A stretch of 64,000 nucleotides of DNA from a virus. Positions 1 to 64,000 of the stretch are shown here, in pieces. The notes under the pieces are model-generated. The model was not told the origin of the DNA. It saw only the letters and a list, made by a program, of their open reading frames with translations, and did no database searches. Each line of letters begins with the position of its first letter. Positions within the stretch are counted from its first letter, which is position 1. Where the stretch lies: positions 53,602-117,601 of the IMG/VR virus record IMGVR_UViG_3300027861_002706, one strand, 5' to 3'. Both the position numbers and the translations under genes were made by a program.

Positions 1-787
1 TGACTAATAGCTTTTCTTTTATGTTATGGATTGGTACTTCCGCGGACCATGCGGTAGAACTAAGTATAGTCGTATTTCTAGTGGACCCATTTATCTCTAT
101 ACTAGAGATATCTGGAGCTTTGCTACCAGCGATCGTAGTTGTTATACCATTGACCTTTTGATCGTATCTATCTATGCTCCATGAATAATCGAATATGATT
201 GTCTTTGGTTCAAAGAACTGTACCTGAGAAGGGAATCCTCTAGATCCATTCTCCGCTACAGGTATGACTCGCCATAGATATTTATGATATTCGGCATTAA
301 CTAGTTCAATCATATCTATAAGATCTATAGTATATGAGAGCTTTTGCTTTAGTGGCGTTTCGTAGTCTATATCAGATACAACGTTAGATCCTACAACGAG
401 ATTAGTAAACTGCTTCAAGAGAGGATTCGACTTGACCTGCTGGTCAAGTATAAATGGCTCAAAGTTATCATCTAAATTTTCTTTGCCGAGATCTGGAGTT
501 ATCTCAAGTATATAACTAGATGGCATTTCTGCCTCGATAGGAACACCTTCATATCCAGTAAGATCAACTGCTCCAGTGTAGACAACTCCAGTAGTAGTCT
601 CTATCATATCGGCAAATGAACTTTGCCAGTAATATGTTAAGTCGCTATAGGATCTTGTTGCTGAGTTATAGTCGGCTGGAACTTCTGGTCTAGGTAGCAC
701 TTGGCTACCAACGCCAACATTGATGGCACCGAAAGGCTGAGTGAATCCGTCAAAAGGGGCTCCTTCTGGTACTCCGGTATGTGCCAT
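1..787 (-). CDS. Tail/baseplate structural protein, partial (runs off left edge)
   Basis: An open frame begins at ATG 787 and stays open to base 1, giving at least 262 codons with no stop, so the C-terminus lies outside the window. The N-terminus reads MAHTGVPEGAPFDG, and the last residues in the window are about WSAEVPIHNIKEKLL. It starts one base after the stop of the fibre-like gene at 789-2915, so it is probably co-transcribed and coupled. No family is recognised. The polar, beta-rich composition and the position after baseplate and fibre genes suggest a tail appendage protein; that role is inferred from context only. Confidence 0.6.
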   Translation of the reverse strand, partial: MAHTGVPEGAPFDGFTQPFGAINVGVGSQVLPRPEVPADYNSATRSYSDLTYYWQSSFADMIETTTGVVYTGAVDLTGYEGVPIEAEMPSSYILEITPDLGKENLDDNFEPFILDQQVKSNPLLKQFTNLVVGSNVVSDIDYETPLKQKLSYTIDLIDMIELVNAEYHKYLWRVIPVAENGSRGFPSQVQFFEPKTIIFDYSWSIDRYDQKVNGITTTIAGSKAPDISSIEINGSTRNTTILSSTAWSAEVPIHNIKEKLLV

Positions 788-788
788 C

Positions 789-2915
789 CTAAACCTCTAT
801 TTTAATACGGACCCAGGTGTCTGTACTAGGTACTTCGATAACAGCTGTTTTTCTATCTATGGGGGAGATAGCACCAGTGGTTATCTGAGTCACAGCTCCA
901 GGGCCATCGGCACTAGTACCGGCTGTATGGATAGTTACCTTGTAGTCCTGAGCTCTAAAGTCTCCGCCTAAATTATGATATATAGTAGGAGTAGTCGAGG
1001 CAAACTTCCTCCACGTAGAGTCATACTTACCGGCTGGCCTATAGGTAGTGAGTTGATCAAAAGTACTGCCGCCGTTATGCTCCGCTTCTGCAACTAGAAT
1101 ACTTTGGTCACTAGGAACTCCATAGTCGGATCCATACCATACTCCGTCAGATTCTAGTCCCGCAGATGCAACACTGTTCTCATTGGCTAGAGATAAGTAC
1201 TTAGTACCAGCATCAGCCGAATTGACAGAAGCAGTATCGGCATTAACATTAGACTTTACTATACCTCTGACATCGGCTACTACTGGGTTAGTAGTGCTAG
1301 CAGTAATATCAAAATCATTGCCATTGAGTGCGACAAAATCAGGATTACAGAAATATGGGTTATATATCCTATAGGACATACCAGATGCAGGCAGGGAGCT
1401 GAGTGTCCTTGACAACTGCCAGCTAGTAGTCGCACTGTTGTATGCAGCTATGGGAATCTTTTCTCCTGCGCTTGGCCCACTGCGGATATCAAATATCCAT
1501 GTGCCATCGTTGAATCTATCTGTATAGTATAGGCCACCTCCGGCAATATTAACGAGTAAAGCGTTACTGGATATCGTAGTATCTACGACTAGATCACCTG
1601 TAGTAGAGTCTTGAGTGGCAGTGCTAGCCGCCCCTCCGGTTAAAGTTCCATCCTCTGCCATTTGACCAATAGAACATATATTGACAGTATCGCCGCACCA
1701 GTCAGGTCCAGCAGGACGCATATACTTATGCCTATTGGCAATGTATGATGGATCTAATCCATCTACCAAGGAGGGGGTTGTTCCGCCATGGTTATTCAAA
1801 ATAATATCTCTATTAATAGTTACATCATGCTCAGTAGTACTACCAACCTGATCTATTCTACCGCTAACTGTTAAATCTCCAGCGATATAAACTTTATCCG
1901 CAGATCCGTTGCCGAGATATGCATCACCGTTTACTTGAAGATCTTCTTGGAAGGTATTCACTTGAATTTCAGCTTGCGAATTTATGACAGTATGACCACC
2001 TAAAGTGAATAAGTTACCTGCGATATAGGTATTACCATAAACCCTCAAAGCGTCATGGACTCCTTGATCCCTACCGGAATCATCAAGGAACAAAGCAGAG
2101 GTTACTGCCGCATCGGTAATTCCGGTAGATCTTGTAGTGCCCGTAGGAGACATACTTACGAGACCTATCATATTAAGGATATCGCCAGTATGGTCTGTTA
2201 TAGTGCCAGTCATAGGGTCAAGAGCACTACCACCCTCGAATGAGCCACAGTATACCTTGAACTCATTCGCGTTAATCTCAACTACATCATTAGAATTCCC
2301 TAAAGTGATAGTATGGCCTGGCTGCCCATCTAGAGATTTAAAAGAGATGTCTTCAGCTAATCCCTGAACATGTATTCTCTTGGGAAGTTTACTATCGATC
2401 TTAGCATTTGTGCTCTTGACTAGTACCTCTGCGGATCTTACACCTTCATTCTTTGTAGATCCTGCGCCCGCCCATATCTCTAGCTTATGCAATACATCTT
2501 GCATCTGACTTAGATATTCACCATAGTATTTATCAGGATCAGCAAGATAAGTTAGAGTAAAGTCGCTAGCAGGGAGAGCACTAAAATACACTACCCCATG
2601 ATTATAATCAGTGAGCCCCGTATCGAGTGTACCAAAGGTAGATTCTACTGTGCTTCCTAGTCGAGGCTTATGGTTCATATACAGAGCGTTATTGTTAGAT
2701 ACATCTATGTCGCCGGTTAGATGCTTCTCGTCGCTAACAGATACAGAAACTTGCTGATCGTCTGTCTTATTGACAAAGACATCATAATATGTAGGCCAGA
2801 GTATGTTTGGCGCAGCAGGATGATATGGATTATTCTGTACTAGCCTATTCAGGCTAGTATTGATAAAAGAAGTGTTCTTATCAGGCGAACTATCTGAATG
2901 AGTTGTATATGCCAT
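789..2915 (-). CDS. Tail fibre-like structural protein (708 aa)
   Basis: This is probably a tail fibre or baseplate-associated appendage. The middle third holds short Gly/Asn-rich beta repeats such as AYLGNGSADKVYIAGDLTVSG-like segments (around residues 325-360), typical of the intertwined beta-helical shafts of phage fibres. The N-terminal part (SFINTSLNRLVQNNPYHPAAP) may be the attachment region, and the C-terminus ends in a beta-rich domain (TWVRIKIEV). No enzymatic motif is visible. It lies 7 bases after the 607-aa gene in the baseplate/fibre operon. Fibre assignment comes from composition and position; receptor and oligomeric state are unknown. Confidence 0.6.
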   Translation of the reverse strand: MAYTTHSDSSPDKNTSFINTSLNRLVQNNPYHPAAPNILWPTYYDVFVNKTDDQQVSVSVSDEKHLTGDIDVSNNNALYMNHKPRLGSTVESTFGTLDTGLTDYNHGVVYFSALPASDFTLTYLADPDKYYGEYLSQMQDVLHKLEIWAGAGSTKNEGVRSAEVLVKSTNAKIDSKLPKRIHVQGLAEDISFKSLDGQPGHTITLGNSNDVVEINANEFKVYCGSFEGGSALDPMTGTITDHTGDILNMIGLVSMSPTGTTRSTGITDAAVTSALFLDDSGRDQGVHDALRVYGNTYIAGNLFTLGGHTVINSQAEIQVNTFQEDLQVNGDAYLGNGSADKVYIAGDLTVSGRIDQVGSTTEHDVTINRDIILNNHGGTTPSLVDGLDPSYIANRHKYMRPAGPDWCGDTVNICSIGQMAEDGTLTGGAASTATQDSTTGDLVVDTTISSNALLVNIAGGGLYYTDRFNDGTWIFDIRSGPSAGEKIPIAAYNSATTSWQLSRTLSSLPASGMSYRIYNPYFCNPDFVALNGNDFDITASTTNPVVADVRGIVKSNVNADTASVNSADAGTKYLSLANENSVASAGLESDGVWYGSDYGVPSDQSILVAEAEHNGGSTFDQLTTYRPAGKYDSTWRKFASTTPTIYHNLGGDFRAQDYKVTIHTAGTSADGPGAVTQITTGAISPIDRKTAVIEVPSTDTWVRIKIEV

Positions 2916-2922
2916 TTTTATC

Positions 2923-4746
2923 CTATGTCACGCAAATTTGATCGTATTTCTCTCTGGTAAAGAACTGCCCGTCGTCAGCATCTATGTAGTAGTCATACGC
3001 AAAATCGGTTTCATACTTAATTACTCCGTCATTTGTTTCTACGACAAACTTAGATCTGCTTCCATCGACTTTGCCCATCTGGCTGAACAAAACGCTCCCT
3101 GTCTCAACTCCGGTATTGAATAAGCTAGCAGTTGCATCTGGAACCTTAAAGTCTTGAATACACTCAAGATAGGTTCCCTGAAATCCCCTTTTCGAGGATA
3201 TAAACTTAAATGTATAGTATACTCTAGCACCTAGAGACTCTCTACAAAAAGCTACTAAATAGTCATGATCAATGGTGAGGGCTCGTATCGCTAAAGTATA
3301 AGTCTCTGATCCAGAATTCATGTGATCTTTTATAACAGTATACTTATTTGTATTGTCTCCGAAATAGTCTCTTTCAGCTATCGCAAAAGATCCATAGTCA
3401 TCATTGAATTGCAGAGAGCTCTTTTTTATCTTAGAGGAGTCATGCGGGTCAATACTCCATTTCATAGTAGAAGATGCTCTCTCATACTGATTTGTAGCCA
3501 GACCCATAGTATTCACAGATATGGCCGACTCTGTTGAGGGGGCTACGCTTCGCAATCTAGTTGGTATCGCATCATTGTAAAATGTATTTTCATCAGTAAC
3601 TTTGAAGATCCTAGTTTTAGGCCGTATATTATAGTATGAAGTATTTGAGTTTAAGACGACTGAAGTCTGAGTATAGTCAGAAGTATTATTGGAGTATACA
3701 TTATATGTTTCATCAGAATAAACCATAGACAGTTTTGCCCAGGGTACTGTTTCTCCATCTCTTCTTGTCCATCTCGTTGGTATTTTTCCTATTTCTAATT
3801 GAAAGCAATCGATATAAAATGAATAGTCGCTAGTATTATACCTATAGTCAGATTTAATATTGCATTTTATATAAGCAGAAGGTTTAGCCAAAGATATAGT
3901 AGTATGCACCTTTTCCCAATAAGCGATCTGACCGGTTGAGTTATCTGAGAGTATCCCTTCTTCCGTGGTGGAGGTAGGTATATCAACATATGATTGCCCA
4001 ATTGATCCATCCACATACAGTACGTCAAGTTGTAGTTGATTGCTATCAATTATATTTGTATCTATTCTACCAGAATGGTTTGGGACCATGACCATTGCGG
4101 ATAGCACTAGGTCTTGACCTTTAGGCATGCTTATAGCATACGACTGATACGCTGATGCGTACTCTCCAGATTCAACAGAAATAGCTAATGCGTTACCGGC
4201 GCTTAAACTATATTCGGAGTCTGCTTTGACTATAGCTCCAGTAGATTTATCTATTGCCCATCGACATGGTGTGTCTGGTATGGCTCTTCCTGGTATCGAG
4301 AGGTCAGAGTTGTATATAACATTCGGACTTACTTGTTCAGCTAGATCCTGACCTACCTTGGGATAGTCTTGTATAAACCCGGAATAAGCTAAATCAGATT
4401 CTACAGTATCTAGGTATTTATTTTTCTTCCCGGCAAAATGTTGTTCGGATAAATACTCAGCGCTCATAGCAAAGCCATTTATAAGTTGCTGGTAATTACT
4501 CGTATCGTTAAATCTACCTGCGTGCCAAAATGGTAAATCGTTACAGATCATTTGAGTATGGTCGGACCAATGTCCTGCTAGTTTATTAAATGAATTGCCA
4601 GTAGACGCATCAAAACTATAGCTTATATCTAATTCATTGGTCTGGACAGGTACCGGCAGATAGCTATACCTTAAAGTGAGCTCATTATACTCTACTCTGT
4701 TGTAGGCATACGTAACCTTTAGGGTTTTATAATCTGAATCTGCCAT
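2923..4746 (-). CDS. Baseplate/fibre protein with carbohydrate-binding-like domain (607 aa)
   Basis: This is a large structural protein in the baseplate/fibre cluster. The central part (about residues 130-330) resembles jelly-roll carbohydrate-binding modules seen in phage tail proteins: a long beta-rich stretch ending in YSFYIDCFQLEIGKIPTRWTR, the common 'D-x-x-Q-L-E-x-G-x-x-P-T-x-W' signature. N-terminal strands (LKVTYAYNRVEYNELTLRYSYLP) may dock on the baseplate. The gene ends 7 bases before the fibre-like gene and starts 4 bases after the 158-aa gene. Carbohydrate binding is inferred from the signature; the glycan is unknown. Confidence 0.55.
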   Translation of the reverse strand: MADSDYKTLKVTYAYNRVEYNELTLRYSYLPVPVQTNELDISYSFDASTGNSFNKLAGHWSDHTQMICNDLPFWHAGRFNDTSNYQQLINGFAMSAEYLSEQHFAGKKNKYLDTVESDLAYSGFIQDYPKVGQDLAEQVSPNVIYNSDLSIPGRAIPDTPCRWAIDKSTGAIVKADSEYSLSAGNALAISVESGEYASAYQSYAISMPKGQDLVLSAMVMVPNHSGRIDTNIIDSNQLQLDVLYVDGSIGQSYVDIPTSTTEEGILSDNSTGQIAYWEKVHTTISLAKPSAYIKCNIKSDYRYNTSDYSFYIDCFQLEIGKIPTRWTRRDGETVPWAKLSMVYSDETYNVYSNNTSDYTQTSVVLNSNTSYYNIRPKTRIFKVTDENTFYNDAIPTRLRSVAPSTESAISVNTMGLATNQYERASSTMKWSIDPHDSSKIKKSSLQFNDDYGSFAIAERDYFGDNTNKYTVIKDHMNSGSETYTLAIRALTIDHDYLVAFCRESLGARVYYTFKFISSKRGFQGTYLECIQDFKVPDATASLFNTGVETGSVLFSQMGKVDGSRSKFVVETNDGVIKYETDFAYDYYIDADDGQFFTREKYDQICVT

Positions 4747-4750
4747 TCAA

Positions 4751-5227
4751 CTAGACTTCCCCAATGATGCCTATTGTAGTAGACGCGCCAACCTCTGAAG
4801 GAAGGTTAGCTGGAATAGATTGCTTGATCCAAATATGAAAATCGCCCCCAATACCAAGGCTGGCTGTGACTTCAACTGCATTTGCAAGTCCGATAGGTTC
4901 AACAAAGGTTGCGCCACTGGGCAAAGTTGTTGGCGTGCTGATTAAGTTAGATCCATCTAGAGCTATTTGAATCTGTCCAGGGTGTTTGACATTGTTTAGA
5001 AATATTTTTACGTTTTTGATTGGAGTACCCGACGTGTTCTCTACCCAAATCTTTTGATACCTTACCCGAGCATCTTGACCAATATAATCGCTAACTCCTT
5101 CTGGAAAAACATCACTAAGTGTAGCTCCTATTAGCGTACTTGTTGCTGCACCACCAACGGTATTATTGTCTGGAGGACTACTTATATTCCAACTCGCAGA
5201 CTGGTAAAAAGTTACATCAAGTGCCAT
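4751..5227 (-). CDS. Baseplate-associated beta-rich protein (158 aa)
   Basis: A small beta-rich protein with no signal peptide or membrane segment. The middle section RYQKIWVENTSGTPIKNVKIFLN resembles a family of small phage baseplate-cluster proteins in which a strand pair is followed by an Asn/Thr-rich loop; I do not know an established function for that family. Its start overlaps the stop of the J-like gene by one base (5227), implying translational coupling. A structural role in the baseplate periphery or in fibre attachment is inferred from its position between the J-like protein and the fibre proteins. Confidence 0.55.
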   Translation of the reverse strand: MALDVTFYQSASWNISSPPDNNTVGGAATSTLIGATLSDVFPEGVSDYIGQDARVRYQKIWVENTSGTPIKNVKIFLNNVKHPGQIQIALDGSNLISTPTTLPSGATFVEPIGLANAVEVTASLGIGGDFHIWIKQSIPANLPSEVGASTTIGIIGEV

Positions 5228-6366
5228 TATTGCCTCACCATTATCGGGTTAATCTCATCTTCGTCAGGAACGAAGAGCTCGTCCTCTTCTAGTCTTAGAT
5301 CTCTTATCGCCTGAACTCTCTTATTTATACAGAGAAATACAACTTCTGCACTTGAGATCGAACTATCTGCGCTAAGAACTGCCGATACAATCCGGCTCAT
5401 GCTAAGATCATCTCCTGGTCGCATGGCGCCTATTGCCGCCTCCACCTTGAACTCAGCCTGCCTAATGATAGTTTCTTTCAATGAATCATTAACTCGATTT
5501 GAAAAAGATATTTTAACTTCTATTTTTACTGGTATATAATCATATTCTCTTATATTAAAAGATATACCAAATCCTGTTGAACTTGCTAAGCTCTCGCGGA
5601 CCATAGCTAATGTTGATTGAGATACTCTATTGCCTGTGGGGAGTAGATATACATCATAGGACCCTGATCCTGAGACGCCTAACCTTAAGTCTACGCTGGC
5701 AACATCTTGAAACCTCATTAAGCCAGATATAATATTAGAAGAATTTGCACCTTCTGATGCAACTGCGGCATTCGATATTCGAGATCTAAACGAGCTATCT
5801 AACTCTCTCCCCTTGGAATAGTTTATTGCATTAGTGTTAGTTACATAAACATCAGGATTGCCTAAATCATGGACTGTAAATTCTCCGGGTCCAATGTTAA
5901 GCAGCCCATCACTAGATGTAGATACTGAAACAAATACGAATGTATCTGTATCATTAAAAGAAGTTGAGTTTGATGTTGTTAGGGAGGTTCCATCATCGAA
6001 CCGAGATATCTTTATTCCGGCAGGTATCACATTGCTGCCTAGCACGCGCTTTAATGTATTTACTCCAGTTACATAAAACTTTATAAGCTTATCACCAGCC
6101 GTCGCTTTAAAATTGCTTAAGTCTAATCTTGATACTCCAAAAATAGATCCGATGAGATCAAGGTAGTAACCAGAAGCTGTATCCAGATACGCCATACTGG
6201 AAGAGTCTGCTATCTCTCCAGATAATCTAGCCATCTGAGTATTCATAATATCAGTTATACTTCTTACGGAGCTTCCTACACCTAGGTTAGTGAACGGTGT
6301 ATTCAATGCGATAAATCTTAAACTCTCGTCTTGAAATTGACTAAATGACTTTCTCTTTTTAGGCAT
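5227..6366 (-). CDS. Baseplate J-like protein (379 aa)
   Basis: A baseplate wedge component of the gpJ (phage P2) / gp6 (T4) type. N-terminal helices with AYLDTASGYYLDLIGSIFGV (about residues 59-78) match the usual start of J-like proteins, where a segment that counts how the wedge locks is followed by a beta domain (PAGIKISRFDDGTSL) and a middle region with RELDSSFRSRI. The C-terminus is an alpha/beta domain ending FVPDEDEINPIMVRQ. The length is close to other J-like proteins. It overlaps the gp25-like gene by one base, the usual gp25-J order of contractile phages. Confidence 0.85.
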   Translation of the reverse strand: MPKKRKSFSQFQDESLRFIALNTPFTNLGVGSSVRSITDIMNTQMARLSGEIADSSSMAYLDTASGYYLDLIGSIFGVSRLDLSNFKATAGDKLIKFYVTGVNTLKRVLGSNVIPAGIKISRFDDGTSLTTSNSTSFNDTDTFVFVSVSTSSDGLLNIGPGEFTVHDLGNPDVYVTNTNAINYSKGRELDSSFRSRISNAAVASEGANSSNIISGLMRFQDVASVDLRLGVSGSGSYDVYLLPTGNRVSQSTLAMVRESLASSTGFGISFNIREYDYIPVKIEVKISFSNRVNDSLKETIIRQAEFKVEAAIGAMRPGDDLSMSRIVSAVLSADSSISSAEVVFLCINKRVQAIRDLRLEEDELFVPDEDEINPIMVRQ

Positions 6367-6794
6367 TATGCTACTGCTTCCAGTGTGCCATTATTAAAGT
6401 CATACTTGTATGCTAGAATTATATCTTCCGAACTAATACTTGTAATAAGCTCCATTATGGGCTCCTTGATCTTAAGTATTATAGCAATCTCATGATTACC
6501 AACAGAGACTACTTCTAGGCTATGGTTAGACCAGTTAAGAATCCCTTGATCATTTAAACGTTGACTGATATGGAGTTTTATCATATTTCTTGTATGTCCG
6601 TCATTGGGTCTCCCAATAAAACGATCTGGACTTGCTCCAAAGTTTTTATGCGGATTATAGTCAGAGTATTCTGTCAGTAAGCAAAAATTAATAGCTCTTA
6701 CGAGCGACACCGCCGAACTAGACCCCTGTAGATCGCCCGCAAATACGGACAGATCTCCATCTACTGTAGTATGTATGTCTGTCTCTGCGTACAT
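6366..6794 (-). CDS. Baseplate wedge protein, gp25/W-like (142 aa)
   Basis: A small wedge protein of the gp25-like (T4) / gpW (P2) family, which nucleates sheath assembly at the baseplate. The sequence carries the characteristic layout: an N-terminal region with SLVRAINFCLLTEYSDYNP, the conserved turn KNFGASPDRFIGRPND, a helix (RNMIKLHISQRLNDQ) and beta strands EVVSVGNHEIAIILKI. Its length of about 140 residues is typical. It lies directly upstream of the J-like gene with a one-base overlap, the syntenic order expected of contractile-tail phages. Confidence 0.8.
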   Translation of the reverse strand: MYAETDIHTTVDGDLSVFAGDLQGSSSAVSLVRAINFCLLTEYSDYNPHKNFGASPDRFIGRPNDGHTRNMIKLHISQRLNDQGILNWSNHSLEVVSVGNHEIAIILKIKEPIMELITSISSEDIILAYKYDFNNGTLEAVA

Positions 6795-6800
6795 TTGATC

Positions 6801-7235
6801 CTACTCCGGTAGAAACGAATCGTAATCGATCACTTCGTAAATATACTTAATTTCCCTCTTGTATTCATCTCTATCTAGCTCCTCTAAACCTTTTATTATC
6901 TCAGATCCTAGTGTTAATAGAAACAAGAATTCGCTGTTATCTGGCCCTAATATAGAAAAGGGGGTTAATGGAGTAGAGGGGATCTCTGATGCCCTATTAT
7001 CTATGGCATTTCCACCAAGTATAGTATTTTCTGGAGCTGCTTCACTTCTAAGAGTATCTGAATCTAGTTCAATTTCGTCCCTATTGGCAGTGATTCCACC
7101 TGCTCCTTCATCTAGCCCAGGAGTGATCTTGACTTCCCCTCTATGGGGATTCCATGTTATCGGGCCAAGATTGATGTCACCATTATTCAGAAACACCTTA
7201 GGAACTTGTATTCTCTCGGGATCTAGAGTAGACAT
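6801..7235 (-). CDS. Baseplate-region protein of unknown function (144 aa)
   Basis: I do not recognise a family. The protein is acidic, with an N-terminal region rich in short strands and Gly/Asn (FLNNGDINLGPITWNP), a disordered Ser/Thr/Pro-rich middle (around residues 70-95) and a helical C-terminus (SEIIKGLEELDRDEYKREIKYIYEV). It sits between the gp25-like gene (6 bases away) and the 245-aa gene (11 bases away). In contractile phages this position often holds a spike, hub-cap or wedge accessory protein, so a baseplate role is likely by context; no metal-binding HxH spike-tip motif is evident. Confidence 0.5.
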   Translation of the reverse strand: MSTLDPERIQVPKVFLNNGDINLGPITWNPHRGEVKITPGLDEGAGGITANRDEIELDSDTLRSEAAPENTILGGNAIDNRASEIPSTPLTPFSILGPDNSEFLFLLTLGSEIIKGLEELDRDEYKREIKYIYEVIDYDSFLPE

Positions 7236-7246
7236 TTATTCCTCTT

Positions 7247-7984
7247 TTAACTACTTCGATTATTCATTGCTGGTCTTTTAACTACTTGGATAACACCTTT
7301 ATCACATCCATCGTTCAATATTGCTTGCATACCATTTTGTAAATTTTTTCCTAAGGAGTTACTATTGCTGACATCTGCCGACTTAATTTGCTCAGATACT
7401 CCGATAGGAACTATACTCGTATGTCTAATATCTCCTGGATTTTTCCATGATATATCTAGTATAGTTATATGTGAAACATCGCTAGGTGCTCCAGTTCTTG
7501 CATTAGAAATCTCTAATTTGATAATAGGACTGTTTATAGGATTAGTAAAATCTATGTGGACATCACCAAAATAGCCCTTAGGCATTTTCCTTGTATAAGC
7601 ACTAGCCCAATTAGCTATATATAAACCAATAGCCCGATCAGTAGTCTCGTCAGAAGTTTCAATAGCATCTATCTCTGTCTGAGTGAGGAAGCCAGACTTA
7701 ACGTCTGACTTTAAAAATTCTATCTGATCGTTGATGCTACCCGATAGGCTATTTAGTTTATCCATTACCTTATTATATCGAGATCGCTCCATTATGACCA
7801 CATACTGTTGTGTTCCAGTAGTTATCTCGCCTTTTATATTAATGATATCTCCTATTACGGGAGTACTTGTATCAAGATAAGGACCCCTGTAAACAATAGC
7901 GTGCTCTATAAAGCTGCTATTATGCATACTGGGGTGATTTTTGGCATACTCAACTAGTTTGTTGCCCGGTGTACTTCTCGCCAT
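7247..7984 (-). CDS. Baseplate hub-associated protein, possible spike/OB-type (245 aa)
   Basis: Unrecognised by name. The N-terminal half has an apparent OB-like beta segment (STPVIGDIINIKGEITTGTQ), followed by helical residues 85-115. The C-terminal part ISWKNPGDIRHTSIVPIGVSEQ is beta-rich. The family could be a spike or lysozyme-less gp5-like protein of the hub complex, because it lies directly downstream of the giant hub gene (9-base gap) and upstream of the wedge genes. There is no catalytic lysozyme signature. The role is inferred from gene order. Confidence 0.5.
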   Translation of the reverse strand: MARSTPGNKLVEYAKNHPSMHNSSFIEHAIVYRGPYLDTSTPVIGDIINIKGEITTGTQQYVVIMERSRYNKVMDKLNSLSGSINDQIEFLKSDVKSGFLTQTEIDAIETSDETTDRAIGLYIANWASAYTRKMPKGYFGDVHIDFTNPINSPIIKLEISNARTGAPSDVSHITILDISWKNPGDIRHTSIVPIGVSEQIKSADVSNSNSLGKNLQNGMQAILNDGCDKGVIQVVKRPAMNNRSS

Positions 7985-7993
7985 CAGATTCGC

Positions 7994-10900
7994 CTACCCT
8001 TCTTCAAATTGATCGAGTATATCCGGGGCTTCTCCTTGAGAAGCGATAAAGTCAGCCCAGAGGTATCGCGCCTGCTCCATTATGTTATCTATGCCATGAG
8101 GATTGCTACTTGCGACATCGATTGCACGGAGCCCGGCAGAGAACACTGTATTATTATATCTTAAAAGTTTTATCTTGGCCGGGAGGTATACTGGTATACT
8201 CCCATCAATACGGTGAGCGCCGGCAGAGAACACGTCTCCTTCATTTGCATCTATAACCGTTTGCTGAGATATAACTGGATTCAAGTACTCATCCATAACA
8301 CTACTTCCACCTCGAAGCATCAATCGCCCATACACAACATTCAACCATATAGCTCTTGCTCCAGCGGTGATTCCTGCTCCAGCGATAGAGCCTATCGCAG
8401 CGTTTCTAGCAGATATCGCTGCGGTGTATGCCGCCGTCTCAGCAGCAGTAGCAGTAGCAGGAAGAGCCCCAGCGGCTATCAGCCTTATCTGCTCTCGTGT
8501 TAACATTGCCTCAGCTCTGGCTCCCAGGTGGCCAAAAAGGCCTGCGCCGAGGCCTTGGCTAGAGGAGGTGCCTCCACCAAATATAGCTCTACCTGCACTT
8601 ATCAGTGGATCGCTAAGGCTATAAGGTGCATAGCCACTCTCTCCTGGCTGTAATGCCATTTTTTTAAGCGGTGCTCGAGCAACACCCTCTGCGAGGCGTC
8701 TGTTTGCTCTGTTTATACGTACATTTTGTCCGTATCTGTAGCCTCTTCTAAGAACGTTTCTGAATCCGGTTGTTGCCCAATTCCGCCAAACTGCTCGTTG
8801 TGCGACTCTTGCTCCAACAACGACTCCTGCTCCAGCGAGTCGAGCGCCGCTCGTAAGTATCGTTTTAAGTGTGAACCAGACACCTGATGTTATGCCACCG
8901 GTGAATATCGAGCCAAATAACGCTGCAACAGTTATTGTGTCCATTACGCCCATAAAGGTTTTACCGTTAGCAAAAGAATACATCCATCTCTCGGCCTGGC
9001 CTGCATTATACGTTCCCAAAAAGCTATTCACTCGGGTTAGACCTACTGGAACTACAGTAGTCGTCCATCCGCTAGTAGAACTGTAGTTTTGTATAACACG
9101 TTCAGCCATTATTTCTCCATGGATATTATTGACATTATCTACAATCCTAACTGAGTCATAAGGTTTAATATTTCTACCAATCATGATTAAATTACCACGA
9201 TACATCTTTGATAAACCTTGTGCTAATCTGAAGTTATTAACTTGTAGAGCTAGATTAGGAGTAGTCGCATTTATCTCTGTAAAAGTTTCAAGGATATCTT
9301 CTGGACCAGCATATAATCCTGCATAATTCATGCCCACCGAATTTTTCCTGGGCCATATCCCAAACTCTTGGTCAGAATCTATCTGAAAAACCCCTGCTGA
9401 CTTATTGATTCCACCTTCTTCTATGCCATAGTTAGTTGGCCCCCAATCACCCCACCCCGCTGTTTCATTAACAGTATTAATGGGTACTCTCAAGGAAACT
9501 GCACTCCACATATCGGACTGTGTCGCAACTACATTATTTGCTATTAGGTCATGATCAGAAGAGACTACATGGTGATCCCTAAATAGTTTATGAGTAAACG
9601 GTAGCATCTCGCTAGTATCGTCTTTGCTATTCATTATATCTTGCAGGACATCATTGTCTCTTTCTTCGCCATCTAATCCGATAGGGTTGAGTAGCTTGGT
9701 TGCCAGCTGAAGAGCTTGTTTGTATTCCATCAATGTTTTTACTATATAATCAACTGCAAGACTGTTGCCTGCTGCGGGATTCCTTGCAAAAGAAGTAGAG
9801 AGCTCTTCTCTCTTCGACATAAGATTTTTAAAGATCGAGATTTTCCTATCGGTACGAGAAGTATCCATAAATGTTGATGTCAGGAAGGGAACAATAGCTA
9901 TTTGTTCCGTAGAGTTGACTTGCCAACTAGCATCGAGGTTTACCTCGACGGCAGCTCCTTCCTCTTTGCTCGTTGACTTAAATAATCCAAAGTCCGACTC
10001 GTTGCTAATCAACAATGGCCAAAAATCTAATCTCTGCCCCGCGTGGTGGACTGCATTTCCGCTAATCGTAGTACTATTAACTTCGAGAGTGTTATTCAAT
10101 AAAGCACTAAGGCTAATGCTAGTATATAGCGGATTAGGCTTAAATGAATTTCCTCCAAAATTATATAAGGAGTTCCAGTTGGTTGTATTAAGTACATTCT
10201 TGCTGTTTAATCTGATCTTAGCTATAGCCTTAGAAGCTGTAGCTAGTTTGGTAAAGTCTGCTTCAGTTAATTTGCTCGTGTCTAAATTAAGGAATATAGC
10301 GAGCAAATTAGCATGCACGTCATCAGAAAGGTAAGGTTCATCAGAGATGGGCCTGAAGAGTGTATTCACCACTAGGTCTTCTAATTCCTTAAAGCCTCCA
10401 TCTGCTTGGGAGAATGGGGCGGTCGGATGTACAGTAACTTCTGCTCCTGCGTTATAGCTAGCTCCGTATAGCTGGTATGCGTTTGTGTGAATATCAGATT
10501 TTTCAACAGCGGCGATTTCACCAAGCTTAATTCTATTATATCTAGTTATTCTTTTACTTATCTTATCACTTATGTGATTAATCCGATGAGCAAGAATCCT
10601 ATATTTTCCTAGTTTTCTAAAATCATTCGCTTGGGTTTTTAGAGAAGTTTGAGCATTGTAACGGGCGACATATTCGCTCTCTTCTTTTGTGGCCTCTCTG
10701 TACTGATATGGACCACAGGGATCACCAACGAATAGCGTGGCGTCTCCTTCGTAAGGAACAACGGTGGCTATAAAATTAGGCATATATCTTACAACTTCTC
10801 TTATCCCATCTATCGCCGGAGCATTGGTAATAAGCCACTCGTTTGCTACCTCGGTACTAGTTATTTCAGCATAATTTCCTACACAGTTATACACATTTCT

Positions 10901-13900
10901 AGATAAGTCAAACCCTTGCCAACCAAAATAGTTAGATTCCATAAATGCATCGCCCCAGCTAGCATTGTCTCCTTCGATCTCAGATATGAAACCTACAGTA
11001 GTTTCTGAACCGAGTATCCTTTGTATATTACTATTCTCTTGTTCGTATGAGAATATGACATTTTCAGCGCTACCAGGTCCACCAGGTCTATATGGATTCA
11101 CCCGAATTTTTTTGCCTAAGTGATATGGACCAGACACAGGGCTGTCTGTTGGATCATTGTCGATACCAAGCAATATGTAATTTATTATACTGATAAAACC
11201 AACATGCTTATCGTAGCCTCCATACGCGAATTCTGGCCACCAATGTTTCATCATGTCCAAGAAGTCCTCTTCTATAAATCCTCCGAAATCAGTTTGTAGT
11301 TCAGACTGAAATCCCTGAGCAATAATTTCTACTATTTGTCCTGCTTTAACCTCTGCGATTGTTCCAGTAAATACTGTTTTTAGCGCGGCCAGATTATTCC
11401 CATATCCCATCTTGACTACTATATGAATACCTGGTCTAAGCATAAGCGTCTTAATAAATTTTTCGCCTGAGTCATCATCTACTAATTTAGGATCCGAATT
11501 ATTATAGAAAGAGGTGCTAGATAAAGTCCCACCAAAATTAGCTAGCTTCATTGTACATATATCATTATCATATATATGTGAAGAGATTGAGCACTCGAGT
11601 ATCTCCTTATAGCCATGATAGTCGTCTTTTTGGTAATCCCGTTTTCGATCTTCTTCAACAAAGTACAGTCTTGCAGTAGGAAATGACTTCAACAAAGATT
11701 CTGTTAAATCAGGCATATGGGATAATTGCTGCTCGCCCATCTTTGAATACTGATTTTCTCCATTAATGGGTACACTTATTCCGCTACCAGGTTGATAGTA
11801 TGTGGGAGTTTGAACATACTCCATTTTACTACCTTCATAGGCGTTCTTTTCTGGATTAAAGATTAGGCGGAGAGCCACTCGACCTGGATCGCTATTGTTA
11901 CCAGTCATAATAAACTCTATAACTGGATATTTATTTTTAACTGCTCCATAAAGCTGTTTTGCAAACTCAGCATGCGCTCTCTCATCAGTCCCTAGAATCA
12001 GCGATAATTCATTCACTACGTCCCCATTCTCGAGTATAACACTGGAACCCTCGGAGTTTAGTGATTCTTGATCAACTAGAGCCGCGCCAGCGGCCATTTC
12101 CGCTGGGTTTTTTATTGCGTTAAATAATTTCCCCAATGTCTCCTTACTGAAGGTATCTGTCTCCGGTCCATCACCAGTCTGTCCTGGCTCTTCATTGATA
12201 TTTTTTAGTATCGTTAGTCCGTTTAGAGGGAGAGTTATAACTCCTGCGCCTGTTTTATGTCGTGGAGCAATCCCGTAGCCTTCATTTCGTGCTTCATAGT
12301 TTTGATAATCACTGATCATCAACATCTTATCTCTATTTCTATGATAAAAGATGTCGGGGTCTATATAGCTACTAGCTCGCGCAGATACGGTACTGGCTAT
12401 ATCCTGTGTAGTCATCTTCATTAAATCAACAAATGGAATAGATGGGGTGATCCCATAGTCGCCACACTTTGGTGCGAATGCTTCCATTAAAGCATTAAAT
12501 ATAACTTCAGCTTTTTCGGGACTTTCTGCTTTGCTTATCTCGGAAGAAAACAATTCGCTATAAGTAGGTAGATACATATCTGAATATAAGTCTATCTCTT
12601 TAGTATTAAACTGCTCAACTTCCTCTTCTATCATTTCGATGTCAGACATATTTATTTCTGCCTTATTGGCGATACCATATATCTTTGAGCCTGCTTCATC
12701 TCTAAGGTAATTAAATTGCCATAGCCCTTTAAATTTTGCGACTAATTCTATCAATATGCTAAGAGAATTCTGCATGGACTCTCTGCTAGCGAATACGCGC
12801 CCTTGCTTTCCTAGAGTATATTTGTTATTTATTATACATTGAAAAATAGCATCCCATAGATCTTTGGGAATCATCTTGCCGCGCTTATGGAAAATATCTA
12901 ATATACTATTTATATCATTAAGGTCTTCAGGAAGCTTTACTGACCAGAGGGTATCTCCGGTGTCCGGAAATTCTGTGTCGAGATTGTCAAAGAGTACCCC
13001 TTCTCTTACTCCATAATATGAATGCCCTTTAGGCCCCGACTCTATATCAACATCATGCCTCTCCATAGGATTTTTGACATGTGTGACTGGTGATTCCTGG
13101 TCTTTTCCCAGGGAGAGTATTCCCGCAAGCCAATTCACCTGGAAAACTCCTTGTTGGTGGCTTGGACCTGCTTTACTTCCACCCCCCCTCTTATACGCAT
13201 TGTCTATCTCAAACCATCGACGAAACTCTTCTGAGTTCCCCTCCTGCTCTCTGAGTGGATCTCCTGTCTCGATCTCTGTCCATTTCAATCCAAATACTGA
13301 AGCATAATTCGATTCTTTGTCAGCGCGCAATGCTCCATGGACTAACCTAAGCAGACTTTTATATACTTCCTTATGGGTACTAAGACCAGAGTCTATCAAT
13401 ACTAATTCCTCTAGATCCCGATATATATCACCGGTAAGGAGTCGACCGGTTCTTTTCAGGGCGTACTGATAGATTATGCCCATAAAAATAGGCTGATAAT
13501 ATGTATCAGCTGCATTCGCTGACTCTGGGGCTAACACTGTACTGAATTTACCTAGGTCATCTGTTAGACCTAAAACGCGCATTAAGCTATCTAGCCTGTC
13601 CATATCATTTGCAGTTACCTTATCCCTGATTGAACTCGAAGACTCGTCCCCATTCTCACCTGGTCCAGTGTTGCGCTCCCACCATACTTTGTATAGCTTA
13701 TAGAAATATTCCCAGACTGCTTCAAGAGGTTTGGTAGATACTGCCCCTTTCTCAAGGACTAGTTTCTCCGTATCATGGCTTTGTGTATTTTCCACTAATG
13801 TGAGTATAAGCCGATACAGATCAGGAGAGTCTGGATCGGATTCTATTGTTACAGATTGCGGCGAGATTTTATTCACACCAAGAGAATTTATAAGCTGATT

Positions 13901-15436
13901 TTCTATCCATCCGAAAGAGTTAAATACTGTTTGAGAAGCTTCAGCAGATACTAGCTTCGCTTTCATCGCCATGAAGTCAGCAATAATTTTTTTATTTCTG
14001 ACTGCGAAGATAAGTTGGAACGAGTTTGAGTTTAAACCCATATACTGAATCATAGGAAATTTTGAGCCCATTAAAGGAATGTCAATTGATCTTGTATTAA
14101 ATGTACCAGAGATCTTTTCTAGAACCAATGGACTACCTTCGTAGCCATTGGTGTATCTCGGGTTAGTAGTATCAAAGTCTATGATTCCACCGAATATATC
14201 CCAATATGTTATTCTTAGATCATTGCTACCTATGGGAGTTATATTACCAGATTTACTTCGTTCTCCTGCTAAGGCTGCTATGGTTACATCTATCTCTTTT
14301 TTAATTCTATTGGACGCCTGGCTAACATATTCCATGCCCCAGTGACACTCGCTAGGATCGAGTGTAGGGCTGCCTTCTTTGTCCCGGTATAGAATAGTGC
14401 CAAAAGGGAACGCTGGAGAGCTCATTATCCCAAAACTAAATCGACCCAGTATGGCCCCTGGCATATCATGCATTGTCTGCATGCTTGCGCTTTTAAAACA
14501 GACCGGGACAGGAAATTTAGGACCACCATTGTCTTGTCCGCCTGAATCTAGGTCTTTGAGAAGATTTGTATTATTCTCAGTCGACTTATTATCATTAAGT
14601 ATATTCTTCATATGTTTTACTCCCTGAACAACTTCAGGGTGATTTTCAGTGAATAGGCCCAGGATATCATCGTAGGTATTATCGAGATCAAGAGCCTCGA
14701 GCATCCGATCAAATCTATTTTTCTCAGTATCGCCTTTACCTCCAATTACTTTTAATGCTGCTACGTCTCCGATCATATCGTATAAAGCAGGGTAGGCGTA
14801 CTGGGAGACAAAAGCCATGCATAAGGCAGAAGAATATATAGAGTTCATTGGCATAAACTTAAACATATTATATAGATTTATAAAGCTGGGATAATCTCTT
14901 TCTGTAGATGAGAACACCTCGAAATTGGGGAATATAATATCTATAGAGACCGTATGCTTTGACTTGCTATTTGCCATCATTCCCGATGACTTGGATCTTG
15001 CGACCGGCACAGGTGTATTTAATAAGTGCTCTTGTATATTGATAGAGCTTGGAATGATATAAGGAGAAGAAGACATCCCAGAAGACTCAATTATTTTATA
15101 GAATCCTATTTGAGTAATATCTTCATTCTGGAAACGCAGGTCATCAAAAATTTGTCGCTTAGTGGCTAGTATGCCTTTAAGTATCTTCTGTCCTGTTTCT
15201 GGCAAAGGCGTGGGCGCGCTTGGATTCTCTAACTGCCAGTTAAAAAGTTTCGACTTGTATTTTGCTTTCTGATCCTCTGGTATCGTCTTACTGATATCTA
15301 TATCTTTTAGCGCGCCGAATAATATTTCATTATGCTTATCGAGATCTATAATACTTGTACTCATGAATTCGATTGGACTTCTACCGACCGATTCTAATAC
15401 TGTTTCGAGGGTTAGTATATCGCTAGTGGTAGGCAT
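7994..15436 (-). CDS. Giant baseplate hub protein (about 2480 aa)
   Basis: A very large hub-like protein. Around residue 455 the segment IPLMGSKFPMIQYMG resembles domains of tail-tip proteins. Around 1335, LRPGIHIVVKMGYGNN followed by FTGTIAEVKAGQIVEIIAQGF matches the gp27/gpD-type hub beta-barrel pattern. Near 2090, GRNIKPYDSVRIVD and a strand ending SGWTTTVVPVGL look like a second hub barrel. The C-terminal 300 residues are hydrophobic and Ala/Gly-rich (about 2170-2220 and 2320-2365), possibly membrane-active. I chose ATG 15436, one base after the upstream stop (TAATATG); an in-frame ATG at 15502 would overlap the previous gene by 65 bases. Ordinary hubs are 350-1000 residues, so this is a multidomain fusion. 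Confidence 0.7.
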   Translation of the reverse strand: MPTTSDILTLETVLESVGRSPIEFMSTSIIDLDKHNEILFGALKDIDISKTIPEDQKAKYKSKLFNWQLENPSAPTPLPETGQKILKGILATKRQIFDDLRFQNEDITQIGFYKIIESSGMSSSPYIIPSSINIQEHLLNTPVPVARSKSSGMMANSKSKHTVSIDIIFPNFEVFSSTERDYPSFINLYNMFKFMPMNSIYSSALCMAFVSQYAYPALYDMIGDVAALKVIGGKGDTEKNRFDRMLEALDLDNTYDDILGLFTENHPEVVQGVKHMKNILNDNKSTENNTNLLKDLDSGGQDNGGPKFPVPVCFKSASMQTMHDMPGAILGRFSFGIMSSPAFPFGTILYRDKEGSPTLDPSECHWGMEYVSQASNRIKKEIDVTIAALAGERSKSGNITPIGSNDLRITYWDIFGGIIDFDTTNPRYTNGYEGSPLVLEKISGTFNTRSIDIPLMGSKFPMIQYMGLNSNSFQLIFAVRNKKIIADFMAMKAKLVSAEASQTVFNSFGWIENQLINSLGVNKISPQSVTIESDPDSPDLYRLILTLVENTQSHDTEKLVLEKGAVSTKPLEAVWEYFYKLYKVWWERNTGPGENGDESSSSIRDKVTANDMDRLDSLMRVLGLTDDLGKFSTVLAPESANAADTYYQPIFMGIIYQYALKRTGRLLTGDIYRDLEELVLIDSGLSTHKEVYKSLLRLVHGALRADKESNYASVFGLKWTEIETGDPLREQEGNSEEFRRWFEIDNAYKRGGGSKAGPSHQQGVFQVNWLAGILSLGKDQESPVTHVKNPMERHDVDIESGPKGHSYYGVREGVLFDNLDTEFPDTGDTLWSVKLPEDLNDINSILDIFHKRGKMIPKDLWDAIFQCIINNKYTLGKQGRVFASRESMQNSLSILIELVAKFKGLWQFNYLRDEAGSKIYGIANKAEINMSDIEMIEEEVEQFNTKEIDLYSDMYLPTYSELFSSEISKAESPEKAEVIFNALMEAFAPKCGDYGITPSIPFVDLMKMTTQDIASTVSARASSYIDPDIFYHRNRDKMLMISDYQNYEARNEGYGIAPRHKTGAGVITLPLNGLTILKNINEEPGQTGDGPETDTFSKETLGKLFNAIKNPAEMAAGAALVDQESLNSEGSSVILENGDVVNELSLILGTDERAHAEFAKQLYGAVKNKYPVIEFIMTGNNSDPGRVALRLIFNPEKNAYEGSKMEYVQTPTYYQPGSGISVPINGENQYSKMGEQQLSHMPDLTESLLKSFPTARLYFVEEDRKRDYQKDDYHGYKEILECSISSHIYDNDICTMKLANFGGTLSSTSFYNNSDPKLVDDDSGEKFIKTLMLRPGIHIVVKMGYGNNLAALKTVFTGTIAEVKAGQIVEIIAQGFQSELQTDFGGFIEEDFLDMMKHWWPEFAYGGYDKHVGFISIINYILLGIDNDPTDSPVSGPYHLGKKIRVNPYRPGGPGSAENVIFSYEQENSNIQRILGSETTVGFISEIEGDNASWGDAFMESNYFGWQGFDLSRNVYNCVGNYAEITSTEVANEWLITNAPAIDGIREVVRYMPNFIATVVPYEGDATLFVGDPCGPYQYREATKEESEYVARYNAQTSLKTQANDFRKLGKYRILAHRINHISDKISKRITRYNRIKLGEIAAVEKSDIHTNAYQLYGASYNAGAEVTVHPTAPFSQADGGFKELEDLVVNTLFRPISDEPYLSDDVHANLLAIFLNLDTSKLTEADFTKLATASKAIAKIRLNSKNVLNTTNWNSLYNFGGNSFKPNPLYTSISLSALLNNTLEVNSTTISGNAVHHAGQRLDFWPLLISNESDFGLFKSTSKEEGAAVEVNLDASWQVNSTEQIAIVPFLTSTFMDTSRTDRKISIFKNLMSKREELSTSFARNPAAGNSLAVDYIVKTLMEYKQALQLATKLLNPIGLDGEERDNDVLQDIMNSKDDTSEMLPFTHKLFRDHHVVSSDHDLIANNVVATQSDMWSAVSLRVPINTVNETAGWGDWGPTNYGIEEGGINKSAGVFQIDSDQEFGIWPRKNSVGMNYAGLYAGPEDILETFTEINATTPNLALQVNNFRLAQGLSKMYRGNLIMIGRNIKPYDSVRIVDNVNNIHGEIMAERVIQNYSSTSGWTTTVVPVGLTRVNSFLGTYNAGQAERWMYSFANGKTFMGVMDTITVAALFGSIFTGGITSGVWFTLKTILTSGARLAGAGVVVGARVAQRAVWRNWATTGFRNVLRRGYRYGQNVRINRANRRLAEGVARAPLKKMALQPGESGYAPYSLSDPLISAGRAIFGGGTSSSQGLGAGLFGHLGARAEAMLTREQIRLIAAGALPATATAAETAAYTAAISARNAAIGSIAGAGITAGARAIWLNVVYGRLMLRGGSSVMDEYLNPVISQQTVIDANEGDVFSAGAHRIDGSIPVYLPAKIKLLRYNNTVFSAGLRAIDVASSNPHGIDNIMEQARYLWADFIASQGEAPDILDQFEEG

Positions 15437-15437
15437 A

Positions 15438-18400
15438 TTAGAATACCGAGTCCATTCTATCTCTGAGGTCTGTGGCGATTTCGCTTCGAGCCATTGTACC
15501 ATTTAACTCAGATCTAAATGAACCCTGAATCTTTGGAACGTACCCATTATGAAGCGCATATTGGTTCGTCATGCCTCTAAAATCTGCTGGCGCATTCATC
15601 TTACCCGATACATTGAGTCTGCTTCTTTTCCCTTCGGATCTAGTGATACGAGCTATTCTGGTATTAGGCATTGCATTCGGATTAAATGTCGGGTCATTTG
15701 GAGTTGACATCACTGGAACTGGAGGTAATGTTCCCGAAGAGTTATACATAGATACCGGTACATTGCCGGGTGAGAATCTATCTAACGTAGATCGGACCGC
15801 CTCTATCCCTGCGAGGCCTCCTATTACCGCAGCAGCAGGCTTAAAGAACTTTGTTCTACTTATATTCTGGAAGAATTCGCCGCTCAACATACCAGACCTA
15901 GACGCGTTCGAGCTGACGCTTGCTCCACCTACCCTAGCATTGTCTGGGCCGTAGTCGGCTATATTCACATTATTCTGCCGCATCCTAGTCATTGTTTCAT
16001 GAAACTCAGCAGATAGAACTTCGTTGAGGCCTGCGCCACTTGTATCCATCGCTGCTAATCCTTGGAAGTCGGCCATAGTCAATGAAGCAATACCAGACGC
16101 GCCAAAGACATTATCGTTAACTAGTCCGCCTATTACTGAACTAAGGTTTCTGACTACACCCTCGAATGGCATTCCTAGTCCGGTTCCCCTGGTCCCTACT
16201 TGTAACTCTTGGGCCATCACTTCTATAAACATCATTCGTTTTGCAAGATTGTGTGCAAGTTGTCTCATCTGTTCGTCATTACCGGAGCCACTCAGCTTTT
16301 GTAATATACTTAATGTTTGTGGCTCCATTTCATGGAGCTTTCGGAACAAACCATCTGTCCCGGGTTCTATGATCTCTGCTGCCCTTAACAAGTTATTAGA
16401 TACTTGATCGATAAGATCCCCAGCTTTAGTCCCACTCCTGCCTTCTATCAGGTCATACATGAACCCCATGCTGCCGTGGTCCATATCAGATCTGGCCTGA
16501 GAGGAACCCGCCTTCAATGCGTTAAGGATAAGCTCTGCTGGTTCCTGCCCAGAAACACCGTGTGCAGCCTTTTTGAGGAACATATACTTTATCAAGTTCC
16601 GCGCATCTGTATAATGATATGTTGAAGCAGTACGAGTAGGCCCACCTGCCCCGGCCACGCTCTCTGTAAAGATGCCGCTAGCCTTACCTAAAAATTTACC
16701 CAGGCGATCTATTCCCGCATCGTCTAACCTGGCTTCAAGGTTAGTCCTTAACAGACTTTGACCCTCACCGCTAGCCTGCAAGTCTATTAACTGTGTAACC
16801 ATATAGTCGACATAAGATCTAGCTCTGAAGTGCCCCTCGACAATAGGAGTAGAATGCCCATGGCCAGCTATTTTTATCAATGACTCGAAGGTATGCTGTC
16901 TTACAGTTGCCTCTGACGTCATATCTGCGGTCTGAGATATAAGCTTATTGACATCTCCATAATTAAAACTAGTCTGCCCAGCTAGGCCTAAGCTCCTCGC
17001 CATTTCATTATCTGGACTACCTTTAAGATTACTAAGTATGCCATCCATCATTTCTATTTGTCCTTGATGGATACCCCTCATAGTGGAATCGTCCATACTA
17101 GCTAGTCTAAATAGATTGATAGCATCTTTGTCAAGGTCGCCTTCAGCTGCAAACTCAATCAGCATATTATTAAGATATGCTGTATGCTTGAACTCAAAAT
17201 CATCGACTATATCTGCAGAAGCGAAAGCTGTATCCTTCAGCAATACAGTCTGAAGCGCAAACATTTGGCGTCCGCCTGCAGCAGGTTCTCTTACTCCAGT
17301 AGTATAGTGCTTCCCAGCCCATGCCTTTTCGACTAGCTTGTCTAGTGCACCATCATCCATTCCTGGCGTAAAGTGCATGGACCTGAATGCTTTTTCGGTC
17401 ATACCAACCTGGAATTTGCCAAGACTGCTATGAGTCTGTAGCCGCATTCTTGCGCCAGATTGTATCCCTGCAGCACCTATCTCTGATGAATAGAATAAGC
17501 CTTGTTTGGCCATTGTATTAGCGGCCATTACTTGATAAAGCTTATCTAGTTTTTTTCCTATATCGGATGTTTCAGCAAGCCGGTTATCTGCTGAGCTATC
17601 CCTGAGTGTCTCCACGCTTTCTAATATATCCAGATACATTGATTGAGCTTCTACCTTGGCGCTTTGTCCAGAGCCTAGCTTGGCAGCCGCATCATCGGCT
17701 AGCTTCTCAAATTGCCTCCCTCCTTGTGAGACTCTTACAAAGCCTTGCTCTTCAATGAATTGCATAGTTTTTGCGGAGGGGACAAGCATTGGCCCATGTT
17801 CACCTTGGATCAAGAATGCTTGATCTGAGATTTTGGCCACACCACCCTCACTGGAAACTAGTCCGAGCAGGCTTTTGCCAATATCTTCAAGGTTCACTTT
17901 ACCAGAGGCACCACGTTTTCTCAGTTGATTGATACCATACTCGGATTCAATACCTCCAGCTGCAAGTTTTGGCCTAAATCGCTTAGGCCCTATCTCTCCA
18001 CTCCCGTAAGCCTCCCCCTCTCCTTTAAATTTAAGCCGAGATACATCTCCAGTTTTGAGATCTCCATCAGCGCCTATCTTTCTCAGAGCCTCAAATCCGA
18101 AGCTCGTCTCTTTGAAGTGCCTCATCTGCTGATAGATAAGACTCATCTCATGATCTTTGGCGAATATTGCTGGATTCGCTTCGCTCAGAGCGTTAAAGAT
18201 TAGTCCCTTTTTCTCACTAATCTGCTTCTGATGGAATCGCTGATTAGAATAAGGCTGGTTAGTGTCGGGATTTATATATTTTCCATCACGTTTTTTGAGA
18301 AGCTCGCCAGTTTTGGGATCTCTATCTGGATGCATTCTTTGCCCGTGAGCAAAGTCAACAGACTCTGCAAGCATCATTAGATCTCTTTGTTTTATACTGA

Positions 18401-21095
18401 GTGCATTCCTGCCGAAAGAACCCATAGGTTCTTCCGCTCTTGTTCCTACCTCCGCTGCGAGAGATGCCATCATATATTGCTTACCTACATCGAGATTTTT
18501 AGTACCGATAACCCCCATTCTTGCGAGTGTCTGATTAAGCGAGCCTGCTTGTTCCCTTAATGCAGCCTCGGCTTGTTCTTGCGTATGAGCTGGTAACTGT
18601 TTTAATATCTCGTGGACATCAACTTCATGGAATGTCTTTTCTATTAGTTCCTTGAATAGAAGAGAATCTTTTCCTCCGGCGGCCTCATGTAGGTGCTTCA
18701 TGAACTGCTCGTTGGTTACACGTTCTAACTTGCTCCCCAGGCCGTGGATCTGTGTAGTTATCCCACTACCTATTATCTCTTGGTTAGAAGTTCCGCCCAT
18801 TACGTTTACTAATCGCTGAGTAGCAACTTCGCTCCCAGTCTCTGTGATAATATGTGCAAGGTTCCTGAGCAGTGTTTCGTTAAAGCCGAAGTCAAATCCC
18901 TCTGCAACTCCCTTCATTGCGTCTGAACTCCACCGGCCAGAACCGGTTTTCGTCCTATCCATATCCTTAATTCCCTTAACGGAAATTCCTAGATCTCCCA
19001 TTACAAAATGTTGTCCCCCAGATGAATCTATTCCTGTGAGCTGTCCTACGATAGCTTGCACTGCGGTAGGTCCAACAACCTGAGATGTACTAACCCTCTG
19101 GCTACCTACCATATGTCCTGCACTAACACTAGTACGTGCGGGTGCCCTTGTAGTCCTATGCGGCCCTTCCGCCATGATTAGTTCCAGCTGCCCAGTTCCA
19201 GGAATTAATCTATATCCGGTGACATATGTATGATCCGGATCCATTCCTCGCTGCTTAACAATATTCATCATATCGTTAGCATGCCTGAGGTCTTTCACCA
19301 TCACATCTTCAGATCGAGCCACCCCTTGTCCAATTACTGCTTTATCTATACCAGCAGGTTGTACGTCGAACCCTACCGCGGAAATAGATCTTCTAACTTT
19401 ACGGTCTGCTGTAACCTGCAAGTCATATTCAAGAGCTTTTAGCTGGATCGGACTACCAAAATTTACCTTTTGATCGCCTGCGACTTTGCTGGTCATCGAC
19501 TGTTGATGCTGTCCAATTGCATCGACTAAATCATTACGCAGGAATCCTAAAAATTCTTGAGTCCCATCCTCTAAAATCTGGAGCTCTTTGAGATTGATTT
19601 TATGGGATACGGTACGTCTAGACATACCAGTCATAGGATCAAGATCTAGCTGCTTCACTAGCTCGCTAGACATCACTACACCAGAGTCGCCAAAAATTGC
19701 TTTGTTTAATACGGGGTCTGCAAACTGTAGTCCTAACGCCCTTATTCCAAAAGCTACGTCGTCAGAGATGCTCGCACCCCCACGTGCACTTCTGATTTCG
19801 TGCTTTAATAATTCGTTAGTCTCACTACTGAAACCCATTATCTCTGCTACAGCTGTAGGCAATTCTTTAATATCTCTTAGGACAATCGGGGCCCTGGACA
19901 GATGAAATTGCCTGCCTTTTTCGAACGTTTCCTGTCCGGGTAATACAGTAAGGTTTTTAACATCCTCAATAGTTCCTTTGATATATACTCTCTGCTTACC
20001 CCTACTACCATCTGCGAGGTTGGGCCTGAATGCAGATTCTGCGCTTTGTGGAGTCCATGCAAAATTGAAATTCTTGAGTCTTTCACTAAGAGGATCAATA
20101 CCTAGCGCAGATGATCCTTCGGGGACTCCACGTTTAGTAATCCTCTCTATATGATCTGTTACGGCTTGTTGCGCAGTATTCAGCTCTCTGCGCATTTCTC
20201 CCGAATTAAATCTTTCTGCATGGGTATGAGGATCATATCCAGTAATCAGTATCTGCCTTAGTCTGTCTTCCTCTAGCATGAGTTTGAACAGGTCGGAATC
20301 CTGACTCACTTCTAGCATTATTTGGTTTCTGGCCCCGAGAAGATGCCTACCTAGCTTAGGCTGGCCAGAGTACGACATGGGGTCAATCATTCCTGCGCTA
20401 TTTTTAGTACGCATCTCGAACGGGAGTCTATTGTCGAATAAGTCCTCTGTAGCCCCAATCACTTGATTTATAGTCTTATTTAATTTGCTAAAATCAGACT
20501 GATCCTTCATTACTGTATTGATTTCTCGATATACTGTTTCAGAAAAACTTGTAGGTTTTGTCAGACGATCGTTTCCTCCGATAGTTCCAACACCAGCAGG
20601 AACGCTATATGTACTACCTCCTTTGAACATATACTCATTCGCGCTCTGGCTAACTCTCCCAGGAAAATCCGGATTCATATCATCTGCGAATAGAGGTATG
20701 TGCACAGCCTTTTTACCTTGGCCATGAGGAGTAAACACAAGTGAGCCACCCCTGTGAACTAGCGTGCCTTCATTGCTACCTGCTATACCTGTTATTAACT
20801 GGCTAAGTCCCTCGCTCTGGGAGCCAGTCTTATATACATCTGGTAAATTATCTATACTACTAATTGTTTTCCCAGGTAGACTCAACTTGACCTTGGAGAA
20901 CAGATCTTCTTGAGTGGTGCCTGTCGAGGCTCCTATGGCCAGTGCTGCTGCTAGGTTTGCTTTAGCGGTGTGGCTAATTCCACCACGCAGAGGAGGGGTT
21001 TCACCGAAATGAATATCGACTACATCTCTTTGAAATACCTTTATTGCATCTTGTCCCTCACTTGAGGCGGATCCAGGTGTGGGGGTGCTGGCCAT
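15438..21095 (-). CDS. Giant virion protein, possible degenerate RNA polymerase-like core (1885 aa)
   Basis: No confident family. The protein is long, mixed alpha/beta and probably packaged, given its place between the tape-measure position and the hub. At residues 1320-1324 it has D-L-D-K-D inside AEGDLDKDAINLFRL, resembling the DxDGD metal-binding loop of the RNA polymerase beta-prime double-psi barrel. Upstream, SGARMRL and VGMTEKAF (roughly 1210-1235) and VREPAAGGRQMF (about 1270) fall where phage single-chain polymerases have comparable strands. The central Gly is Lys here, so activity is uncertain. A hydrophobic segment lies near 1755. Bases 19778-19822 are the source-like copy of a 45-bp duplication. 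It could instead be a tape-measure or internal core protein. Confidence 0.6.
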   Translation of the reverse strand: MASTPTPGSASSEGQDAIKVFQRDVVDIHFGETPPLRGGISHTAKANLAAALAIGASTGTTQEDLFSKVKLSLPGKTISSIDNLPDVYKTGSQSEGLSQLITGIAGSNEGTLVHRGGSLVFTPHGQGKKAVHIPLFADDMNPDFPGRVSQSANEYMFKGGSTYSVPAGVGTIGGNDRLTKPTSFSETVYREINTVMKDQSDFSKLNKTINQVIGATEDLFDNRLPFEMRTKNSAGMIDPMSYSGQPKLGRHLLGARNQIMLEVSQDSDLFKLMLEEDRLRQILITGYDPHTHAERFNSGEMRRELNTAQQAVTDHIERITKRGVPEGSSALGIDPLSERLKNFNFAWTPQSAESAFRPNLADGSRGKQRVYIKGTIEDVKNLTVLPGQETFEKGRQFHLSRAPIVLRDIKELPTAVAEIMGFSSETNELLKHEIRSARGGASISDDVAFGIRALGLQFADPVLNKAIFGDSGVVMSSELVKQLDLDPMTGMSRRTVSHKINLKELQILEDGTQEFLGFLRNDLVDAIGQHQQSMTSKVAGDQKVNFGSPIQLKALEYDLQVTADRKVRRSISAVGFDVQPAGIDKAVIGQGVARSEDVMVKDLRHANDMMNIVKQRGMDPDHTYVTGYRLIPGTGQLELIMAEGPHRTTRAPARTSVSAGHMVGSQRVSTSQVVGPTAVQAIVGQLTGIDSSGGQHFVMGDLGISVKGIKDMDRTKTGSGRWSSDAMKGVAEGFDFGFNETLLRNLAHIITETGSEVATQRLVNVMGGTSNQEIIGSGITTQIHGLGSKLERVTNEQFMKHLHEAAGGKDSLLFKELIEKTFHEVDVHEILKQLPAHTQEQAEAALREQAGSLNQTLARMGVIGTKNLDVGKQYMMASLAAEVGTRAEEPMGSFGRNALSIKQRDLMMLAESVDFAHGQRMHPDRDPKTGELLKKRDGKYINPDTNQPYSNQRFHQKQISEKKGLIFNALSEANPAIFAKDHEMSLIYQQMRHFKETSFGFEALRKIGADGDLKTGDVSRLKFKGEGEAYGSGEIGPKRFRPKLAAGGIESEYGINQLRKRGASGKVNLEDIGKSLLGLVSSEGGVAKISDQAFLIQGEHGPMLVPSAKTMQFIEEQGFVRVSQGGRQFEKLADDAAAKLGSGQSAKVEAQSMYLDILESVETLRDSSADNRLAETSDIGKKLDKLYQVMAANTMAKQGLFYSSEIGAAGIQSGARMRLQTHSSLGKFQVGMTEKAFRSMHFTPGMDDGALDKLVEKAWAGKHYTTGVREPAAGGRQMFALQTVLLKDTAFASADIVDDFEFKHTAYLNNMLIEFAAEGDLDKDAINLFRLASMDDSTMRGIHQGQIEMMDGILSNLKGSPDNEMARSLGLAGQTSFNYGDVNKLISQTADMTSEATVRQHTFESLIKIAGHGHSTPIVEGHFRARSYVDYMVTQLIDLQASGEGQSLLRTNLEARLDDAGIDRLGKFLGKASGIFTESVAGAGGPTRTASTYHYTDARNLIKYMFLKKAAHGVSGQEPAELILNALKAGSSQARSDMDHGSMGFMYDLIEGRSGTKAGDLIDQVSNNLLRAAEIIEPGTDGLFRKLHEMEPQTLSILQKLSGSGNDEQMRQLAHNLAKRMMFIEVMAQELQVGTRGTGLGMPFEGVVRNLSSVIGGLVNDNVFGASGIASLTMADFQGLAAMDTSGAGLNEVLSAEFHETMTRMRQNNVNIADYGPDNARVGGASVSSNASRSGMLSGEFFQNISRTKFFKPAAAVIGGLAGIEAVRSTLDRFSPGNVPVSMYNSSGTLPPVPVMSTPNDPTFNPNAMPNTRIARITRSEGKRSRLNVSGKMNAPADFRGMTNQYALHNGYVPKIQGSFRSELNGTMARSEIATDLRDRMDSVF
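19778..19822. repeat. 45-bp direct repeat, copy inside the 1885-aa gene
   Basis: Identical for 45 consecutive bases to 27738-27782. Here it is in frame within the giant gene and encodes about TNELLKHEIRSARGG. Because the coding context is normal here, this copy looks like the source. Confidence 0.9.
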
Positions 21096-21096
21096 C

Positions 21097-24000
21097 TTAG
21101 CTCCTTAGTATTTCTGATGCTATTCTAAAGTAATCGTCAAGTTCTTTTCTCGAAGTCATATCATAGTTGACTATATTTTCTAGCCCGGATCCGAGATCCT
21201 CGTTTATGTCGTAATCAGTTATACCTGATTGCATTAACTCTGCTTCCAACTGCTGTCTAGCTGCAGCATCTAGTCCAGATCTGGTATAAAAGTGATAGAT
21301 ATCTAGATCTGGTTCTGGGAATTCTGTTCTTAACCTATTTGCAGTTCTTGCAAACACCCCCGACCTGTGAGCATCATTAGAGACTGACCCCCAAACAGAA
21401 TCCATTGTTCTGATTCGAACAGCATTCATTGGAACATCTGGATGGAACCCAGCCCAATCTGCTCCTGGCATTCCATGTGCCATCATGCTTTGTGCAGCTC
21501 TGGCATCGGGGTGTCTTCTTATATTGCTATAGTCAAATGAAGTATCTCCTTGCTTTGCCCAGGCTGCCTGATATACCGGTTTTAAGTACTCAGGAACATA
21601 CTGCAATACTTCTTTACGTTTAGACGTAGTGAAGTCGAGGGACCTCATGAACAGCTGCTTTTCCCTTGTTGGCAAAGCGATTAGGGAGTCTCGCACAAAC
21701 TGCTTAGCCCCTAAAGAATAGTCCAGTGATGCTACTGTCCGTTTTTTAAGATCTATAAAGTGCGCTGCTACTTTATGTAGTCCTTCTACCTTCGCCTTTT
21801 TCTCTAGACGCCGTAGCTTTATGTATTCTAGTGAATCAAAATATTCATCCATTCTTCTTCTATCGGTGACATACTCGGGGACGTAGCCTCCAGCTAGCTG
21901 ACCAGTATTCATCGCCCGTATAGACGAACTACCCCCAAAGTGAATCGCTCCGGCAGTGGACATCACTATACGAGAGATGGGATTCGCACCCATGAGAACT
22001 CCGGTAGTGAACCCACCGATAGTTGCAGTAAACGGATCTGTTGCTTTGAGCTGCTCTGCCATTGGTCTTAGCATAGTAGTATATGGCTTAGTCCAATCAT
22101 ACTCATCTGTATCGTATACTTCTCTTTTAATATATGCGTCAAGCTCGTCTCTAACTGGCAGCATCTTGTTCGACAACATTGGACCGAGTATAGGTATTGT
22201 TATACCCAATCTAGCTACTATGTCATGCGAGAACACTTCCCATGCAGCACCAACTGCTTGCTCCGGAATAGTGTAATAGGCGTCTATGCCCTCTTGGTTT
22301 TCTTCATTGGTTTTTTGCTCGACTAGTCCGGAGAATTGTTCTCCTATCGAAGTAAATTTTCTAGAATATGTAGCGTACCTGTTTAACTTCTGCTTAACGC
22401 CTTCTTTTGTTTTTACTAACTTATCTGTCCAATATTCATCTACTGTTCCAGACTTAAGCATAGAGTCTACAAGTATACTGTAATGCTTATAGGATTCAGA
22501 ATGGGGAGCAACATCCGCTAACACCATGAATCTATCTACAGCGTCATATATCCCAGGAGATCCACTATGCAGTCTAAAGGCAATTTCTTTAGCTGTGCCA
22601 GGCAACCTTAGTTCGCCATGGGGTATCTTTGAGTATGGGTCACCCGTACTGAAATCTATGTGGTAGTTTGTGTCTCCCGGGAAAACCCCCATTGCTGTAT
22701 TCCCAGTAAAGCTGGATCTGGATCCAGGTAACCAGGATGGCATCGTATTAGGAATAGTATTTGTAGCTTGTCGCTGTGCTTGAAGATAATCAGACATGAC
22801 AAATCTACGAAGAAGCTCAGTGTGCCCCATCAGGCCACCAACGCTTTCATCATAGAAAGCTCTAGTCGTAGAATTCATAAACCCAGCATCTGCTAGCTGA
22901 GGCGCAGATGGATTAGTGGACTTAAATGGCATGTCCCATAGTCCGAATTTATAGATACCAGAAAGCTCACTCATATGAGCGATGCTAGTAGACAAAGTCG
23001 CGCTCTTTTTAGCAGGAGATAATTCCGCCCTTGCGGGATACGGATCCATTCCCATCTCTACTACTGACTCACCTGGAGTTTGGTATGCTCTTAACCCAGT
23101 TGCGTTACCTCCCGGTACGCCCATGCTTCCTATGGTCCTATTCGATAATTTTTCTATAGAAAACGCAGTAGGGTAGGGTCTATCAAATCTATGTTTCTCT
23201 GCTAGATATTCATCTCCGGTAGGATCGAACATAGCTCCGACTAGAGGCATGTGCTCTAGAAGAGATCCAACGGCAGGAATATCAGTCAGTGGGTTTAATA
23301 TATTTCCCGCAAGCTCTGGTACTCTAAACAGATTGCTTGGGGTCGGTAGAAAACTTACGCTTCTAAAATATTCTGCCTGGGAGCCATATAGTGTATCGGT
23401 ATACTTGTACTCAGATCGCATCCTGGCAAACATGCCAGGAGCAAAATAACTTATTTTTCCACCACTAAAAGGTTGCTTACCAAGCATCCAATATCTACCG
23501 GACCTCATAGGAACCGGTTGCTCACCAGATAATATATCTCTAGTTTCCTTAGGGGTTTCTGTTATGCCTGGGAACGGAAGTTCTCCGATAGCTGCAGATA
23601 TTCCTCCGGCTATGAGTAGGCCACTTTTGTTTGGTAGCATTTTTAGCGCGATTGCAAACGGTGCTATTGTCCGTATAAAATCTGAGGCTGAACTTTCCAC
23701 AGATCCTGGCATCAAGTCTTCCATATATCTCGCTGCAGGAGATACACCAGTAAACTCTCTCAAGAACTGTGCAGAGATTTTAGCTACACTATAGGCATCT
23801 AACAGTAAGTTAGAGGCCTTGTACCCACCAGTAGGAATACCAGATAAATAATCTGCATATTTTACCCCCTCTAGAGCTAAAGCTCCTCCCGCTGCCATAC
23901 CAAATATTTTTGCCGTGTTTCCTACAAAGCCAAACATTCCTGGAGTAGCTCTGAAGCCAAGACCTGTAGTCGCTCCAATCAAGTCATTGAGCCTAGTAGT

Positions 24001-25719
24001 CATAAAGTTAGCTACATCTGCTAGCCTACTAGAGATGTCGGACTTGAATGCGAATGAATCTAGGGGGCGAGTTTGTCTTCTCTCGAATCCACCAACTGGT
24101 CCGGCAGATACATTCTCGATGGCAGTAGCAGGGCGTACGCCGTAATCAGATTGGCTAACACCCTTTACTGGCTTGACTACTTTCTTGAGTATTCCACTTC
24201 TTTGTTCTCTCTGCACATACTCAATAGAAGTTTCATCTCCTAATGCAGCAAGTACATCTCGCTTAGTCTCCTCGAAGTATCCACGATCCCTGGGGTCTGG
24301 CCTAGATTGCCTCTGTACTCTCTGCCTAGATTGATCAATTAAGTCTAACTTAGATCCATCAACCTCAGAAGTTCCAGTCCTTCTTGCTACTTCTTTCGCC
24401 GTCTCATCTATTCGAGTAGTTTCTTTTACTACAGGTGTTCCCTTAGTCCTCCTTTTAACAAGATCGGTTGTAGCTCTTTTAAGGAAAGACTCTTGTGTCG
24501 CATACTTCCTTCCTATTCCTATGTCGTCTAATAGCGCATTAAACCATTTTAGTACAGGATTCCTAGATGTAGATTCTATTTCCTCAGAGGACATTCGAGT
24601 CTGGCTTTTAAGTTGCCCCCTGCTGGCAAGTACTGCTTCACCTATCTTGTTCTTTCCGCTTGCTCTATATCCGGAATCAACAAATTCAAGCTTAGCAGCA
24701 GTACTACCGTCTCCTCTGGGGGCTATTTTGAATAAGTCTTCACCTATTACGAGCCTGTGTGCAGCAGGATCAGATACCTCAGGCGCACGAACTATTGCGG
24801 AAGCTTCACCTTTACCGAAGAGGTGCCTAATGGGCCCAGCAAAAATATCACTAACACGCAGATTCGCAAACGGTAACTGAATTTCATCTGTCAGTCTTTT
24901 TAGTATACCACCGACATGTTGGCCACTTAATATTCTTGTGTCTATGACCTTTTTTGTAGCTGTATCTAAGAATATTCTTTCATCTATTCTTTGATCACCC
25001 GCAAGCAATCCCCATCTTTTCGCATCCACTAAGCCATCTATCTGATCTTTACCAAACAGATCAACAATTTGTTTATGCTGGATACTGTCTGTAGACATAG
25101 CGATAAGTTTATCGACGGTAAGATCTTCTACGCCTTCAGCTGAATTAAACTGTCGGGTATACCTTTCTCTAATCGACTCACGCATTCTAGTGACAATATC
25201 TTGGGCGTCCTGAGATATTGATCTTGTTCCTTCAACACCGCTAAAGAACGTGCCATGAATGTCTGCCTGATGCAATGTATCAAGATTTCTCTTCGTATCT
25301 TCTAGTATTTGAAGATGTGATATTAGAGGTGTACCTTCGGCTGTCATCCTGAGATTGGCAGCCGCTGCTTCATCAATCTTACCGGACAATCCTCCGGCGG
25401 TAGCAGCAATATTTAGATAAGTTTTAGATGCCGCCCGCTGGCCCCTATTAAGCATACTGGTGAGCTTACCAGCCACCTCCATACCTAGGTTGCCTAACGG
25501 TCTTTTAGATATTAAATTTACTGCTGCACCAATTAATGCTATCTTTGATATATTGCTAGAAAGCGCATAGTTCTCTCTTAGTATACGCTCTTCGTTAAAG
25601 GCGGGCTCGTCATCTCTAGATGATGCAATTCTATCTCTAAGCCGCTCAGGATCTTGGATAAGATCCCTATGGAAACTATAATCTCTAGGTAGGTTGGACT
25701 TATTTCTTTCTGATGGCAT
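21097..25719 (-). CDS. Giant virion protein at tape-measure position (1540 aa)
   Basis: By gene order (sheath, tubes, two chaperone-position genes, then this) it occupies the tape-measure site. The N-terminal 500 residues are helical and charged. Hydrophobic Gly/Ala-rich stretches occur near residues 55-85, 600-625 (KIFGMAAGGALALEG) and 690-710 (LLIAGGISAAIGEL), compatible with membrane insertion during ejection. The region with GRYWMLGKQPF and SEYKYTDTLYGSQAEY (about 745-790) is aromatic-rich and looks conserved, but I cannot name it. The C-terminus is acidic (NEDLGSGLENIVNYD). It starts four bases before the stop-adjacent neighbour and ends one base before the next giant gene. Tape measure or internal ejection protein; role inferred. 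Confidence 0.6.
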   Translation of the reverse strand: MPSERNKSNLPRDYSFHRDLIQDPERLRDRIASSRDDEPAFNEERILRENYALSSNISKIALIGAAVNLISKRPLGNLGMEVAGKLTSMLNRGQRAASKTYLNIAATAGGLSGKIDEAAAANLRMTAEGTPLISHLQILEDTKRNLDTLHQADIHGTFFSGVEGTRSISQDAQDIVTRMRESIRERYTRQFNSAEGVEDLTVDKLIAMSTDSIQHKQIVDLFGKDQIDGLVDAKRWGLLAGDQRIDERIFLDTATKKVIDTRILSGQHVGGILKRLTDEIQLPFANLRVSDIFAGPIRHLFGKGEASAIVRAPEVSDPAAHRLVIGEDLFKIAPRGDGSTAAKLEFVDSGYRASGKNKIGEAVLASRGQLKSQTRMSSEEIESTSRNPVLKWFNALLDDIGIGRKYATQESFLKRATTDLVKRRTKGTPVVKETTRIDETAKEVARRTGTSEVDGSKLDLIDQSRQRVQRQSRPDPRDRGYFEETKRDVLAALGDETSIEYVQREQRSGILKKVVKPVKGVSQSDYGVRPATAIENVSAGPVGGFERRQTRPLDSFAFKSDISSRLADVANFMTTRLNDLIGATTGLGFRATPGMFGFVGNTAKIFGMAAGGALALEGVKYADYLSGIPTGGYKASNLLLDAYSVAKISAQFLREFTGVSPAARYMEDLMPGSVESSASDFIRTIAPFAIALKMLPNKSGLLIAGGISAAIGELPFPGITETPKETRDILSGEQPVPMRSGRYWMLGKQPFSGGKISYFAPGMFARMRSEYKYTDTLYGSQAEYFRSVSFLPTPSNLFRVPELAGNILNPLTDIPAVGSLLEHMPLVGAMFDPTGDEYLAEKHRFDRPYPTAFSIEKLSNRTIGSMGVPGGNATGLRAYQTPGESVVEMGMDPYPARAELSPAKKSATLSTSIAHMSELSGIYKFGLWDMPFKSTNPSAPQLADAGFMNSTTRAFYDESVGGLMGHTELLRRFVMSDYLQAQRQATNTIPNTMPSWLPGSRSSFTGNTAMGVFPGDTNYHIDFSTGDPYSKIPHGELRLPGTAKEIAFRLHSGSPGIYDAVDRFMVLADVAPHSESYKHYSILVDSMLKSGTVDEYWTDKLVKTKEGVKQKLNRYATYSRKFTSIGEQFSGLVEQKTNEENQEGIDAYYTIPEQAVGAAWEVFSHDIVARLGITIPILGPMLSNKMLPVRDELDAYIKREVYDTDEYDWTKPYTTMLRPMAEQLKATDPFTATIGGFTTGVLMGANPISRIVMSTAGAIHFGGSSSIRAMNTGQLAGGYVPEYVTDRRRMDEYFDSLEYIKLRRLEKKAKVEGLHKVAAHFIDLKKRTVASLDYSLGAKQFVRDSLIALPTREKQLFMRSLDFTTSKRKEVLQYVPEYLKPVYQAAWAKQGDTSFDYSNIRRHPDARAAQSMMAHGMPGADWAGFHPDVPMNAVRIRTMDSVWGSVSNDAHRSGVFARTANRLRTEFPEPDLDIYHFYTRSGLDAAARQQLEAELMQSGITDYDINEDLGSGLENIVNYDMTSRKELDDYFRIASEILRS

Positions 25720-25722
25720 TGT

Positions 25723-26397
25723 CTACTCCGTAGATTGTGCTGAATTCCAACCTTCAGGGGATTGCGGTACTCGGTAGGAATCCGGCATCATTTTGCCCGG
25801 TAACCCCCTATGCATCTGCTTTTTCTGTTTTCTTACTTCTTTAGCAACTTGTTTTTGAGCATACTCTTCATCTAGAAACATTCTTAAATCTATCGGCTGT
25901 TCTAATGAAGTTTCTGCAATCGCAAAAAGCTTAGTCAATTCGGCTAATGTCATGTCCTCTAGCTCACATGGTTTAATCGCATGAAAATGCCGGGTTATGA
26001 CAGTCATCATCACTGAATCTAACGAGTTAATTGCTACTCTAGCCTCATTGAAATAGTCCGCTATCCCCTCATTGGAGCTAAATCCAGATATATCTATTAT
26101 ACATTTACTTAGCATCTCAAAACACATACATGGTAAATCGTATAGCGGATTCTTATCTATATTAATCCAGTTAAATTCTGGCCAGATTATACAAGATTGC
26201 AGTATCTGCTCTGTAGGATCACATCCTAAATCGATGTCTTGCTGCAGAAATAAAAACTCCTGGCGAGTCATAGGTCTAATCAATATATTAGACACCTTAG
26301 ACTCGCCAGGCTGACCAGAGAGATCAATTAGGAAGATTTCTTTGCAGGCTCTCCTTAGCCTAGGTATCTCTTCTTTAAGTCGTGGATCGAGAAACAC
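25723..26397 (-). CDS. Tail assembly chaperone-position protein (224 aa)
   Basis: A soluble, mostly helical protein. Features: an N-terminal RLRRACKEIFLIDLSGQPG, a middle with several Cys residues (CIIWPEFNWINIDKN, CMCFEMLSKCIID), and a basic C-terminal tail (KEVRKQKKQMHRG). It lies three bases after the 159-aa gene and just upstream of the first giant gene, the place normally held by the pair of tail assembly chaperones (gpG/gpGT-like) or by gp26-28-type baseplate proteins. The two genes have separate starts (TAGGATG junction) and I found no clear slippery heptamer, so a programmed frameshift is not supported. Confidence 0.55.
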   Translation of the reverse strand: MFLDPRLKEEIPRLRRACKEIFLIDLSGQPGESKVSNILIRPMTRQEFLFLQQDIDLGCDPTEQILQSCIIWPEFNWINIDKNPLYDLPCMCFEMLSKCIIDISGFSSNEGIADYFNEARVAINSLDSVMMTVITRHFHAIKPCELEDMTLAELTKLFAIAETSLEQPIDLRMFLDEEYAQKQVAKEVRKQKKQMHRGLPGKMMPDSYRVPQSPEGWNSAQSTE

Positions 26398-26400
26398 ATC

Positions 26401-26880
26401 CTAAACCTTAATTGGAGTAGGTGCACTTTGGTATCCTGAAATCGCAAGAATGGAATCATGAAGCGTAGTAGCTACACCTGAGGCCTTGCTCCTTAATTCA
26501 TCTAGTCCTAGCGGAGGATGAACAGTGCCCTGGGCAGCAATAGCTTCTTCACTCATCATGTTGAGTGTAGCTCTAACTCCTTCAGGATTCGCAGAATCTG
26601 CAGAAGCTTCAACTTCTTTAGCCATGGCCTCTGCCTGTGTTTGGACCAAGTTACGGTACTCTCGGCGGTTTAAGCTTCTAATGATGAACCATTCATCAGC
26701 ACAATTAACAACATTGACATTGCTGAATTGTTTTTTGGCGGCTTGGATGATCGAGATAAACTCTTCATCCCATTCAAGCTCCTTAGCTTGCTGCCACGTA
26801 ATCTCTAACCCTGGAATTTTGTCTTCCATATTTTTGAGCTTGGGTTCAGCCTTACTCTTTTTCTCTACTACAGTTTCCAA
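26401..26880 (-). CDS. Tail assembly chaperone-position protein (159 aa)
   Basis: A small acidic-to-neutral helical protein: Lys/Glu-rich N-terminus (VEKKSKAEPKLKNMEDKIPG), a central WDEEFISIIQAAKKQF, then EWFIIRSLNRREYRNLVQTQAEAM, a pattern of the type 'x-W-x-x-R-x-L-x-R-x-E-Y' often seen in phage tail chaperones that bind the tape measure. It lies between the third tube-like gene (14 bases away) and the 224-aa gene (3 bases). I assign a chaperone role by position and general composition only. The protein has no membrane segment and no signal peptide. Confidence 0.55.
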   Translation of the reverse strand: METVVEKKSKAEPKLKNMEDKIPGLEITWQQAKELEWDEEFISIIQAAKKQFSNVNVVNCADEWFIIRSLNRREYRNLVQTQAEAMAKEVEASADSANPEGVRATLNMMSEEAIAAQGTVHPPLGLDELRSKASGVATTLHDSILAISGYQSAPTPIKV

Positions 26881-26894
26881 TGTCTCTCCTTAAT

Positions 26895-27695
26895 CTAACC
26901 ACCTGAGACACTATTGCTCAGTGTGTTATTTGCTTGATGGCCATCAGCCATTCTACGTGCTGGAGCATTCCTTTCAACTATTTCTTTTGCGAAAAAGCTA
27001 TAAATCTCATAAATAGGAGATCCAGAAGAAGATACATCTCCACCACCAGTGGCTGAAGCAGATATTACTTGAGATTGACCAACTATATACGCATCTTTTA
27101 TAATAGTTTCTATATGATCTTCAGACGTTATACTACCATATGCTACGAGTATATCAAATGTACGTTTTTGTTTATATGCTTCGTTAGTTGATCTTCTAAG
27201 GTATTCAACAGCCGCCATTGCTTCGGGGGTTCTAGATAAAGCTCCGGAACTGAAGTTACCAAGCATACTGCGTAGAGAATTTAATCGCGATCTAGAACTG
27301 CCTGGTCTGTTATCTGCATCAAAACCCTTTAGTATGTCATCCCCATAATCTTTGGCAGCTATTTGAGCTAGCCATTTTACTCTTTCAGTAGAATCTTTAG
27401 AAAAGAATTCTTCCGCATCATTAACTGCTTGTCTATGCTCCTTAAGATCTGTTTGGCCTTGTTTAGTGAACTCTGCTATTGCAGTGGCTAGATATCCTGG
27501 ATGTCTATAATTTATGACTAACCTCCCCGTAATTATCTTTCTGCCATTACTAACTGCAGAGAAGGTATCATCAGCCCATCCATATAGTGGAGTCTTGGAA
27601 TCCCTTGCATCCCAGTCAACTCTAAATGCATCGGATAGCCTATACCCTCCGATATAGATACCGACGTTACATGGAGTGTAGTATCTATCTGGCAT
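26895..27695 (-). CDS. Third tail tube-like paralogue (266 aa)
   Basis: The N-terminal half shares the tube-fold pattern of the two genes upstream: PLYGWADDTFSAVSNGRKIITGRLVINY aligns with the PLYTMGSANPRSFSRGKRG...GSLIF stretch of the 223-aa tube protein (charged turn, Gly-Arg/Lys, then two strands). The C-terminal half has a helical insertion (about residues 85-185) and a Gly/Ser-rich tail, so it is more divergent and may be a tube initiator, terminator or distal-tail adaptor. The ribosome site AAAGGA lies 9 bases before ATG 27695. The 69-base gap upstream contains most of the 45-bp duplicated sequence. Confidence 0.55.
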   Translation of the reverse strand: MPDRYYTPCNVGIYIGGYRLSDAFRVDWDARDSKTPLYGWADDTFSAVSNGRKIITGRLVINYRHPGYLATAIAEFTKQGQTDLKEHRQAVNDAEEFFSKDSTERVKWLAQIAAKDYGDDILKGFDADNRPGSSRSRLNSLRSMLGNFSSGALSRTPEAMAAVEYLRRSTNEAYKQKRTFDILVAYGSITSEDHIETIIKDAYIVGQSQVISASATGGGDVSSSGSPIYEIYSFFAKEIVERNAPARRMADGHQANNTLSNSVSGG

Positions 27696-27737
27696 TTAAT
27701 AGAATCCTTTAAGCATAATTGTTCCCGCCGTATCTAG

Positions 27738-27782
27738 CCCCACGTGCACTTCTGATTTCGTGCTTTAATAATTCGTTAGTCT
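27738..27782. repeat. 45-bp direct repeat, copy at the end of the tube-like gene
   Basis: The second exact copy, in the same orientation about 8 kb away. It provides the last codons and stop of the 262-aa tube-like gene and most of the 69-base gap after it, and is read in another frame from the copy at 19778-19822. Confidence 0.9.
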
Positions 27783-28553
27783 TCCCTGAAATCTAAGATT
27801 CGTCTCTAGCCAGGCTGGATCATACCCCTTCTCAAACAACGATGCAATATCGGTGTCATTCTCCTGACCATAAAATTTCATTATCTCTTTTCTTAATCTG
27901 TCTTTATCGCTTTCCCAGCCTGCGGCAGATAATGGGAAATACTGCTCAGCTACATATGTGTAAGTAGACTCTGTATATATATCGTCTATAGAGAAAGTGG
28001 TGCCGAAATTAGTCAGTGTAATATTATGTAAAATCGCACTTGATGTACCTCCAAGTTCATTGGAGGCCTGAAACACCATACTAAATTTAGGTATCTGATC
28101 AACAAATATAGTAGGCTCTCTTATCGGTTCTCCATCCGAATAAGACTTAGAAAGCATGTTAACAAATGCATCTCTGAGGCCTGCCGTAAATACCATTGAT
28201 CCAGCTATAGTCCTAGACCCACGAGCATAAGCAACAGGATTTGTTTCTCCTAATCTCCTGACCGGCATAACGCTTCTAGCAGATGAGACTGTGACAGTCT
28301 GTAGCTTATTCTCAATTTCTGAAAATCCTGGATCATCCGTAGTTTCATTATGAAGAGCTGGAATAGTTATTAAGCATAGAATATCAGACCCAGCATAAGA
28401 CAGAACATCTCTTTGGACAACTGGAGCTGTCCCCATCAAATCTACATTTGATGCAGCCTGAGCTAAGCGCTTTACACGCTTAGCTTCATCTACTTGAATC
28501 TTCTCATGTTGAGAAATTGCATATGCACGCATGTTACTTAAAATATCAGTCAT
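27765..28553 (-). CDS. Second tail tube-like paralogue (262 aa), C-terminus altered by a duplication
   Basis: A paralogue of the tube protein upstream: both contain an ARGSRTIAGSMVF / SRGKRGIAGSLIF motif and a late segment with SNELGG / ANEYGH followed by NFGTTFSIDDIYTE / NAGSGMSIDDITTD. It has an extra N-terminal region with a charged helix (ISQHEKIQVDEAKRVKRLAQ). The tube protein ends with NLRFNVPIANKDNPTG; here NLRFQGR is followed by LTNY and a stop. LTNY and the stop are encoded by the 45-bp sequence that is identical to part of the 1885-aa gene, so the C-terminus seems to have been replaced. Probably a second tube or tube-completion protein. Confidence 0.65.
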   Translation of the reverse strand: MTDILSNMRAYAISQHEKIQVDEAKRVKRLAQAASNVDLMGTAPVVQRDVLSYAGSDILCLITIPALHNETTDDPGFSEIENKLQTVTVSSARSVMPVRRLGETNPVAYARGSRTIAGSMVFTAGLRDAFVNMLSKSYSDGEPIREPTIFVDQIPKFSMVFQASNELGGTSSAILHNITLTNFGTTFSIDDIYTESTYTYVAEQYFPLSAAGWESDKDRLRKEIMKFYGQENDTDIASLFEKGYDPAWLETNLRFQGRLTNY

Positions 28554-28565
28554 GGCTAAGAATTA

Positions 28566-28594
28566 GGGAGAGGTCGGATTAACCAACCTCTCCC
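28566..28594 (-). other. GC-rich hairpin between tube and tube-like genes
   Basis: A 12-bp stem with one G-U pair (28566-28577 and 28583-28594) and a 5-base loop (ATTAA), followed on the minus strand by TAATTCTTAG. It sits in the 64-base gap after the tail tube gene. Like the hairpin after the capsid gene, it lacks a U-tract and may serve to stabilise or limit read-through. Confidence 0.65.
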
Positions 28595-28617
28595 CCACCT
28601 CTCAATTCTAAAGCTAG

Positions 28618-29289
28618 TTAACCAGTAGGATTATCTTTATTTGCAATCGGTACATTGAACCGAAGATTGGCCTGGGCGTTCCAAGGTTCGACTTCCGTAG
28701 CAACGAAGGTACAGCTTTCGTCTGTAGTAATATCGTCGATAGACATACCACTACCAGCGTTCATTATCTCAACATTTTTAATCTGCATCCTGCATACATG
28801 TCCATATTCGTTAGCAGCAGATATGGTAATGTTGAACGGCGGTAATTGGTCATGATATGTCGCGCCAACAGATTCTAATCCTAGGAATTCCCTGAGGGCA
28901 ACTACATCATTAGGATTATTTCCTGTTGTTGATCCGAGCACCGGGTCTGTTATGTTAGCTGTACCAACCCGAGATTGAGAACCCATTTGGGATTTAGTCA
29001 GCTCAGTCTTCTTCATTATGACTCTAGACTCACCAGTTATATCTTGCCGAGAAACATCGAGCAAAGCCGACCTATCAAAGACCAAGAAGATTAGCGATCC
29101 TGCGATACCTCGCTTGCCCCTAGAGAAGGAGCGCGGGTTTGCGGATCCCATTGTGTAAAGCGGCGCTTTCTCCCTTGTAACCGTGTAAGAGACTCCTTGA
29201 ACCTCTCCTACGGTCACATTTCCGAATGTGACAATCATGTCAACACCGCTAAATGAATTGTATGTTTGTGTTACTGCTGATCCTGGCAT
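28618..29289 (-). CDS. Tail tube protein (223 aa)
   Basis: The likely major tube protein. The order sheath-then-tube and the size (about 220 residues) fit. The beta-barrel pattern MIVTFGNVTVGEVQGVSYTVTREKAPLYTM is typical of contractile-phage tubes, as is PPFNITISAANEYG with NAGSGMSIDDITT. Its start overlaps the sheath stop region by one base (29289), so both are coupled. It is followed by a strong GC hairpin (28566-28594) in the gap before the next gene, which could stabilise or shape the level of the tube mRNA. Tube assignment rests on order, length and pattern. Confidence 0.75.
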   Translation of the reverse strand: MPGSAVTQTYNSFSGVDMIVTFGNVTVGEVQGVSYTVTREKAPLYTMGSANPRSFSRGKRGIAGSLIFLVFDRSALLDVSRQDITGESRVIMKKTELTKSQMGSQSRVGTANITDPVLGSTTGNNPNDVVALREFLGLESVGATYHDQLPPFNITISAANEYGHVCRMQIKNVEIMNAGSGMSIDDITTDESCTFVATEVEPWNAQANLRFNVPIANKDNPTG

Positions 29290-30845
29290 TAGCCTATCCC
29301 CTCTCCCTTAGCTAGAGATATCGTAGTATTAATCGTAACCAACTCGAATGCAGGTACCATGCTCAAGTCAATCGTCACTTCTCCTAGAACCTGCTGATCT
29401 GGAGTAGATGATATTGCAAAGTCATAAGACTTTATTGCACCCTTCTTTAGTGCTCTCTGAAGATTTGTATCTATCGCACTTTCCAGTGCCGCGAGGAACG
29501 GTCCGCTAATCGGTTTGCCGATAAACGCCTCACCGGCATCTCTTATTATTTCACCCATTGCTTGAGTGGTTCTTATCGTAGTCACTCTAGTATAATCGGA
29601 TCTCGAGTTGATTCCAGCATTAAATGCTCCAGTTATCCCAGAAGTAATTACATAGCCAGCTGCTTTTTGAAGTAGTGCTACTATTCTATGTTGAAGCAGA
29701 GACCTAGCCTGAACTCCGCTGAGAGTTCTAGCTTGCCCAAGACCAGCAAGAGGCCTATTCGTTACACCGATATGGGGCTGAACTACAGTAAGCATTGCAG
29801 CGTACGAAGCAGCACCATTGCTGTTAACATAAGAAACAGTACCAGCGCCTTTTGCTACAGCAAACTTCTTCGCCTCAGTACCAAATGCTCTTGCTGTACC
29901 TCCGACTACACTAACATATGCACCAGCGTCTATTTTGTTTCCATCACCATCAGTAGCAGCAGTACCATCGGTATCATTCGGCTGCATTAAGCCTATGTAG
30001 TCTGTACTAGGCGCAGATGCATCAGTGGAGTTTAGAACTGATCCCTTAAGATACTTCACCCAACTAGATCCAGTGAATGATTCACCAGTATAGCTGGCAT
30101 TAGAAGCTCCTCCGTATACTGAAGTATCGCCGGCATCCTGTGTAAGATATTTTACATATTCATTAACAAGAGTAAGACTAGGCGTCATGAACCAGGCACC
30201 TGTAGTTGAAGTGAAGTCTGAGACAGCGGTAGCGCCGGCGTCTTTCCACGTGAGCTGTTTGGCCACATGTCCTATTGGAGTAACACCGATAACGCCGAAT
30301 GCGCTATTGCTCTCTTTTGTCAACTGATAGCAAAACTCTCCAAGTTGAGCAACAAAACTATTACCAACAAGACTATCGGTAGCTGCAGCATCAGTTGTAC
30401 CAGAGAAAGCTCCATCGGCATATGCTCCAGCGACATATACTATATCTACTTCATGATGCTGTAGCTTAGAATAGGTAGATGCTAGCTTGGTATACAGCCC
30501 AGACATGTGGTCACCTACATCTGTACCGGAGTAGGGTGTAATGACACCAGTGTCGGTTACTACTACTTCGATATTAGTAGTGCCGGCAGCTATTGCCTCT
30601 TCTATCGCAAGAGTGATTTCAGATGGCGAACCATCGGTTTGATTCCTCAAATTGCGCATAGCCACGCCAACATTATCTATCAGCAACGGCTCGTTCATCG
30701 GGATTATTCCCGGAGTTGCACCTTCGAAACCACCAATAATAGTTAACTTGGGTCCAGGATTAGGCGGAGCAATCCTGAGTCCAAAATCATTGATAGTAAC
30801 ATTGACAGTTGGTAGACTGTCAGTATTCGTAATTCCACTTACCAT
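29289..30845 (-). CDS. Contractile tail sheath protein (518 aa)
   Basis: The sheath surrounds the tube and contracts during injection. The C-terminal domain is diagnostic: RTTQAMGEIIRDAGEAFIGKP, SALESAIDTNLQRALKKGAI-like helix, then SSTPDQQVLGEVTIDLSMVP and the strand VTINTTISLA that interlocks neighbouring sheath subunits. The N-terminal domain (PTVNVTINDFGLRIAPPNPGPKLTIIGG) and the variable middle loops rich in Gly/Ser/Thr match other sheaths; the length of about 500 residues is usual. It lies directly upstream of the tube gene, as in other myoviruses. Confidence 0.85.
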   Translation of the reverse strand: MVSGITNTDSLPTVNVTINDFGLRIAPPNPGPKLTIIGGFEGATPGIIPMNEPLLIDNVGVAMRNLRNQTDGSPSEITLAIEEAIAAGTTNIEVVVTDTGVITPYSGTDVGDHMSGLYTKLASTYSKLQHHEVDIVYVAGAYADGAFSGTTDAAATDSLVGNSFVAQLGEFCYQLTKESNSAFGVIGVTPIGHVAKQLTWKDAGATAVSDFTSTTGAWFMTPSLTLVNEYVKYLTQDAGDTSVYGGASNASYTGESFTGSSWVKYLKGSVLNSTDASAPSTDYIGLMQPNDTDGTAATDGDGNKIDAGAYVSVVGGTARAFGTEAKKFAVAKGAGTVSYVNSNGAASYAAMLTVVQPHIGVTNRPLAGLGQARTLSGVQARSLLQHRIVALLQKAAGYVITSGITGAFNAGINSRSDYTRVTTIRTTQAMGEIIRDAGEAFIGKPISGPFLAALESAIDTNLQRALKKGAIKSYDFAISSTPDQQVLGEVTIDLSMVPAFELVTINTTISLAKGEGIG

Positions 30846-30860
30846 TTTTTCTTACCTCCA

Positions 30861-32030
30861 TTAACCTGTATCTGTAAATCTCTGGTCTATTACGCTGTAG
30901 TCTCCATACAAGTAATTTCCACTTGCGTCATGAAAAGCATCAAAAATTGTTGCAAACCTATCTCCGAATGGCCCCATCACGCTACCTGCTGTTTCTGGAC
31001 TTTGGCCAGTAGGAGGACTAACTGCACTGTCGCTCCAAGCTATTCTGCTCGACAAATTTATAGAAGTTACATTATGAATGACTTCTACTGTATGTTCTTC
31101 GGTTCTAAAATACCACTCTACGGTGTATCCTATTATGTCGTCTCGCCACACCTTAACTTTTTGGTCTGCTCGTCTCTGCCAATACAGTAGCTCTTGAACA
31201 CCATTCTTTTTCAGAACCCAAGCATACTTATATAAGAAATCGTTAAACCAAGTTATTAGCTTTTCGGCACCAAAATGAGTGCTACTGTAACAAGTAAATC
31301 TTAATATATTATCGTACCATTGTCCACGTACCTGGATCGAGTAGTTTTGTGGGTCATCGGGATGCTTGTAAATTTCTCTAACTCTAGGCTTAATTTCTTT
31401 CATCATGTCAAATGGTCTCTTGCCTACAGTCCCAGGCTCTTGCCGTATAAGCTCTACCGATATCGTTGGAGTAAACGGCTCCGCCTGAGAGACCCCTATG
31501 TCTCCCGAGCTATCTGACATGTCTGTGCCAGGCGTGTCTGGGTAAGCATGTAAGAACTTTACAAGTTTAGTAGTTTCCGCCCCTATCCCATCTGGGTTGA
31601 TAAACTCTAGCTTATCACTACCCTTTGGCCCAGTAATCCCTGTCTCGAGAAGGACTGCTCCATAGAACCTATTGTCTGGCGTTTTGGGTACATATTTAAC
31701 TGTGTATATTTCTGATGTATTTATATTTCGTATCTTATCCCCAAATTTAGGCTCTACTATCATGAATGGGAATACAATTAAAAATGGATTTTTCTTAGAA
31801 ACAGTAAAATACATCTGATATTTAGGCAGCAATTTACCTATCATATCATATATATCTTGCACATTTGCAGATCTGTCAGCCATAGACCTAGGCGGTCTAA
31901 GGAAGTCTTCTTTCTCAGTAATACCAAGTATTATATTTCTTGCTATAGGGGAAGTATTAAAATACTGTAGTGTTAGTTCGTCAAAATCCTCAAGGATAGG
32001 ATCGCCGGACTTATCATTTCTAATTGACAT
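30861..32030 (-). CDS. Tail completion/neck-region protein (about 389 aa)
   Basis: Unnamed family. The N-terminal part (NIILGITEKEDFLRPPRSMADR) is mixed alpha/beta; a central beta-rich region has YFTVSKKNPFLIVFPFMIVEPKFGD, and a later one has VTDYVSVELIRQEPGTVG-like strands and YSIQVRGQWYDNILRFTCYSSTHFGAEKLITWFNDFL. It sits 15 bases upstream of the sheath, where tail terminator or neck connector proteins lie. I chose ATG 32030, with GAGAG 8 bases upstream; an in-frame GTG at 32048 preceded by AGG would add six residues. The function is inferred from position. Confidence 0.5.
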   Translation of the reverse strand: MSIRNDKSGDPILEDFDELTLQYFNTSPIARNIILGITEKEDFLRPPRSMADRSANVQDIYDMIGKLLPKYQMYFTVSKKNPFLIVFPFMIVEPKFGDKIRNINTSEIYTVKYVPKTPDNRFYGAVLLETGITGPKGSDKLEFINPDGIGAETTKLVKFLHAYPDTPGTDMSDSSGDIGVSQAEPFTPTISVELIRQEPGTVGKRPFDMMKEIKPRVREIYKHPDDPQNYSIQVRGQWYDNILRFTCYSSTHFGAEKLITWFNDFLYKYAWVLKKNGVQELLYWQRRADQKVKVWRDDIIGYTVEWYFRTEEHTVEVIHNVTSINLSSRIAWSDSAVSPPTGQSPETAGSVMGPFGDRFATIFDAFHDASGNYLYGDYSVIDQRFTDTG

Positions 32031-32487
32031 TCCACACACTCTCTTCACATAAACACCTGTAGTATATTATTTTACCATTAATTCCACGCTGCTCGCTCAC
32101 ATCCTGTATGTCGTAGTACTTAGTTATCTTGAAGGGCTTTATCGGCTCTAATGTAGCTTCGTCTATAGCTAGTTCCACTATCCAATCTAGCTCCCTCGGA
32201 TTCATACTATACCTAAGATAAAAGATATACTTGGGTACAGTTATTAATCCTATTGGAGTTCCTAGCTCATCAGATCCACCTGACATTCCTACAGGACTCT
32301 TCCTGGCCTTAGTAATGTGATCTGTATATGTATGTCCAGACGTGGTCGTATCTGGTGCAGCAGTCAAGCCTTCACCAGTGGGACTATCTACGTTGGGAGA
32401 GCTAGGACTAAGCAGCACTTTTCTAAGCGCGATCCAGTACCCATTCTCTTTTACAAACTTCTCAAACTCTAATCTCATTTGAGTCAT
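32020..32487 (-). CDS. Small head-tail joining region protein (155 aa)
   Basis: A small alpha/beta protein: helix MRLEFEKFVKENGYWIALRKVLL, a disordered Gly/Ser/Thr stretch (residues 30-60), then strands YIFYLRYSMNPRELDWIVELAID and FKITKYYDIQDVSEQRGINGKIIYYRCLCEESVWNVN. Size and order before the sheath fit a head-tail connector, but I do not recognise the family. Start ATG 32487 follows the upstream stop by two bases; an earlier in-frame ATG at 32505 would overlap the upstream gene by 16 bases. It overlaps the next gene by 11 bases. Confidence 0.5.
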   Translation of the reverse strand: MTQMRLEFEKFVKENGYWIALRKVLLSPSSPNVDSPTGEGLTAAPDTTTSGHTYTDHITKARKSPVGMSGGSDELGTPIGLITVPKYIFYLRYSMNPRELDWIVELAIDEATLEPIKPFKITKYYDIQDVSEQRGINGKIIYYRCLCEESVWNVN

Positions 32488-32489
32488 GA

Positions 32490-35400
32490 TTATCCATCTC
32501 CCCATAGATTATCGCTAGCATGCGTACCACCTATTTTATCAGACGCTGGCCTAGATATCTGTGTGTCGGTTGCCGATATCCTGGGATCTTTGTCGGATAT
32601 AGCACCTTGAGGTATACTGTCTTTTAGCGCAGGAACTAGTCTGACTATTACATCTAGACTTGAACTGATAGCAGAATCCAGGAAGATACGAGCACTATTA
32701 GTAAAGTCTAGGGATATTGCTGCGCTGGATAGCGCGCTAGACACCACATTGCCAACAATGGGAACTATCAGTCTGGCAGAAGTAACTCCTTCCGAAGAAA
32801 CCGATCCAGATATAAGTATAACTTTCTCTGCTCCAGCTATGATTATAGTCTCACTAGAAATTTGTCCAGATAGATCACTACTGAGTGATAGAGAAGCTGA
32901 AGTTACACTAGAGCCTGCAGTCTCTGCAGATAGAACCTTATCTCCTGTTTTAGACAGGCTTGAAGTAACAACACATTCTCCAACAGTAGTTCCGGAAACA
33001 CTTGATACAGTAGAAATAGTAGCAGTGCTAATTGCACTTCCTGTTGCAGTCGCAGATACACCGTGGATCAGGAGTGTACCGGCCTCGACTATAGCCTCAC
33101 TTGATATAGCTGATTCTAATCCTACACCTAGCTGCTGTTCTGAAGTAGCTACTGACTCACTCGAAATAGATCCGGAAACATAAGTCGCTACGCTAGTAGA
33201 ACTAGTAGAAACAGATACACTTACTATTGAAGCAGCAATAGCGTATGTAACGCTAACGTTACCAACAGATACTGCAGTACCTCTGATAGACCCTACGCTT
33301 TCAGAAGTAGGTAATGCTGCTGAAACTACTGCCAAACCTGAAGAAGATGCACTCAAGTCAGCGACGAGGTTGAGCACACCTGTAACAACGCTAGTCGAAG
33401 TAACAGTCGCAGTGAGAGCCGTATCCACGAGTGTGGCACTTATCGCAGTTCCCTCTGTGACTATGGAGCCCCTCAGATCGGTGACCACGCTAAGAGTACT
33501 GGCGGTAACGCTAGTGGAGCTGACAGCTGCGACAAGAGTTGTGTCCACTAGTGTGGCGCTTACTGTGGTTCCCTCTGTGATTATCGAACCTCTGAGGTCG
33601 GTAACCACGCTTATACTACTGCTAGAACTAGAAGATCCGATAGTACTGGCAACGACGAAAGCATCTGCTGTTACAGCAGAAGTAGCAACTGTCAGTCCTG
33701 TAATATCAGCAACTACAACATAATCTACGACTGTAGCCAGCTGAGTAACTGTAGTTCCTATGGCGGACCCAGAAAACTCTGCTACTCCTGATTCTGTTAG
33801 TGCTGCTGAAATATCACATATTCCTACAGATTCAGCTACGCAGCTATACCCCATAGTTAGCGTAGATGTAGCAACAGCTGTACCTGCAGATGCTCCAACA
33901 GAAGAGTAGGAGGCAACAGCGCTGCCAGTAGCAGTAGCTTCTCCAGAAGCAGTGGCAGCCAGGTCGGTAACTATACTAAGGGCACTGGTAGTAACAGCGG
34001 TAGAGGTTGTAGTTGCAGTAAGAGCTGTGACCACGCTGAGTGCACTAGCGGTAACGCTGGTAGAACTAACAGCTGCGACAAGAGTTGTGTCTACCAGTGT
34101 GGCACTCACTGTGGTGCCCTCTGTGATTATGGAGCCTCTGAGGTCGGTAACCACGCTGAGTGCGCTGGTAATAACAGAGGTGGAGGATGTGGTTGCAACG
34201 AGGTCAGTAACCAGCAGCGTGGCACTCACTGTGGTGCCCTCTGTGATTATGGAGCCTCTGAGGTCGGTGACCACGCTGAGTGCGCTGGTAACAACAGAGG
34301 TGGAGGATGTGGTTGCAACGAGGTCAGTAACTACGCTGAGTGCGCTGGTAACAACAGAGGTGGAGGATGTGGTTGCAGCAACATACGTTATAACTTCTAT
34401 CGCAGAAGATATACTCACAGATCCGATAGTAGATCCAGTAAGTTGCCTGTCCATAGCTTTAGTGAAGTTAGATGAAATTATTGTCCTACTGATAAGCTCA
34501 GCTGCAAGATCAGTAACAACACTAATACTACTTTCAGCAACAGAGGTAGAACTAATAGACGCAATAAGATCAGTGACTACCAGTGTAGCACTTACCGTGG
34601 TTCCCTCAGTTACGATGGAGCCTCGAAGGTCGGTGACTACGCTGAGCGCACTGGTGGTGACAGAGGTAGAAGTTGTGGTTGCAACAAGAGTTGTGTCTAC
34701 CAGTGTGGCACTCACTGTGGTTCCCTCAGTGACTATCGAGCCTCTGAGATCGGTAACCACGCTGAGTGCGCTAGTGGTAACGCTGGTGGAAGTTGTGGTT
34801 GCAACGAGGTCAGTGACCACACTGAGTGCGCTGGTGGTGACGCTAGTAGAGGTAGTGGTTGCAACAAGGTCGGTAACCACGCTGAGGGTGCTGGTCGTAA
34901 CGCTCGTGGAGGTCGTGGTTGCGACAAGATCGGTAACCACGCTAAGGCTACTAGTGGTAACACCTGTAGCAGAGATTGAAGCAGCGAGATCGGTGATAAC
35001 CGAGATGCTGCTTTCTGTAACCGCCGGCAGAGAAATTGAAGCTCTTAGATCCGTAACAACAGATATATTGCTTGCAGCAATACCTTCAATGACTATGGAA
35101 GCAGCTAGCTGTCTGGCAACCTGAACATCGCTGGAGGCAACCGTATCTGACTGAATCGCCCCTATTACATCTGTAACTACTCCAGCATTACTGGATATAA
35201 CACTATCGGAAACTACCGATCCTCTTACATCTGTAACAACACTAATGACTCCCTGGCTGTCAGCTACACCAATGATAGTGCCTGTAGCAAGATGGTCGAC
35301 GCCAGCAGCAGCAGAGACTGCCTTTTCCCATCTCGCCTTTAATGGACCTATGTTCCAGTCGCCGTCCTTGCCAGCAGCAAAAATCCTAAATTGATATGTT

Positions 35401-35867
35401 CTACCTTCGACCGCATTATCTACAGATATAGACCATCCACCTTCAGAATGATTATCTCTAATCTCTGCAGAAACATTTTGCTGGCCATTCCCTTCTTCAA
35501 ATTGCAACAATCCTGGCGTATAGTTTTGATCAGTACTCGCTTGGTTAATTCTAGGATTGATAGAATTGCTATGGACAAAGCTTGCATCAACTGCTCCCGT
35601 TAAATATAGCTCATGGGCGCTATTGGCCTGAAGGATAGTATAGCTGCCCGGTGAATTAACATCCTTCCATTCAAGATAGTGATTATTACCAGCACGTATT
35701 CTCTCACTTTCGTCTAGTATATTTGTAAATAGAATAAAATTATCTGACCCAGTATATGTATATATACCTGACTCTGTCGCTGTAGATCCTGGGCCAGCGA
35801 GGAAGGGAGTTACAGCATCTGCTGTACTAAATCCAGTAGTTAGTACTGTACCTATCTCACTTGCCAC
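32490..35867 (-). CDS. Giant 20-residue repeat fibre-like protein (1125 aa)
   Basis: Residues 1-185 form a non-repetitive, beta-rich head (SDNFILFTNILDESERIRAG, EGRTYQFRIFAAGKDGDWNIGP). Residues 190 to about 1060 are a long run of 20-residue units of the type LSVVTDLVATTTSTSVTTSA, with variants LRGSIVTEGTTVSATL, and a short charged tail ends the protein (SDKIGGTHASDNLWGDG). Ser/Thr/Val/Ala make up most of the repeat; it has few charges and no Cys. A beta-solenoid or extended stalk is likely, either a tail or capsid fibre; it resembles phage adhesins but no known fold is certain. DNA repeats are noted separately. Confidence 0.6.
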   Translation of the reverse strand: MASEIGTVLTTGFSTADAVTPFLAGPGSTATESGIYTYTGSDNFILFTNILDESERIRAGNNHYLEWKDVNSPGSYTILQANSAHELYLTGAVDASFVHSNSINPRINQASTDQNYTPGLLQFEEGNGQQNVSAEIRDNHSEGGWSISVDNAVEGRTYQFRIFAAGKDGDWNIGPLKARWEKAVSAAAGVDHLATGTIIGVADSQGVISVVTDVRGSVVSDSVISSNAGVVTDVIGAIQSDTVASSDVQVARQLAASIVIEGIAASNISVVTDLRASISLPAVTESSISVITDLAASISATGVTTSSLSVVTDLVATTTSTSVTTSTLSVVTDLVATTTSTSVTTSALSVVTDLVATTTSTSVTTSALSVVTDLRGSIVTEGTTVSATLVDTTLVATTTSTSVTTSALSVVTDLRGSIVTEGTTVSATLVVTDLIASISSTSVAESSISVVTDLAAELISRTIISSNFTKAMDRQLTGSTIGSVSISSAIEVITYVAATTSSTSVVTSALSVVTDLVATTSSTSVVTSALSVVTDLRGSIITEGTTVSATLLVTDLVATTSSTSVITSALSVVTDLRGSIITEGTTVSATLVDTTLVAAVSSTSVTASALSVVTALTATTTSTAVTTSALSIVTDLAATASGEATATGSAVASYSSVGASAGTAVATSTLTMGYSCVAESVGICDISAALTESGVAEFSGSAIGTTVTQLATVVDYVVVADITGLTVATSAVTADAFVVASTIGSSSSSSSISVVTDLRGSIITEGTTVSATLVDTTLVAAVSSTSVTASTLSVVTDLRGSIVTEGTAISATLVDTALTATVTSTSVVTGVLNLVADLSASSSGLAVVSAALPTSESVGSIRGTAVSVGNVSVTYAIAASIVSVSVSTSSTSVATYVSGSISSESVATSEQQLGVGLESAISSEAIVEAGTLLIHGVSATATGSAISTATISTVSSVSGTTVGECVVTSSLSKTGDKVLSAETAGSSVTSASLSLSSDLSGQISSETIIIAGAEKVILISGSVSSEGVTSARLIVPIVGNVVSSALSSAAISLDFTNSARIFLDSAISSSLDVIVRLVPALKDSIPQGAISDKDPRISATDTQISRPASDKIGGTHASDNLWGDG
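33370..35110. repeat. Tandem 60-bp repeat array in the 1125-aa gene
   Basis: The DNA behind the 20-residue repeats shows a 60-bp periodicity; the best-preserved parts are 34101-34200 and 34221-34320, which match at all but two of 100 positions. Copies toward the ends have diverged more, as expected from repeated duplication and recombination. Confidence 0.8.
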
Positions 35868-35876
35868 TTAACTCCC

Positions 35877-37385
35877 CTAAGCCTGGTCTAAGTCAACTCC
35901 GAAAAAGATTTTTCCAGTTTCGTGTTGTACGATATGGTGAGGTCCATTTGGTGGAGATGCATAATACTGAATAGTACCACCCTCTAAAGCTTCAGCATTC
36001 ATTAACCAATATCTTGAGTAAACTACATCTTTGTCAGCGTTACATACAAAGCCAGTTAAGCTAATATACCAATCAGCGACCCCTTCGGTATCTGCTGATA
36101 CATATCCTGTTCCAGGCAGTAGGTAAGTTAAACCATTATAGTAATCTTCTACTGCAAATCTAAAGCCCATGCCATCGCCCAGGAGTCCCTCTAGCGAGAA
36201 ATTCGTCAGCTGCTCTACATCTCTGCCAGCAGTGAATAGTTTATCCCGATATACAGGATTTCCATCCATGTCTACACCAAACTCTTCACCATAGAATTGA
36301 TAAGTTCTCGACATTCCGGCTATAGTCGCACTGACTTTATGATCTGTTGGGCCTGAAGGACCCTGGCCTACTATATCATATGGATAACCTGAATCAGGAG
36401 AGGTACTACTTATATTAGAAACAGCGGATTCAAAGGTTCCATTAAGCACTCCTACATCTTCGTAGTCGGCTACTGAGAGACTGGCGCCAGTTTCATTCAA
36501 TCTAAAACAATGAACTAAGTCAGACTGTTGATCTCCATCGACAGGTACAGTCTTAAGACTCTCTAGCTTTCCGTAGTTTATAACAGAAGCCATATCTGAC
36601 TTCCAAAATCTATGCTCGCAGTGTCCGCCAGGCCAACTCCTATTTAGTTTGCTAGAAGCGCTATTATTCTGTTGCGTACCGAAGAATCCAGCAAGACCTG
36701 AAGTACCTAACATAGAATTATCATTATTATCTAGCTGTCTGTGTATAAATACCAAGATTGGCCCATTCGCTGGATCAGTTTCACTCCTGATCATTCTAAA
36801 ATACTTACCAGGCGTATGAGTAGTATCACCCTCCTGTGGACCCCAAAAAGTACCATTAAGATTATCTACTGTTCCACCTGCATCAGTCCCATCAGAATTT
36901 TTACCCAATCTGCCGACTAGCCATTCCCACTGACTATCTGTACTGTTGTACCTAAGAACAGAGTGATACCACTCATCTGGACTCATCCAGTCATCTGCGT
37001 TGGCTGTCTCCAGGGCTACATTACCGGACCAGCCGTTAGTGCCAGTATTTCCCCGAACATATCCAAATCTTACCCTTAGTGCGTTGGTATTTCTTAGCCG
37101 TAACTGATATCCGCAGATTTTAGAATTCGACTGTTGCCTTATATCTACAGCAAACTGGTAATTCGTACCTGAATTATCAAAACGTGAAATATAAAAAAAT
37201 GTTTCTATACATGTAACACCGATTTTGCTAGCCCACATACCGTCTAACTCTGACTGCGTTTGAGGGAATAGCCCATGAGCCTGGTGACTCTCTAGCCACC
37301 AGCCAAGATACGCACCTGCACCCCGAGTTGCGGTAGTATGCTCCGTGTCTCCGAGATGATATGGATCATATGAGCCTGTAGGCAT
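35877..37385 (-). CDS. LamG/concanavalin-like lectin-domain protein (502 aa)
   Basis: A surface or adhesion-type structural protein. The stretch EWYHSVLRYNSTDSQWEWL (about residues 136-154) and HCFRLNETGASLSVADYEDVGVLNG (about 290-315) are typical LamG/concanavalin-A-fold jelly-roll segments, and the domain probably binds glycans. The N-terminus (MPTGSYDPYHLGDTEH) is short and has no signal peptide. A C-terminal region with many aromatic residues (TGYVSADTEGVADWYISLTGF) may be a second domain. It overlaps the 208-aa gene by one base. Glycan binding is inferred from fold-like signatures; the ligand is unknown. Confidence 0.6.
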   Translation of the reverse strand: MPTGSYDPYHLGDTEHTTATRGAGAYLGWWLESHQAHGLFPQTQSELDGMWASKIGVTCIETFFYISRFDNSGTNYQFAVDIRQQSNSKICGYQLRLRNTNALRVRFGYVRGNTGTNGWSGNVALETANADDWMSPDEWYHSVLRYNSTDSQWEWLVGRLGKNSDGTDAGGTVDNLNGTFWGPQEGDTTHTPGKYFRMIRSETDPANGPILVFIHRQLDNNDNSMLGTSGLAGFFGTQQNNSASSKLNRSWPGGHCEHRFWKSDMASVINYGKLESLKTVPVDGDQQSDLVHCFRLNETGASLSVADYEDVGVLNGTFESAVSNISSTSPDSGYPYDIVGQGPSGPTDHKVSATIAGMSRTYQFYGEEFGVDMDGNPVYRDKLFTAGRDVEQLTNFSLEGLLGDGMGFRFAVEDYYNGLTYLLPGTGYVSADTEGVADWYISLTGFVCNADKDVVYSRYWLMNAEALEGGTIQYYASPPNGPHHIVQHETGKIFFGVDLDQA

Positions 37386-38011
37386 TATATCTTCCTGTCA
37401 GTCTTGGTATCTTTTCTTCTAGCATTTTTTCTTATATTAATAGCGGAGCCATTGCTATAAGGATTAGATACCGATGCTACGCTATTAGCACTAGCCCAGA
37501 ATTCACATGTGATCTGTACTGAACTAGTGATAGTAGATCCTGCAGTAACAATTAATCTTAGTCTAGTCATAGTTGCACCCTGCAACTGCAGAATCCTATC
37601 TTTTATATCAAATATAGTTATTCCGCCGTCCAAACCCTCCTTAATCACATCCTCTTGATCACCCTGAAGATAGGCACTGGACCATACAGCTCCAGTAACA
37701 GAATCATCATCCTCTAGATCCTGTCCAGTGGGAGCAACACTGGCTGTCCACTCGACATATCCATCGATATCTAATGAGCTGTCTATGCCGCTATCAGAAT
37801 TAAATATTCTATAAAACGTATCCTCAAAGTAAGAGACAGGTTGCGGCGAAAAATATCCAGTAAAAGGAAGGGTTATCCCACTAGATAAAACGATACTCTC
37901 ACTACTCACAGGTACTTCAGAAGACAGATATGCACCATTATTCCTGGGCATACCTATATGAGAGTTAGGAGTTCCCATGACAGAAATAGAGGTTAATACT
38001 CTTCTGGCCAT
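37385..38011 (-). CDS. Structural protein of unknown function in adhesion module (208 aa)
   Basis: No family recognised. The beginning (MARRVLTSISVMGTPNSHIG) could be mistaken for a signal peptide, but it lacks a proper hydrophobic core. The rest is beta-rich (YFSPQPVSYFEDTFYRIF, VTGAVWSSAYLQG, RLRLIVTAGSTITSSVQITCEFW), and it ends in a strongly basic tail (IRKNARRKDTKTDRKI). The tail might bind nucleic acid or mask an interaction. It lies between the lectin-like gene (one-base overlap) and the 192-aa gene (9 bases away), both probable virion surface proteins, so I assign a structural role by context. Confidence 0.45.
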   Translation of the reverse strand: MARRVLTSISVMGTPNSHIGMPRNNGAYLSSEVPVSSESIVLSSGITLPFTGYFSPQPVSYFEDTFYRIFNSDSGIDSSLDIDGYVEWTASVAPTGQDLEDDDSVTGAVWSSAYLQGDQEDVIKEGLDGGITIFDIKDRILQLQGATMTRLRLIVTAGSTITSSVQITCEFWASANSVASVSNPYSNGSAINIRKNARRKDTKTDRKI

Positions 38012-38020
38012 AGTACTCTC

Positions 38021-38599
38021 CTATAGTATGTAGAATGCTTGCCCACTAGCAGGAGTGGTATGTATCTGGCTTATTGTTAGCGTGTTTGCTGCTCCTGTGA
38101 CGTAGTCTTCTATGAAGGCGATTCTTCCATCTAGATTTCCACCGTGGAAAAGAACTGTTCTATCAACCCATTGATCATTTAGACCGGTTAAATCGCTACA
38201 GACAACAGTAGTTAAAGAGCCTGCGGCAGTCGTAGTAAAACTCTTTGCAAGAGTTGGGAAGTCCATATCCATTTGGTGTTGGGCACTGGCGTGGCCATAG
38301 GTTTCTATAGCTATATGGCTATCCATAAATACTTTTGTGGCGGTAGCATCTTCTATTTTTAGATCTATATGAGCACCCGACATTTCAGCAGCGGTCAGAC
38401 TTAACTTATACACTCCGACAAAACTATTGTTCCATTTAGTAGGCTGATTAGTTGTATTAGCTGGAGCTCCAGCGTCTATTGATATTAGTGTGTCTCCGGA
38501 CGGCAAACTAGTTACATGATAGAGTTCATCTCCAGCTGTGTTATATACAGGAATGAATATATCTGTAGCTACACCATATTTTCTCTGAATAGGATTCAT
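38021..38599 (-). CDS. Structural protein, family seen with phage adhesion genes (192 aa)
   Basis: A small beta-rich protein of a type often found next to phage capsid and tail adhesion genes: opening with a strand-turn-strand segment (ATDIFIPVYNTAGDELYHVTSLPSGDT), a middle KWNNSFVGVYKLSLTAAEMSGAHIDLKIED, and a C-terminal GLNDQWVDRTVLFHGGNLDGRIAFIEDY with SGQAFYIL. No enzymatic motif. The gene overlaps its upstream neighbour by 4 bases (ATGA), supporting coupled translation. Its role is inferred as a minor structural component of the virion surface. Confidence 0.5.
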   Translation of the reverse strand: MNPIQRKYGVATDIFIPVYNTAGDELYHVTSLPSGDTLISIDAGAPANTTNQPTKWNNSFVGVYKLSLTAAEMSGAHIDLKIEDATATKVFMDSHIAIETYGHASAQHQMDMDFPTLAKSFTTTAAGSLTTVVCSDLTGLNDQWVDRTVLFHGGNLDGRIAFIEDYVTGAANTLTISQIHTTPASGQAFYIL

Positions 38600-39249
38600 C
38601 CTACTCTCCTAACTCTACATCTCGCGCCTTGCCAATCAAAAAAGGATGCCGTGATAGAAGACCATTCTTCATCATCTCTATCCACTGATCCTGAACCACT
38701 ATGCGACCCTTTGCCGGAAGTGATCTTATACCCAGCCCACAGGGAACATGCATTCCCTACTGTAGTTAACTGAGTATACCCACTTGGAGTAGTCCAGTCC
38801 GGAGAATTAGTATGACAGGCGGCTAATACTATTAGTCTTCCAGAAAGCTCAGGAGAGATAGATGGAAAAGTAATTGTCTCACCCGAGCTACTACTGCTAC
38901 TTGAACTAGCCTTATCCGCAACTAACCTAGATCTAGTCCCAGAAAATTCCGACACAAATACATTATATTGTTGTCTGTCACCAAAAGTAACCGTGAATGA
39001 TGTAGATTCAGTACCATCGGCAACTTTATACCACAGCACAGATCTAGCATCTGATCCGTTCGATACAGTTGCTATCTCTGTCCACGATCCGTTAGATGTA
39101 CTTGATGGATCCTCGCTAGAACCTAGTCTACCCATGAGCCCCAGGACTAGTAAGTTACCTTTAGTAGGAGAGGAGGCCAGGGTTGCTGTTATAGAAGTAG
39201 TCCCGCTGCCTGAAGTAGAACCAGACTGGACATGGGCTATAATAGCCAT
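38596..39249 (-). CDS. Lectin-like/adhesion structural protein (217 aa)
   Basis: A Ser/Thr/Gly-rich, beta-sandwich-like protein. The N-terminal half has the pattern 'SPTKGNLLVLGLMGRLGSSEDPSS', then SVLWYKVADGTESTSFTVTFG and YNVFVSEFSGTRSRL, seen in a large group of phage surface proteins that contain a strand-rich sandwich. A Ser-stretch (SSSSSSSGETITF) links to a second half, SGRLIVLAACHTNSPDWTTPSG, and a Ser/Gly-rich end. It begins with TGATG, overlapping the preceding stop, and ends overlapping the 192-aa gene. Adhesion is suggested by the fold type only. Confidence 0.5.
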   Translation of the reverse strand: MAIIAHVQSGSTSGSGTTSITATLASSPTKGNLLVLGLMGRLGSSEDPSSTSNGSWTEIATVSNGSDARSVLWYKVADGTESTSFTVTFGDRQQYNVFVSEFSGTRSRLVADKASSSSSSSSGETITFPSISPELSGRLIVLAACHTNSPDWTTPSGYTQLTTVGNACSLWAGYKITSGKGSHSGSGSVDRDDEEWSSITASFFDWQGARCRVRRVG

Positions 39250-39572
39250 CAGTAGGTTAATTCTATATCTATTATTCCCGCCTGATCAGAACTACTTATG
39301 ACTATATCCATAATTCCCCCAGTAGCAAAATCCAGATCAACAGAATGGTCTACTACTGAAGTAGTTATGTCTATCGCGGTGGCGTACATATTCACCTTAT
39401 TCTTCTGCATCATTATCGTGGAGTCTGTACCCCCAACTCTGGACACTCTGATACTGCTAATGGATATACCATCAAGTACCGAAGTAACCACCGACGCTGG
39501 TAAAGAAAGCGGCGGATCAGTTACTGGGTCATTCGACCCAGTAGGATCCGCCACAAAGGTCATTATTGCCAC
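39249..39572 (-). CDS. Small structural protein of unknown function (107 aa)
   Basis: A short beta-rich protein without signal peptide or membrane helix: a Pro/Ser-rich N-terminus (VADPTGSNDPVTDPPLSLP), strands VVTSVLDGISISSIRVSRVG and a C-terminal AIDITTSVVDHSVDLDFATGG. I chose the GTG at 39572, preceded at 6 bases by AGG; an ATG at 39563 lacks good spacing. It overlaps the following gene by one base (TGATG). The family is not recognised; by context it is a minor virion or fibre-associated protein. Confidence 0.45.
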   Translation of the reverse strand: MAIMTFVADPTGSNDPVTDPPLSLPASVVTSVLDGISISSIRVSRVGGTDSTIMMQKNKVNMYATAIDITTSVVDHSVDLDFATGGIMDIVISSSDQAGIIDIELTY

Positions 39573-39591
39573 GATTAACCTAAACTAGTTG

Positions 39592-40062
39592 TTAACGCTC
39601 TTCTATTGTTAAATTATTAGCCGTTATCCTAACTGAATCTCCATCTGCCACGCTCTTTGGAGTATCAAAAATACCATAGTAGTATGTACCAGTTTCAGCT
39701 ATTACACTACTGGTAGCAATGATAAATCCAGTTACAGTGCCCCATGATGCAACAGTAGACGTGCCAAAATTAATCTCATTGCCGTTATCAATAGTTGTTG
39801 CAAAGGGATCGCCGGCCGCAGTGGACGCAGCATTCATAGAAGCTGCAGTAAGTCGTACTCTACTATAACCAGCCGAGGCAGCAACTTCATGGGTGCTATG
39901 CCAGGCTGATGCCGCGTTATCATTTACAGCAGGATCGCCTGTAACTAGCCCAATGTAAAGATCAGTATTCTCTGTGCCAGCCATCGGCGCAGCACCATCA
40001 TCAAACAAATAATTTAGAAGTATTCTTTCAAATTCAGCAGTTTTTGCTCCAGTAGTTGCCAT
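39592..40062 (-). CDS. Phage structural protein of the tail-fibre-associated type (156 aa)
   Basis: The sequence follows a widespread small phage-protein layout: an N-terminal helix (TAEFERILLNYLFDD), LYIGLVTGDPAVNDNAAS, a Gly/Ala-rich turn VAASAGYSRVRLT, a Thr-rich segment, then GNEINFGTSTVASWGTVTGFIIATSS and SVRITANNLTIEER. Members are usually annotated only as hypothetical or tail-fibre proteins, and their function is not well defined. It sits at the junction of the membrane cassette and the adhesion module and starts one base inside the holin-like gene's stop. Confidence 0.55.
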   Translation of the reverse strand: MATTGAKTAEFERILLNYLFDDGAAPMAGTENTDLYIGLVTGDPAVNDNAASAWHSTHEVAASAGYSRVRLTAASMNAASTAAGDPFATTIDNGNEINFGTSTVASWGTVTGFIIATSSVIAETGTYYYGIFDTPKSVADGDSVRITANNLTIEER

Positions 40063-40271
40063 TACTTAGACTCCTTTTTTGCTTCTTTGCCGAAGTCTGC
40101 TAAGCCTTGGCCTCCGAGGTAAGCAATTGTAAGATACAATGTATCTTTCATAGCTTCTTCCGATAAACCAAAAAGCTTGCCTGTTACGATAAGGATCGCG
40201 GCCAATACAAAGGCCTGCGATTTCTTAGATTCTGCTCCACTAAATGGAAGCAACGAAGTTAAAAATTTCAT
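40062..40271 (-). CDS. Holin-like small membrane protein (69 aa)
   Basis: A 69-residue protein with two candidate membrane segments: AFVLAAILIVTGKLFGL (about 20-36) and TLYLTIAYLGGQGLADF (about 44-60), separated by a short charged loop (SEEAMKD), and a Lys-rich C-terminus (KEAKKESK). This is the usual plan of small phage holins. It follows the lipoprotein gene by a 4-base overlap (40268-40271). No endolysin gene is seen nearby, so lysis function is plausible but unproven. Confidence 0.5.
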   Translation of the reverse strand: MKFLTSLLPFSGAESKKSQAFVLAAILIVTGKLFGLSEEAMKDTLYLTIAYLGGQGLADFGKEAKKESK

Positions 40272-40573
40272 AGATTAGTCCCCTTCAAAGAGATCTCGAG
40301 CTCTTCTTTTCTTTTTCTAGTATACCAGCCTGCTAAAATGCCTACCACCCCAACAGCTAGAGTACCCCACTGAGCGAGAAATGGTGCAGCCAGTGGGGCT
40401 ATTTTTTCAGCACTTGCCAGTTCTCCGGTTTCGACTACTACAGCGTCTGTTCCCTCGCCAACGATATCTAGCGGCCTAACAAACGCATCTGTTTCAAGTT
40501 CCGATGCTGGCTGGCCAAAAATTGCACAACCGGATATTGCTAAACATAACAAAGAGATACTAACTATTTTCAT
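40268..40573 (-). CDS. Small lipoprotein with C-terminal membrane segment (101 aa)
   Basis: The better start is ATG 40573, preceded by a strong ribosome site GAGGAGG 4 bases away; an upstream in-frame ATG would give a spurious 16-residue extension. The N-terminus MKIVSISLLCLAISGC has a Lys, a hydrophobic core and a lipobox LAISGC, so it should be lipid-modified at Cys16. A second hydrophobic stretch, WGTLAVGVVGILAGWY, lies at about residues 70-85, followed by basic RKRKEEL. This would place it on a membrane, possibly as a spanin-like or lysis accessory protein. It overlaps the tiny lipoprotein upstream by 4 bases. Confidence 0.55.
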   Translation of the reverse strand: MKIVSISLLCLAISGCAIFGQPASELETDAFVRPLDIVGEGTDAVVVETGELASAEKIAPLAAPFLAQWGTLAVGVVGILAGWYTRKRKEELEISLKGTNL

Positions 40574-40698
40574 TCTTCCTCCTCGTAAGGCTCGTACTGT
40601 GGATAAATCCAATGTACCCAATGGTTCATTATCACTCTAGGATTATTGCACCCTATTAAGCAGATTATACTTAATCCTAGTATAGATAGAAACATCAT
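40570..40698 (-). CDS. Tiny lipoprotein gene (42 aa), possible o-spanin
   Basis: A very short gene: ATG 40698 overlaps the stop of the upstream gene (TAATG), and its stop overlaps the start of the next (ATGA). The product begins MMFLSILGLSIICLIGCNNP: hydrophobic core and lipobox CLIGC with Cys17 as lipidation site. The mature part is only about 25 residues, aromatic and acidic, ending YPQYEPYEEEE. It follows a protein with one membrane helix and a coiled coil, an arrangement like an i-spanin/o-spanin pair. Lipoprotein nature is well supported by the sequence; the spanin function is inference. Confidence 0.6.
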   Translation of the reverse strand: MMFLSILGLSIICLIGCNNPRVIMNHWVHWIYPQYEPYEEEE

Positions 40699-41033
40699 TA
40701 CTGAGACTTTCTTACTTCCAGAGAAGACAACTTTCTGCCTAACTCATTGAGCGAAACTCTCATGTTATCTATCTCTTTTTGTATATTCTTTATATCACCC
40801 TTTAGCAACAACTCCAAGGCCTCAGGATGTCCATCATTTACATGATCTTGAAGTCTTTCTTCAAGTTTTTGTAAATCATTTAACATAATTTCCTGGTTAA
40901 TCCTTATTGGAGCAATCTGTCTCTGTAGACTTAACTCCTGCTGGTTAAGCAGCCCCCACATACCTCCGATTAAAGCTATTACGGCAGCCAGGCTACCGAA
41001 AGCTCTGGCCCCTGATTCTCCATTATTAGCCAC
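40698..41033 (-). CDS. Membrane-anchored coiled-coil protein, possible i-spanin (111 aa)
   Basis: One N-terminal membrane segment (about residues 12-30, FGSLAAVIALIGGMWGLL), then a long heptad-containing helix (NQEIMLNDLQKLEERLQDHV and DIKNIQKEIDNMRVSLNELG). That is the layout of inner-membrane spanins. It sits immediately before the tiny lipoprotein and shares the TAATG junction with it. It could also be an unrelated membrane scaffold. The membrane and coiled-coil calls are made by eye; spanin function is inferred. Confidence 0.5.
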   Translation of the reverse strand: MANNGESGARAFGSLAAVIALIGGMWGLLNQQELSLQRQIAPIRINQEIMLNDLQKLEERLQDHVNDGHPEALELLLKGDIKNIQKEIDNMRVSLNELGRKLSSLEVRKSQ

Positions 41034-41037
41034 GCTC

Positions 41038-42411
41038 CTACTCCGTATCTATAATACCGGGTATTAAGCTATTTCTTTCTCTGGCGGTATTCGCTGCCGG
41101 TATTGGGTCAGATACATAGAGGTTCCTTTGTGGATTAAACAGGAAGGGTCCCCTGACCTGTCTAGATCCACGTTTGACTACCGACCCTACATCTCTCGTG
41201 GCGGATCTTGGCCTGTTCATATAGCCGACCAGGGCCGCCATAGCGGTGTTCATTCTTGTTTGTAGTGCTCGCTCTTTTTGAGTAGCTATATCTGCACCAG
41301 CAGGGAAATATGATATTCTAAAGTCACCTAGTTCTTTACTGGTTCCAGCGGCTAGATCCTTAGTTCCTCTCACATCATGAAGTATATCCATTGCAGTCTT
41401 GCACTTTACATATTCACGAAATGATCTATTCTTAGAAAATTTAGTTATATTTATATTTGCGCCCAAACTCTCATATACATCTATAGTGTTAGCCCATGCT
41501 CTAAGTCCGATATAATCATCTAAGTATGTATTAGGAATCATCGTTCCCAGTTCATTCTTAACTACTCTGACTCCGACTAGATTAGGATAGGGCTCAGTAT
41601 GGAACGTAATCTTTTGCGCAGATCCTAGGGTATTGCCACCCGTATCTGCTACGGCTGCAGCAATATGCACCTCTACTGTCATATTATTAGGCCAGTCTCT
41701 AGCAGCATCTGGTGTAATAGTTATTACCTTACCTGCTGTGCCTAGAGTCCCTATCGATAGATCTGAATAATTGCCACCGGTATTATTAGCATAGAATATA
41801 CTGCCGGTTGCTAGCAGATGTTCTTCATCCAGGAATGCGTACTGTACTACCTGCACATTATCATTGGTTACAGTAGTTGAATCGATGTCTGCTGAAAAAG
41901 TCAGCTTTATCGTGTCCGTAGTGATGTCGACGCCGAAGGCATGATTGGTAGGAAGACTAGACGCCAATGTGAGAGAAGTCGAAGTTAAGTTAACATCTCC
42001 TGGAAGATTAAGGTCTCCACCAAGTGTAATCTCCTCTGCGGTTCTAGCAACAGAGGTTGTATCTAACTGGCTTCCTGTTTGAAAGGAAAGGACGCTAGTC
42101 GTGACTAGACTATGGCTAGTGCCGGATTTTATAGCCCCAGTAGAAAGAGCCAGGTCGCTTCCTATTAAAGTCAGCCTATATATGGAGTTAGATATAAGTA
42201 AGGTATATGGAACTATTGTTATTTTAGTGCCGGAAACACTAAGAGTAGCATCAACAACAGTATCCAGAGCCACAGATCTAAGTACCACTGTAGCCCCGGA
42301 CACTGAAGTAGCATCTAAGCTAGTATTAAAAGTTACCTCTAATTTTTGATTGAGGTATACGTTGGTAGCACCATCTGCAGGGGTAGACGCGGAAAAGACT
42401 GGTGCTGCCAC
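41038..42411 (-). CDS. Bacterial Ig-like domain protein (457 aa)
   Basis: The N-terminal part reads FSASTPADGATNVYLNQKLEVTFNTSLDATSVSGATVVL, ending KSGTSHSLVTTSVLSFQTG. This is the classic SbsA-type Ig-like pattern with 'P-A-D-G-A-T-N-V' and 'Y-R-L-T-L' strands. A second such unit follows (about 150-285, ATGSIFYANNTGG). The C-terminal part (RVVKNELGTMIPNTYLDDY onward) is helical and may be the part that docks to the virion. Ig-like domains on phage particles commonly mediate weak carbohydrate attachment. It starts 9 bases after the 194-aa gene. Confidence 0.7.
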   Translation of the reverse strand: MAAPVFSASTPADGATNVYLNQKLEVTFNTSLDATSVSGATVVLRSVALDTVVDATLSVSGTKITIVPYTLLISNSIYRLTLIGSDLALSTGAIKSGTSHSLVTTSVLSFQTGSQLDTTSVARTAEEITLGGDLNLPGDVNLTSTSLTLASSLPTNHAFGVDITTDTIKLTFSADIDSTTVTNDNVQVVQYAFLDEEHLLATGSIFYANNTGGNYSDLSIGTLGTAGKVITITPDAARDWPNNMTVEVHIAAAVADTGGNTLGSAQKITFHTEPYPNLVGVRVVKNELGTMIPNTYLDDYIGLRAWANTIDVYESLGANINITKFSKNRSFREYVKCKTAMDILHDVRGTKDLAAGTSKELGDFRISYFPAGADIATQKERALQTRMNTAMAALVGYMNRPRSATRDVGSVVKRGSRQVRGPFLFNPQRNLYVSDPIPAANTARERNSLIPGIIDTE

Positions 42412-42420
42412 AACATACCC

Positions 42421-43005
42421 CTAAATTAGATCTTTATTTTTTGGTGATGTTTCGGCTCCAACACGCATTCCTACATCTACTGTCTTATGCCCAACATCTA
42501 TCGTTCTTTTACCAACGATTGAATCTATTATTTTTCCAGGGCCAGGTATATTATTCAATGCGTATTCGAAGTATTCTATGAATCTCGCTCTAGCCTGGCT
42601 GTTTTTTTCGTACTCAAGTAGTTCATCTAGCACCACTCTTGCACCATAGTCTTTGGCTATTTTGCCAGAAACGACCGGAACTATATGAGGATGCAGCTCT
42701 TTGATGTTCTTAGAAGATTTTATCTTCTCCTTGAGATCATCAATAAGGTCTACTGGCTTGTCTACAAACGGAATGTGAATTTTAGACTGAACCAAGAATC
42801 CCATATCTATGGACTTTTGAATTATCTCTCTATCTGCCTTGGAGACCTCTGCAGTGACTTTAGCAGTAGGACTGTCTGCAGTTAAAACAAAATTGTCAAC
42901 CGCATAAAACTGCCTGGTCTTCATGTTTAATGAGACATAGGTATTAGTTTTAATTGGCTTCAATCCTGTCGGAGACTCTGCCTCATCTGAAATCTTTATT
43001 GCCAT
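42421..43005 (-). CDS. Head-region protein of unknown function (194 aa)
   Basis: Unrecognised. The N-terminal part is beta-rich (GLKPIKTNTYVSLNMKTRQFYAVDNFVL); the middle has helices (VDLIDDLKEKIKSSKNIKELHP); the C-terminus includes LLEYEKNSQARARFIEYFEYALNNI and ends GAETSPKNKDLI. It directly follows the capsid gene across the 60-base gap that holds a strong hairpin. By gene order it may be a head completion or head-fibre docking protein. No motif supports anything more. Confidence 0.45.
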   Translation of the reverse strand: MAIKISDEAESPTGLKPIKTNTYVSLNMKTRQFYAVDNFVLTADSPTAKVTAEVSKADREIIQKSIDMGFLVQSKIHIPFVDKPVDLIDDLKEKIKSSKNIKELHPHIVPVVSGKIAKDYGARVVLDELLEYEKNSQARARFIEYFEYALNNIPGPGKIIDSIVGKRTIDVGHKTVDVGMRVGAETSPKNKDLI

Positions 43006-43023
43006 TTTACCTACTTAAATCTA

Positions 43024-43051
43024 AGCCCGGGGGCGAGGAAGCCCCCGGGCT
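43024..43051 (-). other. GC-rich hairpin between capsid and 194-aa genes
   Basis: An 11-bp stem (AGCCCGGGGGC on each side, 43024-43034 / 43041-43051) with a 6-base loop. The bases after it on the minus strand are TTAGATTTAAG, not a U-tract. It probably stabilises the capsid mRNA or partially terminates. Confidence 0.65.
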
Positions 43052-43065
43052 AATCAGCTACTCAA

Positions 43066-44514
43066 CTATTGCGGCAGTGTCGTACTAGTACTACCGCTCA
43101 GATCACCAGTACCAAACTGGAGTACAGGCGCAGACTCAGGATCGATCGACTTATCGATTACGATGCCCTTAGCAGTCCTAATGGCTTGACCGTTATTGAT
43201 GTTTTCGACAGCATAACGTTCGCGCAGCTTGACCTTGCGAATATCGCGTGCCGGATCATCAAACTCCTCAGTAACAACATCTTCATCAACAACCAGTACA
43301 CCAAGTTCGTTGGTGTCAACCATCCAGAAGTCAGTTTTGTTAGTACCAACATCATATGGAACGAATGGGCTAACAATAATGTTGAGTGAAGCAGGGAATC
43401 CTGCCGGAAGCCTTGACGAAGTAGTAGCAATGGCAGAAGGATCAGTTAACTTAGTCTCCTGATTTAATCCTCCAACGCGGAATTCTCCGCCTGAACCGGG
43501 GCTACCGGCATAGTTTTGGAACATTTCACCATTATTGGCAAATCCAAATGCACGCAACTGGGGATTAAGTGCGAAGGTAAGCCATCCGAATGGATGCATG
43601 ATGATTGCGTTTGGCACATAACCATCATCGATCATACTGGCATACATACGGAAGATGTCTTCAATGGTAATTGTACCATTCATCGCACCGTCAATGCCCC
43701 TGCCGCTTGAGCTCCTGGGGGCAACAGCGTTATTATCAATGAAGCCAACACCGGCAGTACTGATCATATCAGCAACTTTTTGCTCCTTATGACGGATCAG
43801 GGCACGACCTGCTGCACGCAGATGCATACTCATTACATCAAACAAGGAGTACCTAAGCATCTCATCAGTGAACTTGACGGCAACACCCGACTTTCCGATG
43901 GTCGCAGTCACTTGACCTGCGAATTCCATCGTCTGTTCTGGGTATTCCCCACCCTCTGGGATATCAGCAGCAGCGAATGCGCCCATAGCCGGGAAGGTTA
44001 AACTAGTTCCAACCTGAAAATTAATCCTCTGAAGCAGGGGAGTAAGAGCAATTGTTGGTTCAATCGCATCCCTAACAATCTGAGAAACAACTTTCGGTAT
44101 GAGCATTGGCTGCTCAAACGCAAACTGCGTATCGTAAAACTCATCCTTCTTGATTTTGCCAGCCTCAAAGGAAGACTTACGCTTCTGGTCAGCCTGGATC
44201 AAGTCATCTAAACTAAACCGATGAGAAGGTGAGCCAGGCAGCACACCATTGTTTTTCCAAATGCTATGCATTCGGTCAAACTTATCATCGAATTCGCGTT
44301 TCTTTGGTTGTTCGTCAGTAAAACGCTTGAGCGCTTTAATAGCCTGACTATCCAACCCTTCTTCTTCTAGCTTTTCAGCTAAAGCACCGTCTACGGCGTT
44401 GGTGATACCATTCTCAGTATCTTCAACAAGGCGAAGAATCGTATTCTTTTGCCCCTCATCGAAGTTCTGCTCAATAGCGTCTTCGTCAACGCCAATTAAC
44501 CTATCTTGACTCAT
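43066..44514 (-). CDS. Major capsid protein, HK97-type (482 aa)
   Basis: The main shell protein. Residues 1-130 are an acidic, helical N-terminal segment (EEGLDSQAIKALKRFTDEQPK), probably a scaffold-like delta domain removed by the protease. The rest matches an HK97-fold coat: VSQIVRDAIEPTIALTPLLQRINFQVGTSLTFPA, GEYPEQTMEFAGQVTATIGK, GVAVKFTDEMLRYSLFDVMSMHLRAAGRALIRHKEQ, and an A-domain strand region PNAIIMHPFGWLTFALNP. It lies downstream of protease and decoration genes in the usual order. A strong hairpin in the gap after it suggests high expression. Confidence 0.85.
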   Translation of the reverse strand: MSQDRLIGVDEDAIEQNFDEGQKNTILRLVEDTENGITNAVDGALAEKLEEEGLDSQAIKALKRFTDEQPKKREFDDKFDRMHSIWKNNGVLPGSPSHRFSLDDLIQADQKRKSSFEAGKIKKDEFYDTQFAFEQPMLIPKVVSQIVRDAIEPTIALTPLLQRINFQVGTSLTFPAMGAFAAADIPEGGEYPEQTMEFAGQVTATIGKSGVAVKFTDEMLRYSLFDVMSMHLRAAGRALIRHKEQKVADMISTAGVGFIDNNAVAPRSSSGRGIDGAMNGTITIEDIFRMYASMIDDGYVPNAIIMHPFGWLTFALNPQLRAFGFANNGEMFQNYAGSPGSGGEFRVGGLNQETKLTDPSAIATTSSRLPAGFPASLNIIVSPFVPYDVGTNKTDFWMVDTNELGVLVVDEDVVTEEFDDPARDIRKVKLRERYAVENINNGQAIRTAKGIVIDKSIDPESAPVLQFGTGDLSGSTSTTLPQ

Positions 44515-44523
44515 TTTTTCTCC

Positions 44524-45459
44524 TTAAAGATCCACTTTGATTACAAGAGCAAAGAAATCACCACTACCATCTATAGTAGCATGCTCAAACATTGCAGGAA
44601 TTCCCTGAGTACCAGAACCACTCAAGCCTAAGCCAGGTACAGTTTGTACTCTTTTAAGAGTGTTAAACTGCTGATCGGCATTCTGATTACTAACAGTTCC
44701 CGCACCGATCAAGCTTGCTACGGTGTCGTTAGCACTACCAGCAATTGTTCCAACGCGGTACTTATCGATGCAACGACCAACAACATAGTTAGCTGAAGCT
44801 GCAGCACCATCCCAGGCGACTAATCGACCAGGCGAATTTGCAGCAGTTGCGTTTGTCACAGGATTCCAAGTAGCTGCAGTACCACCGTCTCCATCTACTC
44901 TTACAAGGTCTCCCGGCTCAATAGCACGTTCTCCAATAGTGACTGCAGGAATCACAACAGAGTAGTTACCCATCAACAGAGAAGGCATCAAGTCACGACT
45001 GTAATTCGTGTACTTAGTTTTGAGTAGGTTGGAGTAGACCGGGGCAGTAATTACACCAACTGGTCTTACTCCAGTCACAGTAGCAGCACTTGCGCCGAGC
45101 GGCGCATCTGCGCGTGCAGTAGTACTATCTAGATCGTCGGTCCCAAAGTCAACATCGTTCTGAGCATATGTTACTGTGTAAGCACCCCAGCACGCAGGGA
45201 CAAGACCCCTAGCGGCTTCTTCTGCATTCGGGTATGTGTCATCTACACTTATCGCTGCTGTCGCTGCTCCAGTATTTAACCTACCAACGAATGTTCCAGG
45301 AAGCAGGACGATGGGATCATCATCATGCAACTTGTCTAACATCGCGATAGGGAGAAAGTTCGCAGCCCTGAGGCCTTGAATCGAAGGACGTACACCTTCG
45401 TAAAGTTCTTGGTATGGGTGATGAATTTTCCCATAGCCTCTTCCAGTTCGAATAGCCAT
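44524..45459 (-). CDS. Capsid decoration/stabilising protein (311 aa)
   Basis: Located directly upstream of the capsid gene (9-base gap). N-terminus RTGRGYGKIHHPYQELYEGV is basic and aromatic. The middle region has the beta-tulip-like GERAIEPGDLVRVDGDGGTAATWNP and GRLVAWDGAAASANYVVGRCIDKY, the motif of 'G-D-L-V-K/R-V-D' found in many capsid-stabilising proteins. It is longer than typical 110-200 residue decoration proteins. Assigned from pattern and position; a minor capsid protein remains possible. Confidence 0.6.
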   Translation of the reverse strand: MAIRTGRGYGKIHHPYQELYEGVRPSIQGLRAANFLPIAMLDKLHDDDPIVLLPGTFVGRLNTGAATAAISVDDTYPNAEEAARGLVPACWGAYTVTYAQNDVDFGTDDLDSTTARADAPLGASAATVTGVRPVGVITAPVYSNLLKTKYTNYSRDLMPSLLMGNYSVVIPAVTIGERAIEPGDLVRVDGDGGTAATWNPVTNATAANSPGRLVAWDGAAASANYVVGRCIDKYRVGTIAGSANDTVASLIGAGTVSNQNADQQFNTLKRVQTVPGLGLSGSGTQGIPAMFEHATIDGSGDFFALVIKVDL

Positions 45460-45472
45460 TTAATTACCTCTT

Positions 45473-47140
45473 CTAAATTTGATCCATTGGATCAATGTCT
45501 GTTTTCTTGATAGTCGATACATTTTCCTCTTTCACAGATTTGGCCACAGGAGGTTTCTCCTCAACCCTATCTTTTATGAAAGATGGTAATCCATTAGACT
45601 TGAAACTACTTGCTAGCTCAGGCACTAGATCCTCAATGCTATCTCTAAGGCTTTCAACACTTCTCGCTGCAACATGAGTCACTGCCTCTCCGAAGCTTTG
45701 GTGATCGGCTACCGATTTCACCTGCGGCTTATGGAGTTGCATTTGCATAGTGACCAGTTGAGAGGCGAGCTGCTTTTTGAATTCCTCAGTAATGGCAGCA
45801 TTCTCATCCATTAAGCAATTGTACTCACTTATCTTAGTGTCGTACAACTGCTTTGCCTTCGCCAGTTCTGCTTCAAGTTCTGCAGTTCTAGACTGACTAT
45901 CTTCTAAAGCCTTTTCCAAGACAACAACTGTCCTATCTAGAGGCTTATCCGTATCATCCGTATTTTTCGCAACATCGGTATCTTTAATCTCGTTCTCTTT
46001 CTTGGTACTCATGATATTTTGAGCATCCTTCCCACCTTCAGGATCATTTAATTCTCCTGATTGTTTATCGGTATTGATTTTTGAATTACTTGTTAATGAA
46101 CTGCCGGCCAGCTCCTTAATTACTTCATGTTTTAGCATATTTTTAATGCTGGCAGCCATCTCCTCTATATTGTAGTTGGCGTTTGTGTCGCCTAGACCAA
46201 GAGACTTAGGCCAATCTAATTTTTTGCTGCGTGACCCATCTTTATCCATATCGAATCCTTCAGGAACAGCAACCCTTACGGCACGCTTTGCGTTATCTTG
46301 CCCATAAGGAATTTCATCTTTATCGTCTGGAGATCTAATCAATTCTGTCACCCTGCCTTCTGAGTCCGCTAGCACTATTGAGCAGACTCCACCAAGAGTA
46401 TCTGCGGTAACAACTTCTACTGTTTGTTCTTTTGATTCTGGAACTATAGCGCTATCAAAATCTGCGCTTAATATTCCTGCGAGTTCATTGGCGGGGTGGT
46501 TCACAAATGAGCATTCCATATATTTCATCTTACCTGTAACAAGATAAGCTCTATATTTTACTCCTTCTAGGTCGTAGACTCTTCCTGGTCTGTGATTACA
46601 GACTTCTTCTTCGTCAGTATCACTTAGCCAATCATGGCCACATATGGAGCAATATGCCTTGTTGCTGCTTTGTCCAGTAGAAACAGTTTTATATCGTCCG
46701 TCTAGTATTTTTTGTTGTGCATCTTTGTCAGAAACAGTTCCGCTTATAACGATATATCCAGATCCCGGATTTGTACCATGATCTGGATTCTTCCAATCGT
46801 TCTTAAATCGATCATCTTCCCATAGCTGTACAAATTTTTGCGAATCTATTCTACCTATCGGTTCAGATTTAGAATCGTGATGCTTCAGGAATGGTTTGTC
46901 ATAACCAGCTGTGCCTCCATTGTCTTTGGAGACCCAAGAAGATGCACCTGCTTTTACTCCACTACCAGGATAAACACGATTATTGAGTAAGTAGCCGGAG
47001 TGAGTTGCTTTAATAGTTACCCTGAAGCTAGGGGCATTAATAGAAGAATATAAATCTTCTAAAATATTGTTAGCGTCAGTATATATATCGGATCTTTCTG
47101 GCATACCAAAGAGATCGGTAAATCGAACTTCTCTGTTCAT
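45473..47140 (-). CDS. Prohead protease with C-terminal scaffold domain (555 aa)
   Basis: The N-terminal 235 residues are protease-like. KPFLKHHDSKSEPIGRI (His87/His88) matches the usual catalytic His region, KTVSTGQ (Ser154) is the likely nucleophile, and MECSFVNHPAN (Glu209) fits the third conserved stretch. A zinc-knuckle-like insert (Cys164, Cys167, Cys181, His183) lies within it. Residues about 375-460 form a long Glu/Lys-rich coiled coil (LEKALEDSQSRTAELEAELA), which could serve as an internal scaffold, as in other fused protease-scaffold genes. It overlaps the portal stop by one base. Confidence 0.7.
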   Translation of the reverse strand: MNREVRFTDLFGMPERSDIYTDANNILEDLYSSINAPSFRVTIKATHSGYLLNNRVYPGSGVKAGASSWVSKDNGGTAGYDKPFLKHHDSKSEPIGRIDSQKFVQLWEDDRFKNDWKNPDHGTNPGSGYIVISGTVSDKDAQQKILDGRYKTVSTGQSSNKAYCSICGHDWLSDTDEEEVCNHRPGRVYDLEGVKYRAYLVTGKMKYMECSFVNHPANELAGILSADFDSAIVPESKEQTVEVVTADTLGGVCSIVLADSEGRVTELIRSPDDKDEIPYGQDNAKRAVRVAVPEGFDMDKDGSRSKKLDWPKSLGLGDTNANYNIEEMAASIKNMLKHEVIKELAGSSLTSNSKINTDKQSGELNDPEGGKDAQNIMSTKKENEIKDTDVAKNTDDTDKPLDRTVVVLEKALEDSQSRTAELEAELAKAKQLYDTKISEYNCLMDENAAITEEFKKQLASQLVTMQMQLHKPQVKSVADHQSFGEAVTHVAARSVESLRDSIEDLVPELASSFKSNGLPSFIKDRVEEKPPVAKSVKEENVSTIKKTDIDPMDQI

Positions 47141-49314
47141 TACTCATCTCCCTTGTTGATATTTATATCTTCATCTATCACACATGTGGTATTTAACCGT
47201 ATATGTGGACCAGAAACATCTCTTTTGCTTACCGAAGCAATCGGCATAACTACTTCTTTCTCTAGATCAAGTGTTCCATCTTCGTTAATGCTATTATACA
47301 TAACTCTGATATTCTTCCTACCAGCCTTCTGTAACGTAGTCATGTATCCGTACTTATAAGCAAAGTCCGCGGTTTGGACTGTCATCATATCTAACTCAAC
47401 TTTTAATGCGTCAAAGATGCTAGACGCCTTAGCCGGGTCTAAGTCAAGTTTTACTTCATTATCTAAATCTATCTTCAACATTATCATAGCCTTACGATTG
47501 AGCTTTATCAACGGTATACGTATGTGCTTAGACAAAAATAGGCTGATATCGTCCTTAGATACTAGCTTATTGGTATGTATATCTTTGCGTGCTTCCTTTG
47601 CTCCGCTCTCTATTTCAGGCAATAAGTACTTTTTTGCATCAGACATCATTGCATCTGTTTTTAATATTAATATTTTCTTTATATCATTAGACCTAGTGGC
47701 CTTATTGTACTTGCCGTTTCTAGCGCTAAGGCCACAGATATCCTCGCACATTTCTGACCATGAGTAAGAGAACTGATTGAATAGCTCTTTCATCATCAGA
47801 CTATTCTGAGCAACTGATTTTTTAGTAGTGGCAGTACCATGCTGGTTAGTCGGGCGAGCTTTATTGGTGACGGTGTTGGCGGATCCTTGTGAACTGCCTG
47901 GGCCCTGTTCGTTCATTGCACCAATCTCGGCTAATGGCTTAGTATATAGCTCGTGGAAAGTATTCTTTCTATCTCCATCAGCATACGGTTCTCGATTGAG
48001 ATAGTCCGTTCTTAGCTCATCCTCTGTTATAGCATTCTGCATAAATAGCTGAATACCATGGTTCTGATGAGCTCTAGCCTCTTCTCTATCTATGTCTGGG
48101 AATCTCAGAGAGACCCGTACATCGCTGACTAGGTTAAATCCACCCTCTAATAGTATGATATCAACTATCTTGGCGGTGAACATTTCAGAAAATACATTCT
48201 GTATTTCTGAACATGCATCGACTAAATTCTTTGTCACTGTCTGTGCAGTAGCCTTATTCGCAGTATCGCCTCTGCCTAGGTCTATTCCAGATAACCTCAG
48301 ACCGCCAAGAACCCTACTTTCAAAGTGAGAGAGATAGGGTTCTAAATCTAATACCTGGCCTTCTGTGCCAAGCATGTTTATCTCTACTCTTTCAGAGGTG
48401 ACTAGCCCACCCTCTGGAGGTAATGCATCTACTTGTGCTCCAATAACATCTACCTCTGAGAGTGTCTGTCCATCTGGAGATGTTATATATCCAGCTGGCT
48501 TATCTTTTGAGCCTACCTTGGCATGGAATAGAGGGAATGTATGCTTGTGGGTTACTAGCTCGGCTAGTTCCTCTAGCCTTCTCAAAGCTCTGATGTCTTC
48601 AAGAACAGGCACTATATATGGTGTACCAAAGGTAAAGCCAGACTTTCTATCCAAATGGAAGTGTACAACGTCGGAAGCCCTGAACTTTCTAGTTTTCTCA
48701 GAGTCCCATATCTTTTGTTTCCACTCTACTGGCCTGCCAAAGTCATTCTTTTTTACTGCCATACTAGTAGGATCTGCTGGATATAATCCAGAGATAGGCT
48801 GCATCGTTTTACCGAACATCCTAATAGGAGAACCACTAGACCTAAGAGGGTCTCTCTTTATTACAAGGATAGCATTGCCGTAGGCAATCAAGTTAGTTAA
48901 AAGCTCTCTTACAATAGCAGAGATAGGTTCGCCGGTGATAAGCTCTATCTCTTCAAATCGTTTTTTTACATACGCTATAGCTTCTTTATCTTTACCGTGC
49001 AGATGCCATCCTTCTTTCATGGATAGCTCTCTGTGCCTTCTAACAGAAGCAGCAAAGAATGATTCTACATCTAGCGTCTTGCCTATCTCTCCAAGGTTAT
49101 ACATTGGGGTGATATAGTTACCATCTCCGCCTAAGCTGGGATAGCCTCTTGCCGTTAAGCTCGTTTTATAGTAGAGCGTAGATACAGCTTGTCGCGGAGA
49201 TTCCTTAACAGTAGACTCTACGCTAGAGGGGTTAGTCTTGCGGACAAGCCTAAGATCCTCTTGCTCTGGTTTAGTAGTAGAGAACACTGACGCTATTCTA
49301 CCGAGAAGACCCAT
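47140..49314 (-). CDS. Portal protein (724 aa)
   Basis: Dodecameric portal through which DNA enters and leaves. Its length (724) is in the long range. Typical features: SVRRHRELSMKEGWHLHG near residue 90, SAIVRELLTNLIAYGNAILVIKRDP (wing region), then LYPADPTSMAVKKNDFGRPVEWK and FRASDVVHFHLDRKSGFTFGTP YIVPVLEDIRAL (clip and stem region). The late part has a helical crown and basic C-terminal tail. It is flanked by an unknown gene upstream and the protease gene downstream, in standard head order. Its start overlaps the preceding gene by 17 bases. Confidence 0.8.
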   Translation of the reverse strand: MGLLGRIASVFSTTKPEQEDLRLVRKTNPSSVESTVKESPRQAVSTLYYKTSLTARGYPSLGGDGNYITPMYNLGEIGKTLDVESFFAASVRRHRELSMKEGWHLHGKDKEAIAYVKKRFEEIELITGEPISAIVRELLTNLIAYGNAILVIKRDPLRSSGSPIRMFGKTMQPISGLYPADPTSMAVKKNDFGRPVEWKQKIWDSEKTRKFRASDVVHFHLDRKSGFTFGTPYIVPVLEDIRALRRLEELAELVTHKHTFPLFHAKVGSKDKPAGYITSPDGQTLSEVDVIGAQVDALPPEGGLVTSERVEINMLGTEGQVLDLEPYLSHFESRVLGGLRLSGIDLGRGDTANKATAQTVTKNLVDACSEIQNVFSEMFTAKIVDIILLEGGFNLVSDVRVSLRFPDIDREEARAHQNHGIQLFMQNAITEDELRTDYLNREPYADGDRKNTFHELYTKPLAEIGAMNEQGPGSSQGSANTVTNKARPTNQHGTATTKKSVAQNSLMMKELFNQFSYSWSEMCEDICGLSARNGKYNKATRSNDIKKILILKTDAMMSDAKKYLLPEIESGAKEARKDIHTNKLVSKDDISLFLSKHIRIPLIKLNRKAMIMLKIDLDNEVKLDLDPAKASSIFDALKVELDMMTVQTADFAYKYGYMTTLQKAGRKNIRVMYNSINEDGTLDLEKEVVMPIASVSKRDVSGPHIRLNTTCVIDEDININKGDE

Positions 49315-51211
49315 CTGATTCCTTTAACATCTTTTTAATCTCTTCGTCGCTAATTTCCATTTTACAAGTCTTGAGTATATTCCTTATCACCTCTTCTGAT
49401 GTTTCTGGCTGATTAAACTTATCAATAGCCGGAATAACCATAGTTTCATCTAGTCCAAACAGCTCAGATTTTTGACTTATTACTATTGGTTCATTATCTG
49501 AGAAGTACCTTTCTCGTAAATCATCAGGAATATCAATTGTATACTGATTAGCAGGTATATCTAACCCACCTACAATATCATCTATGATATTGTCTGTTAT
49601 ATCGTCAGATAAATCAAAGCACTCTTCGAGAGATTGAGCTAATATAGAGTTTAATATCATCTGCATTTCATTCACTCGCCTCACTTGCCATTTGACCTGA
49701 GCCGTATGTACATCCCTCCAGATTTCGACCGAAGCCTTCTTCTGCTCCTTGCTTTCATAGGAATTCAGTTTACTCGCTGTTTTTTCTAATTGATTAAGTA
49801 TAGACTTAAGCATATCATGGAATAGCTTACATTTCATATATAACGGTTTTACAACTGTTACATCCATCATACGTACCCAACGCTCAAGTAATTTACGTAT
49901 TATATCCATAGTCTTATGTTTTATATACATAACAACTGCATAATCGAATCTAGTTCCAGATAAAACTGCGGATGTCTTTCTAGCATATTTAGCAGATATG
50001 TCAACCGCTAATGTTTTTGATATCGCCTTTAAAAATATTATAATCATTTTTATCACTTTTTTATCAAACTTCTGCTTAGCCATTATACGCAATAAACAAC
50101 AGATTTGATCTTTTGTAGCGATATACGCACTAGACTGAGCTACGTTATTAATCAGCATTCTTTGCTCTTTATTATTAAACCTTATAATCGTAGCGGTGTG
50201 ACCACACATCCCAGTGAAATTATTTTTATATGCAGTTAAAAACTCAGTCTTTAAAAAACTAGGTATGGCATCATCTTCTTTAATTGATGGTATCTGATCA
50301 TGAAGATTCATATTTATATTAACTTCACTAGAATACGTAGGATAGTATTTATATACATCAACAGAAGAATTTCTGGATTTTCTAAGACTGATGTAATTTA
50401 CCCATAAGTCATATTTAGGATCGGATGATGCATATATATAATTAATGACATAATCTAAAATATTCTTGTAGTCATTTTCACCCACCTTTTCCATAGCCAA
50501 GGACTCTAAACGATTAAATTGAAACTGCTCAGCTGGAGTCGTGGAAACTGAGCTAGACTCAGATCTTATTCCTCTTATTAGTATCTTGTTTAATACATCT
50601 ATCGCAGAGGCAAAAGCAATAGCAATAACTAATTTCATTGCACCATACGCAGCTCCTTCTGGGTGTTCTGATGGCGGAGATATTTTAAGTATGTCTGGCA
50701 CATTAAATATATCTTGAAATTTATGTATCGCATAATTCAATAGATATACTGAATCGAACATAGCTAAATCATCATCAGATAGCCCAAACAATATTTTATT
50801 TTTATAATTTCGTTGTGTAACTGAGTCTAACCTAAGATTGCCTGTAGTTGACTCCATTATCTTAAACGCATAATTCAATTTAACTTGTTCAAACTTCTTA
50901 ACTGCAGTAAGGAATAAATGAAAACTTATTCTTGCTCCATCTGCTTCTGATGGATCTTTTCTTGCTACAGCGGCTCTGACATCTTGCATAATAGAATCAA
51001 CAGGGACATGTGTCGCCCTACATTTTTTATCTAATAAGTTAAGCAATCTATTAGATAGTTCTATGTTGTCTTTTACTTCAGAAAATATTTCATGGATTTC
51101 TTCTTCGTTGGCATTTTCTTTGTGGATGGGAGGAGCAGGACGTGCTGTATTCTCGTCGAATAGGGTTCTATCCTTTTCAAATTCCCGGGGTTTTTTAGAG
51201 AATATACCCAT
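49298..51211 (-). CDS. Helical protein of unknown function between terminase and portal (637 aa)
   Basis: Not recognised. The sequence is nearly all alpha helix and more AT-rich than its neighbours; its third and fourth quarters contain LRIMAKQKFDKKVIKMIIIFLKAISK and WVRMMDVTVVKPLYMKCKLFHDML, strongly basic helices with hydrophobic faces. The N-terminus resembles a portal-like start (MGIFSKKPREFEKDR), and the C-terminus is acidic (KTCKMEISDEEIKKMLKESDG). In ordinary phages portal follows terminase directly, so this is an insertion or a lineage-specific head protein. It could be a minor head or internal core protein. Confidence 0.5.
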   Translation of the reverse strand: MGIFSKKPREFEKDRTLFDENTARPAPPIHKENANEEEIHEIFSEVKDNIELSNRLLNLLDKKCRATHVPVDSIMQDVRAAVARKDPSEADGARISFHLFLTAVKKFEQVKLNYAFKIMESTTGNLRLDSVTQRNYKNKILFGLSDDDLAMFDSVYLLNYAIHKFQDIFNVPDILKISPPSEHPEGAAYGAMKLVIAIAFASAIDVLNKILIRGIRSESSSVSTTPAEQFQFNRLESLAMEKVGENDYKNILDYVINYIYASSDPKYDLWVNYISLRKSRNSSVDVYKYYPTYSSEVNINMNLHDQIPSIKEDDAIPSFLKTEFLTAYKNNFTGMCGHTATIIRFNNKEQRMLINNVAQSSAYIATKDQICCLLRIMAKQKFDKKVIKMIIIFLKAISKTLAVDISAKYARKTSAVLSGTRFDYAVVMYIKHKTMDIIRKLLERWVRMMDVTVVKPLYMKCKLFHDMLKSILNQLEKTASKLNSYESKEQKKASVEIWRDVHTAQVKWQVRRVNEMQMILNSILAQSLEECFDLSDDITDNIIDDIVGGLDIPANQYTIDIPDDLRERYFSDNEPIVISQKSELFGLDETMVIPAIDKFNQPETSEEVIRNILKTCKMEISDEEIKKMLKESDGSSR

Positions 51212-53250
51212 CAGATGTTACCTCGACCAAACCGGTTGCCCCTAGGAGTGTTACCGTGATATCTTGTTCTACCTTGAACTGAATCTCCTCTAGATCTATT
51301 AGTAGCCTGCCTCCTAGCGACATACACTCCTATGTCGTTTCCTCCTACTAATGTTTCTTTATCTTCATCTGTCCTTTTCTCTGGCTTTAGATCTTTTTGC
51401 ATTTTCTTACTAAATTTCTTCGCCTCTTCTAAATCTATTTGACGCTCAGTGATATTACTCAACTCAGGGAATGGTGAGTCGTTATCATGGTCACTGCCTA
51501 CACCAATAGAATAGGCAATATCCATAACGTGTTCTATCTTTTTTATATCACTAAACTCTAAAATATGACCCATAATACATAGCATCCATGCGGTAACAGT
51601 GTGCTCATAGTCTTGAGAATACGTAGGTACGCCGCTTGGACTATACTTAACTATCTTGAATGCTCTTATCTGTTGGACGATACCTATGTTGGCGAAGGGT
51701 ATCTCACTAGGTACGATCCTTGTGGTCGTATCTTCATCTACAGGCATTAATACCTGCTTCATCTCCATTGTTCGACATGACGCATCTACCATAAACTGTT
51801 TTACTGGTTTCTTGATAGGCATACCGCTGACTGGATCGGTTATCTCTATATTAGAGTTCATAGTCATGGGCTTGACACGCTCTTTATAGTTGGTGTGTTC
51901 GTTAGGATAATCCATGTCATATTTCCACATCATCTCAACTTGGACGTGTCCATAGCCAGCATCTACATAGATGTATGCAGTTTGATTACCCCATACTTTG
52001 TCAAGCTCCATTATTTTCTTAATAGCTTCTATCTGTTGAAATTCCTGAGTTCGTATTATATGTTTGTCTACTGTTTTATACATGAGTCGACCATCTACGT
52101 TCATGGCCTCAGTAACAACTATGTGCGTACCTGTAGTCTTACCCCAGTCTACTCCTATAACATACTTAGACTCTGCGTGCGGGATGCAATCTTCATAAGT
52201 GTAGTCAGCCAGGCACGCGTTAACGTCCTCGCTTCTAAACACACCCTCAGCTTCGTCACCAAACTCAGCAAGAAACTCTCGTTCGTATCCAGTCTTTGAG
52301 TAGTTCTGCTTAAACATATGATCTACTTTTGGAGTCCAACTAGGAGATTCCGCAGATATAAACCAGAACTCCTTAAAGCCTTGACTCTTGTCACAACACC
52401 AGTTATATAGTTTTTTACGTATTCCAGTAGGCGTAGATGAGACGATGAGTTCGCAAGTCGGGTGAGAAGCCATTATCGCCATGATCACTTCGATGTCGCT
52501 GTCATTGATATAATCAACTTCGTCCATGATAATAAAATCTGCGTCCTGACCACGAACCTTATCGGATTTTGCGCCCGAATGTGCACCAGAAGACCAGCCT
52601 CGAATAACTCCACCTGAGCTGAATTCAATCATTTGTGGGTTGAGGACATTCCTCTTAATCATGCCTGGCATATTTAGTGTAGAGGATCTGCCTATAAAAT
52701 CACGCATAGTATCAAATATCTTTGCAACTTGGGGCTGATATGGCGCAAGCACAAGTATTTCAAACTGCCTATCAGTAAGGCCGCCGTTAGTAAACAATTT
52801 CCAAAGAGCAAGAACACTCATCGCTTCAGTTTTGCCGACACGACGTCCTGCGCGAATGGCTTTAAACTGAGATGAACATCGCATGACCTCTTTCTGATAC
52901 CATCTAGCCTCCCAGTCAAATTCAAACTTAGCCCAAGCAACTGGATCTTGTAGCATTTTATAGTTCTCGAACTCTTCGTCAGATAAGCCTTGATTTTTCA
53001 TCTTCTTAGCTAGCTGTCGATAATCGCCGTCACAGGCAGGTATAAATGGTTCGGAAGTAAAGCCCTTGCTATGCATATCTTGATAGTAGTCTATACACTT
53101 TCTGCAGAAATGACAATCTCGACCAAGCATAGGCTTATAGTCGGATCCCTTATAGTCATCCATTGGCCTATATTTTTCACCAAAATCAATGCCTATTTTA
53201 ATGGGCTTTTCGCCCTCAATCCTAATCTCATTCTTCTTTTTATCAGGCAT
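51211..53250 (-). CDS. Terminase large subunit (679 aa)
   Basis: ATP-driven DNA packaging motor with a nuclease. Walker A is GRRVGKT (residues 135-141) and Walker B FIIMDEVDY (239-247); a coupling motif SSTPTG (271-276) follows. The nuclease is RNase-H-like: GVDWGKTTG (Asp368), YVDAGYGHV (Asp430) and DYEHTVTAW (about residue 569). The N-terminus has a zinc-ribbon-like CHFCRKC (46-52). The gene overlaps the 637-aa gene by one base and the upstream 236-aa gene by a few bases. Confidence 0.9.
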   Translation of the reverse strand: MPDKKKNEIRIEGEKPIKIGIDFGEKYRPMDDYKGSDYKPMLGRDCHFCRKCIDYYQDMHSKGFTSEPFIPACDGDYRQLAKKMKNQGLSDEEFENYKMLQDPVAWAKFEFDWEARWYQKEVMRCSSQFKAIRAGRRVGKTEAMSVLALWKLFTNGGLTDRQFEILVLAPYQPQVAKIFDTMRDFIGRSSTLNMPGMIKRNVLNPQMIEFSSGGVIRGWSSGAHSGAKSDKVRGQDADFIIMDEVDYINDSDIEVIMAIMASHPTCELIVSSTPTGIRKKLYNWCCDKSQGFKEFWFISAESPSWTPKVDHMFKQNYSKTGYEREFLAEFGDEAEGVFRSEDVNACLADYTYEDCIPHAESKYVIGVDWGKTTGTHIVVTEAMNVDGRLMYKTVDKHIIRTQEFQQIEAIKKIMELDKVWGNQTAYIYVDAGYGHVQVEMMWKYDMDYPNEHTNYKERVKPMTMNSNIEITDPVSGMPIKKPVKQFMVDASCRTMEMKQVLMPVDEDTTTRIVPSEIPFANIGIVQQIRAFKIVKYSPSGVPTYSQDYEHTVTAWMLCIMGHILEFSDIKKIEHVMDIAYSIGVGSDHDNDSPFPELSNITERQIDLEEAKKFSKKMQKDLKPEKRTDEDKETLVGGNDIGVYVARRQATNRSRGDSVQGRTRYHGNTPRGNRFGRGNI

Positions 53251-53953
53251 GCATGAACGTCGCTTCGTTGCCCATCGCTGCTCTAGTATTCATTTGTGAG
53301 TTATGTATGGCGGCCATGGCAGTTTGCCTTTGTGTAAAACTAGCCCTAGTGTCAGCGAATCCTTCGCCAAGATCATACTCTATGCCCTCTTTGATATTGC
53401 TTCTCTCATATGAGTATGAGTGTAACCCCTGAATACCTGCACTCAACGCAGAAAAACCCATACCAAAGAGATCATTTATTAGCCATGCTGAGGATAGTAT
53501 TCTTAATCCCCCTCCAATTCCCATCCTAATCGCAGCTCCGCTTAGTTTACCCGCCTGCTCACCAGCAAATTTCCCAGCGCTCCCCTTCGTGTATTCTCTG
53601 ATGAATTGTTCTTCTGGCGCTTGATATAATCCAAAGCTCCTGAGTGAGCCCCATCTCCCCTTAGGCTTCCAGCTAGGGAGAGTGCTGGCTCTACCTCCTA
53701 GGAAACTGTCAAGAGCAGTTGTTTCAGCGCCTTGTTGGAACATGTAAGGTGTTACTCCGGGGATCATCCCCATTAGAGGTCTACCTCCTGTACCCATACC
53801 TATTCTACCCATGAGGCCTGCGCCAAGACTTTCTCCAGCAGTGGCTATGGCGACATCCGCAATCATATTGCCTATACCAAAGTTCTCATGGTCAGAGGCC
53901 GTCGATATTAGTTGAAACCCATCAGAGCTTATAGTCGGATTATATCCCTGCAT
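53243..53953 (-). CDS. Gly/Ala-rich virion or membrane-type protein (236 aa)
   Basis: Unrecognised. It is rich in Gly and small hydrophobic residues: IADVAIATAGESLGAGLMGRIGMGTGG, AGKLSGAAIRMGIGGGLRILSSAWLINDLFGMGFSALSAGIQGL (about residues 130-185), which may insert in membranes. The C-terminus is polar (AAIHNSQMNTRAAMGNEATFMHA). It lies one base after the 377-aa gene and overlaps the terminase start by 8 bases. It is probably a minor internal virion protein working with its two neighbours. Function unknown. Confidence 0.4.
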   Translation of the reverse strand: MQGYNPTISSDGFQLISTASDHENFGIGNMIADVAIATAGESLGAGLMGRIGMGTGGRPLMGMIPGVTPYMFQQGAETTALDSFLGGRASTLPSWKPKGRWGSLRSFGLYQAPEEQFIREYTKGSAGKFAGEQAGKLSGAAIRMGIGGGLRILSSAWLINDLFGMGFSALSAGIQGLHSYSYERSNIKEGIEYDLGEGFADTRASFTQRQTAMAAIHNSQMNTRAAMGNEATFMHA

Positions 53954-53954
53954 A

Positions 53955-55088
53955 TTACATATTCAATCTATGCGCATGAAGCGTTGCGTTATAGTTTAAG
54001 TTGCCAAAGCTTCTCCCTCTGACCCTAGGTGCAGGAGACGATACATTTTTCAGATTTCCTCTTTTCACGGATGATATCCCTGCCGCTGCTCCGGCACCGA
54101 CTCCAGCTAGGAATCCTCCTGCCATTGATGGTCCCATAAATTTCATTAAATCGTCACCCTTGCCCCACAAAGAGCCACGCCCTATTAGCCCGCCTGCAAG
54201 CATGAATGGCAGCCCTACAACAGTGGAAGCAAGACCTCCCGCTCCCTCAGAGCCAAGCCATCCTTTTGTCCACTTAGGCATTCCGCCAAGCACACTAAAC
54301 TTCTGTGCATCTCGCATTCCATATGACTGTCTAAGCATTTTTTTGTTAGAGGTCAGTAATCTCTGCTGCTTGGCCATCTCCCTAATGCTTAGTCTATCCT
54401 TTTCTACCCCCTCTCGATATAATTGTTTCGTTCTGCGTGACATTCTGCCGGCAGGTCCCGGTAGATTTAAACCAGCATTGAATCCAGTAGGCGTTTGTGC
54501 GGTAGTGGGTGTCCTAGACCTAGCCCACGTTTTTAGTTTTGTCTTTTGTGAACCGATTCCAGTTCCGAGAGAAGCTTTTGCCTCTAGGCTCGCAACTGCC
54601 TTAGCTGCAGCAGACTTGCTACTATACTTGGCATTAGCTAAGATGCCTGCACGGCCTATAGATGTTGCCATTTTGACACCAGAGACAACACCTACACCAA
54701 CCTTAGCTGCGCTTAACGCAAAGTTCCCTAGACCAGACATCTGATGCCCAAATGTGTCCTGGAATGAACTGATTCCGGCGTTTATTGTAGCTCCAGTCAA
54801 ACCAATCCCAACAGCACCTACTAGCTGATCTGATATCGTCATACCATGGCTTAACCCAAGGTCATGACCAACTTTTAGCCCTTCCATCTCCTTCGCTAGA
54901 TTCTTTGCTACCGCATCTCTTCCATACCTTGCTGTCATCCAACTAACATCAGAGGGAGGGAGGGGTGGCCCGTGAGAAACAAGGGGGTGTGGCCCGTAAG
55001 GAACTCCAGCTCCTCCACTACCTCCAGCTCCTCTACGCCCTTTGAAGATCCTCTTAAATATATCTTTGAGTATATTGCCTCTTGCCAT
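53955..55088 (-). CDS. Gly/Ala-rich, basic virion-type protein (377 aa)
   Basis: Not recognised. The N-terminus is basic (KDIFKRIFKGRRGAGGSGGAGVPYGPHPL). Between residues 100 and 180 there are Gly/Ala hydrophobic stretches (LVGAVGIGLTGATINAGI, ALSAAKVGVGVVSGV), and residues 215-260 are very basic (SRRTKQLYREGVEKDRLSIREMAKQQRLL). The later VVGLPFMLAGGLIGRGSLWG and FLAGVGAGAAAGISSV stretches could cross membranes. It lies 14 bases after the 191-aa gene. Likely a virion internal protein; no enzyme motif found. A + strand ORF on the opposite strand is judged a shadow. Confidence 0.4.
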   Translation of the reverse strand: MARGNILKDIFKRIFKGRRGAGGSGGAGVPYGPHPLVSHGPPLPPSDVSWMTARYGRDAVAKNLAKEMEGLKVGHDLGLSHGMTISDQLVGAVGIGLTGATINAGISSFQDTFGHQMSGLGNFALSAAKVGVGVVSGVKMATSIGRAGILANAKYSSKSAAAKAVASLEAKASLGTGIGSQKTKLKTWARSRTPTTAQTPTGFNAGLNLPGPAGRMSRRTKQLYREGVEKDRLSIREMAKQQRLLTSNKKMLRQSYGMRDAQKFSVLGGMPKWTKGWLGSEGAGGLASTVVGLPFMLAGGLIGRGSLWGKGDDLMKFMGPSMAGGFLAGVGAGAAAGISSVKRGNLKNVSSPAPRVRGRSFGNLNYNATLHAHRLNM

Positions 55089-55102
55089 TATTAATTACCT
55101 AA

Positions 55103-55678
55103 CTAGAACGGTCCAAAATTATTGCCGGATCTGATAGCATTTACAGCTGCTAGTCCGCCATAGCCTACACCAAACATCTTCGCCGCTCCACCAGATCTGA
55201 CCGCAGCTGCCGTTATCCCAGCATGTGCTCCAAATGAAGCTCCTGCGCCTATCGCCCGGCTTACAAAATTATCTTCTCCAAGAGCCATAGGAGCTATTCC
55301 AAATGCTGCTACCGATCCAGCGGCTATTGATCTAGTCGTTGCTCTGGACCTATTTCCTCTTTCGTCGATAAAACCACCCAGGACATTAGGCTGGCCTTCT
55401 TCCCCGGGTGTTACTTTCATCTTTTTGCCCGCGAAGTACTGAGAGAGAGACATACGCTGCTCTTCCCCATAGTGCGAAGCTCCTGATCTCGTAGTCCTCG
55501 TGTCCCTCGTTACTAACTCTTTAATAGCAGATACATTACGAACAATATCGGGATCTGTTGCTCCGTTTGCCTGACCTGCATGGTGCAACTTTACTGGATT
55601 CATATCCGATATAAGATCGGTTAAAAAGTTGCCTAACTTCTTACCAACATAGTTATCTATTATTCCGGGCATACCCAT
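55103..55678 (-). CDS. Small Gly/Ala-rich protein (191 aa)
   Basis: Unnamed. Start chosen as ATG 55678: AAGGA lies 7 bases upstream and just after the stop (TAG 55692-55694) of the large fusion gene; an upstream in-frame ATG at 55741 would overlap it by 50 bases and has no ribosome site. Features: NVSAIKELVTRDTRTTRSGASHYGEEQ, then TTRSIAAGSVAAFGIAPMALGE and SFGAHAGITAAAVRSGGAAKMFGVGYGGLAAV (hydrophobic, C-terminal). A possible membrane or virion protein acting with the neighbouring Gly/Ala-rich genes. Confidence 0.4.
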   Translation of the reverse strand: MGMPGIIDNYVGKKLGNFLTDLISDMNPVKLHHAGQANGATDPDIVRNVSAIKELVTRDTRTTRSGASHYGEEQRMSLSQYFAGKKMKVTPGEEGQPNVLGGFIDERGNRSRATTRSIAAGSVAAFGIAPMALGEDNFVSRAIGAGASFGAHAGITAAAVRSGGAAKMFGVGYGGLAAVNAIRSGNNFGPF

Positions 55679-55691
55679 AAGGCTATCCTTA

Positions 55692-58600
55692 CTACCAGTT
55701 TCCTTTTCTTCTCGATCCATTTGCGTGTGTGGTAGGTCCATTATATATCATAGACCTATTACTATGCATCGATGCATTCCTGCTTCCTTGGTCTCTTATT
55801 CCAGATCCGCTAGTATATTTCAATTGATTAGTAGAATTGACTTTTTTACCTTGCCTCCACAAGGCTTTTTTTATCAAGGTGCCATAATCTCCAAAACTCT
55901 TGATGGCGGAGTAATCTGGACCGGGCAGCATTCCCGAAGGCACTCCACTTCCTTGACCAACAGCATTTTGCATATATTTACTTTGAGTAGCTCTGCCAAT
56001 AGCATCTGACGCGGCCTGATACATGGAATAGTTTTTAATCTCATGGCCTTGTCTCCTAAGATCTTTCATCATAGCTTTTACGGCACGAGAATCTTCTACT
56101 ACCTTACTCAGATTGACATTAATCTTAAAGTATTTTACTTTAGTCGGATCATTTCTCGCGGCGTAACCAATTAAAGCATATGGCTGTTTTAATGCATATG
56201 CATAAAAGTTAGCCTGAGAAACGTGCGCCTTCTTAGGGTACTTAAGTTCTTTAAGCGCATCAAAATCTGCAACAGATTTTATTTCTAAAGGAACACCAGA
56301 TTTTAGGACTAGATCGATATGACCCATTATATCTAGTTCAGAATCATGGACGACATGCTCGCTGGCCTGAGCGATACCTCTTCTCAAGTACTCCGATTCT
56401 ATTACCTTGTGTACGAGGGTACCCTTCTCGGAGGATTTTGTGTAGTCATCAAAAGAAGATCTTCCCAAGAGTATATCTTTTAGCCTATCTCCGCGATAGC
56501 CCAGCATAGACGATCTAATCGTATTACTACCATACCCGCTACCATATTTTATCTCGGCTATAGCCTGAGAAGCAAAGTAGTCATTTCCAGAGCCAAAGGA
56601 GTGTAGAAGCGTATCTCCTGAAGGAGACATTCCCTCCAGGGTGTTATACTTGCTCCCTGGATGTTTTATATCACCATTTCTATTACCCAATAATACTAAT
56701 CCTGAAAGAGTGAATATTCCGGCAGCTAAAACACCTCCCTTTCTCTTTATGCCACCCATAGTCTCACCGAACTGACTTCTGGCGATATCTCCTATCGTCT
56801 CTCCTGTGGCTCTACTTGCCGTAGAGTGTGGTTCGGGGATATATCGTGGGAACCCGCCAGACCAGCGTTCTGTATCTCCTGCTAGAATAATCTGGTCTAA
56901 TGTATTTTCGGCGCTTCTTAGCTTGGAGTCATTTACCATATTCCTGATAAACTCATGCATCTCGGTTTGCGCACCATGCGGATTTGATAAATGTTTATTA
57001 AACATATCAAATATGTAAGACATCTGTTGGTCAATGTCGATCGAAGCGTCATGCGCTATTTGCTTTACAAACTTGTCATCTAGCGCTATCACATCTGATA
57101 TTAACCCATGTAAGCTATCTCCACCTTTATTCGTGATATACTCAGCTTTACTGATTCCAGGATGATGTGTTGTGATATACGCATCTGTTGCGAACATCAG
57201 GCTTCGGCCAATTCCGCCAGCCGCGGTTAGAGAGTTTCCGCCCTTTAGCTCAAACCCGGTAGCATAGTTCTGTAAAAATTTTAGCGTATCACGTTCCAGG
57301 CTGCCGCTCTTTGTCCATTTCAAATCACTCTCATAGGAGGGACCCATTATGCTTGATCCGCCCCCTGCTCCGAATATTCTGTCTAGCGTTTTTTCGGCAA
57401 TATCGAGATGTCTTATTCCAGCTGTACTTCTTCTTATTACATCTAAGCTTGTCTGACCAGAAGATCTGTCTAGCTCTGTAAGATCTCTAACCATAGTCGC
57501 AGCTTGCTTAACTATCTTCTCTTCATCGGTACTTGCTGTTCGTATGTTCTCCGAGGGGAAAGCCCTCTCTAAAAAATCCCCCTGGATTTTGTTAAGATCT
57601 TGACTAGTATAGTCTCTAACATTCTTAGCAAGCGAGTGTAGCCCGCCCCTATTCCCCCTGCTGCCGTGGTTTAGGTACTGAGTCGTCTCACCAGTCTCTA
57701 TACCCTGACGTATTAGACTCTTGATCTCATCTCTGTTATGCACGCCTTTTGCCAGATTCTCCCGTATCTGCTCCTGATTTAGATTACTTACATTGAAGTT
57801 CTCATCTCTAACCATCATCCAAAACTGCACATCCTTCATTTTGTCAGAAGCATCGGCTAGATGTATAACATCATTCGCCATTGTGCCTGAAGAAAAAGGA
57901 TCATGATAACCAGTACGATCAATACCAAATACAGTTTTGAATCTTATCGCGTACTCTCCGCCTTTTTGACGGATCGCCGCATCAGTATGACTTGTTAATG
58001 TATCGATATGTCTGGCGTATGCACCCATATCAAACTTCATGTTCCAAGCAACTGCAGCCTTTTTCCCTGTTCGATTGTTTAGACTCTCTGCCTCAGCTAA
58101 AAACCGGTCTATCATATCCGTGCTAGACTCTACGCTAACTTGACTTACCTTAGCTCCATGCCTTTCCATGAATAATTGTTTACCAAACCCTATATTTAAT
58201 GGTGAACCTATCTTTGCTACTGCTACTGCATAGGCGCCAGAAGGGGGATTATTCATCAGATTGGCTGTAATTTTTCTGAGTACTTCTGGATCTCTTACCT
58301 GAAATTTACCACGCTGTGCCTCTATCTCCTCCCTGACTGCCTTGGCTATATCTGATGTATCCTTAAATCCCCCCCCCTCTGCTTCCTTATAGAATTGGGC
58401 TAACTGTTCATTTCCAATTACTTTATGTGGCAGAACTTCCCCATCAGGGGCAGCAGGTCTCTCGTATTCTATTTTTATTTTAGTTGAGTCTATGCCAGTG
58501 CCAGCCAGATCTAGTTTGTCTAAGTGAATATTTGTTTTCTGATCTGTCGAGGTTCTATTACCTGCCCCATCTATGCTTATGATCTCTGATGCTGACTGTG

Positions 58601-60182
58601 TTATCTGGCCTGGGCGATTTCTCTCAGCCGGTGTATCACCCCTAGTGCTGCCGCTATCTCGAATCTCATGTATGACACCCGAACTGGTTATTGCATGAGT
58701 CTTGCTTCCTCCAGGAAGCTTCGTGGTTTCAGTGTCAAGATGCATTTCAGTACTAAATGGAGATCTAACAGTCGTACCGGGGGAATATTTAGATTCAGCA
58801 GGAAATATAGTACCAACAGGAGAGCCAGGAGTAGCGGAGGTAGGAGCAGCAGGAGTAGGAATAGCACCAGCAGCGGCGGGAGTAGGAGCAGGAGTAGGAA
58901 TAGCACCAGCGGGAGCAGCGGGAGTAGGAATAGCACCAGCAGCGGCGGGAGTAGGAGCAGGAGTAGGAATAGCACCAGCGGGAGCAGCGGGAGTGGGAAT
59001 AGCAGTAGCGGGAGCGGATGGAGGCACCCCTAAAGCAGCACTACGGTTAGCCTTAAATGCGGCATCTGCTTCTGCCCTAGTAACTTCCTCTCCTACGGGG
59101 AAGTAGAGGTCAGAGTCGGACTTTCCAGAAATGTAATCATATTTGATTCGAGAAAGCTTTGATAGCTGCTCATCTCCATACTCGGTCACCTGAATATATG
59201 AAGGCCTACTACCTTTTACTACTTGGCCTCCTTCTACTATGCGAGATCGAGGATCTCCTTTGGTCTCATTATTGAAGGGTAAATTTGCAGGCGCATCATC
59301 AATTACCATGGCTACATTTTTATGCTTACGTATCTCTTCTACTTTTCTTGAAGCCCCTTCTTCTGTTCCTCCGTATATTTTCTGAGTAAAGAGATCCTCA
59401 AGCCCATGATGCTTTAAGTTTGCCTCTGTCATCTCCTGCATGTGTGGCGAGCGACTAGTATATAAATTTACCTCGAATCCCTTACTCTTCCAGAATTCTA
59501 GATTATGAACAAGACCTTTATCTACGGGAATCTCACTAAGCCCAGGAGTCCCCTTCATCTCACGAGTATAGTCTGCAAGAGCATCTACAATATTGCCGGG
59601 GTGTCTCTTCTGAGCCGCTTCGAATACTTCGTCACCTGCAGAAGAGAATAATGTGCTATCTAGATCTACGAATATTTTGGGCTTATTCCTACTTTTCCAT
59701 CTTTGAAAACCTTGTTTTATCTGAGGAAAATTTTCATTAATAATTGCGGCCCCTACCGGGAGGCTACCCCCGGGTATTACCGCAGCAGCTGCCACATATG
59801 CTGCGGCCTTTTTCCAGCCCTTCAGTTTTTTCATCTTTCTAATCGCGGCTTGGACAGCACTCTCCGGCCTCTGAGGGGAAGCAGCGGGAGTAGGAATAGC
59901 ACCAGCAGTAGCAGTAGTAGTAGGAGTACGAGCAGGAGCGGGAGTGTGAATAGCAGGAGCACGAGCAGGAGAGGGAGTGTGAATAGCAGGAGCACGAGCA
60001 GGAGAGGGAGTGTGAGGTATGGGCCGTTTCGTAGAGGAGGGATTTGAGCCCGAGAGGATTGGCTTCCTTGCTGCCGTTGCCTCTGCCGCTGCCTTTTCCG
60101 CTGCTCTCTTTTCTGCTGCTAGCTTTGCTGCTGCCTTTGCTGCTGGAGTATTACGGTTTCCTCTGGGATTTATCTTTGCCAT
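55692..60182 (-). CDS. HAD / DEDD-like exonuclease / PD-(D/E)XK-like nuclease fusion (1496 aa)
   Basis: A multi-enzyme fusion. Residues 1-40 are basic, Ala-rich; 55-105 and 390-445 are Pro/Ala linkers encoded by tandem DNA repeats. HAD-like phosphatase: FVDLDSTLF (D173, D175), YTSR (241-244), K280, VIDDAPAN (D295, D296). DEDD-exonuclease-like: LDTETT (D483, E485), WNMKFDMG (N714, D718), with a possible third site near D886; spacing is wide. A hydrophobic segment lies at 1149-1166. PD-(D/E)XK-like: H1258, GHIDLVL (D1290), LEIKS (E1300, K1302), Q1323 in HVSQANFYAYAL, as in Cas4/RecB-type nucleases. It heads the head genes; probably a nucleic-acid-processing virion or ejected protein. Activities are inferred from motifs. 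Confidence 0.65.
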   Translation of the reverse strand: MAKINPRGNRNTPAAKAAAKLAAEKRAAEKAAAEATAARKPILSGSNPSSTKRPIPHTPSPARAPAIHTPSPARAPAIHTPAPARTPTTTATAGAIPTPAASPQRPESAVQAAIRKMKKLKGWKKAAAYVAAAAVIPGGSLPVGAAIINENFPQIKQGFQRWKSRNKPKIFVDLDSTLFSSAGDEVFEAAQKRHPGNIVDALADYTREMKGTPGLSEIPVDKGLVHNLEFWKSKGFEVNLYTSRSPHMQEMTEANLKHHGLEDLFTQKIYGGTEEGASRKVEEIRKHKNVAMVIDDAPANLPFNNETKGDPRSRIVEGGQVVKGSRPSYIQVTEYGDEQLSKLSRIKYDYISGKSDSDLYFPVGEEVTRAEADAAFKANRSAALGVPPSAPATAIPTPAAPAGAIPTPAPTPAAAGAIPTPAAPAGAIPTPAPTPAAAGAIPTPAAPTSATPGSPVGTIFPAESKYSPGTTVRSPFSTEMHLDTETTKLPGGSKTHAITSSGVIHEIRDSGSTRGDTPAERNRPGQITQSASEIISIDGAGNRTSTDQKTNIHLDKLDLAGTGIDSTKIKIEYERPAAPDGEVLPHKVIGNEQLAQFYKEAEGGGFKDTSDIAKAVREEIEAQRGKFQVRDPEVLRKITANLMNNPPSGAYAVAVAKIGSPLNIGFGKQLFMERHGAKVSQVSVESSTDMIDRFLAEAESLNNRTGKKAAVAWNMKFDMGAYARHIDTLTSHTDAAIRQKGGEYAIRFKTVFGIDRTGYHDPFSSGTMANDVIHLADASDKMKDVQFWMMVRDENFNVSNLNQEQIRENLAKGVHNRDEIKSLIRQGIETGETTQYLNHGSRGNRGGLHSLAKNVRDYTSQDLNKIQGDFLERAFPSENIRTASTDEEKIVKQAATMVRDLTELDRSSGQTSLDVIRRSTAGIRHLDIAEKTLDRIFGAGGGSSIMGPSYESDLKWTKSGSLERDTLKFLQNYATGFELKGGNSLTAAGGIGRSLMFATDAYITTHHPGISKAEYITNKGGDSLHGLISDVIALDDKFVKQIAHDASIDIDQQMSYIFDMFNKHLSNPHGAQTEMHEFIRNMVNDSKLRSAENTLDQIILAGDTERWSGGFPRYIPEPHSTASRATGETIGDIARSQFGETMGGIKRKGGVLAAGIFTLSGLVLLGNRNGDIKHPGSKYNTLEGMSPSGDTLLHSFGSGNDYFASQAIAEIKYGSGYGSNTIRSSMLGYRGDRLKDILLGRSSFDDYTKSSEKGTLVHKVIESEYLRRGIAQASEHVVHDSELDIMGHIDLVLKSGVPLEIKSVADFDALKELKYPKKAHVSQANFYAYALKQPYALIGYAARNDPTKVKYFKINVNLSKVVEDSRAVKAMMKDLRRQGHEIKNYSMYQAASDAIGRATQSKYMQNAVGQGSGVPSGMLPGPDYSAIKSFGDYGTLIKKALWRQGKKVNSTNQLKYTSGSGIRDQGSRNASMHSNRSMIYNGPTTHANGSRRKGNW
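58865..59002. repeat. Two near-perfect 69-bp repeats in a Pro/Ala linker
   Basis: 58865-58933 and 58934-59002 differ at one visible base. Each encodes 23 residues of the type IPTPAAPAGAIPTPAPTPAA in the 1496-aa protein; a partial copy lies on the low-coordinate side. Linker length probably varies between related phages. Confidence 0.85.
59940..60017. repeat. 33-bp repeats in the N-terminal linker
   Basis: Two and a partial third copy of a 33-bp unit encode HTPSPARAPAI in the N-terminal Pro/Ala linker of the 1496-aa protein, just before the HAD-like region. The same gene holds the 69-bp repeats. Confidence 0.75.
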
Positions 60183-60946
60183 TATTCACCAAACACTTCT
60201 GGCGCAATGGTCTTAGAATCGTTATGCATCTCAATCTCTGTAGCTGTAATATTGCCGTCAGAATCTTGAGAAGCCATCCGTATCTTCTTGGCCTTTTCCA
60301 TGAGATTAGCTGCGACTTTTGAAGGATCAGCATATCCTTTGGAAGCTGCATCTGCTTTGGACTTCCTCGTAGTGAGAAGCTCACGCATAAGCCTTAGTTT
60401 TGTTTTAACCAGTTTTTCGTAGAATTCGGCGGCCTTGGAACTCTCATTGCTATAGAAAGGCTGGCCTGCTGGGCTATACCCGCTTATAACTCTTCGTTCT
60501 ATCTTTGGGTCCATGGCAAGTTGCATGGCGGCTCTTGCCTCTAACGTCATCTGGAATACTATCTGGTCTACTAGCATCCTGTCATATGCGGAAGAAGGAT
60601 CTTCTGGATTTATGCCTGCCGCCTCGCTGAACTGATCTGTCCACTGTCTTATCTGGTAGGACTCTACAGGACAATCACCTCCAAATGGACGATCTATCTT
60701 ATTGCGTACCAGAGGGCATTTCTCAAAGTATGGGCACTGCTCATCTCTACATACCATGGGGCCTGCCATGGGAGCAAAGCCAAACTTAACAGATTCTGTA
60801 TATCTGGCAAGATTTCCTCTTTGGACTTCTGTGAGAGCAGTTTCTTCCTTGCCAGTCAGGCTATTGTCATTTATTACTACTTCAGGTAAGTTCTCGGCGT
60901 TTTCAGGAACAGTAACCCCAGGACCGAAGAGCTCGTTTGAATTCAT
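60182..60946 (-). CDS. Cys-containing protein of unknown function, possibly small terminase-like (254 aa)
   Basis: Residues 1-40 are acidic and disordered. A Cys cluster follows: VCRDEQCPYFEKCPLVRN and DCPVE (C66, C71, C77, C92), which could bind zinc or iron-sulfur. The C-terminal part is helical and basic (KLVKTKLRLMRELLTTRKSKADAASKG). Location before the fusion and, further on, the terminase would suit a packaging recognition subunit, but I see no clear helix-turn-helix. It overlaps the 81-aa gene by 44 bases and shares one base with the 1496-aa gene. Confidence 0.45.
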   Translation of the reverse strand: MNSNELFGPGVTVPENAENLPEVVINDNSLTGKEETALTEVQRGNLARYTESVKFGFAPMAGPMVCRDEQCPYFEKCPLVRNKIDRPFGGDCPVESYQIRQWTDQFSEAAGINPEDPSSAYDRMLVDQIVFQMTLEARAAMQLAMDPKIERRVISGYSPAGQPFYSNESSKAAEFYEKLVKTKLRLMRELLTTRKSKADAASKGYADPSKVAANLMEKAKKIRMASQDSDGNITATEIEMHNDSKTIAPEVFGE

Positions 60947-61148
60947 CTTTGTTCACTCTCATCTCGTTGCCAAAAATCAACCTGAGGCAGGTTCTAGCGT
61001 GCATGCAATTCTTACCCCTAGCTGCGGCTACACCTAAATATGTTTTGGTTAACTCCGGTTGATTACTATAGATGTATTGCATTGCTTCATCTTTGCCGTC
61101 CACCAGCTTTGCAAATCTTTTAGGTATATATTCTACACTATTAGACAC
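60903..61148 (-). CDS. Small basic protein of unknown function (81 aa)
   Basis: A short gene directly after the intrinsic terminator. Start is GTG 61148, with GGAG 8 bases upstream. Sequence: EYIPKRFAKLVDGKDEAMQYI, then a Cys-containing GKNCMHARTCLRLIFG, and the basic C-terminus KDEFKRALRSWGYCS. It is mostly helical and could be DNA-binding, but no family is recognised. It overlaps the 254-aa gene by 44 bases, suggesting coupled translation. It is the first gene of the long structural array. Confidence 0.45.
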   Translation of the reverse strand: MSNSVEYIPKRFAKLVDGKDEAMQYIYSNQPELTKTYLGVAAARGKNCMHARTCLRLIFGNEMRVNKDEFKRALRSWGYCS

Positions 61149-61160
61149 TAATCTACTCCG

Positions 61161-61200
61161 TTAAAAAATAGAGCCCCACTGCTATTACACAATGGGGCTC
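61161..61200 (-). terminator. Strong intrinsic terminator after the RNR gene
   Basis: On the minus strand an 8-bp stem GAGCCCCA / TGGGGCTC (61193-61200 and 61171-61178) closes a 14-base loop and is followed by a run of six T (61163-61168) within TATTTTTT. The stop of RNR lies 23 bases before it, the GTG of the 81-aa gene 12 bases after. It should end RNR transcripts. No promoter fits between it and the next gene, so read-through or an internal promoter must feed the late array. Confidence 0.85.
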
Positions 61201-61223
61201 CAAAAGTGAGGATATGTGACATG

Positions 61224-63197
61224 CTATGTTAGCTCGCACCGGTCTCCGGTGCATGCCCATGTCTTGGCGCCCTCGGTAGTATCTTCAGTTTCGTACATAC
61301 TGAGATAACGATAATCTATCTCTGGTAAGTTTGCAAGCATTTTATTATACTCTTCTTCAGTGCATTCTTCGTATGGCGCCTGTTCATACCTGCCACCATC
61401 ATATGGTAAGAATGATACACCATTTATTATGTCCCAGTTTTTATATACCCAATTGCCTACTTCAAACCACTCATTATCTTTTACATAAACAGTGCAAGAC
61501 GCATTATGCTCACACCAGTTCTCTTGTATCTTCTTGTATTGCTCCAGCTGCTCCATGGCAGTCATGTCTCCTCGTAGGACAGAACCATCAGGAGATTTTA
61601 CAGGGAAGGATACAACCCAGGTGATAACATCGTCTGCAGACCAGCTTTTCCCTTCCTTATATATAGCGCATGCTTCTGCGTCACCACCCTCAGCTTTCGC
61701 CCAGTCTTCTTTCCTTTGACCGGTCTCAGGAGACATGGGGACCTTTTGATCCTGTAGCATCCTGAATAATGGGTCAGTAGCAGATATACGATATCTGCGT
61801 CTATAGTAGCTTGCATACCTCGTGTGAATACCAGAAGAAGAGTCGACTAATTGGGATACAGTTCCGGAGGGTTTTACACAAGTTATAGCAGCAGGCATAC
61901 TTACGCCCAGTAGTTCAGACGCATGTTTGGCTATTTTAATTGCTTTCCTTTTCATTGCGCGCAGCGCGTCGGCGCTTAATAGTGTTTTGTTATCCATGAT
62001 GCCTGTCAACGAGACTCCAAGAAGTCGTTCCTCCTCACAGTTCTCTTTCCACTTATCGTTCAAATACGGGAAATCGGTGAAGCAGGACTGTATCACACCT
62101 ATCCATACGGCGGTCTCTACCTTTTTAAACAGGGTATCCAGGTCATCCTCGGCTCGTACCACGACCTCGGACAGATTACAGAACTCCTGGTGGCGTAAGC
62201 TTATCTCTGCACACGGGTTAGTCCCTGAAATCAAGTAGCCTTGTCTGCGTTTTGGAGATCTTGTCCTAACAGATTGAACATTAAATATACCCCGTTCCCC
62301 CGTCCCAGAGGATGCTAATGTACTCCACTCCTTGAGGAAGTCAGTAGCACTGGGCTTCTCTAGATACACAGCACTGTTATTAGCCATTGCACGTCTCAGT
62401 GGAAAGGGCCACACCTTAGCACTAGCCATTTCTTTGTCAGATAAGTCAGATAAACTAATTTGACTCGATCTCCGTACACCTCCCACAACAACAATCTCTG
62501 CTATTTGGTTCAGTATGTCATGACACTCCAGAGAGGTCAGTTTACGCCCCTGCGCATTTTGGAATATCTCACGCATGAATGCATGAAGCTGTACGAGGGG
62601 TTCGGGTCCAGAGGACCTACCACCCATTGTATAGAGACGAGATCCTTTAGGTCTTATGTTTGTATAGTCCATGTCGACGTCGTGTCCTTCATAGAGGGAG
62701 TCGACGAGAAGTTTAACAGATTTAGTCCATCCGCCGCGAGAGTCCTTAATTGTATGTTGTTTTGTATATGCACCGTCGCGGAAGGTGCCTACCACTGGGA
62801 GCTTTTCTATATGTTTAGATTCAACAGAGAAGCCATACCCTGTACCACACATTAGTATGTATAGCGCTTCTGAGAAGGCTATTGGGTCATCAATGACCTG
62901 GAACGAGCAGTTATACATGCAGGTATTGTCTTTTTCCGCCGCGGGGCCTGCAGCCCAGAGTGATCTCATCGATGGCATCACCTCGAACCCCAGTATAGAT
63001 GAATGAATCTTTTCGTAGGTCTTAAGCGGAACCCTGTCCCCCATGTGTTTACGTATGAAATTTACGTACCTGTCTGTGGTTTCACTCCATGTTTCCCTGC
63101 GGTTCTCCTCGTCTCTCCACCTCGAGTATGTGCGCATGTATACGAATTCCGCCGCGTCGTTTGAGAAGCCTGTGTGTAGTTCGTCCTTAGTAAGCAT
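61224..63197 (-). CDS. nrdJ: Class II (adenosylcobalamin) ribonucleotide reductase, monomeric type (657 aa)
   Basis: Reduces ribonucleoside triphosphates to deoxyribonucleotides using a cobalamin-generated radical. Cys97 (MYNCSFQV) and Cys340 (EFCNLSEV) would be the redox pair, Cys329 and Glu331 (NPCAEISL) the radical site, and C-terminal Cys649/Cys654 (CTGDRCEL) the re-reducing pair, as in the Lactobacillus leichmannii type. GGVRRSSQ and CVKPSGTV are also typical. The length is a little shorter than the 739-aa relative. Several phages carry this enzyme to supply dNTPs during replication. Ribosome site AAGGG is 8 bases from ATG 63197. Confidence 0.85.
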   Translation of the reverse strand: MLTKDELHTGFSNDAAEFVYMRTYSRWRDEENRRETWSETTDRYVNFIRKHMGDRVPLKTYEKIHSSILGFEVMPSMRSLWAAGPAAEKDNTCMYNCSFQVIDDPIAFSEALYILMCGTGYGFSVESKHIEKLPVVGTFRDGAYTKQHTIKDSRGGWTKSVKLLVDSLYEGHDVDMDYTNIRPKGSRLYTMGGRSSGPEPLVQLHAFMREIFQNAQGRKLTSLECHDILNQIAEIVVVGGVRRSSQISLSDLSDKEMASAKVWPFPLRRAMANNSAVYLEKPSATDFLKEWSTLASSGTGERGIFNVQSVRTRSPKRRQGYLISGTNPCAEISLRHQEFCNLSEVVVRAEDDLDTLFKKVETAVWIGVIQSCFTDFPYLNDKWKENCEEERLLGVSLTGIMDNKTLLSADALRAMKRKAIKIAKHASELLGVSMPAAITCVKPSGTVSQLVDSSSGIHTRYASYYRRRYRISATDPLFRMLQDQKVPMSPETGQRKEDWAKAEGGDAEACAIYKEGKSWSADDVITWVVSFPVKSPDGSVLRGDMTAMEQLEQYKKIQENWCEHNASCTVYVKDNEWFEVGNWVYKNWDIINGVSFLPYDGGRYEQAPYEECTEEEYNKMLANLPEIDYRYLSMYETEDTTEGAKTWACTGDRCELT

Positions 63198-63294
63198 ACC
63201 TCATGCCCTTGTCTATCTGGGGTCTCCAGAAAATTAGTGTGAACGATCCATCGTAGTACATCTCTGAGGGTATTGCAAATGGGTAAAACGCCAT
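63187..63294 (-). CDS. Short ORF upstream of and overlapping RNR (35 aa)
   Basis: A 35-codon frame, ATG 63294 to TAA 63187, whose end overlaps the RNR start by 11 bases in another frame. It would encode an aromatic-rich peptide (MAFYPFAIPSEMYY..., WRPQIDKGMRYAY). The ATG lacks a good Shine-Dalgarno site, which lowers confidence, but the overlap would allow coupled translation. It may be a small gene or a regulatory leader of RNR; the peptide matches nothing I know. Confidence 0.35.
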   Translation of the reverse strand: MAFYPFAIPSEMYYDGSFTLIFWRPQIDKGMRYAY

Positions 63295-63371
63295 TCAGGA
63301 GAGTTTTTTTCTGTGAAAAATTTTAAGGAGTTTACCCCCCAGGGTTTATGTCTGAAAAATATTATTTAGGC

Positions 63372-63399
63372 ATTCATATTGGGCCTTAAAAATATGAAT
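63372..63399. promoter_or_regulatory. Perfect 9-bp inverted repeat in divergent region
   Basis: ATTCATATT (63372-63380) and AATATGAAT (63391-63399) are exact inverted copies with a 10-base spacer, AT-rich, in the gap between divergent transcripts. It could be an operator for a dimeric repressor, or a hairpin. No binding protein is identified in the window. Confidence 0.4.
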
Positions 63400-63450
63400 T
63401 CGGCTCGCTGTATAGTTTTATTATATGCGACTTTGGGAGGAATTCCATTC

Positions 63451-63492
63451 ATGGTCCCCCCCTTTCCCTGTTCCTTGGGCATAGTGTCCTAG
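63451..63492 (+). CDS. Possible 13-residue leader peptide
   Basis: ATG 63451, preceded by GGGAGGA 9 bases away, reads MVPPFPCSLGIVS and stops at 63490-63492. The Pro-rich codons upstream of the plus-strand gene could act as a leader or be chance. Low confidence. Confidence 0.2.
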   Translation: MVPPFPCSLGIVS

Positions 63493-63510
63493 GAATTTTG
63501 AAAGGTGGAC

Positions 63511-63882
63511 ATGATGTCTATTCTTCTCACTTTCGTATTGACTACTGTGATCAACGCTGCACTGGCGGCCTTGATCATCCACCGGTCGCTCATCAAGGAG
63601 AGGCGCTTAAGTGCGCTCATTCTTGCTGAGACGATGAACTCCTTGCGTAAGGAGTACATCGCCCAGAACCTCGCCTCCCATGGGGAGGAGGGCCTGGAGG
63701 ACGTGTACCATCGCATGATGGACGTCCAGGCCGATCTGCACTGCGTGCTGACAAGCGCGAGGCAGAGTCGCGGGATGATCGAAGGACTGCTTGGCAACCT
63801 CGGTCTGACATGCTGGGACCTCCCAAACCTGGGCCTGTGCTCGAAAGAGTACATGTCTAAGGTAATGTCAGAGGAGAACTGA
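63511..63882 (+). CDS. Small membrane-anchored protein of unknown function (123 aa)
   Basis: The only plausible plus-strand gene. A GTG at 63505 is possible, but AAGG at 63502-63505 suits ATG 63511 (or 63514). One N-terminal membrane segment (SILLTFVLTTVINAALAALII) is followed by a basic, helical cytoplasmic part (HRSLIKERRLSALILAETMNSLRKEY), with Cys residues near the end (TCWDLPNLGLCSKEY). Its base composition is visibly GC-richer than the structural array, a possible sign of different origin. A GC hairpin follows the stop. Function unknown. Confidence 0.6.
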   Translation: MMSILLTFVLTTVINAALAALIIHRSLIKERRLSALILAETMNSLRKEYIAQNLASHGEEGLEDVYHRMMDVQADLHCVLTSARQSRGMIEGLLGNLGLTCWDLPNLGLCSKEYMSKVMSEEN

Positions 63883-63896
63883 TCACACCTGCCGCA

Positions 63897-63930
63897 CAGG
63901 GGAGGGAAGGGCATAAGCCCTCCTCCCCTG
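63897..63930. other. GC-rich hairpin after the plus-strand gene
   Basis: Starting 14 bases past the stop, arms 63897-63912 and 63917-63930 pair 9 bp (CAGGGGAGG/CCTCCCCTG) and, past a small bulge, a further GGGC/GCCC, with a 4-base loop. No U-tract follows, so it is not a canonical terminator. It may stabilise the 3' end or slow RNA polymerase. Confidence 0.5.
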
Positions 63931-63933
63931 GGT

Positions 63934-63951
63934 CCATGTGTATACACATGG
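63934..63951. promoter_or_regulatory. Perfect 18-bp palindrome
   Basis: CCATGTGTA is followed directly by its exact reverse complement TACACATGG. It contains TGTGTATACACA and sits 13 bases before a second inverted repeat with the same TACACA core. It could be an operator for a dimeric regulator. No partner is known. Confidence 0.4.
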
Positions 63952-63963
63952 GTTTAGGTCCGG

Positions 63964-63978
63964 GTACACATTGTGTAC
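63964..63978. promoter_or_regulatory. 15-bp inverted repeat sharing a core with the neighbouring palindrome
   Basis: GTACACA and TGTGTAC flank a single central base. It shares TACACA/TGTGTA with the 18-bp palindrome at 63934-63951. Paired sites with this core suggest a regulated promoter or replication element just beyond the window, but this is inference. Confidence 0.4.
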
Positions 63979-64000
63979 TTGAGATGCTCAAGGCTAACCC

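Follow-up and report, generated by a model that had tools for sequence, protein, structure and literature searches.

The window analysed here, a stretch of 64,000 nucleotides that corresponds to positions 53602-117601 of a 117,601-bp virus record, contains the structural module of a contractile-tailed phage, in which terminase, portal, major head protein and sheath were recognised. Three tube-like genes follow consecutively after the sheath gene, and the 3' end of the second one, the target gene of this study, holds a segment of 45 bp that is also found inside a giant gene. The features that are relevant for the analysis are listed below in window coordinates.

29289-30845, minus strand: tail sheath gene, situated upstream of the three tube genes (PHROG 16991 tail sheath, 1.6e-40)
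28618-29289, minus strand: tube 1, a paralogue that ends NLRFNVPIANKDNPTG (PHROG 9206, 4.2e-49; 45% identical to the tail tube of KLEB27-3)
27765-28553, minus strand: tube 2, the tail-tube-like target gene, 262 aa (PHROG 9206, 3.5e-19; alignments; position in the three-tube cassette)
27786-27791, minus strand: TTTCAG close to where the copy begins on the left, with a second occurrence at 19828-19833 to the left of the source (a weak match)
27738-27782, minus strand: 45-bp copy at the target, AGACTAACGAATTATTAAAGCACGAAATCAGAAGTGCACGTGGGG (exact repeat, without a match in six related viral records)
27696-27737, minus strand: probably the former 3' end of tube 2, no longer translated (reading LDTAGTIMLKGFY and TAA in frame, abutting the ATG of tube 3)
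26895-27695, minus strand: tube 3, the next paralogue downstream, with an undamaged start codon (homologues with 62-64% identity in the corresponding position of the relatives L003 and L005)
19778-19822, minus strand: source copy, encoding TNELLKHEIRSARGG within the giant gene (relatives align through it)
15438-21095, minus strand: giant gene for a virion-region protein of 1885 aa, which holds the source (homologues in 3 of 6 related records)

The tail-tube-like nature of tube 2, proposed in a preliminary description made from the sequence, was borne out by its homology to the annotated tube proteins of PHROG 9206 and by its place in the cassette after the sheath. An AlphaFold model of the protein was of low confidence (mean pLDDT of 50.9), with the lowest values in the C-terminal tail. 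The same gene order, a sheath followed by three annotated tail tube genes with homologous proteins, is present in Bacillus phage KLEB27-3 (OM634661 gp26-28), and in Moorella phage MTATph1 (OR602862) the sheath is likewise followed by a tube-like cassette coding for homologous proteins. Unlike the gene studied here, tube 2 of both phages ends shortly past the core, without such an insertion. Relatives of tube 3 were searched for in bacterial genomes and none were found. Tube 1 is far better conserved than tube 2, which has additional residues at the N-terminus and a tail at the C-terminus, both of variable length among its homologues in L003, L005, L016 and L017.

A repeat search showed that 19778-19822 and 27738-27782 are identical at 45/45 positions, in direct orientation and 7,960 bp apart. 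The flanks of the two copies share 28% identity over 120 positions, as expected for random sequences, and the 45-mer occurs only twice in the complete record. In the giant gene it is read as TNELLKHEIRSARGG, while in tube 2 it is read in another frame and provides RLTNY-stop, the remaining 27 bases being intergenic. Both the exact duplication and the two reading frames had been reported in the preliminary description and were confirmed. The next longest exact dispersed repeat of the record measures 19 bp (copies more than 1.5 kb apart, local tandem arrays left out), and the longest repeat calculated to arise by chance at this genome size is about 17 bp. Therefore, the 45-bp repeat is not due to chance; it is unique within its genome and far beyond chance expectation. 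No exact dispersed repeats of at least 18 bp were detected in the 47-60 kb examined of each of G001, G003 and G004, the three contigs most closely related to the record, or in 90 kb of MTATph1, and the longest ones in G006 and KLEB27-3 had 19-20 bp. As a separate observation, 100 kb of phage T4 (NC_000866) contained a dispersed exact repeat of 40 bp at 27030 and 70646, within a repeated element, followed in length by one of 28 bp; dispersed repeats of similar size thus also occur in well-sequenced phages.

The giant protein, for which no PHROG or Pfam match and no named family was found, aligns unbroken through the source in L003 and L005, the latter having VTTALRNEIRSLDPGA for ETNELLKHEIRSARGG, and in the more distant L023 it aligns at the source with one short gap just upstream. 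At the target, both flanks are syntenic with those of the relatives, none of which has the 45-bp segment there. Since the relatives align across the source and lack the segment at the target, the giant gene must be the donor, which has remained intact, and tube 2 carries an exact copy of it (45/45). Allowing up to 3 mismatches, the 45-mer was absent from all six related viral records. A core 26-mer of the copy gave no match in collections of viral and genome contigs, in which near-identical records may be hidden, and the target region gave none among annotated phages.

According to the preliminary description, the copy replaces the end of tube 2. That the end of the gene is altered was corroborated, and the copy brings in an in-frame TAA; however, the probable old C-terminus, LDTAGTIMLKGFY-stop, is still there, in frame just after the copy. 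The length of the copy is 3 x 15 bases, and when the frame of tube 2 is resumed past it, 13 codons follow whose TAA lies directly against the ATG of tube 3. Within this genome, the codon score of the 13 codons falls in the 51st percentile of coding stretches and in the 98th of stretches that are open but off-frame. About 6% of shuffles had their stop at such a late position. Joined without the copy, the flanks read ...LETNLRFQGLDTAGTIMLKGFY-stop (also given as ...SLFEKGYDPAWLETNLRFQGLDTAGTIMLKGFY-stop). Since the copy has a length of 15 codons and the frame after it is coding-like and ends at the next ATG, a pure in-frame insertion is favoured. Judging from this reconstruction of the earlier sequence, it is more likely that the copy was inserted into tube 2 than that it was substituted for part of it, and the gene probably lacks 13 of its former codons, with RLTNY as an addition.

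The loss of the end had originally been argued from the NLRF motif shared with the paralogue, and this argument failed. NLRF stands directly after the core in tube 1 and about 45 residues past the core in tube 2, the alignment does not pair the two motifs, and L003, a relative with 72% identity, has no NLRF at the position of tube 2. The motif of tube 1 was therefore rejected as the homologue of that of tube 2, the two not being positionally homologous. In the closest of the relatives compared, with a DNA identity of 82% over the core, the tail aligns poorly at the target site. A match of 10 bases, CAATTATGCT, links window positions 27712-27721 (minus strand) with L003:10741-10750 in the tube 2 tail of L003, in a different frame (uncorrected p of 0.026); it would point, weakly, to a different old end.

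Taken as a real event, a single intragenomic templated copy into tube 2 with insertion as its preferred form is the explanation that we favour, with a probability of roughly 0.72. This value overlaps with that given to a real substitution, partly a variant of the same event, in which the 45 bp took the place of part of the former C-terminus, the missing piece being either as long as the copy or not. A process with intragenomic donors is known from bacteria and the tails of L003 and L005 are longer, both of which would suit a substitution, and replacement of a multiple of three bases is a possible form of the event; nevertheless, we regard substitution as rather doubtful, because a pure insertion already yields an open, coding-like frame that ends at the next ATG.

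The record is an assembled virus contig, the identity is exact and the copy was present in no other record searched, all of which would also be expected if a chimeric molecule in the library or a wrongly filled metagenome gap had placed the 45 bases at the target. We consider such an artefact unlikely, since contigs wrongly joined through a common k-mer have their flanks exchanged and do not receive a second copy between syntenic ones; with both flanks of both copies syntenic with the relatives, the assembly would have to be wrong at two junctions 45 bp apart. The remainder, in frame and coding-like, fits a real insertion, though it would also be left by an artefact at this position. The position of the copy at a gene junction and its unmutated state might instead suggest that it has been retained for a function, such as that of a regulatory or RNA element between tube 2 and tube 3. 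However, the copy has no stable fold (z of -0.57), searches within the 45 bp found no hairpin, RNA family (Rfam), promoter or terminator, the copy does not include AAAGGA, the putative ribosome-binding site of tube 3, and leaves this site and the start codon of tube 3 untouched, and the relatives lack the copy, all of which makes a role of this kind extremely improbable.

In the favoured explanation, one mutational event would have placed a copy of 45 bp from the giant gene in the 3' end of tube 2 and left the source intact, most likely as an in-frame templated insertion while the DNA was being replicated or a break was being repaired. A strand end may have switched to the giant gene, been extended on it by 45 nt and then returned, or a short single-stranded fragment may have been captured; as to the enzymatic route, template switch or fragment capture, we infer only. 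The TAA of the insert would terminate tube 2 early, leaving 13 old codons untranslated and adding RLTNY. TTTCAG is a match of 6 bases at a nearly equal offset in both left flanks, with a chance of 2.3% per flank, and no microhomology was found at the right junction. Such weak junction homology is in keeping with a templated insertion that needs little homology, whether a template was switched briefly or a short strand was captured. A tandem relation of the two target flanks was also considered and was not significant (p of 0.33). Neither a target-site duplication nor inverted repeats nor a third copy were found, and the flanks were without significant similarity. A mobile element is therefore disfavoured, and a transposon or integrase-type insertion was rejected for its lack of inverted repeats and the presence of two copies only.

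In bacteria, substitutions whose donor lies in the same genome are known as SPDIR, in which resident bases are replaced at microhomologies in chromosomes, and which is reportedly the subject of work by Harms et al. in 2016. The full name, short-patch double illegitimate recombination, appears in a passage of PMC7192050. By analogy, SPDIR would be the nearest described process in bacteria, as here too tens of bases from the same genome appear at an unrelated site with the donor intact and with little or no homology. It differs in that SPDIR substitutes resident bases at microhomologies of bacterial chromosomes, whereas in this phage genome an insertion is favoured and microhomology is weak: it consists of TTTCAG near the left junction only (p of about 0.02 per flank), and as regards replaced bases the evidence from the frame leans to insertion. 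Short-range DNA polymerase template switching and templated insertions have been described in great apes (PMC7954356), where, as in our case, a local sequence duplicates another stretch, which is attributed to a brief excursion to a second template. That process is short-range, while the template of the 45 bp is 8 kb away, and the enzymes differ.

From the exact identity, the preliminary description had derived either a recent event or an assembly artefact. The 0/45 differences between the copies only limit their divergence to <6.4% (95%), while fourfold sites of the tube genes differ by 33-37% from those of L003. Comparison of the two values indicates that the event is well younger than the split from L003. 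The sequence data therefore place it after the separation from the nearest known relative, and in this sense the claim stands, although the event need not be very recent.

The conserved core of tube 2 ends near residue 208 and is followed by a variable tail, of about 54 aa in this phage, some 75 in L003, far more than 100 in L005, less than 40 in L012/L016 and about a dozen in KLEB27-3 and MTATph1; in all of these and in L017, tail length and sequence past the core are different. Since the clipped codons are part of this tail, which is not the same in any two relatives and is not included in the conserved core, the effect of the clipping on the phage is, by inference only, probably near neutral. 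One might go further and suppose that the tail is a hotspot, where the C-terminus is rewritten time and again by short templated insertions taken from other genes of the phage, and that the 45-mer is the one event young enough to be still legible, an idea that we hold to be highly unlikely.

The event is a known kind of mutation and no new mechanism is shown by it. Its interest is that of a directional, single-step case of bounded age, in which unrelated DNA from elsewhere in the genome supplied a phage structural protein with a new end, an event usually blurred by divergence; templated insertion is one possible source of the variable tails of this tube protein.

Some other parts of the record deserve mention. 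Large tandem arrays are present in long ORFs at window positions 33349-34986 and 58810-60018 and at record positions 26300-26830, with repeat units of around 60-120 bp, 30-39 bp and 75 bp; the array at 33349-34986 is of a kind similar to those in L003 and L005. Outside the window, record positions 8695-19709 are occupied by a long cluster of sugar-nucleotide and glycosyltransferase genes near a primase-helicase gene, which includes a GDP-mannose dehydratase-like gene, epimerases, a DegT aminotransferase, several glycosyltransferases and an E1/TPP enzyme fragment and seems large for a phage. Finally, window positions 61224-63197 code for a ribonucleotide reductase, which according to its domain matches is of the B12-dependent type.

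Follow-up and report, generated by a model that had tools for sequence, protein, structure and literature searches.

Why would a virus encode an enzyme fusion built from nucleases among the genes for its packaging machinery? The question is raised by one open reading frame in the window, a 64,000-nucleotide stretch of the virus record IMGVR_UViG_3300027861_002706 (positions 53,602 to 117,601). This frame is uninterrupted from ATG to stop and encodes 1,496 amino acids. The initial annotation saw in the chain three enzyme classes, joined by Pro/Ala linkers and one hydrophobic segment, and proposed that it might be a packaged or ejected protein that processes DNA. The residues that it named for the HAD, DEDD, and PD-(D/E)XK sets are all at the numbers that it gave. 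The three enzyme classes are correct, with both nuclease active sites preserved intact in relatives, and the case for the fusion is stronger than first put. The linkers and the hydrophobic segment are also real, but there is a further Ala-rich hydrophobic stretch (residues 130 to 148) besides the C-terminal one (residues 1149 to 1167). Cysteine is absent from the whole chain. The layout of the protein and of the genes around it is given in Table 1.

Table 1. Features of the fusion gene and its neighbors in the window
Feature	Position	Strand	Basis or remark
Conserved Cys-rich protein, left flank of cassette	60182..60946	-	Overlaps fusion start as TAATG
Fusion ORF (cassette gene 1), HAD + DEDDh + hydrophobic segment + PD-(D/E)XK	55692..60182	-	1,496 aa; homologues
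Residues 1-160: Lys/Ala-rich start, Pro/Ala repeats, hydrophobic stretch 130-148	59703..60182	-	
Residues 165-330: HAD phosphatase domain	59193..59690	-	In some homologues only
Residues 375-470: Pro/Ala repeat linker	58773..59060	-	TPAPAGAIP-type repeats
Residues 475-1075: DEDDh exonuclease domain, large insertions	56958..58760	-	Motifs; positional counterparts in L050 and ME3
Residues 1149-1167: hydrophobic segment GGVLAAGIFTLSGLVLLGN	56682..56738	-	
Residues 1170-1245: strongly conserved collar	56448..56675	-	SPSG...FGSG...SMLGYRG
Residues 1245-1400: RecB/Cas4-type PD-(D/E)XK nuclease	55983..56450	-	Profile, fold, conserved residues
Residues 1405-1496: basic C-terminal tail	55692..55970	-	Net charge +11 in last 60 residues
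Cassette gene 2: small Gly/Ala-rich protein, end ...NNFGPF	55103..55678	-	Homology; ORF listed from 55741, homologues begin at M22
Cassette gene 3: basic Gly/Ala-rich protein with hydrophobic segment	53955..55088	-	
Cassette gene 4: Gly/Ala-rich protein, conserved C-terminus TRASFTQRQTAMAAIHNSQMNTRAAMGNEA	53243..53953	-	
Terminase large subunit (TerL), conserved right flank of cassette	51211..53250	-	
637-aa protein between TerL and portal (second variable gene)	49298..51211	-	

The PD-(D/E)XK residues of the fusion are H1258, D1290, E1300-x-K1302, and Q1323xxxY1327. Among eight homologues that are about 20 to 42% identical, no variation was seen at D1290, E1300, K1302, or Q1323. The region matched phrog_1706 (E = 1.4e-13) and the Cas4 models of PADLOC (about 1e-6). 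Its predicted structure (pLDDT of about 60 to 89 over most of the domain) gave Foldseek matches at probability 1.00 to SSO0001 (a Cas4), lambda exonuclease, MGME1, and LHK-Exo. These matches bear out the Cas4/RecB-like set of residues proposed from the window. The likeness to Cas4, RecB, lambda exonuclease, and MGME1 lies in the fold and in the active-site residues (D, ExK, and QxxxY). However, TIGR00372 scored 27 bits against a cut-off of 65. Cas4 has a four-cysteine Fe-S cluster, which the fusion, having no cysteines, must lack. True Cas4 identity was therefore rejected. The fusion also differs in that its nuclease is joined to a DEDDh domain.

The HAD domain is weak by sequence (Pfam, 0.0016). 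The fold search on the predicted model (pLDDT of about 60 to 88 across the core) matched AphA-type acid phosphatases at probability 1.00, which upheld the placement of a HAD domain in residues 165 to 330. The DxDST, Thr, Lys, and Asp motifs are all present (D173, D175, T242, K280, and D295/D296), as is a Rossmann-like core. The corresponding region of the homologue in contig L009 matched the polynucleotide kinase family phrog_415 (9e-6). The HAD domain is not conserved across the lineage. It was seen in the window, L006, and L009 only; L008 and L018 have the L006 allele, and the N terminus is missing from L012. A BFVD fold match, A7KUR9_2 (965 aa, probability 1.00), was also obtained and may derive from phage 0305phi8-36.

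The DEDDh motif residues are D483/E485, N714 and D718 (W713-N714...D718), and H1044/D1049. They are invariant among nine distinct, diverse homologues of about 20 to 42% identity, with DxE readable in eight because L012 is truncated. In the alignment of these nine, residues 470 to 1149 have only 11 invariant columns (D483, E485, R514, L662, W713, N714, D718, G947, G982, H1044, and D1049), and six of the 11 are DEDDh residues in the correct order and spacing. The ordered DxE / NxxxD / HxxxxD pattern never arose when 11 positions were drawn at random 300,000 times. Exonuclease-like motifs had been noticed earlier, but the range assigned to them, residues 475 to 900, was too short. The domain extends to about residue 1075, and the third motif, H1044/D1049, had been overlooked.

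Catalytic residues missing across homologues had been named as evidence that would count against the enzymes. The opposite was seen, with both the DEDDh and the PD-(D/E)XK residues invariant. This bears on whether the fusion could serve chiefly as a structural protein of an ejection tube, its enzyme domains having decayed. The large insertions in the DEDD domain and the low-complexity linkers would suit such a protein, but the catalytic residues rank among the best-conserved positions, and we regard decay as highly improbable.

The DEDD region of the window protein had no profile or fold match to known DEDDh members. HHalign of this region against E. coli DnaQ, ExoI, ExoX, and RNase T gave nothing significant, and PDB profile searches with the fusion gave no usable match. 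Weak PDB matches of a profile of residues 470 to 1440 were mostly to helical designs and were set aside as composition matches. Long insertions are probably the reason that no profile detects the domain. The structure model of the region is also poor, with mostly low pLDDT. Therefore, the DEDDh assignment rests on the motifs and on positional counterparts in more distant phages (see below).

The fusion had been placed at the head of the structural genes, but it is the second gene of the run; the Cys-rich gene is first. A class II RNR gene adjoins the run and is followed immediately by a 14-bp terminator-like hairpin (61202-61169). Together with the TAATG overlap, the hairpin indicates that the fusion appears to be part of the late structural run. 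A replication or recombination enzyme whose gene is merely located in the structural operon would have domain types like these, which are typical of replication and repair, and it might well have an RNR gene next door. However, the hairpin separates that gene from the fusion run, the linkage to TerL is preserved in very distant relatives, and a hydrophobic segment is present. In addition, the same phage has a separate phrog_1706 (Cas4-like) nuclease adjoining its primase-helicase (contig L002, 7477-8436), about 23% identical to the PD-(D/E)XK domain of the fusion. The fusion is therefore neither the sole nuclease of this kind nor the replication copy. This makes a replication role quite unlikely and favors the reading of the fusion as a packaged or ejected protein.

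Other features of the virus were noted. L002 has a cluster of nucleotide-sugar epimerase, glycosyltransferase, and aminotransferase genes at 8695-18813 (8.7 to 18.8 kb of the virus record, G000), possibly for glycan or DNA modification. In the Cys-rich protein, C71, C77, and C92 are present in all aligned rows and one further cysteine in most. Its gene precedes the fusion locus in all relatives, Bacillus phage KLEB27-3 included, and its position suggests a small-terminase-like or Fe-S/Zn protein. The product of cassette gene 4 has the C-terminal motif TRxSxTQRQxAMxAIHNSxxNxRAAxGNEA. This motif is common to L030, L031, L048, L050, and KLEB27-3 gp009, was recognized by eye in ME3_12, and may be a virion-targeting signal.

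Searches for relatives by tblastn with the fusion or its PD-(D/E)XK region found no match in 50,697 phage records, and single-sequence scans of viral and genome contigs for the fusion found none either. Relatives were recovered with TerL and alignment queries, which placed homologues beside TerL on IMG/VR contigs. A nuclease-alignment search of genome contigs found no relatives and hence gave no host or prophage clue. The homologues are 1,795 (L006), 1,516 (L009), 999 (L013), 1,067 (L029), 905 (L030), 1,190 (L031), and 929 (L048) amino acids long; in L012 and L018, the end of the contig truncates the homologue. Where the N terminus is intact, the order is Cys-rich gene, fusion, small Gly/Ala-rich proteins, TerL, variable protein, and portal. 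The protease and MCP genes follow the portal in relatives whose contigs reach far enough. This order is preserved down to TerL identities of 45 to 51%, and the fusion gene is always clustered just upstream of TerL. The lineage is distantly related to phages ME3 and KLEB27-3.

TerL ORFs of 984 and 1,061 aa (L033, 5296-8250; L030, 12937-16122) have an insert that splits the ATPase domain, in the manner of an intein. A 177- to 179-aa ORF with recurring sequence features lies just before TerL in L030, L031, and L048, and an HNH-endonuclease-like ORF is inserted between cassette genes 2 and 3 in L031 (11645-12178).

The enzyme domains are not a fixed set. L048 has an N-terminal DUF4406/nucleoside 2-deoxyribosyltransferase-like domain (Pfam, 1.2e-11; PHROG, 4.6e-16) and is without the PD-(D/E)XK nuclease. 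L013 and L030 have neither HAD nor DUF4406. L050, with a TerL 34% identical, encodes in the same place a 711-aa DEDDh protein (phrog_192, 4e-8; PADLOC DEDDh, 1e-5) in which hydrophobic stretches towards the C terminus were seen by eye. The same place in Acinetobacter phage vB_AbaM_ME3, two genes before TerL, is occupied by ME3_11 (AND75172.1, "hypothetical protein"), with a weak phrog_192 match (E = 5e-5). ME3_11 resembles the fusion in its DEDD-like N-terminal domain and in a C-terminal hydrophobic stretch, which was read by eye and is below the 19-residue Kyte-Doolittle threshold. It differs in being only 529 aa long, without HAD or PD-(D/E)XK, and its similarity is positional and in motifs, with no direct match. 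KLEB27-3 has only small, mostly Gly-rich proteins at this place. The L050 and ME3 counterparts keep a DEDDh or DEDD-like domain and hydrophobic stretches while the other domains come and go. Therefore, DEDDh plus the hydrophobic segment is the common core, and the HAD, DUF4406-like, and PD-(D/E)XK domains are plug-ins. By the same threshold, the hydrophobic segment is called in the window, L006, and L013 and is sub-threshold in several other homologues.

Comparison of the window with L006, L008, and L009 revealed a sharply bounded variable block. TerL, the portal (where present), and the Cys-rich protein are 98 to 100% identical, whereas the fusions are about 35 to 51% identical (35 to 37% over the full alignment and 41 to 44% in the best-aligned part) and the three genes after it 35 to 59%. 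On the left, this four-gene block is bounded precisely by the start codon of the fusion; on the right, identity increases along the 3' end of gene 53243 and reaches its full level at TerL. Within the fusion, the PD-(D/E)XK domain varies least, at 70 to 74%. The 637-aa protein is 65 to 66% identical between the window and other alleles and 99% between L008 and L009, so its alleles assort independently of the cassette. Gene 44524 is either 72% or 98% identical. These two genes vary separately and thus lie outside the block. Among the genes compared, only the putative tail-fiber/baseplate genes are about as variable as the cassette. They form a second hypervariable region (7247-21095), with 36 to 43% identity between viruses with near-identical head genes.

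The fusion also changes quickly between close relatives. Between the near-identical L013 and L016, 10 of its 999 codons have changed, compared with 1 of 2,817 in six neighboring genes (Fisher P = 1e-5). Changed codons between L006 and L008 are partly clustered in a linker and may reflect alignment. Nonsynonymous changes prevail between close alleles, but not significantly beyond neutral. Therefore, we claim fast diversification and not positive selection.

This variability bears on the main rival explanation, which is that the fusion is a packaging or head-completion nuclease and not an effector, produced along with TerL to trim or debranch DNA at the portal while packaging proceeds, as T4 gp4 or endonuclease VII would. 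In every case, only a few genes separate the fusion from TerL and portal, and all belong to one tight run. T4 gp4-type nucleases are TnsA-like virion nucleases of the REase fold, encoded with head and packaging genes, and the nuclease activity of T4 gp4 is required for packaging (PMC7824862). In ME3, the gene immediately preceding the DEDD gene encodes a "head completion protein" like T4 gp4; a counterpart of that nuclease was sought in the viruses studied here, with no match in a search run without a positive control. Set against this, fusions at 35 to 51% identity beside a TerL and portal at 98 to 100% are hard to square with a close-fitting motor part. The hydrophobic segment and the swapped metabolic domains (HAD and DUF4406) are unexpected in a packaging nuclease, and L048 has lost the PD-(D/E)XK domain. 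We judge this role unlikely.

The cassette might instead be a weapon of phage against phage, with variable nuclease alleles and neighboring specificity or immunity partners exchanged among competing relatives. The sharp allelic block between nearly identical flanks would fit, as would the observation that, between close relatives, changes occur in both the fusion and gene 53955 and not in TerL. However, variation within the fusion is lowest in the PD-(D/E)XK part, no immunity protein was identified, and host-driven selection explains the block equally well. A weapon of this kind seems improbable.

Two known groups of proteins resemble the fusion more closely in overall design. Podovirus ejection proteins (T7 gp14/15/16 and P22 gp7/16/20) are encoded in sets and are mosaic, with membrane-spanning segments and swappable enzyme domains (PMC8954989). 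The fusion differs in belonging to a phage with a contractile-tail sheath gene, in carrying nucleases and a phosphatase and not a peptidoglycan hydrolase, and in that its packaging is putative. Phage polyvalent proteins are located among late virion genes (Iyer et al. 2017, PMC5512222). They combine several unrelated enzyme domains in a long chain and occur in portal-terminase phages. The fusion likewise has at least two disparate activities in one polypeptide (HAD, DEDDh, and PD-(D/E)XK) and a late virion gene location, with TerL, portal, protease, and MCP nearby in relatives. However, no Pfam, PHROG, NCBIfam, or PADLOC match in the fusion was to a domain of the published polyvalent network (MPTase, ART, ArdC, PBECR, etc.), and no zincin peptidase, ART, MuF, or helicase-methylase domain was detected. 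We therefore call the fusion polyvalent-like and not a member of that network. Its domain set appears new to the polyvalent-protein paper, since DnaQ, DEDD, and REase, like the term transmembrane, are absent from the main text of PMC5512222; earlier notice in subscription journals is possible. The initial annotation held that such nucleases do not normally lie among packaging genes. This is qualified by precedents in the T4 gp4-type nuclease (PMC7824862) and in injected effector domains (PMC5512222).

The linkage to TerL, the hydrophobic segment, the basic tail, the Gly/Ala-rich neighbors, the domain swapping, and the hypervariability all match ejection and polyvalent proteins. Of the readings considered, a packaged or ejected DNA-processing protein, as first proposed, is the best supported by these features. 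With its domains, active-site residues, conserved locus, swapped modules, and hypervariable alleles, the fusion has about an even chance of being a virion-carried, ejected, membrane-associated, polyvalent-like protein that processes DNA ends, where packaging, ejection, membrane insertion, and substrate are what we infer. It would be one of four ejection-type proteins encoded in the cassette just before TerL. Its conserved core would be the DEDDh exonuclease joined to the hydrophobic segment, and accessory enzymes (the RecB/Cas4-type nuclease, the HAD phosphatase, or the DUF4406/deoxyribosyltransferase-like domain) would be gained or lost. Once ejected, it might be located at the membrane of the host, where it would resect the ends of DNA. 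The PD-(D/E)XK and DEDDh domains would act as exonucleases and the HAD domain would remove terminal or nucleotide phosphates, with host DNA or rival elements as the likely targets.

Several points count against ejection. The well-studied ejection proteins are podovirus proteins, whereas this phage has a contractile-tail sheath gene. The hydrophobic segment falls below threshold in several homologues, and the HAD domain is not conserved. The DEDD region is without a significant match to E. coli DEDDh profiles and its model is poor.

A broader and more tentative reading, which we consider possible but doubtful, extends to a lineage of large phages with kinship to ME3. These phages would carry in the virion a membrane-anchored DEDDh exonuclease with plug-in modules (RecB/Cas4-type, phosphatase, or nucleoside-modifying). 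Ejected early, this exonuclease would attack the DNA of the host or of rivals, and its four-gene cassette would be exchanged as alleles between otherwise near-identical phages. If so, nuclease machines would join the enzymes thought to be delivered with phage DNA. The uncharacterized ME3_11, from a phage cultured on a laboratory host, would gain a predicted function, and an allele-exchange hot spot would lie beside the packaging genes.
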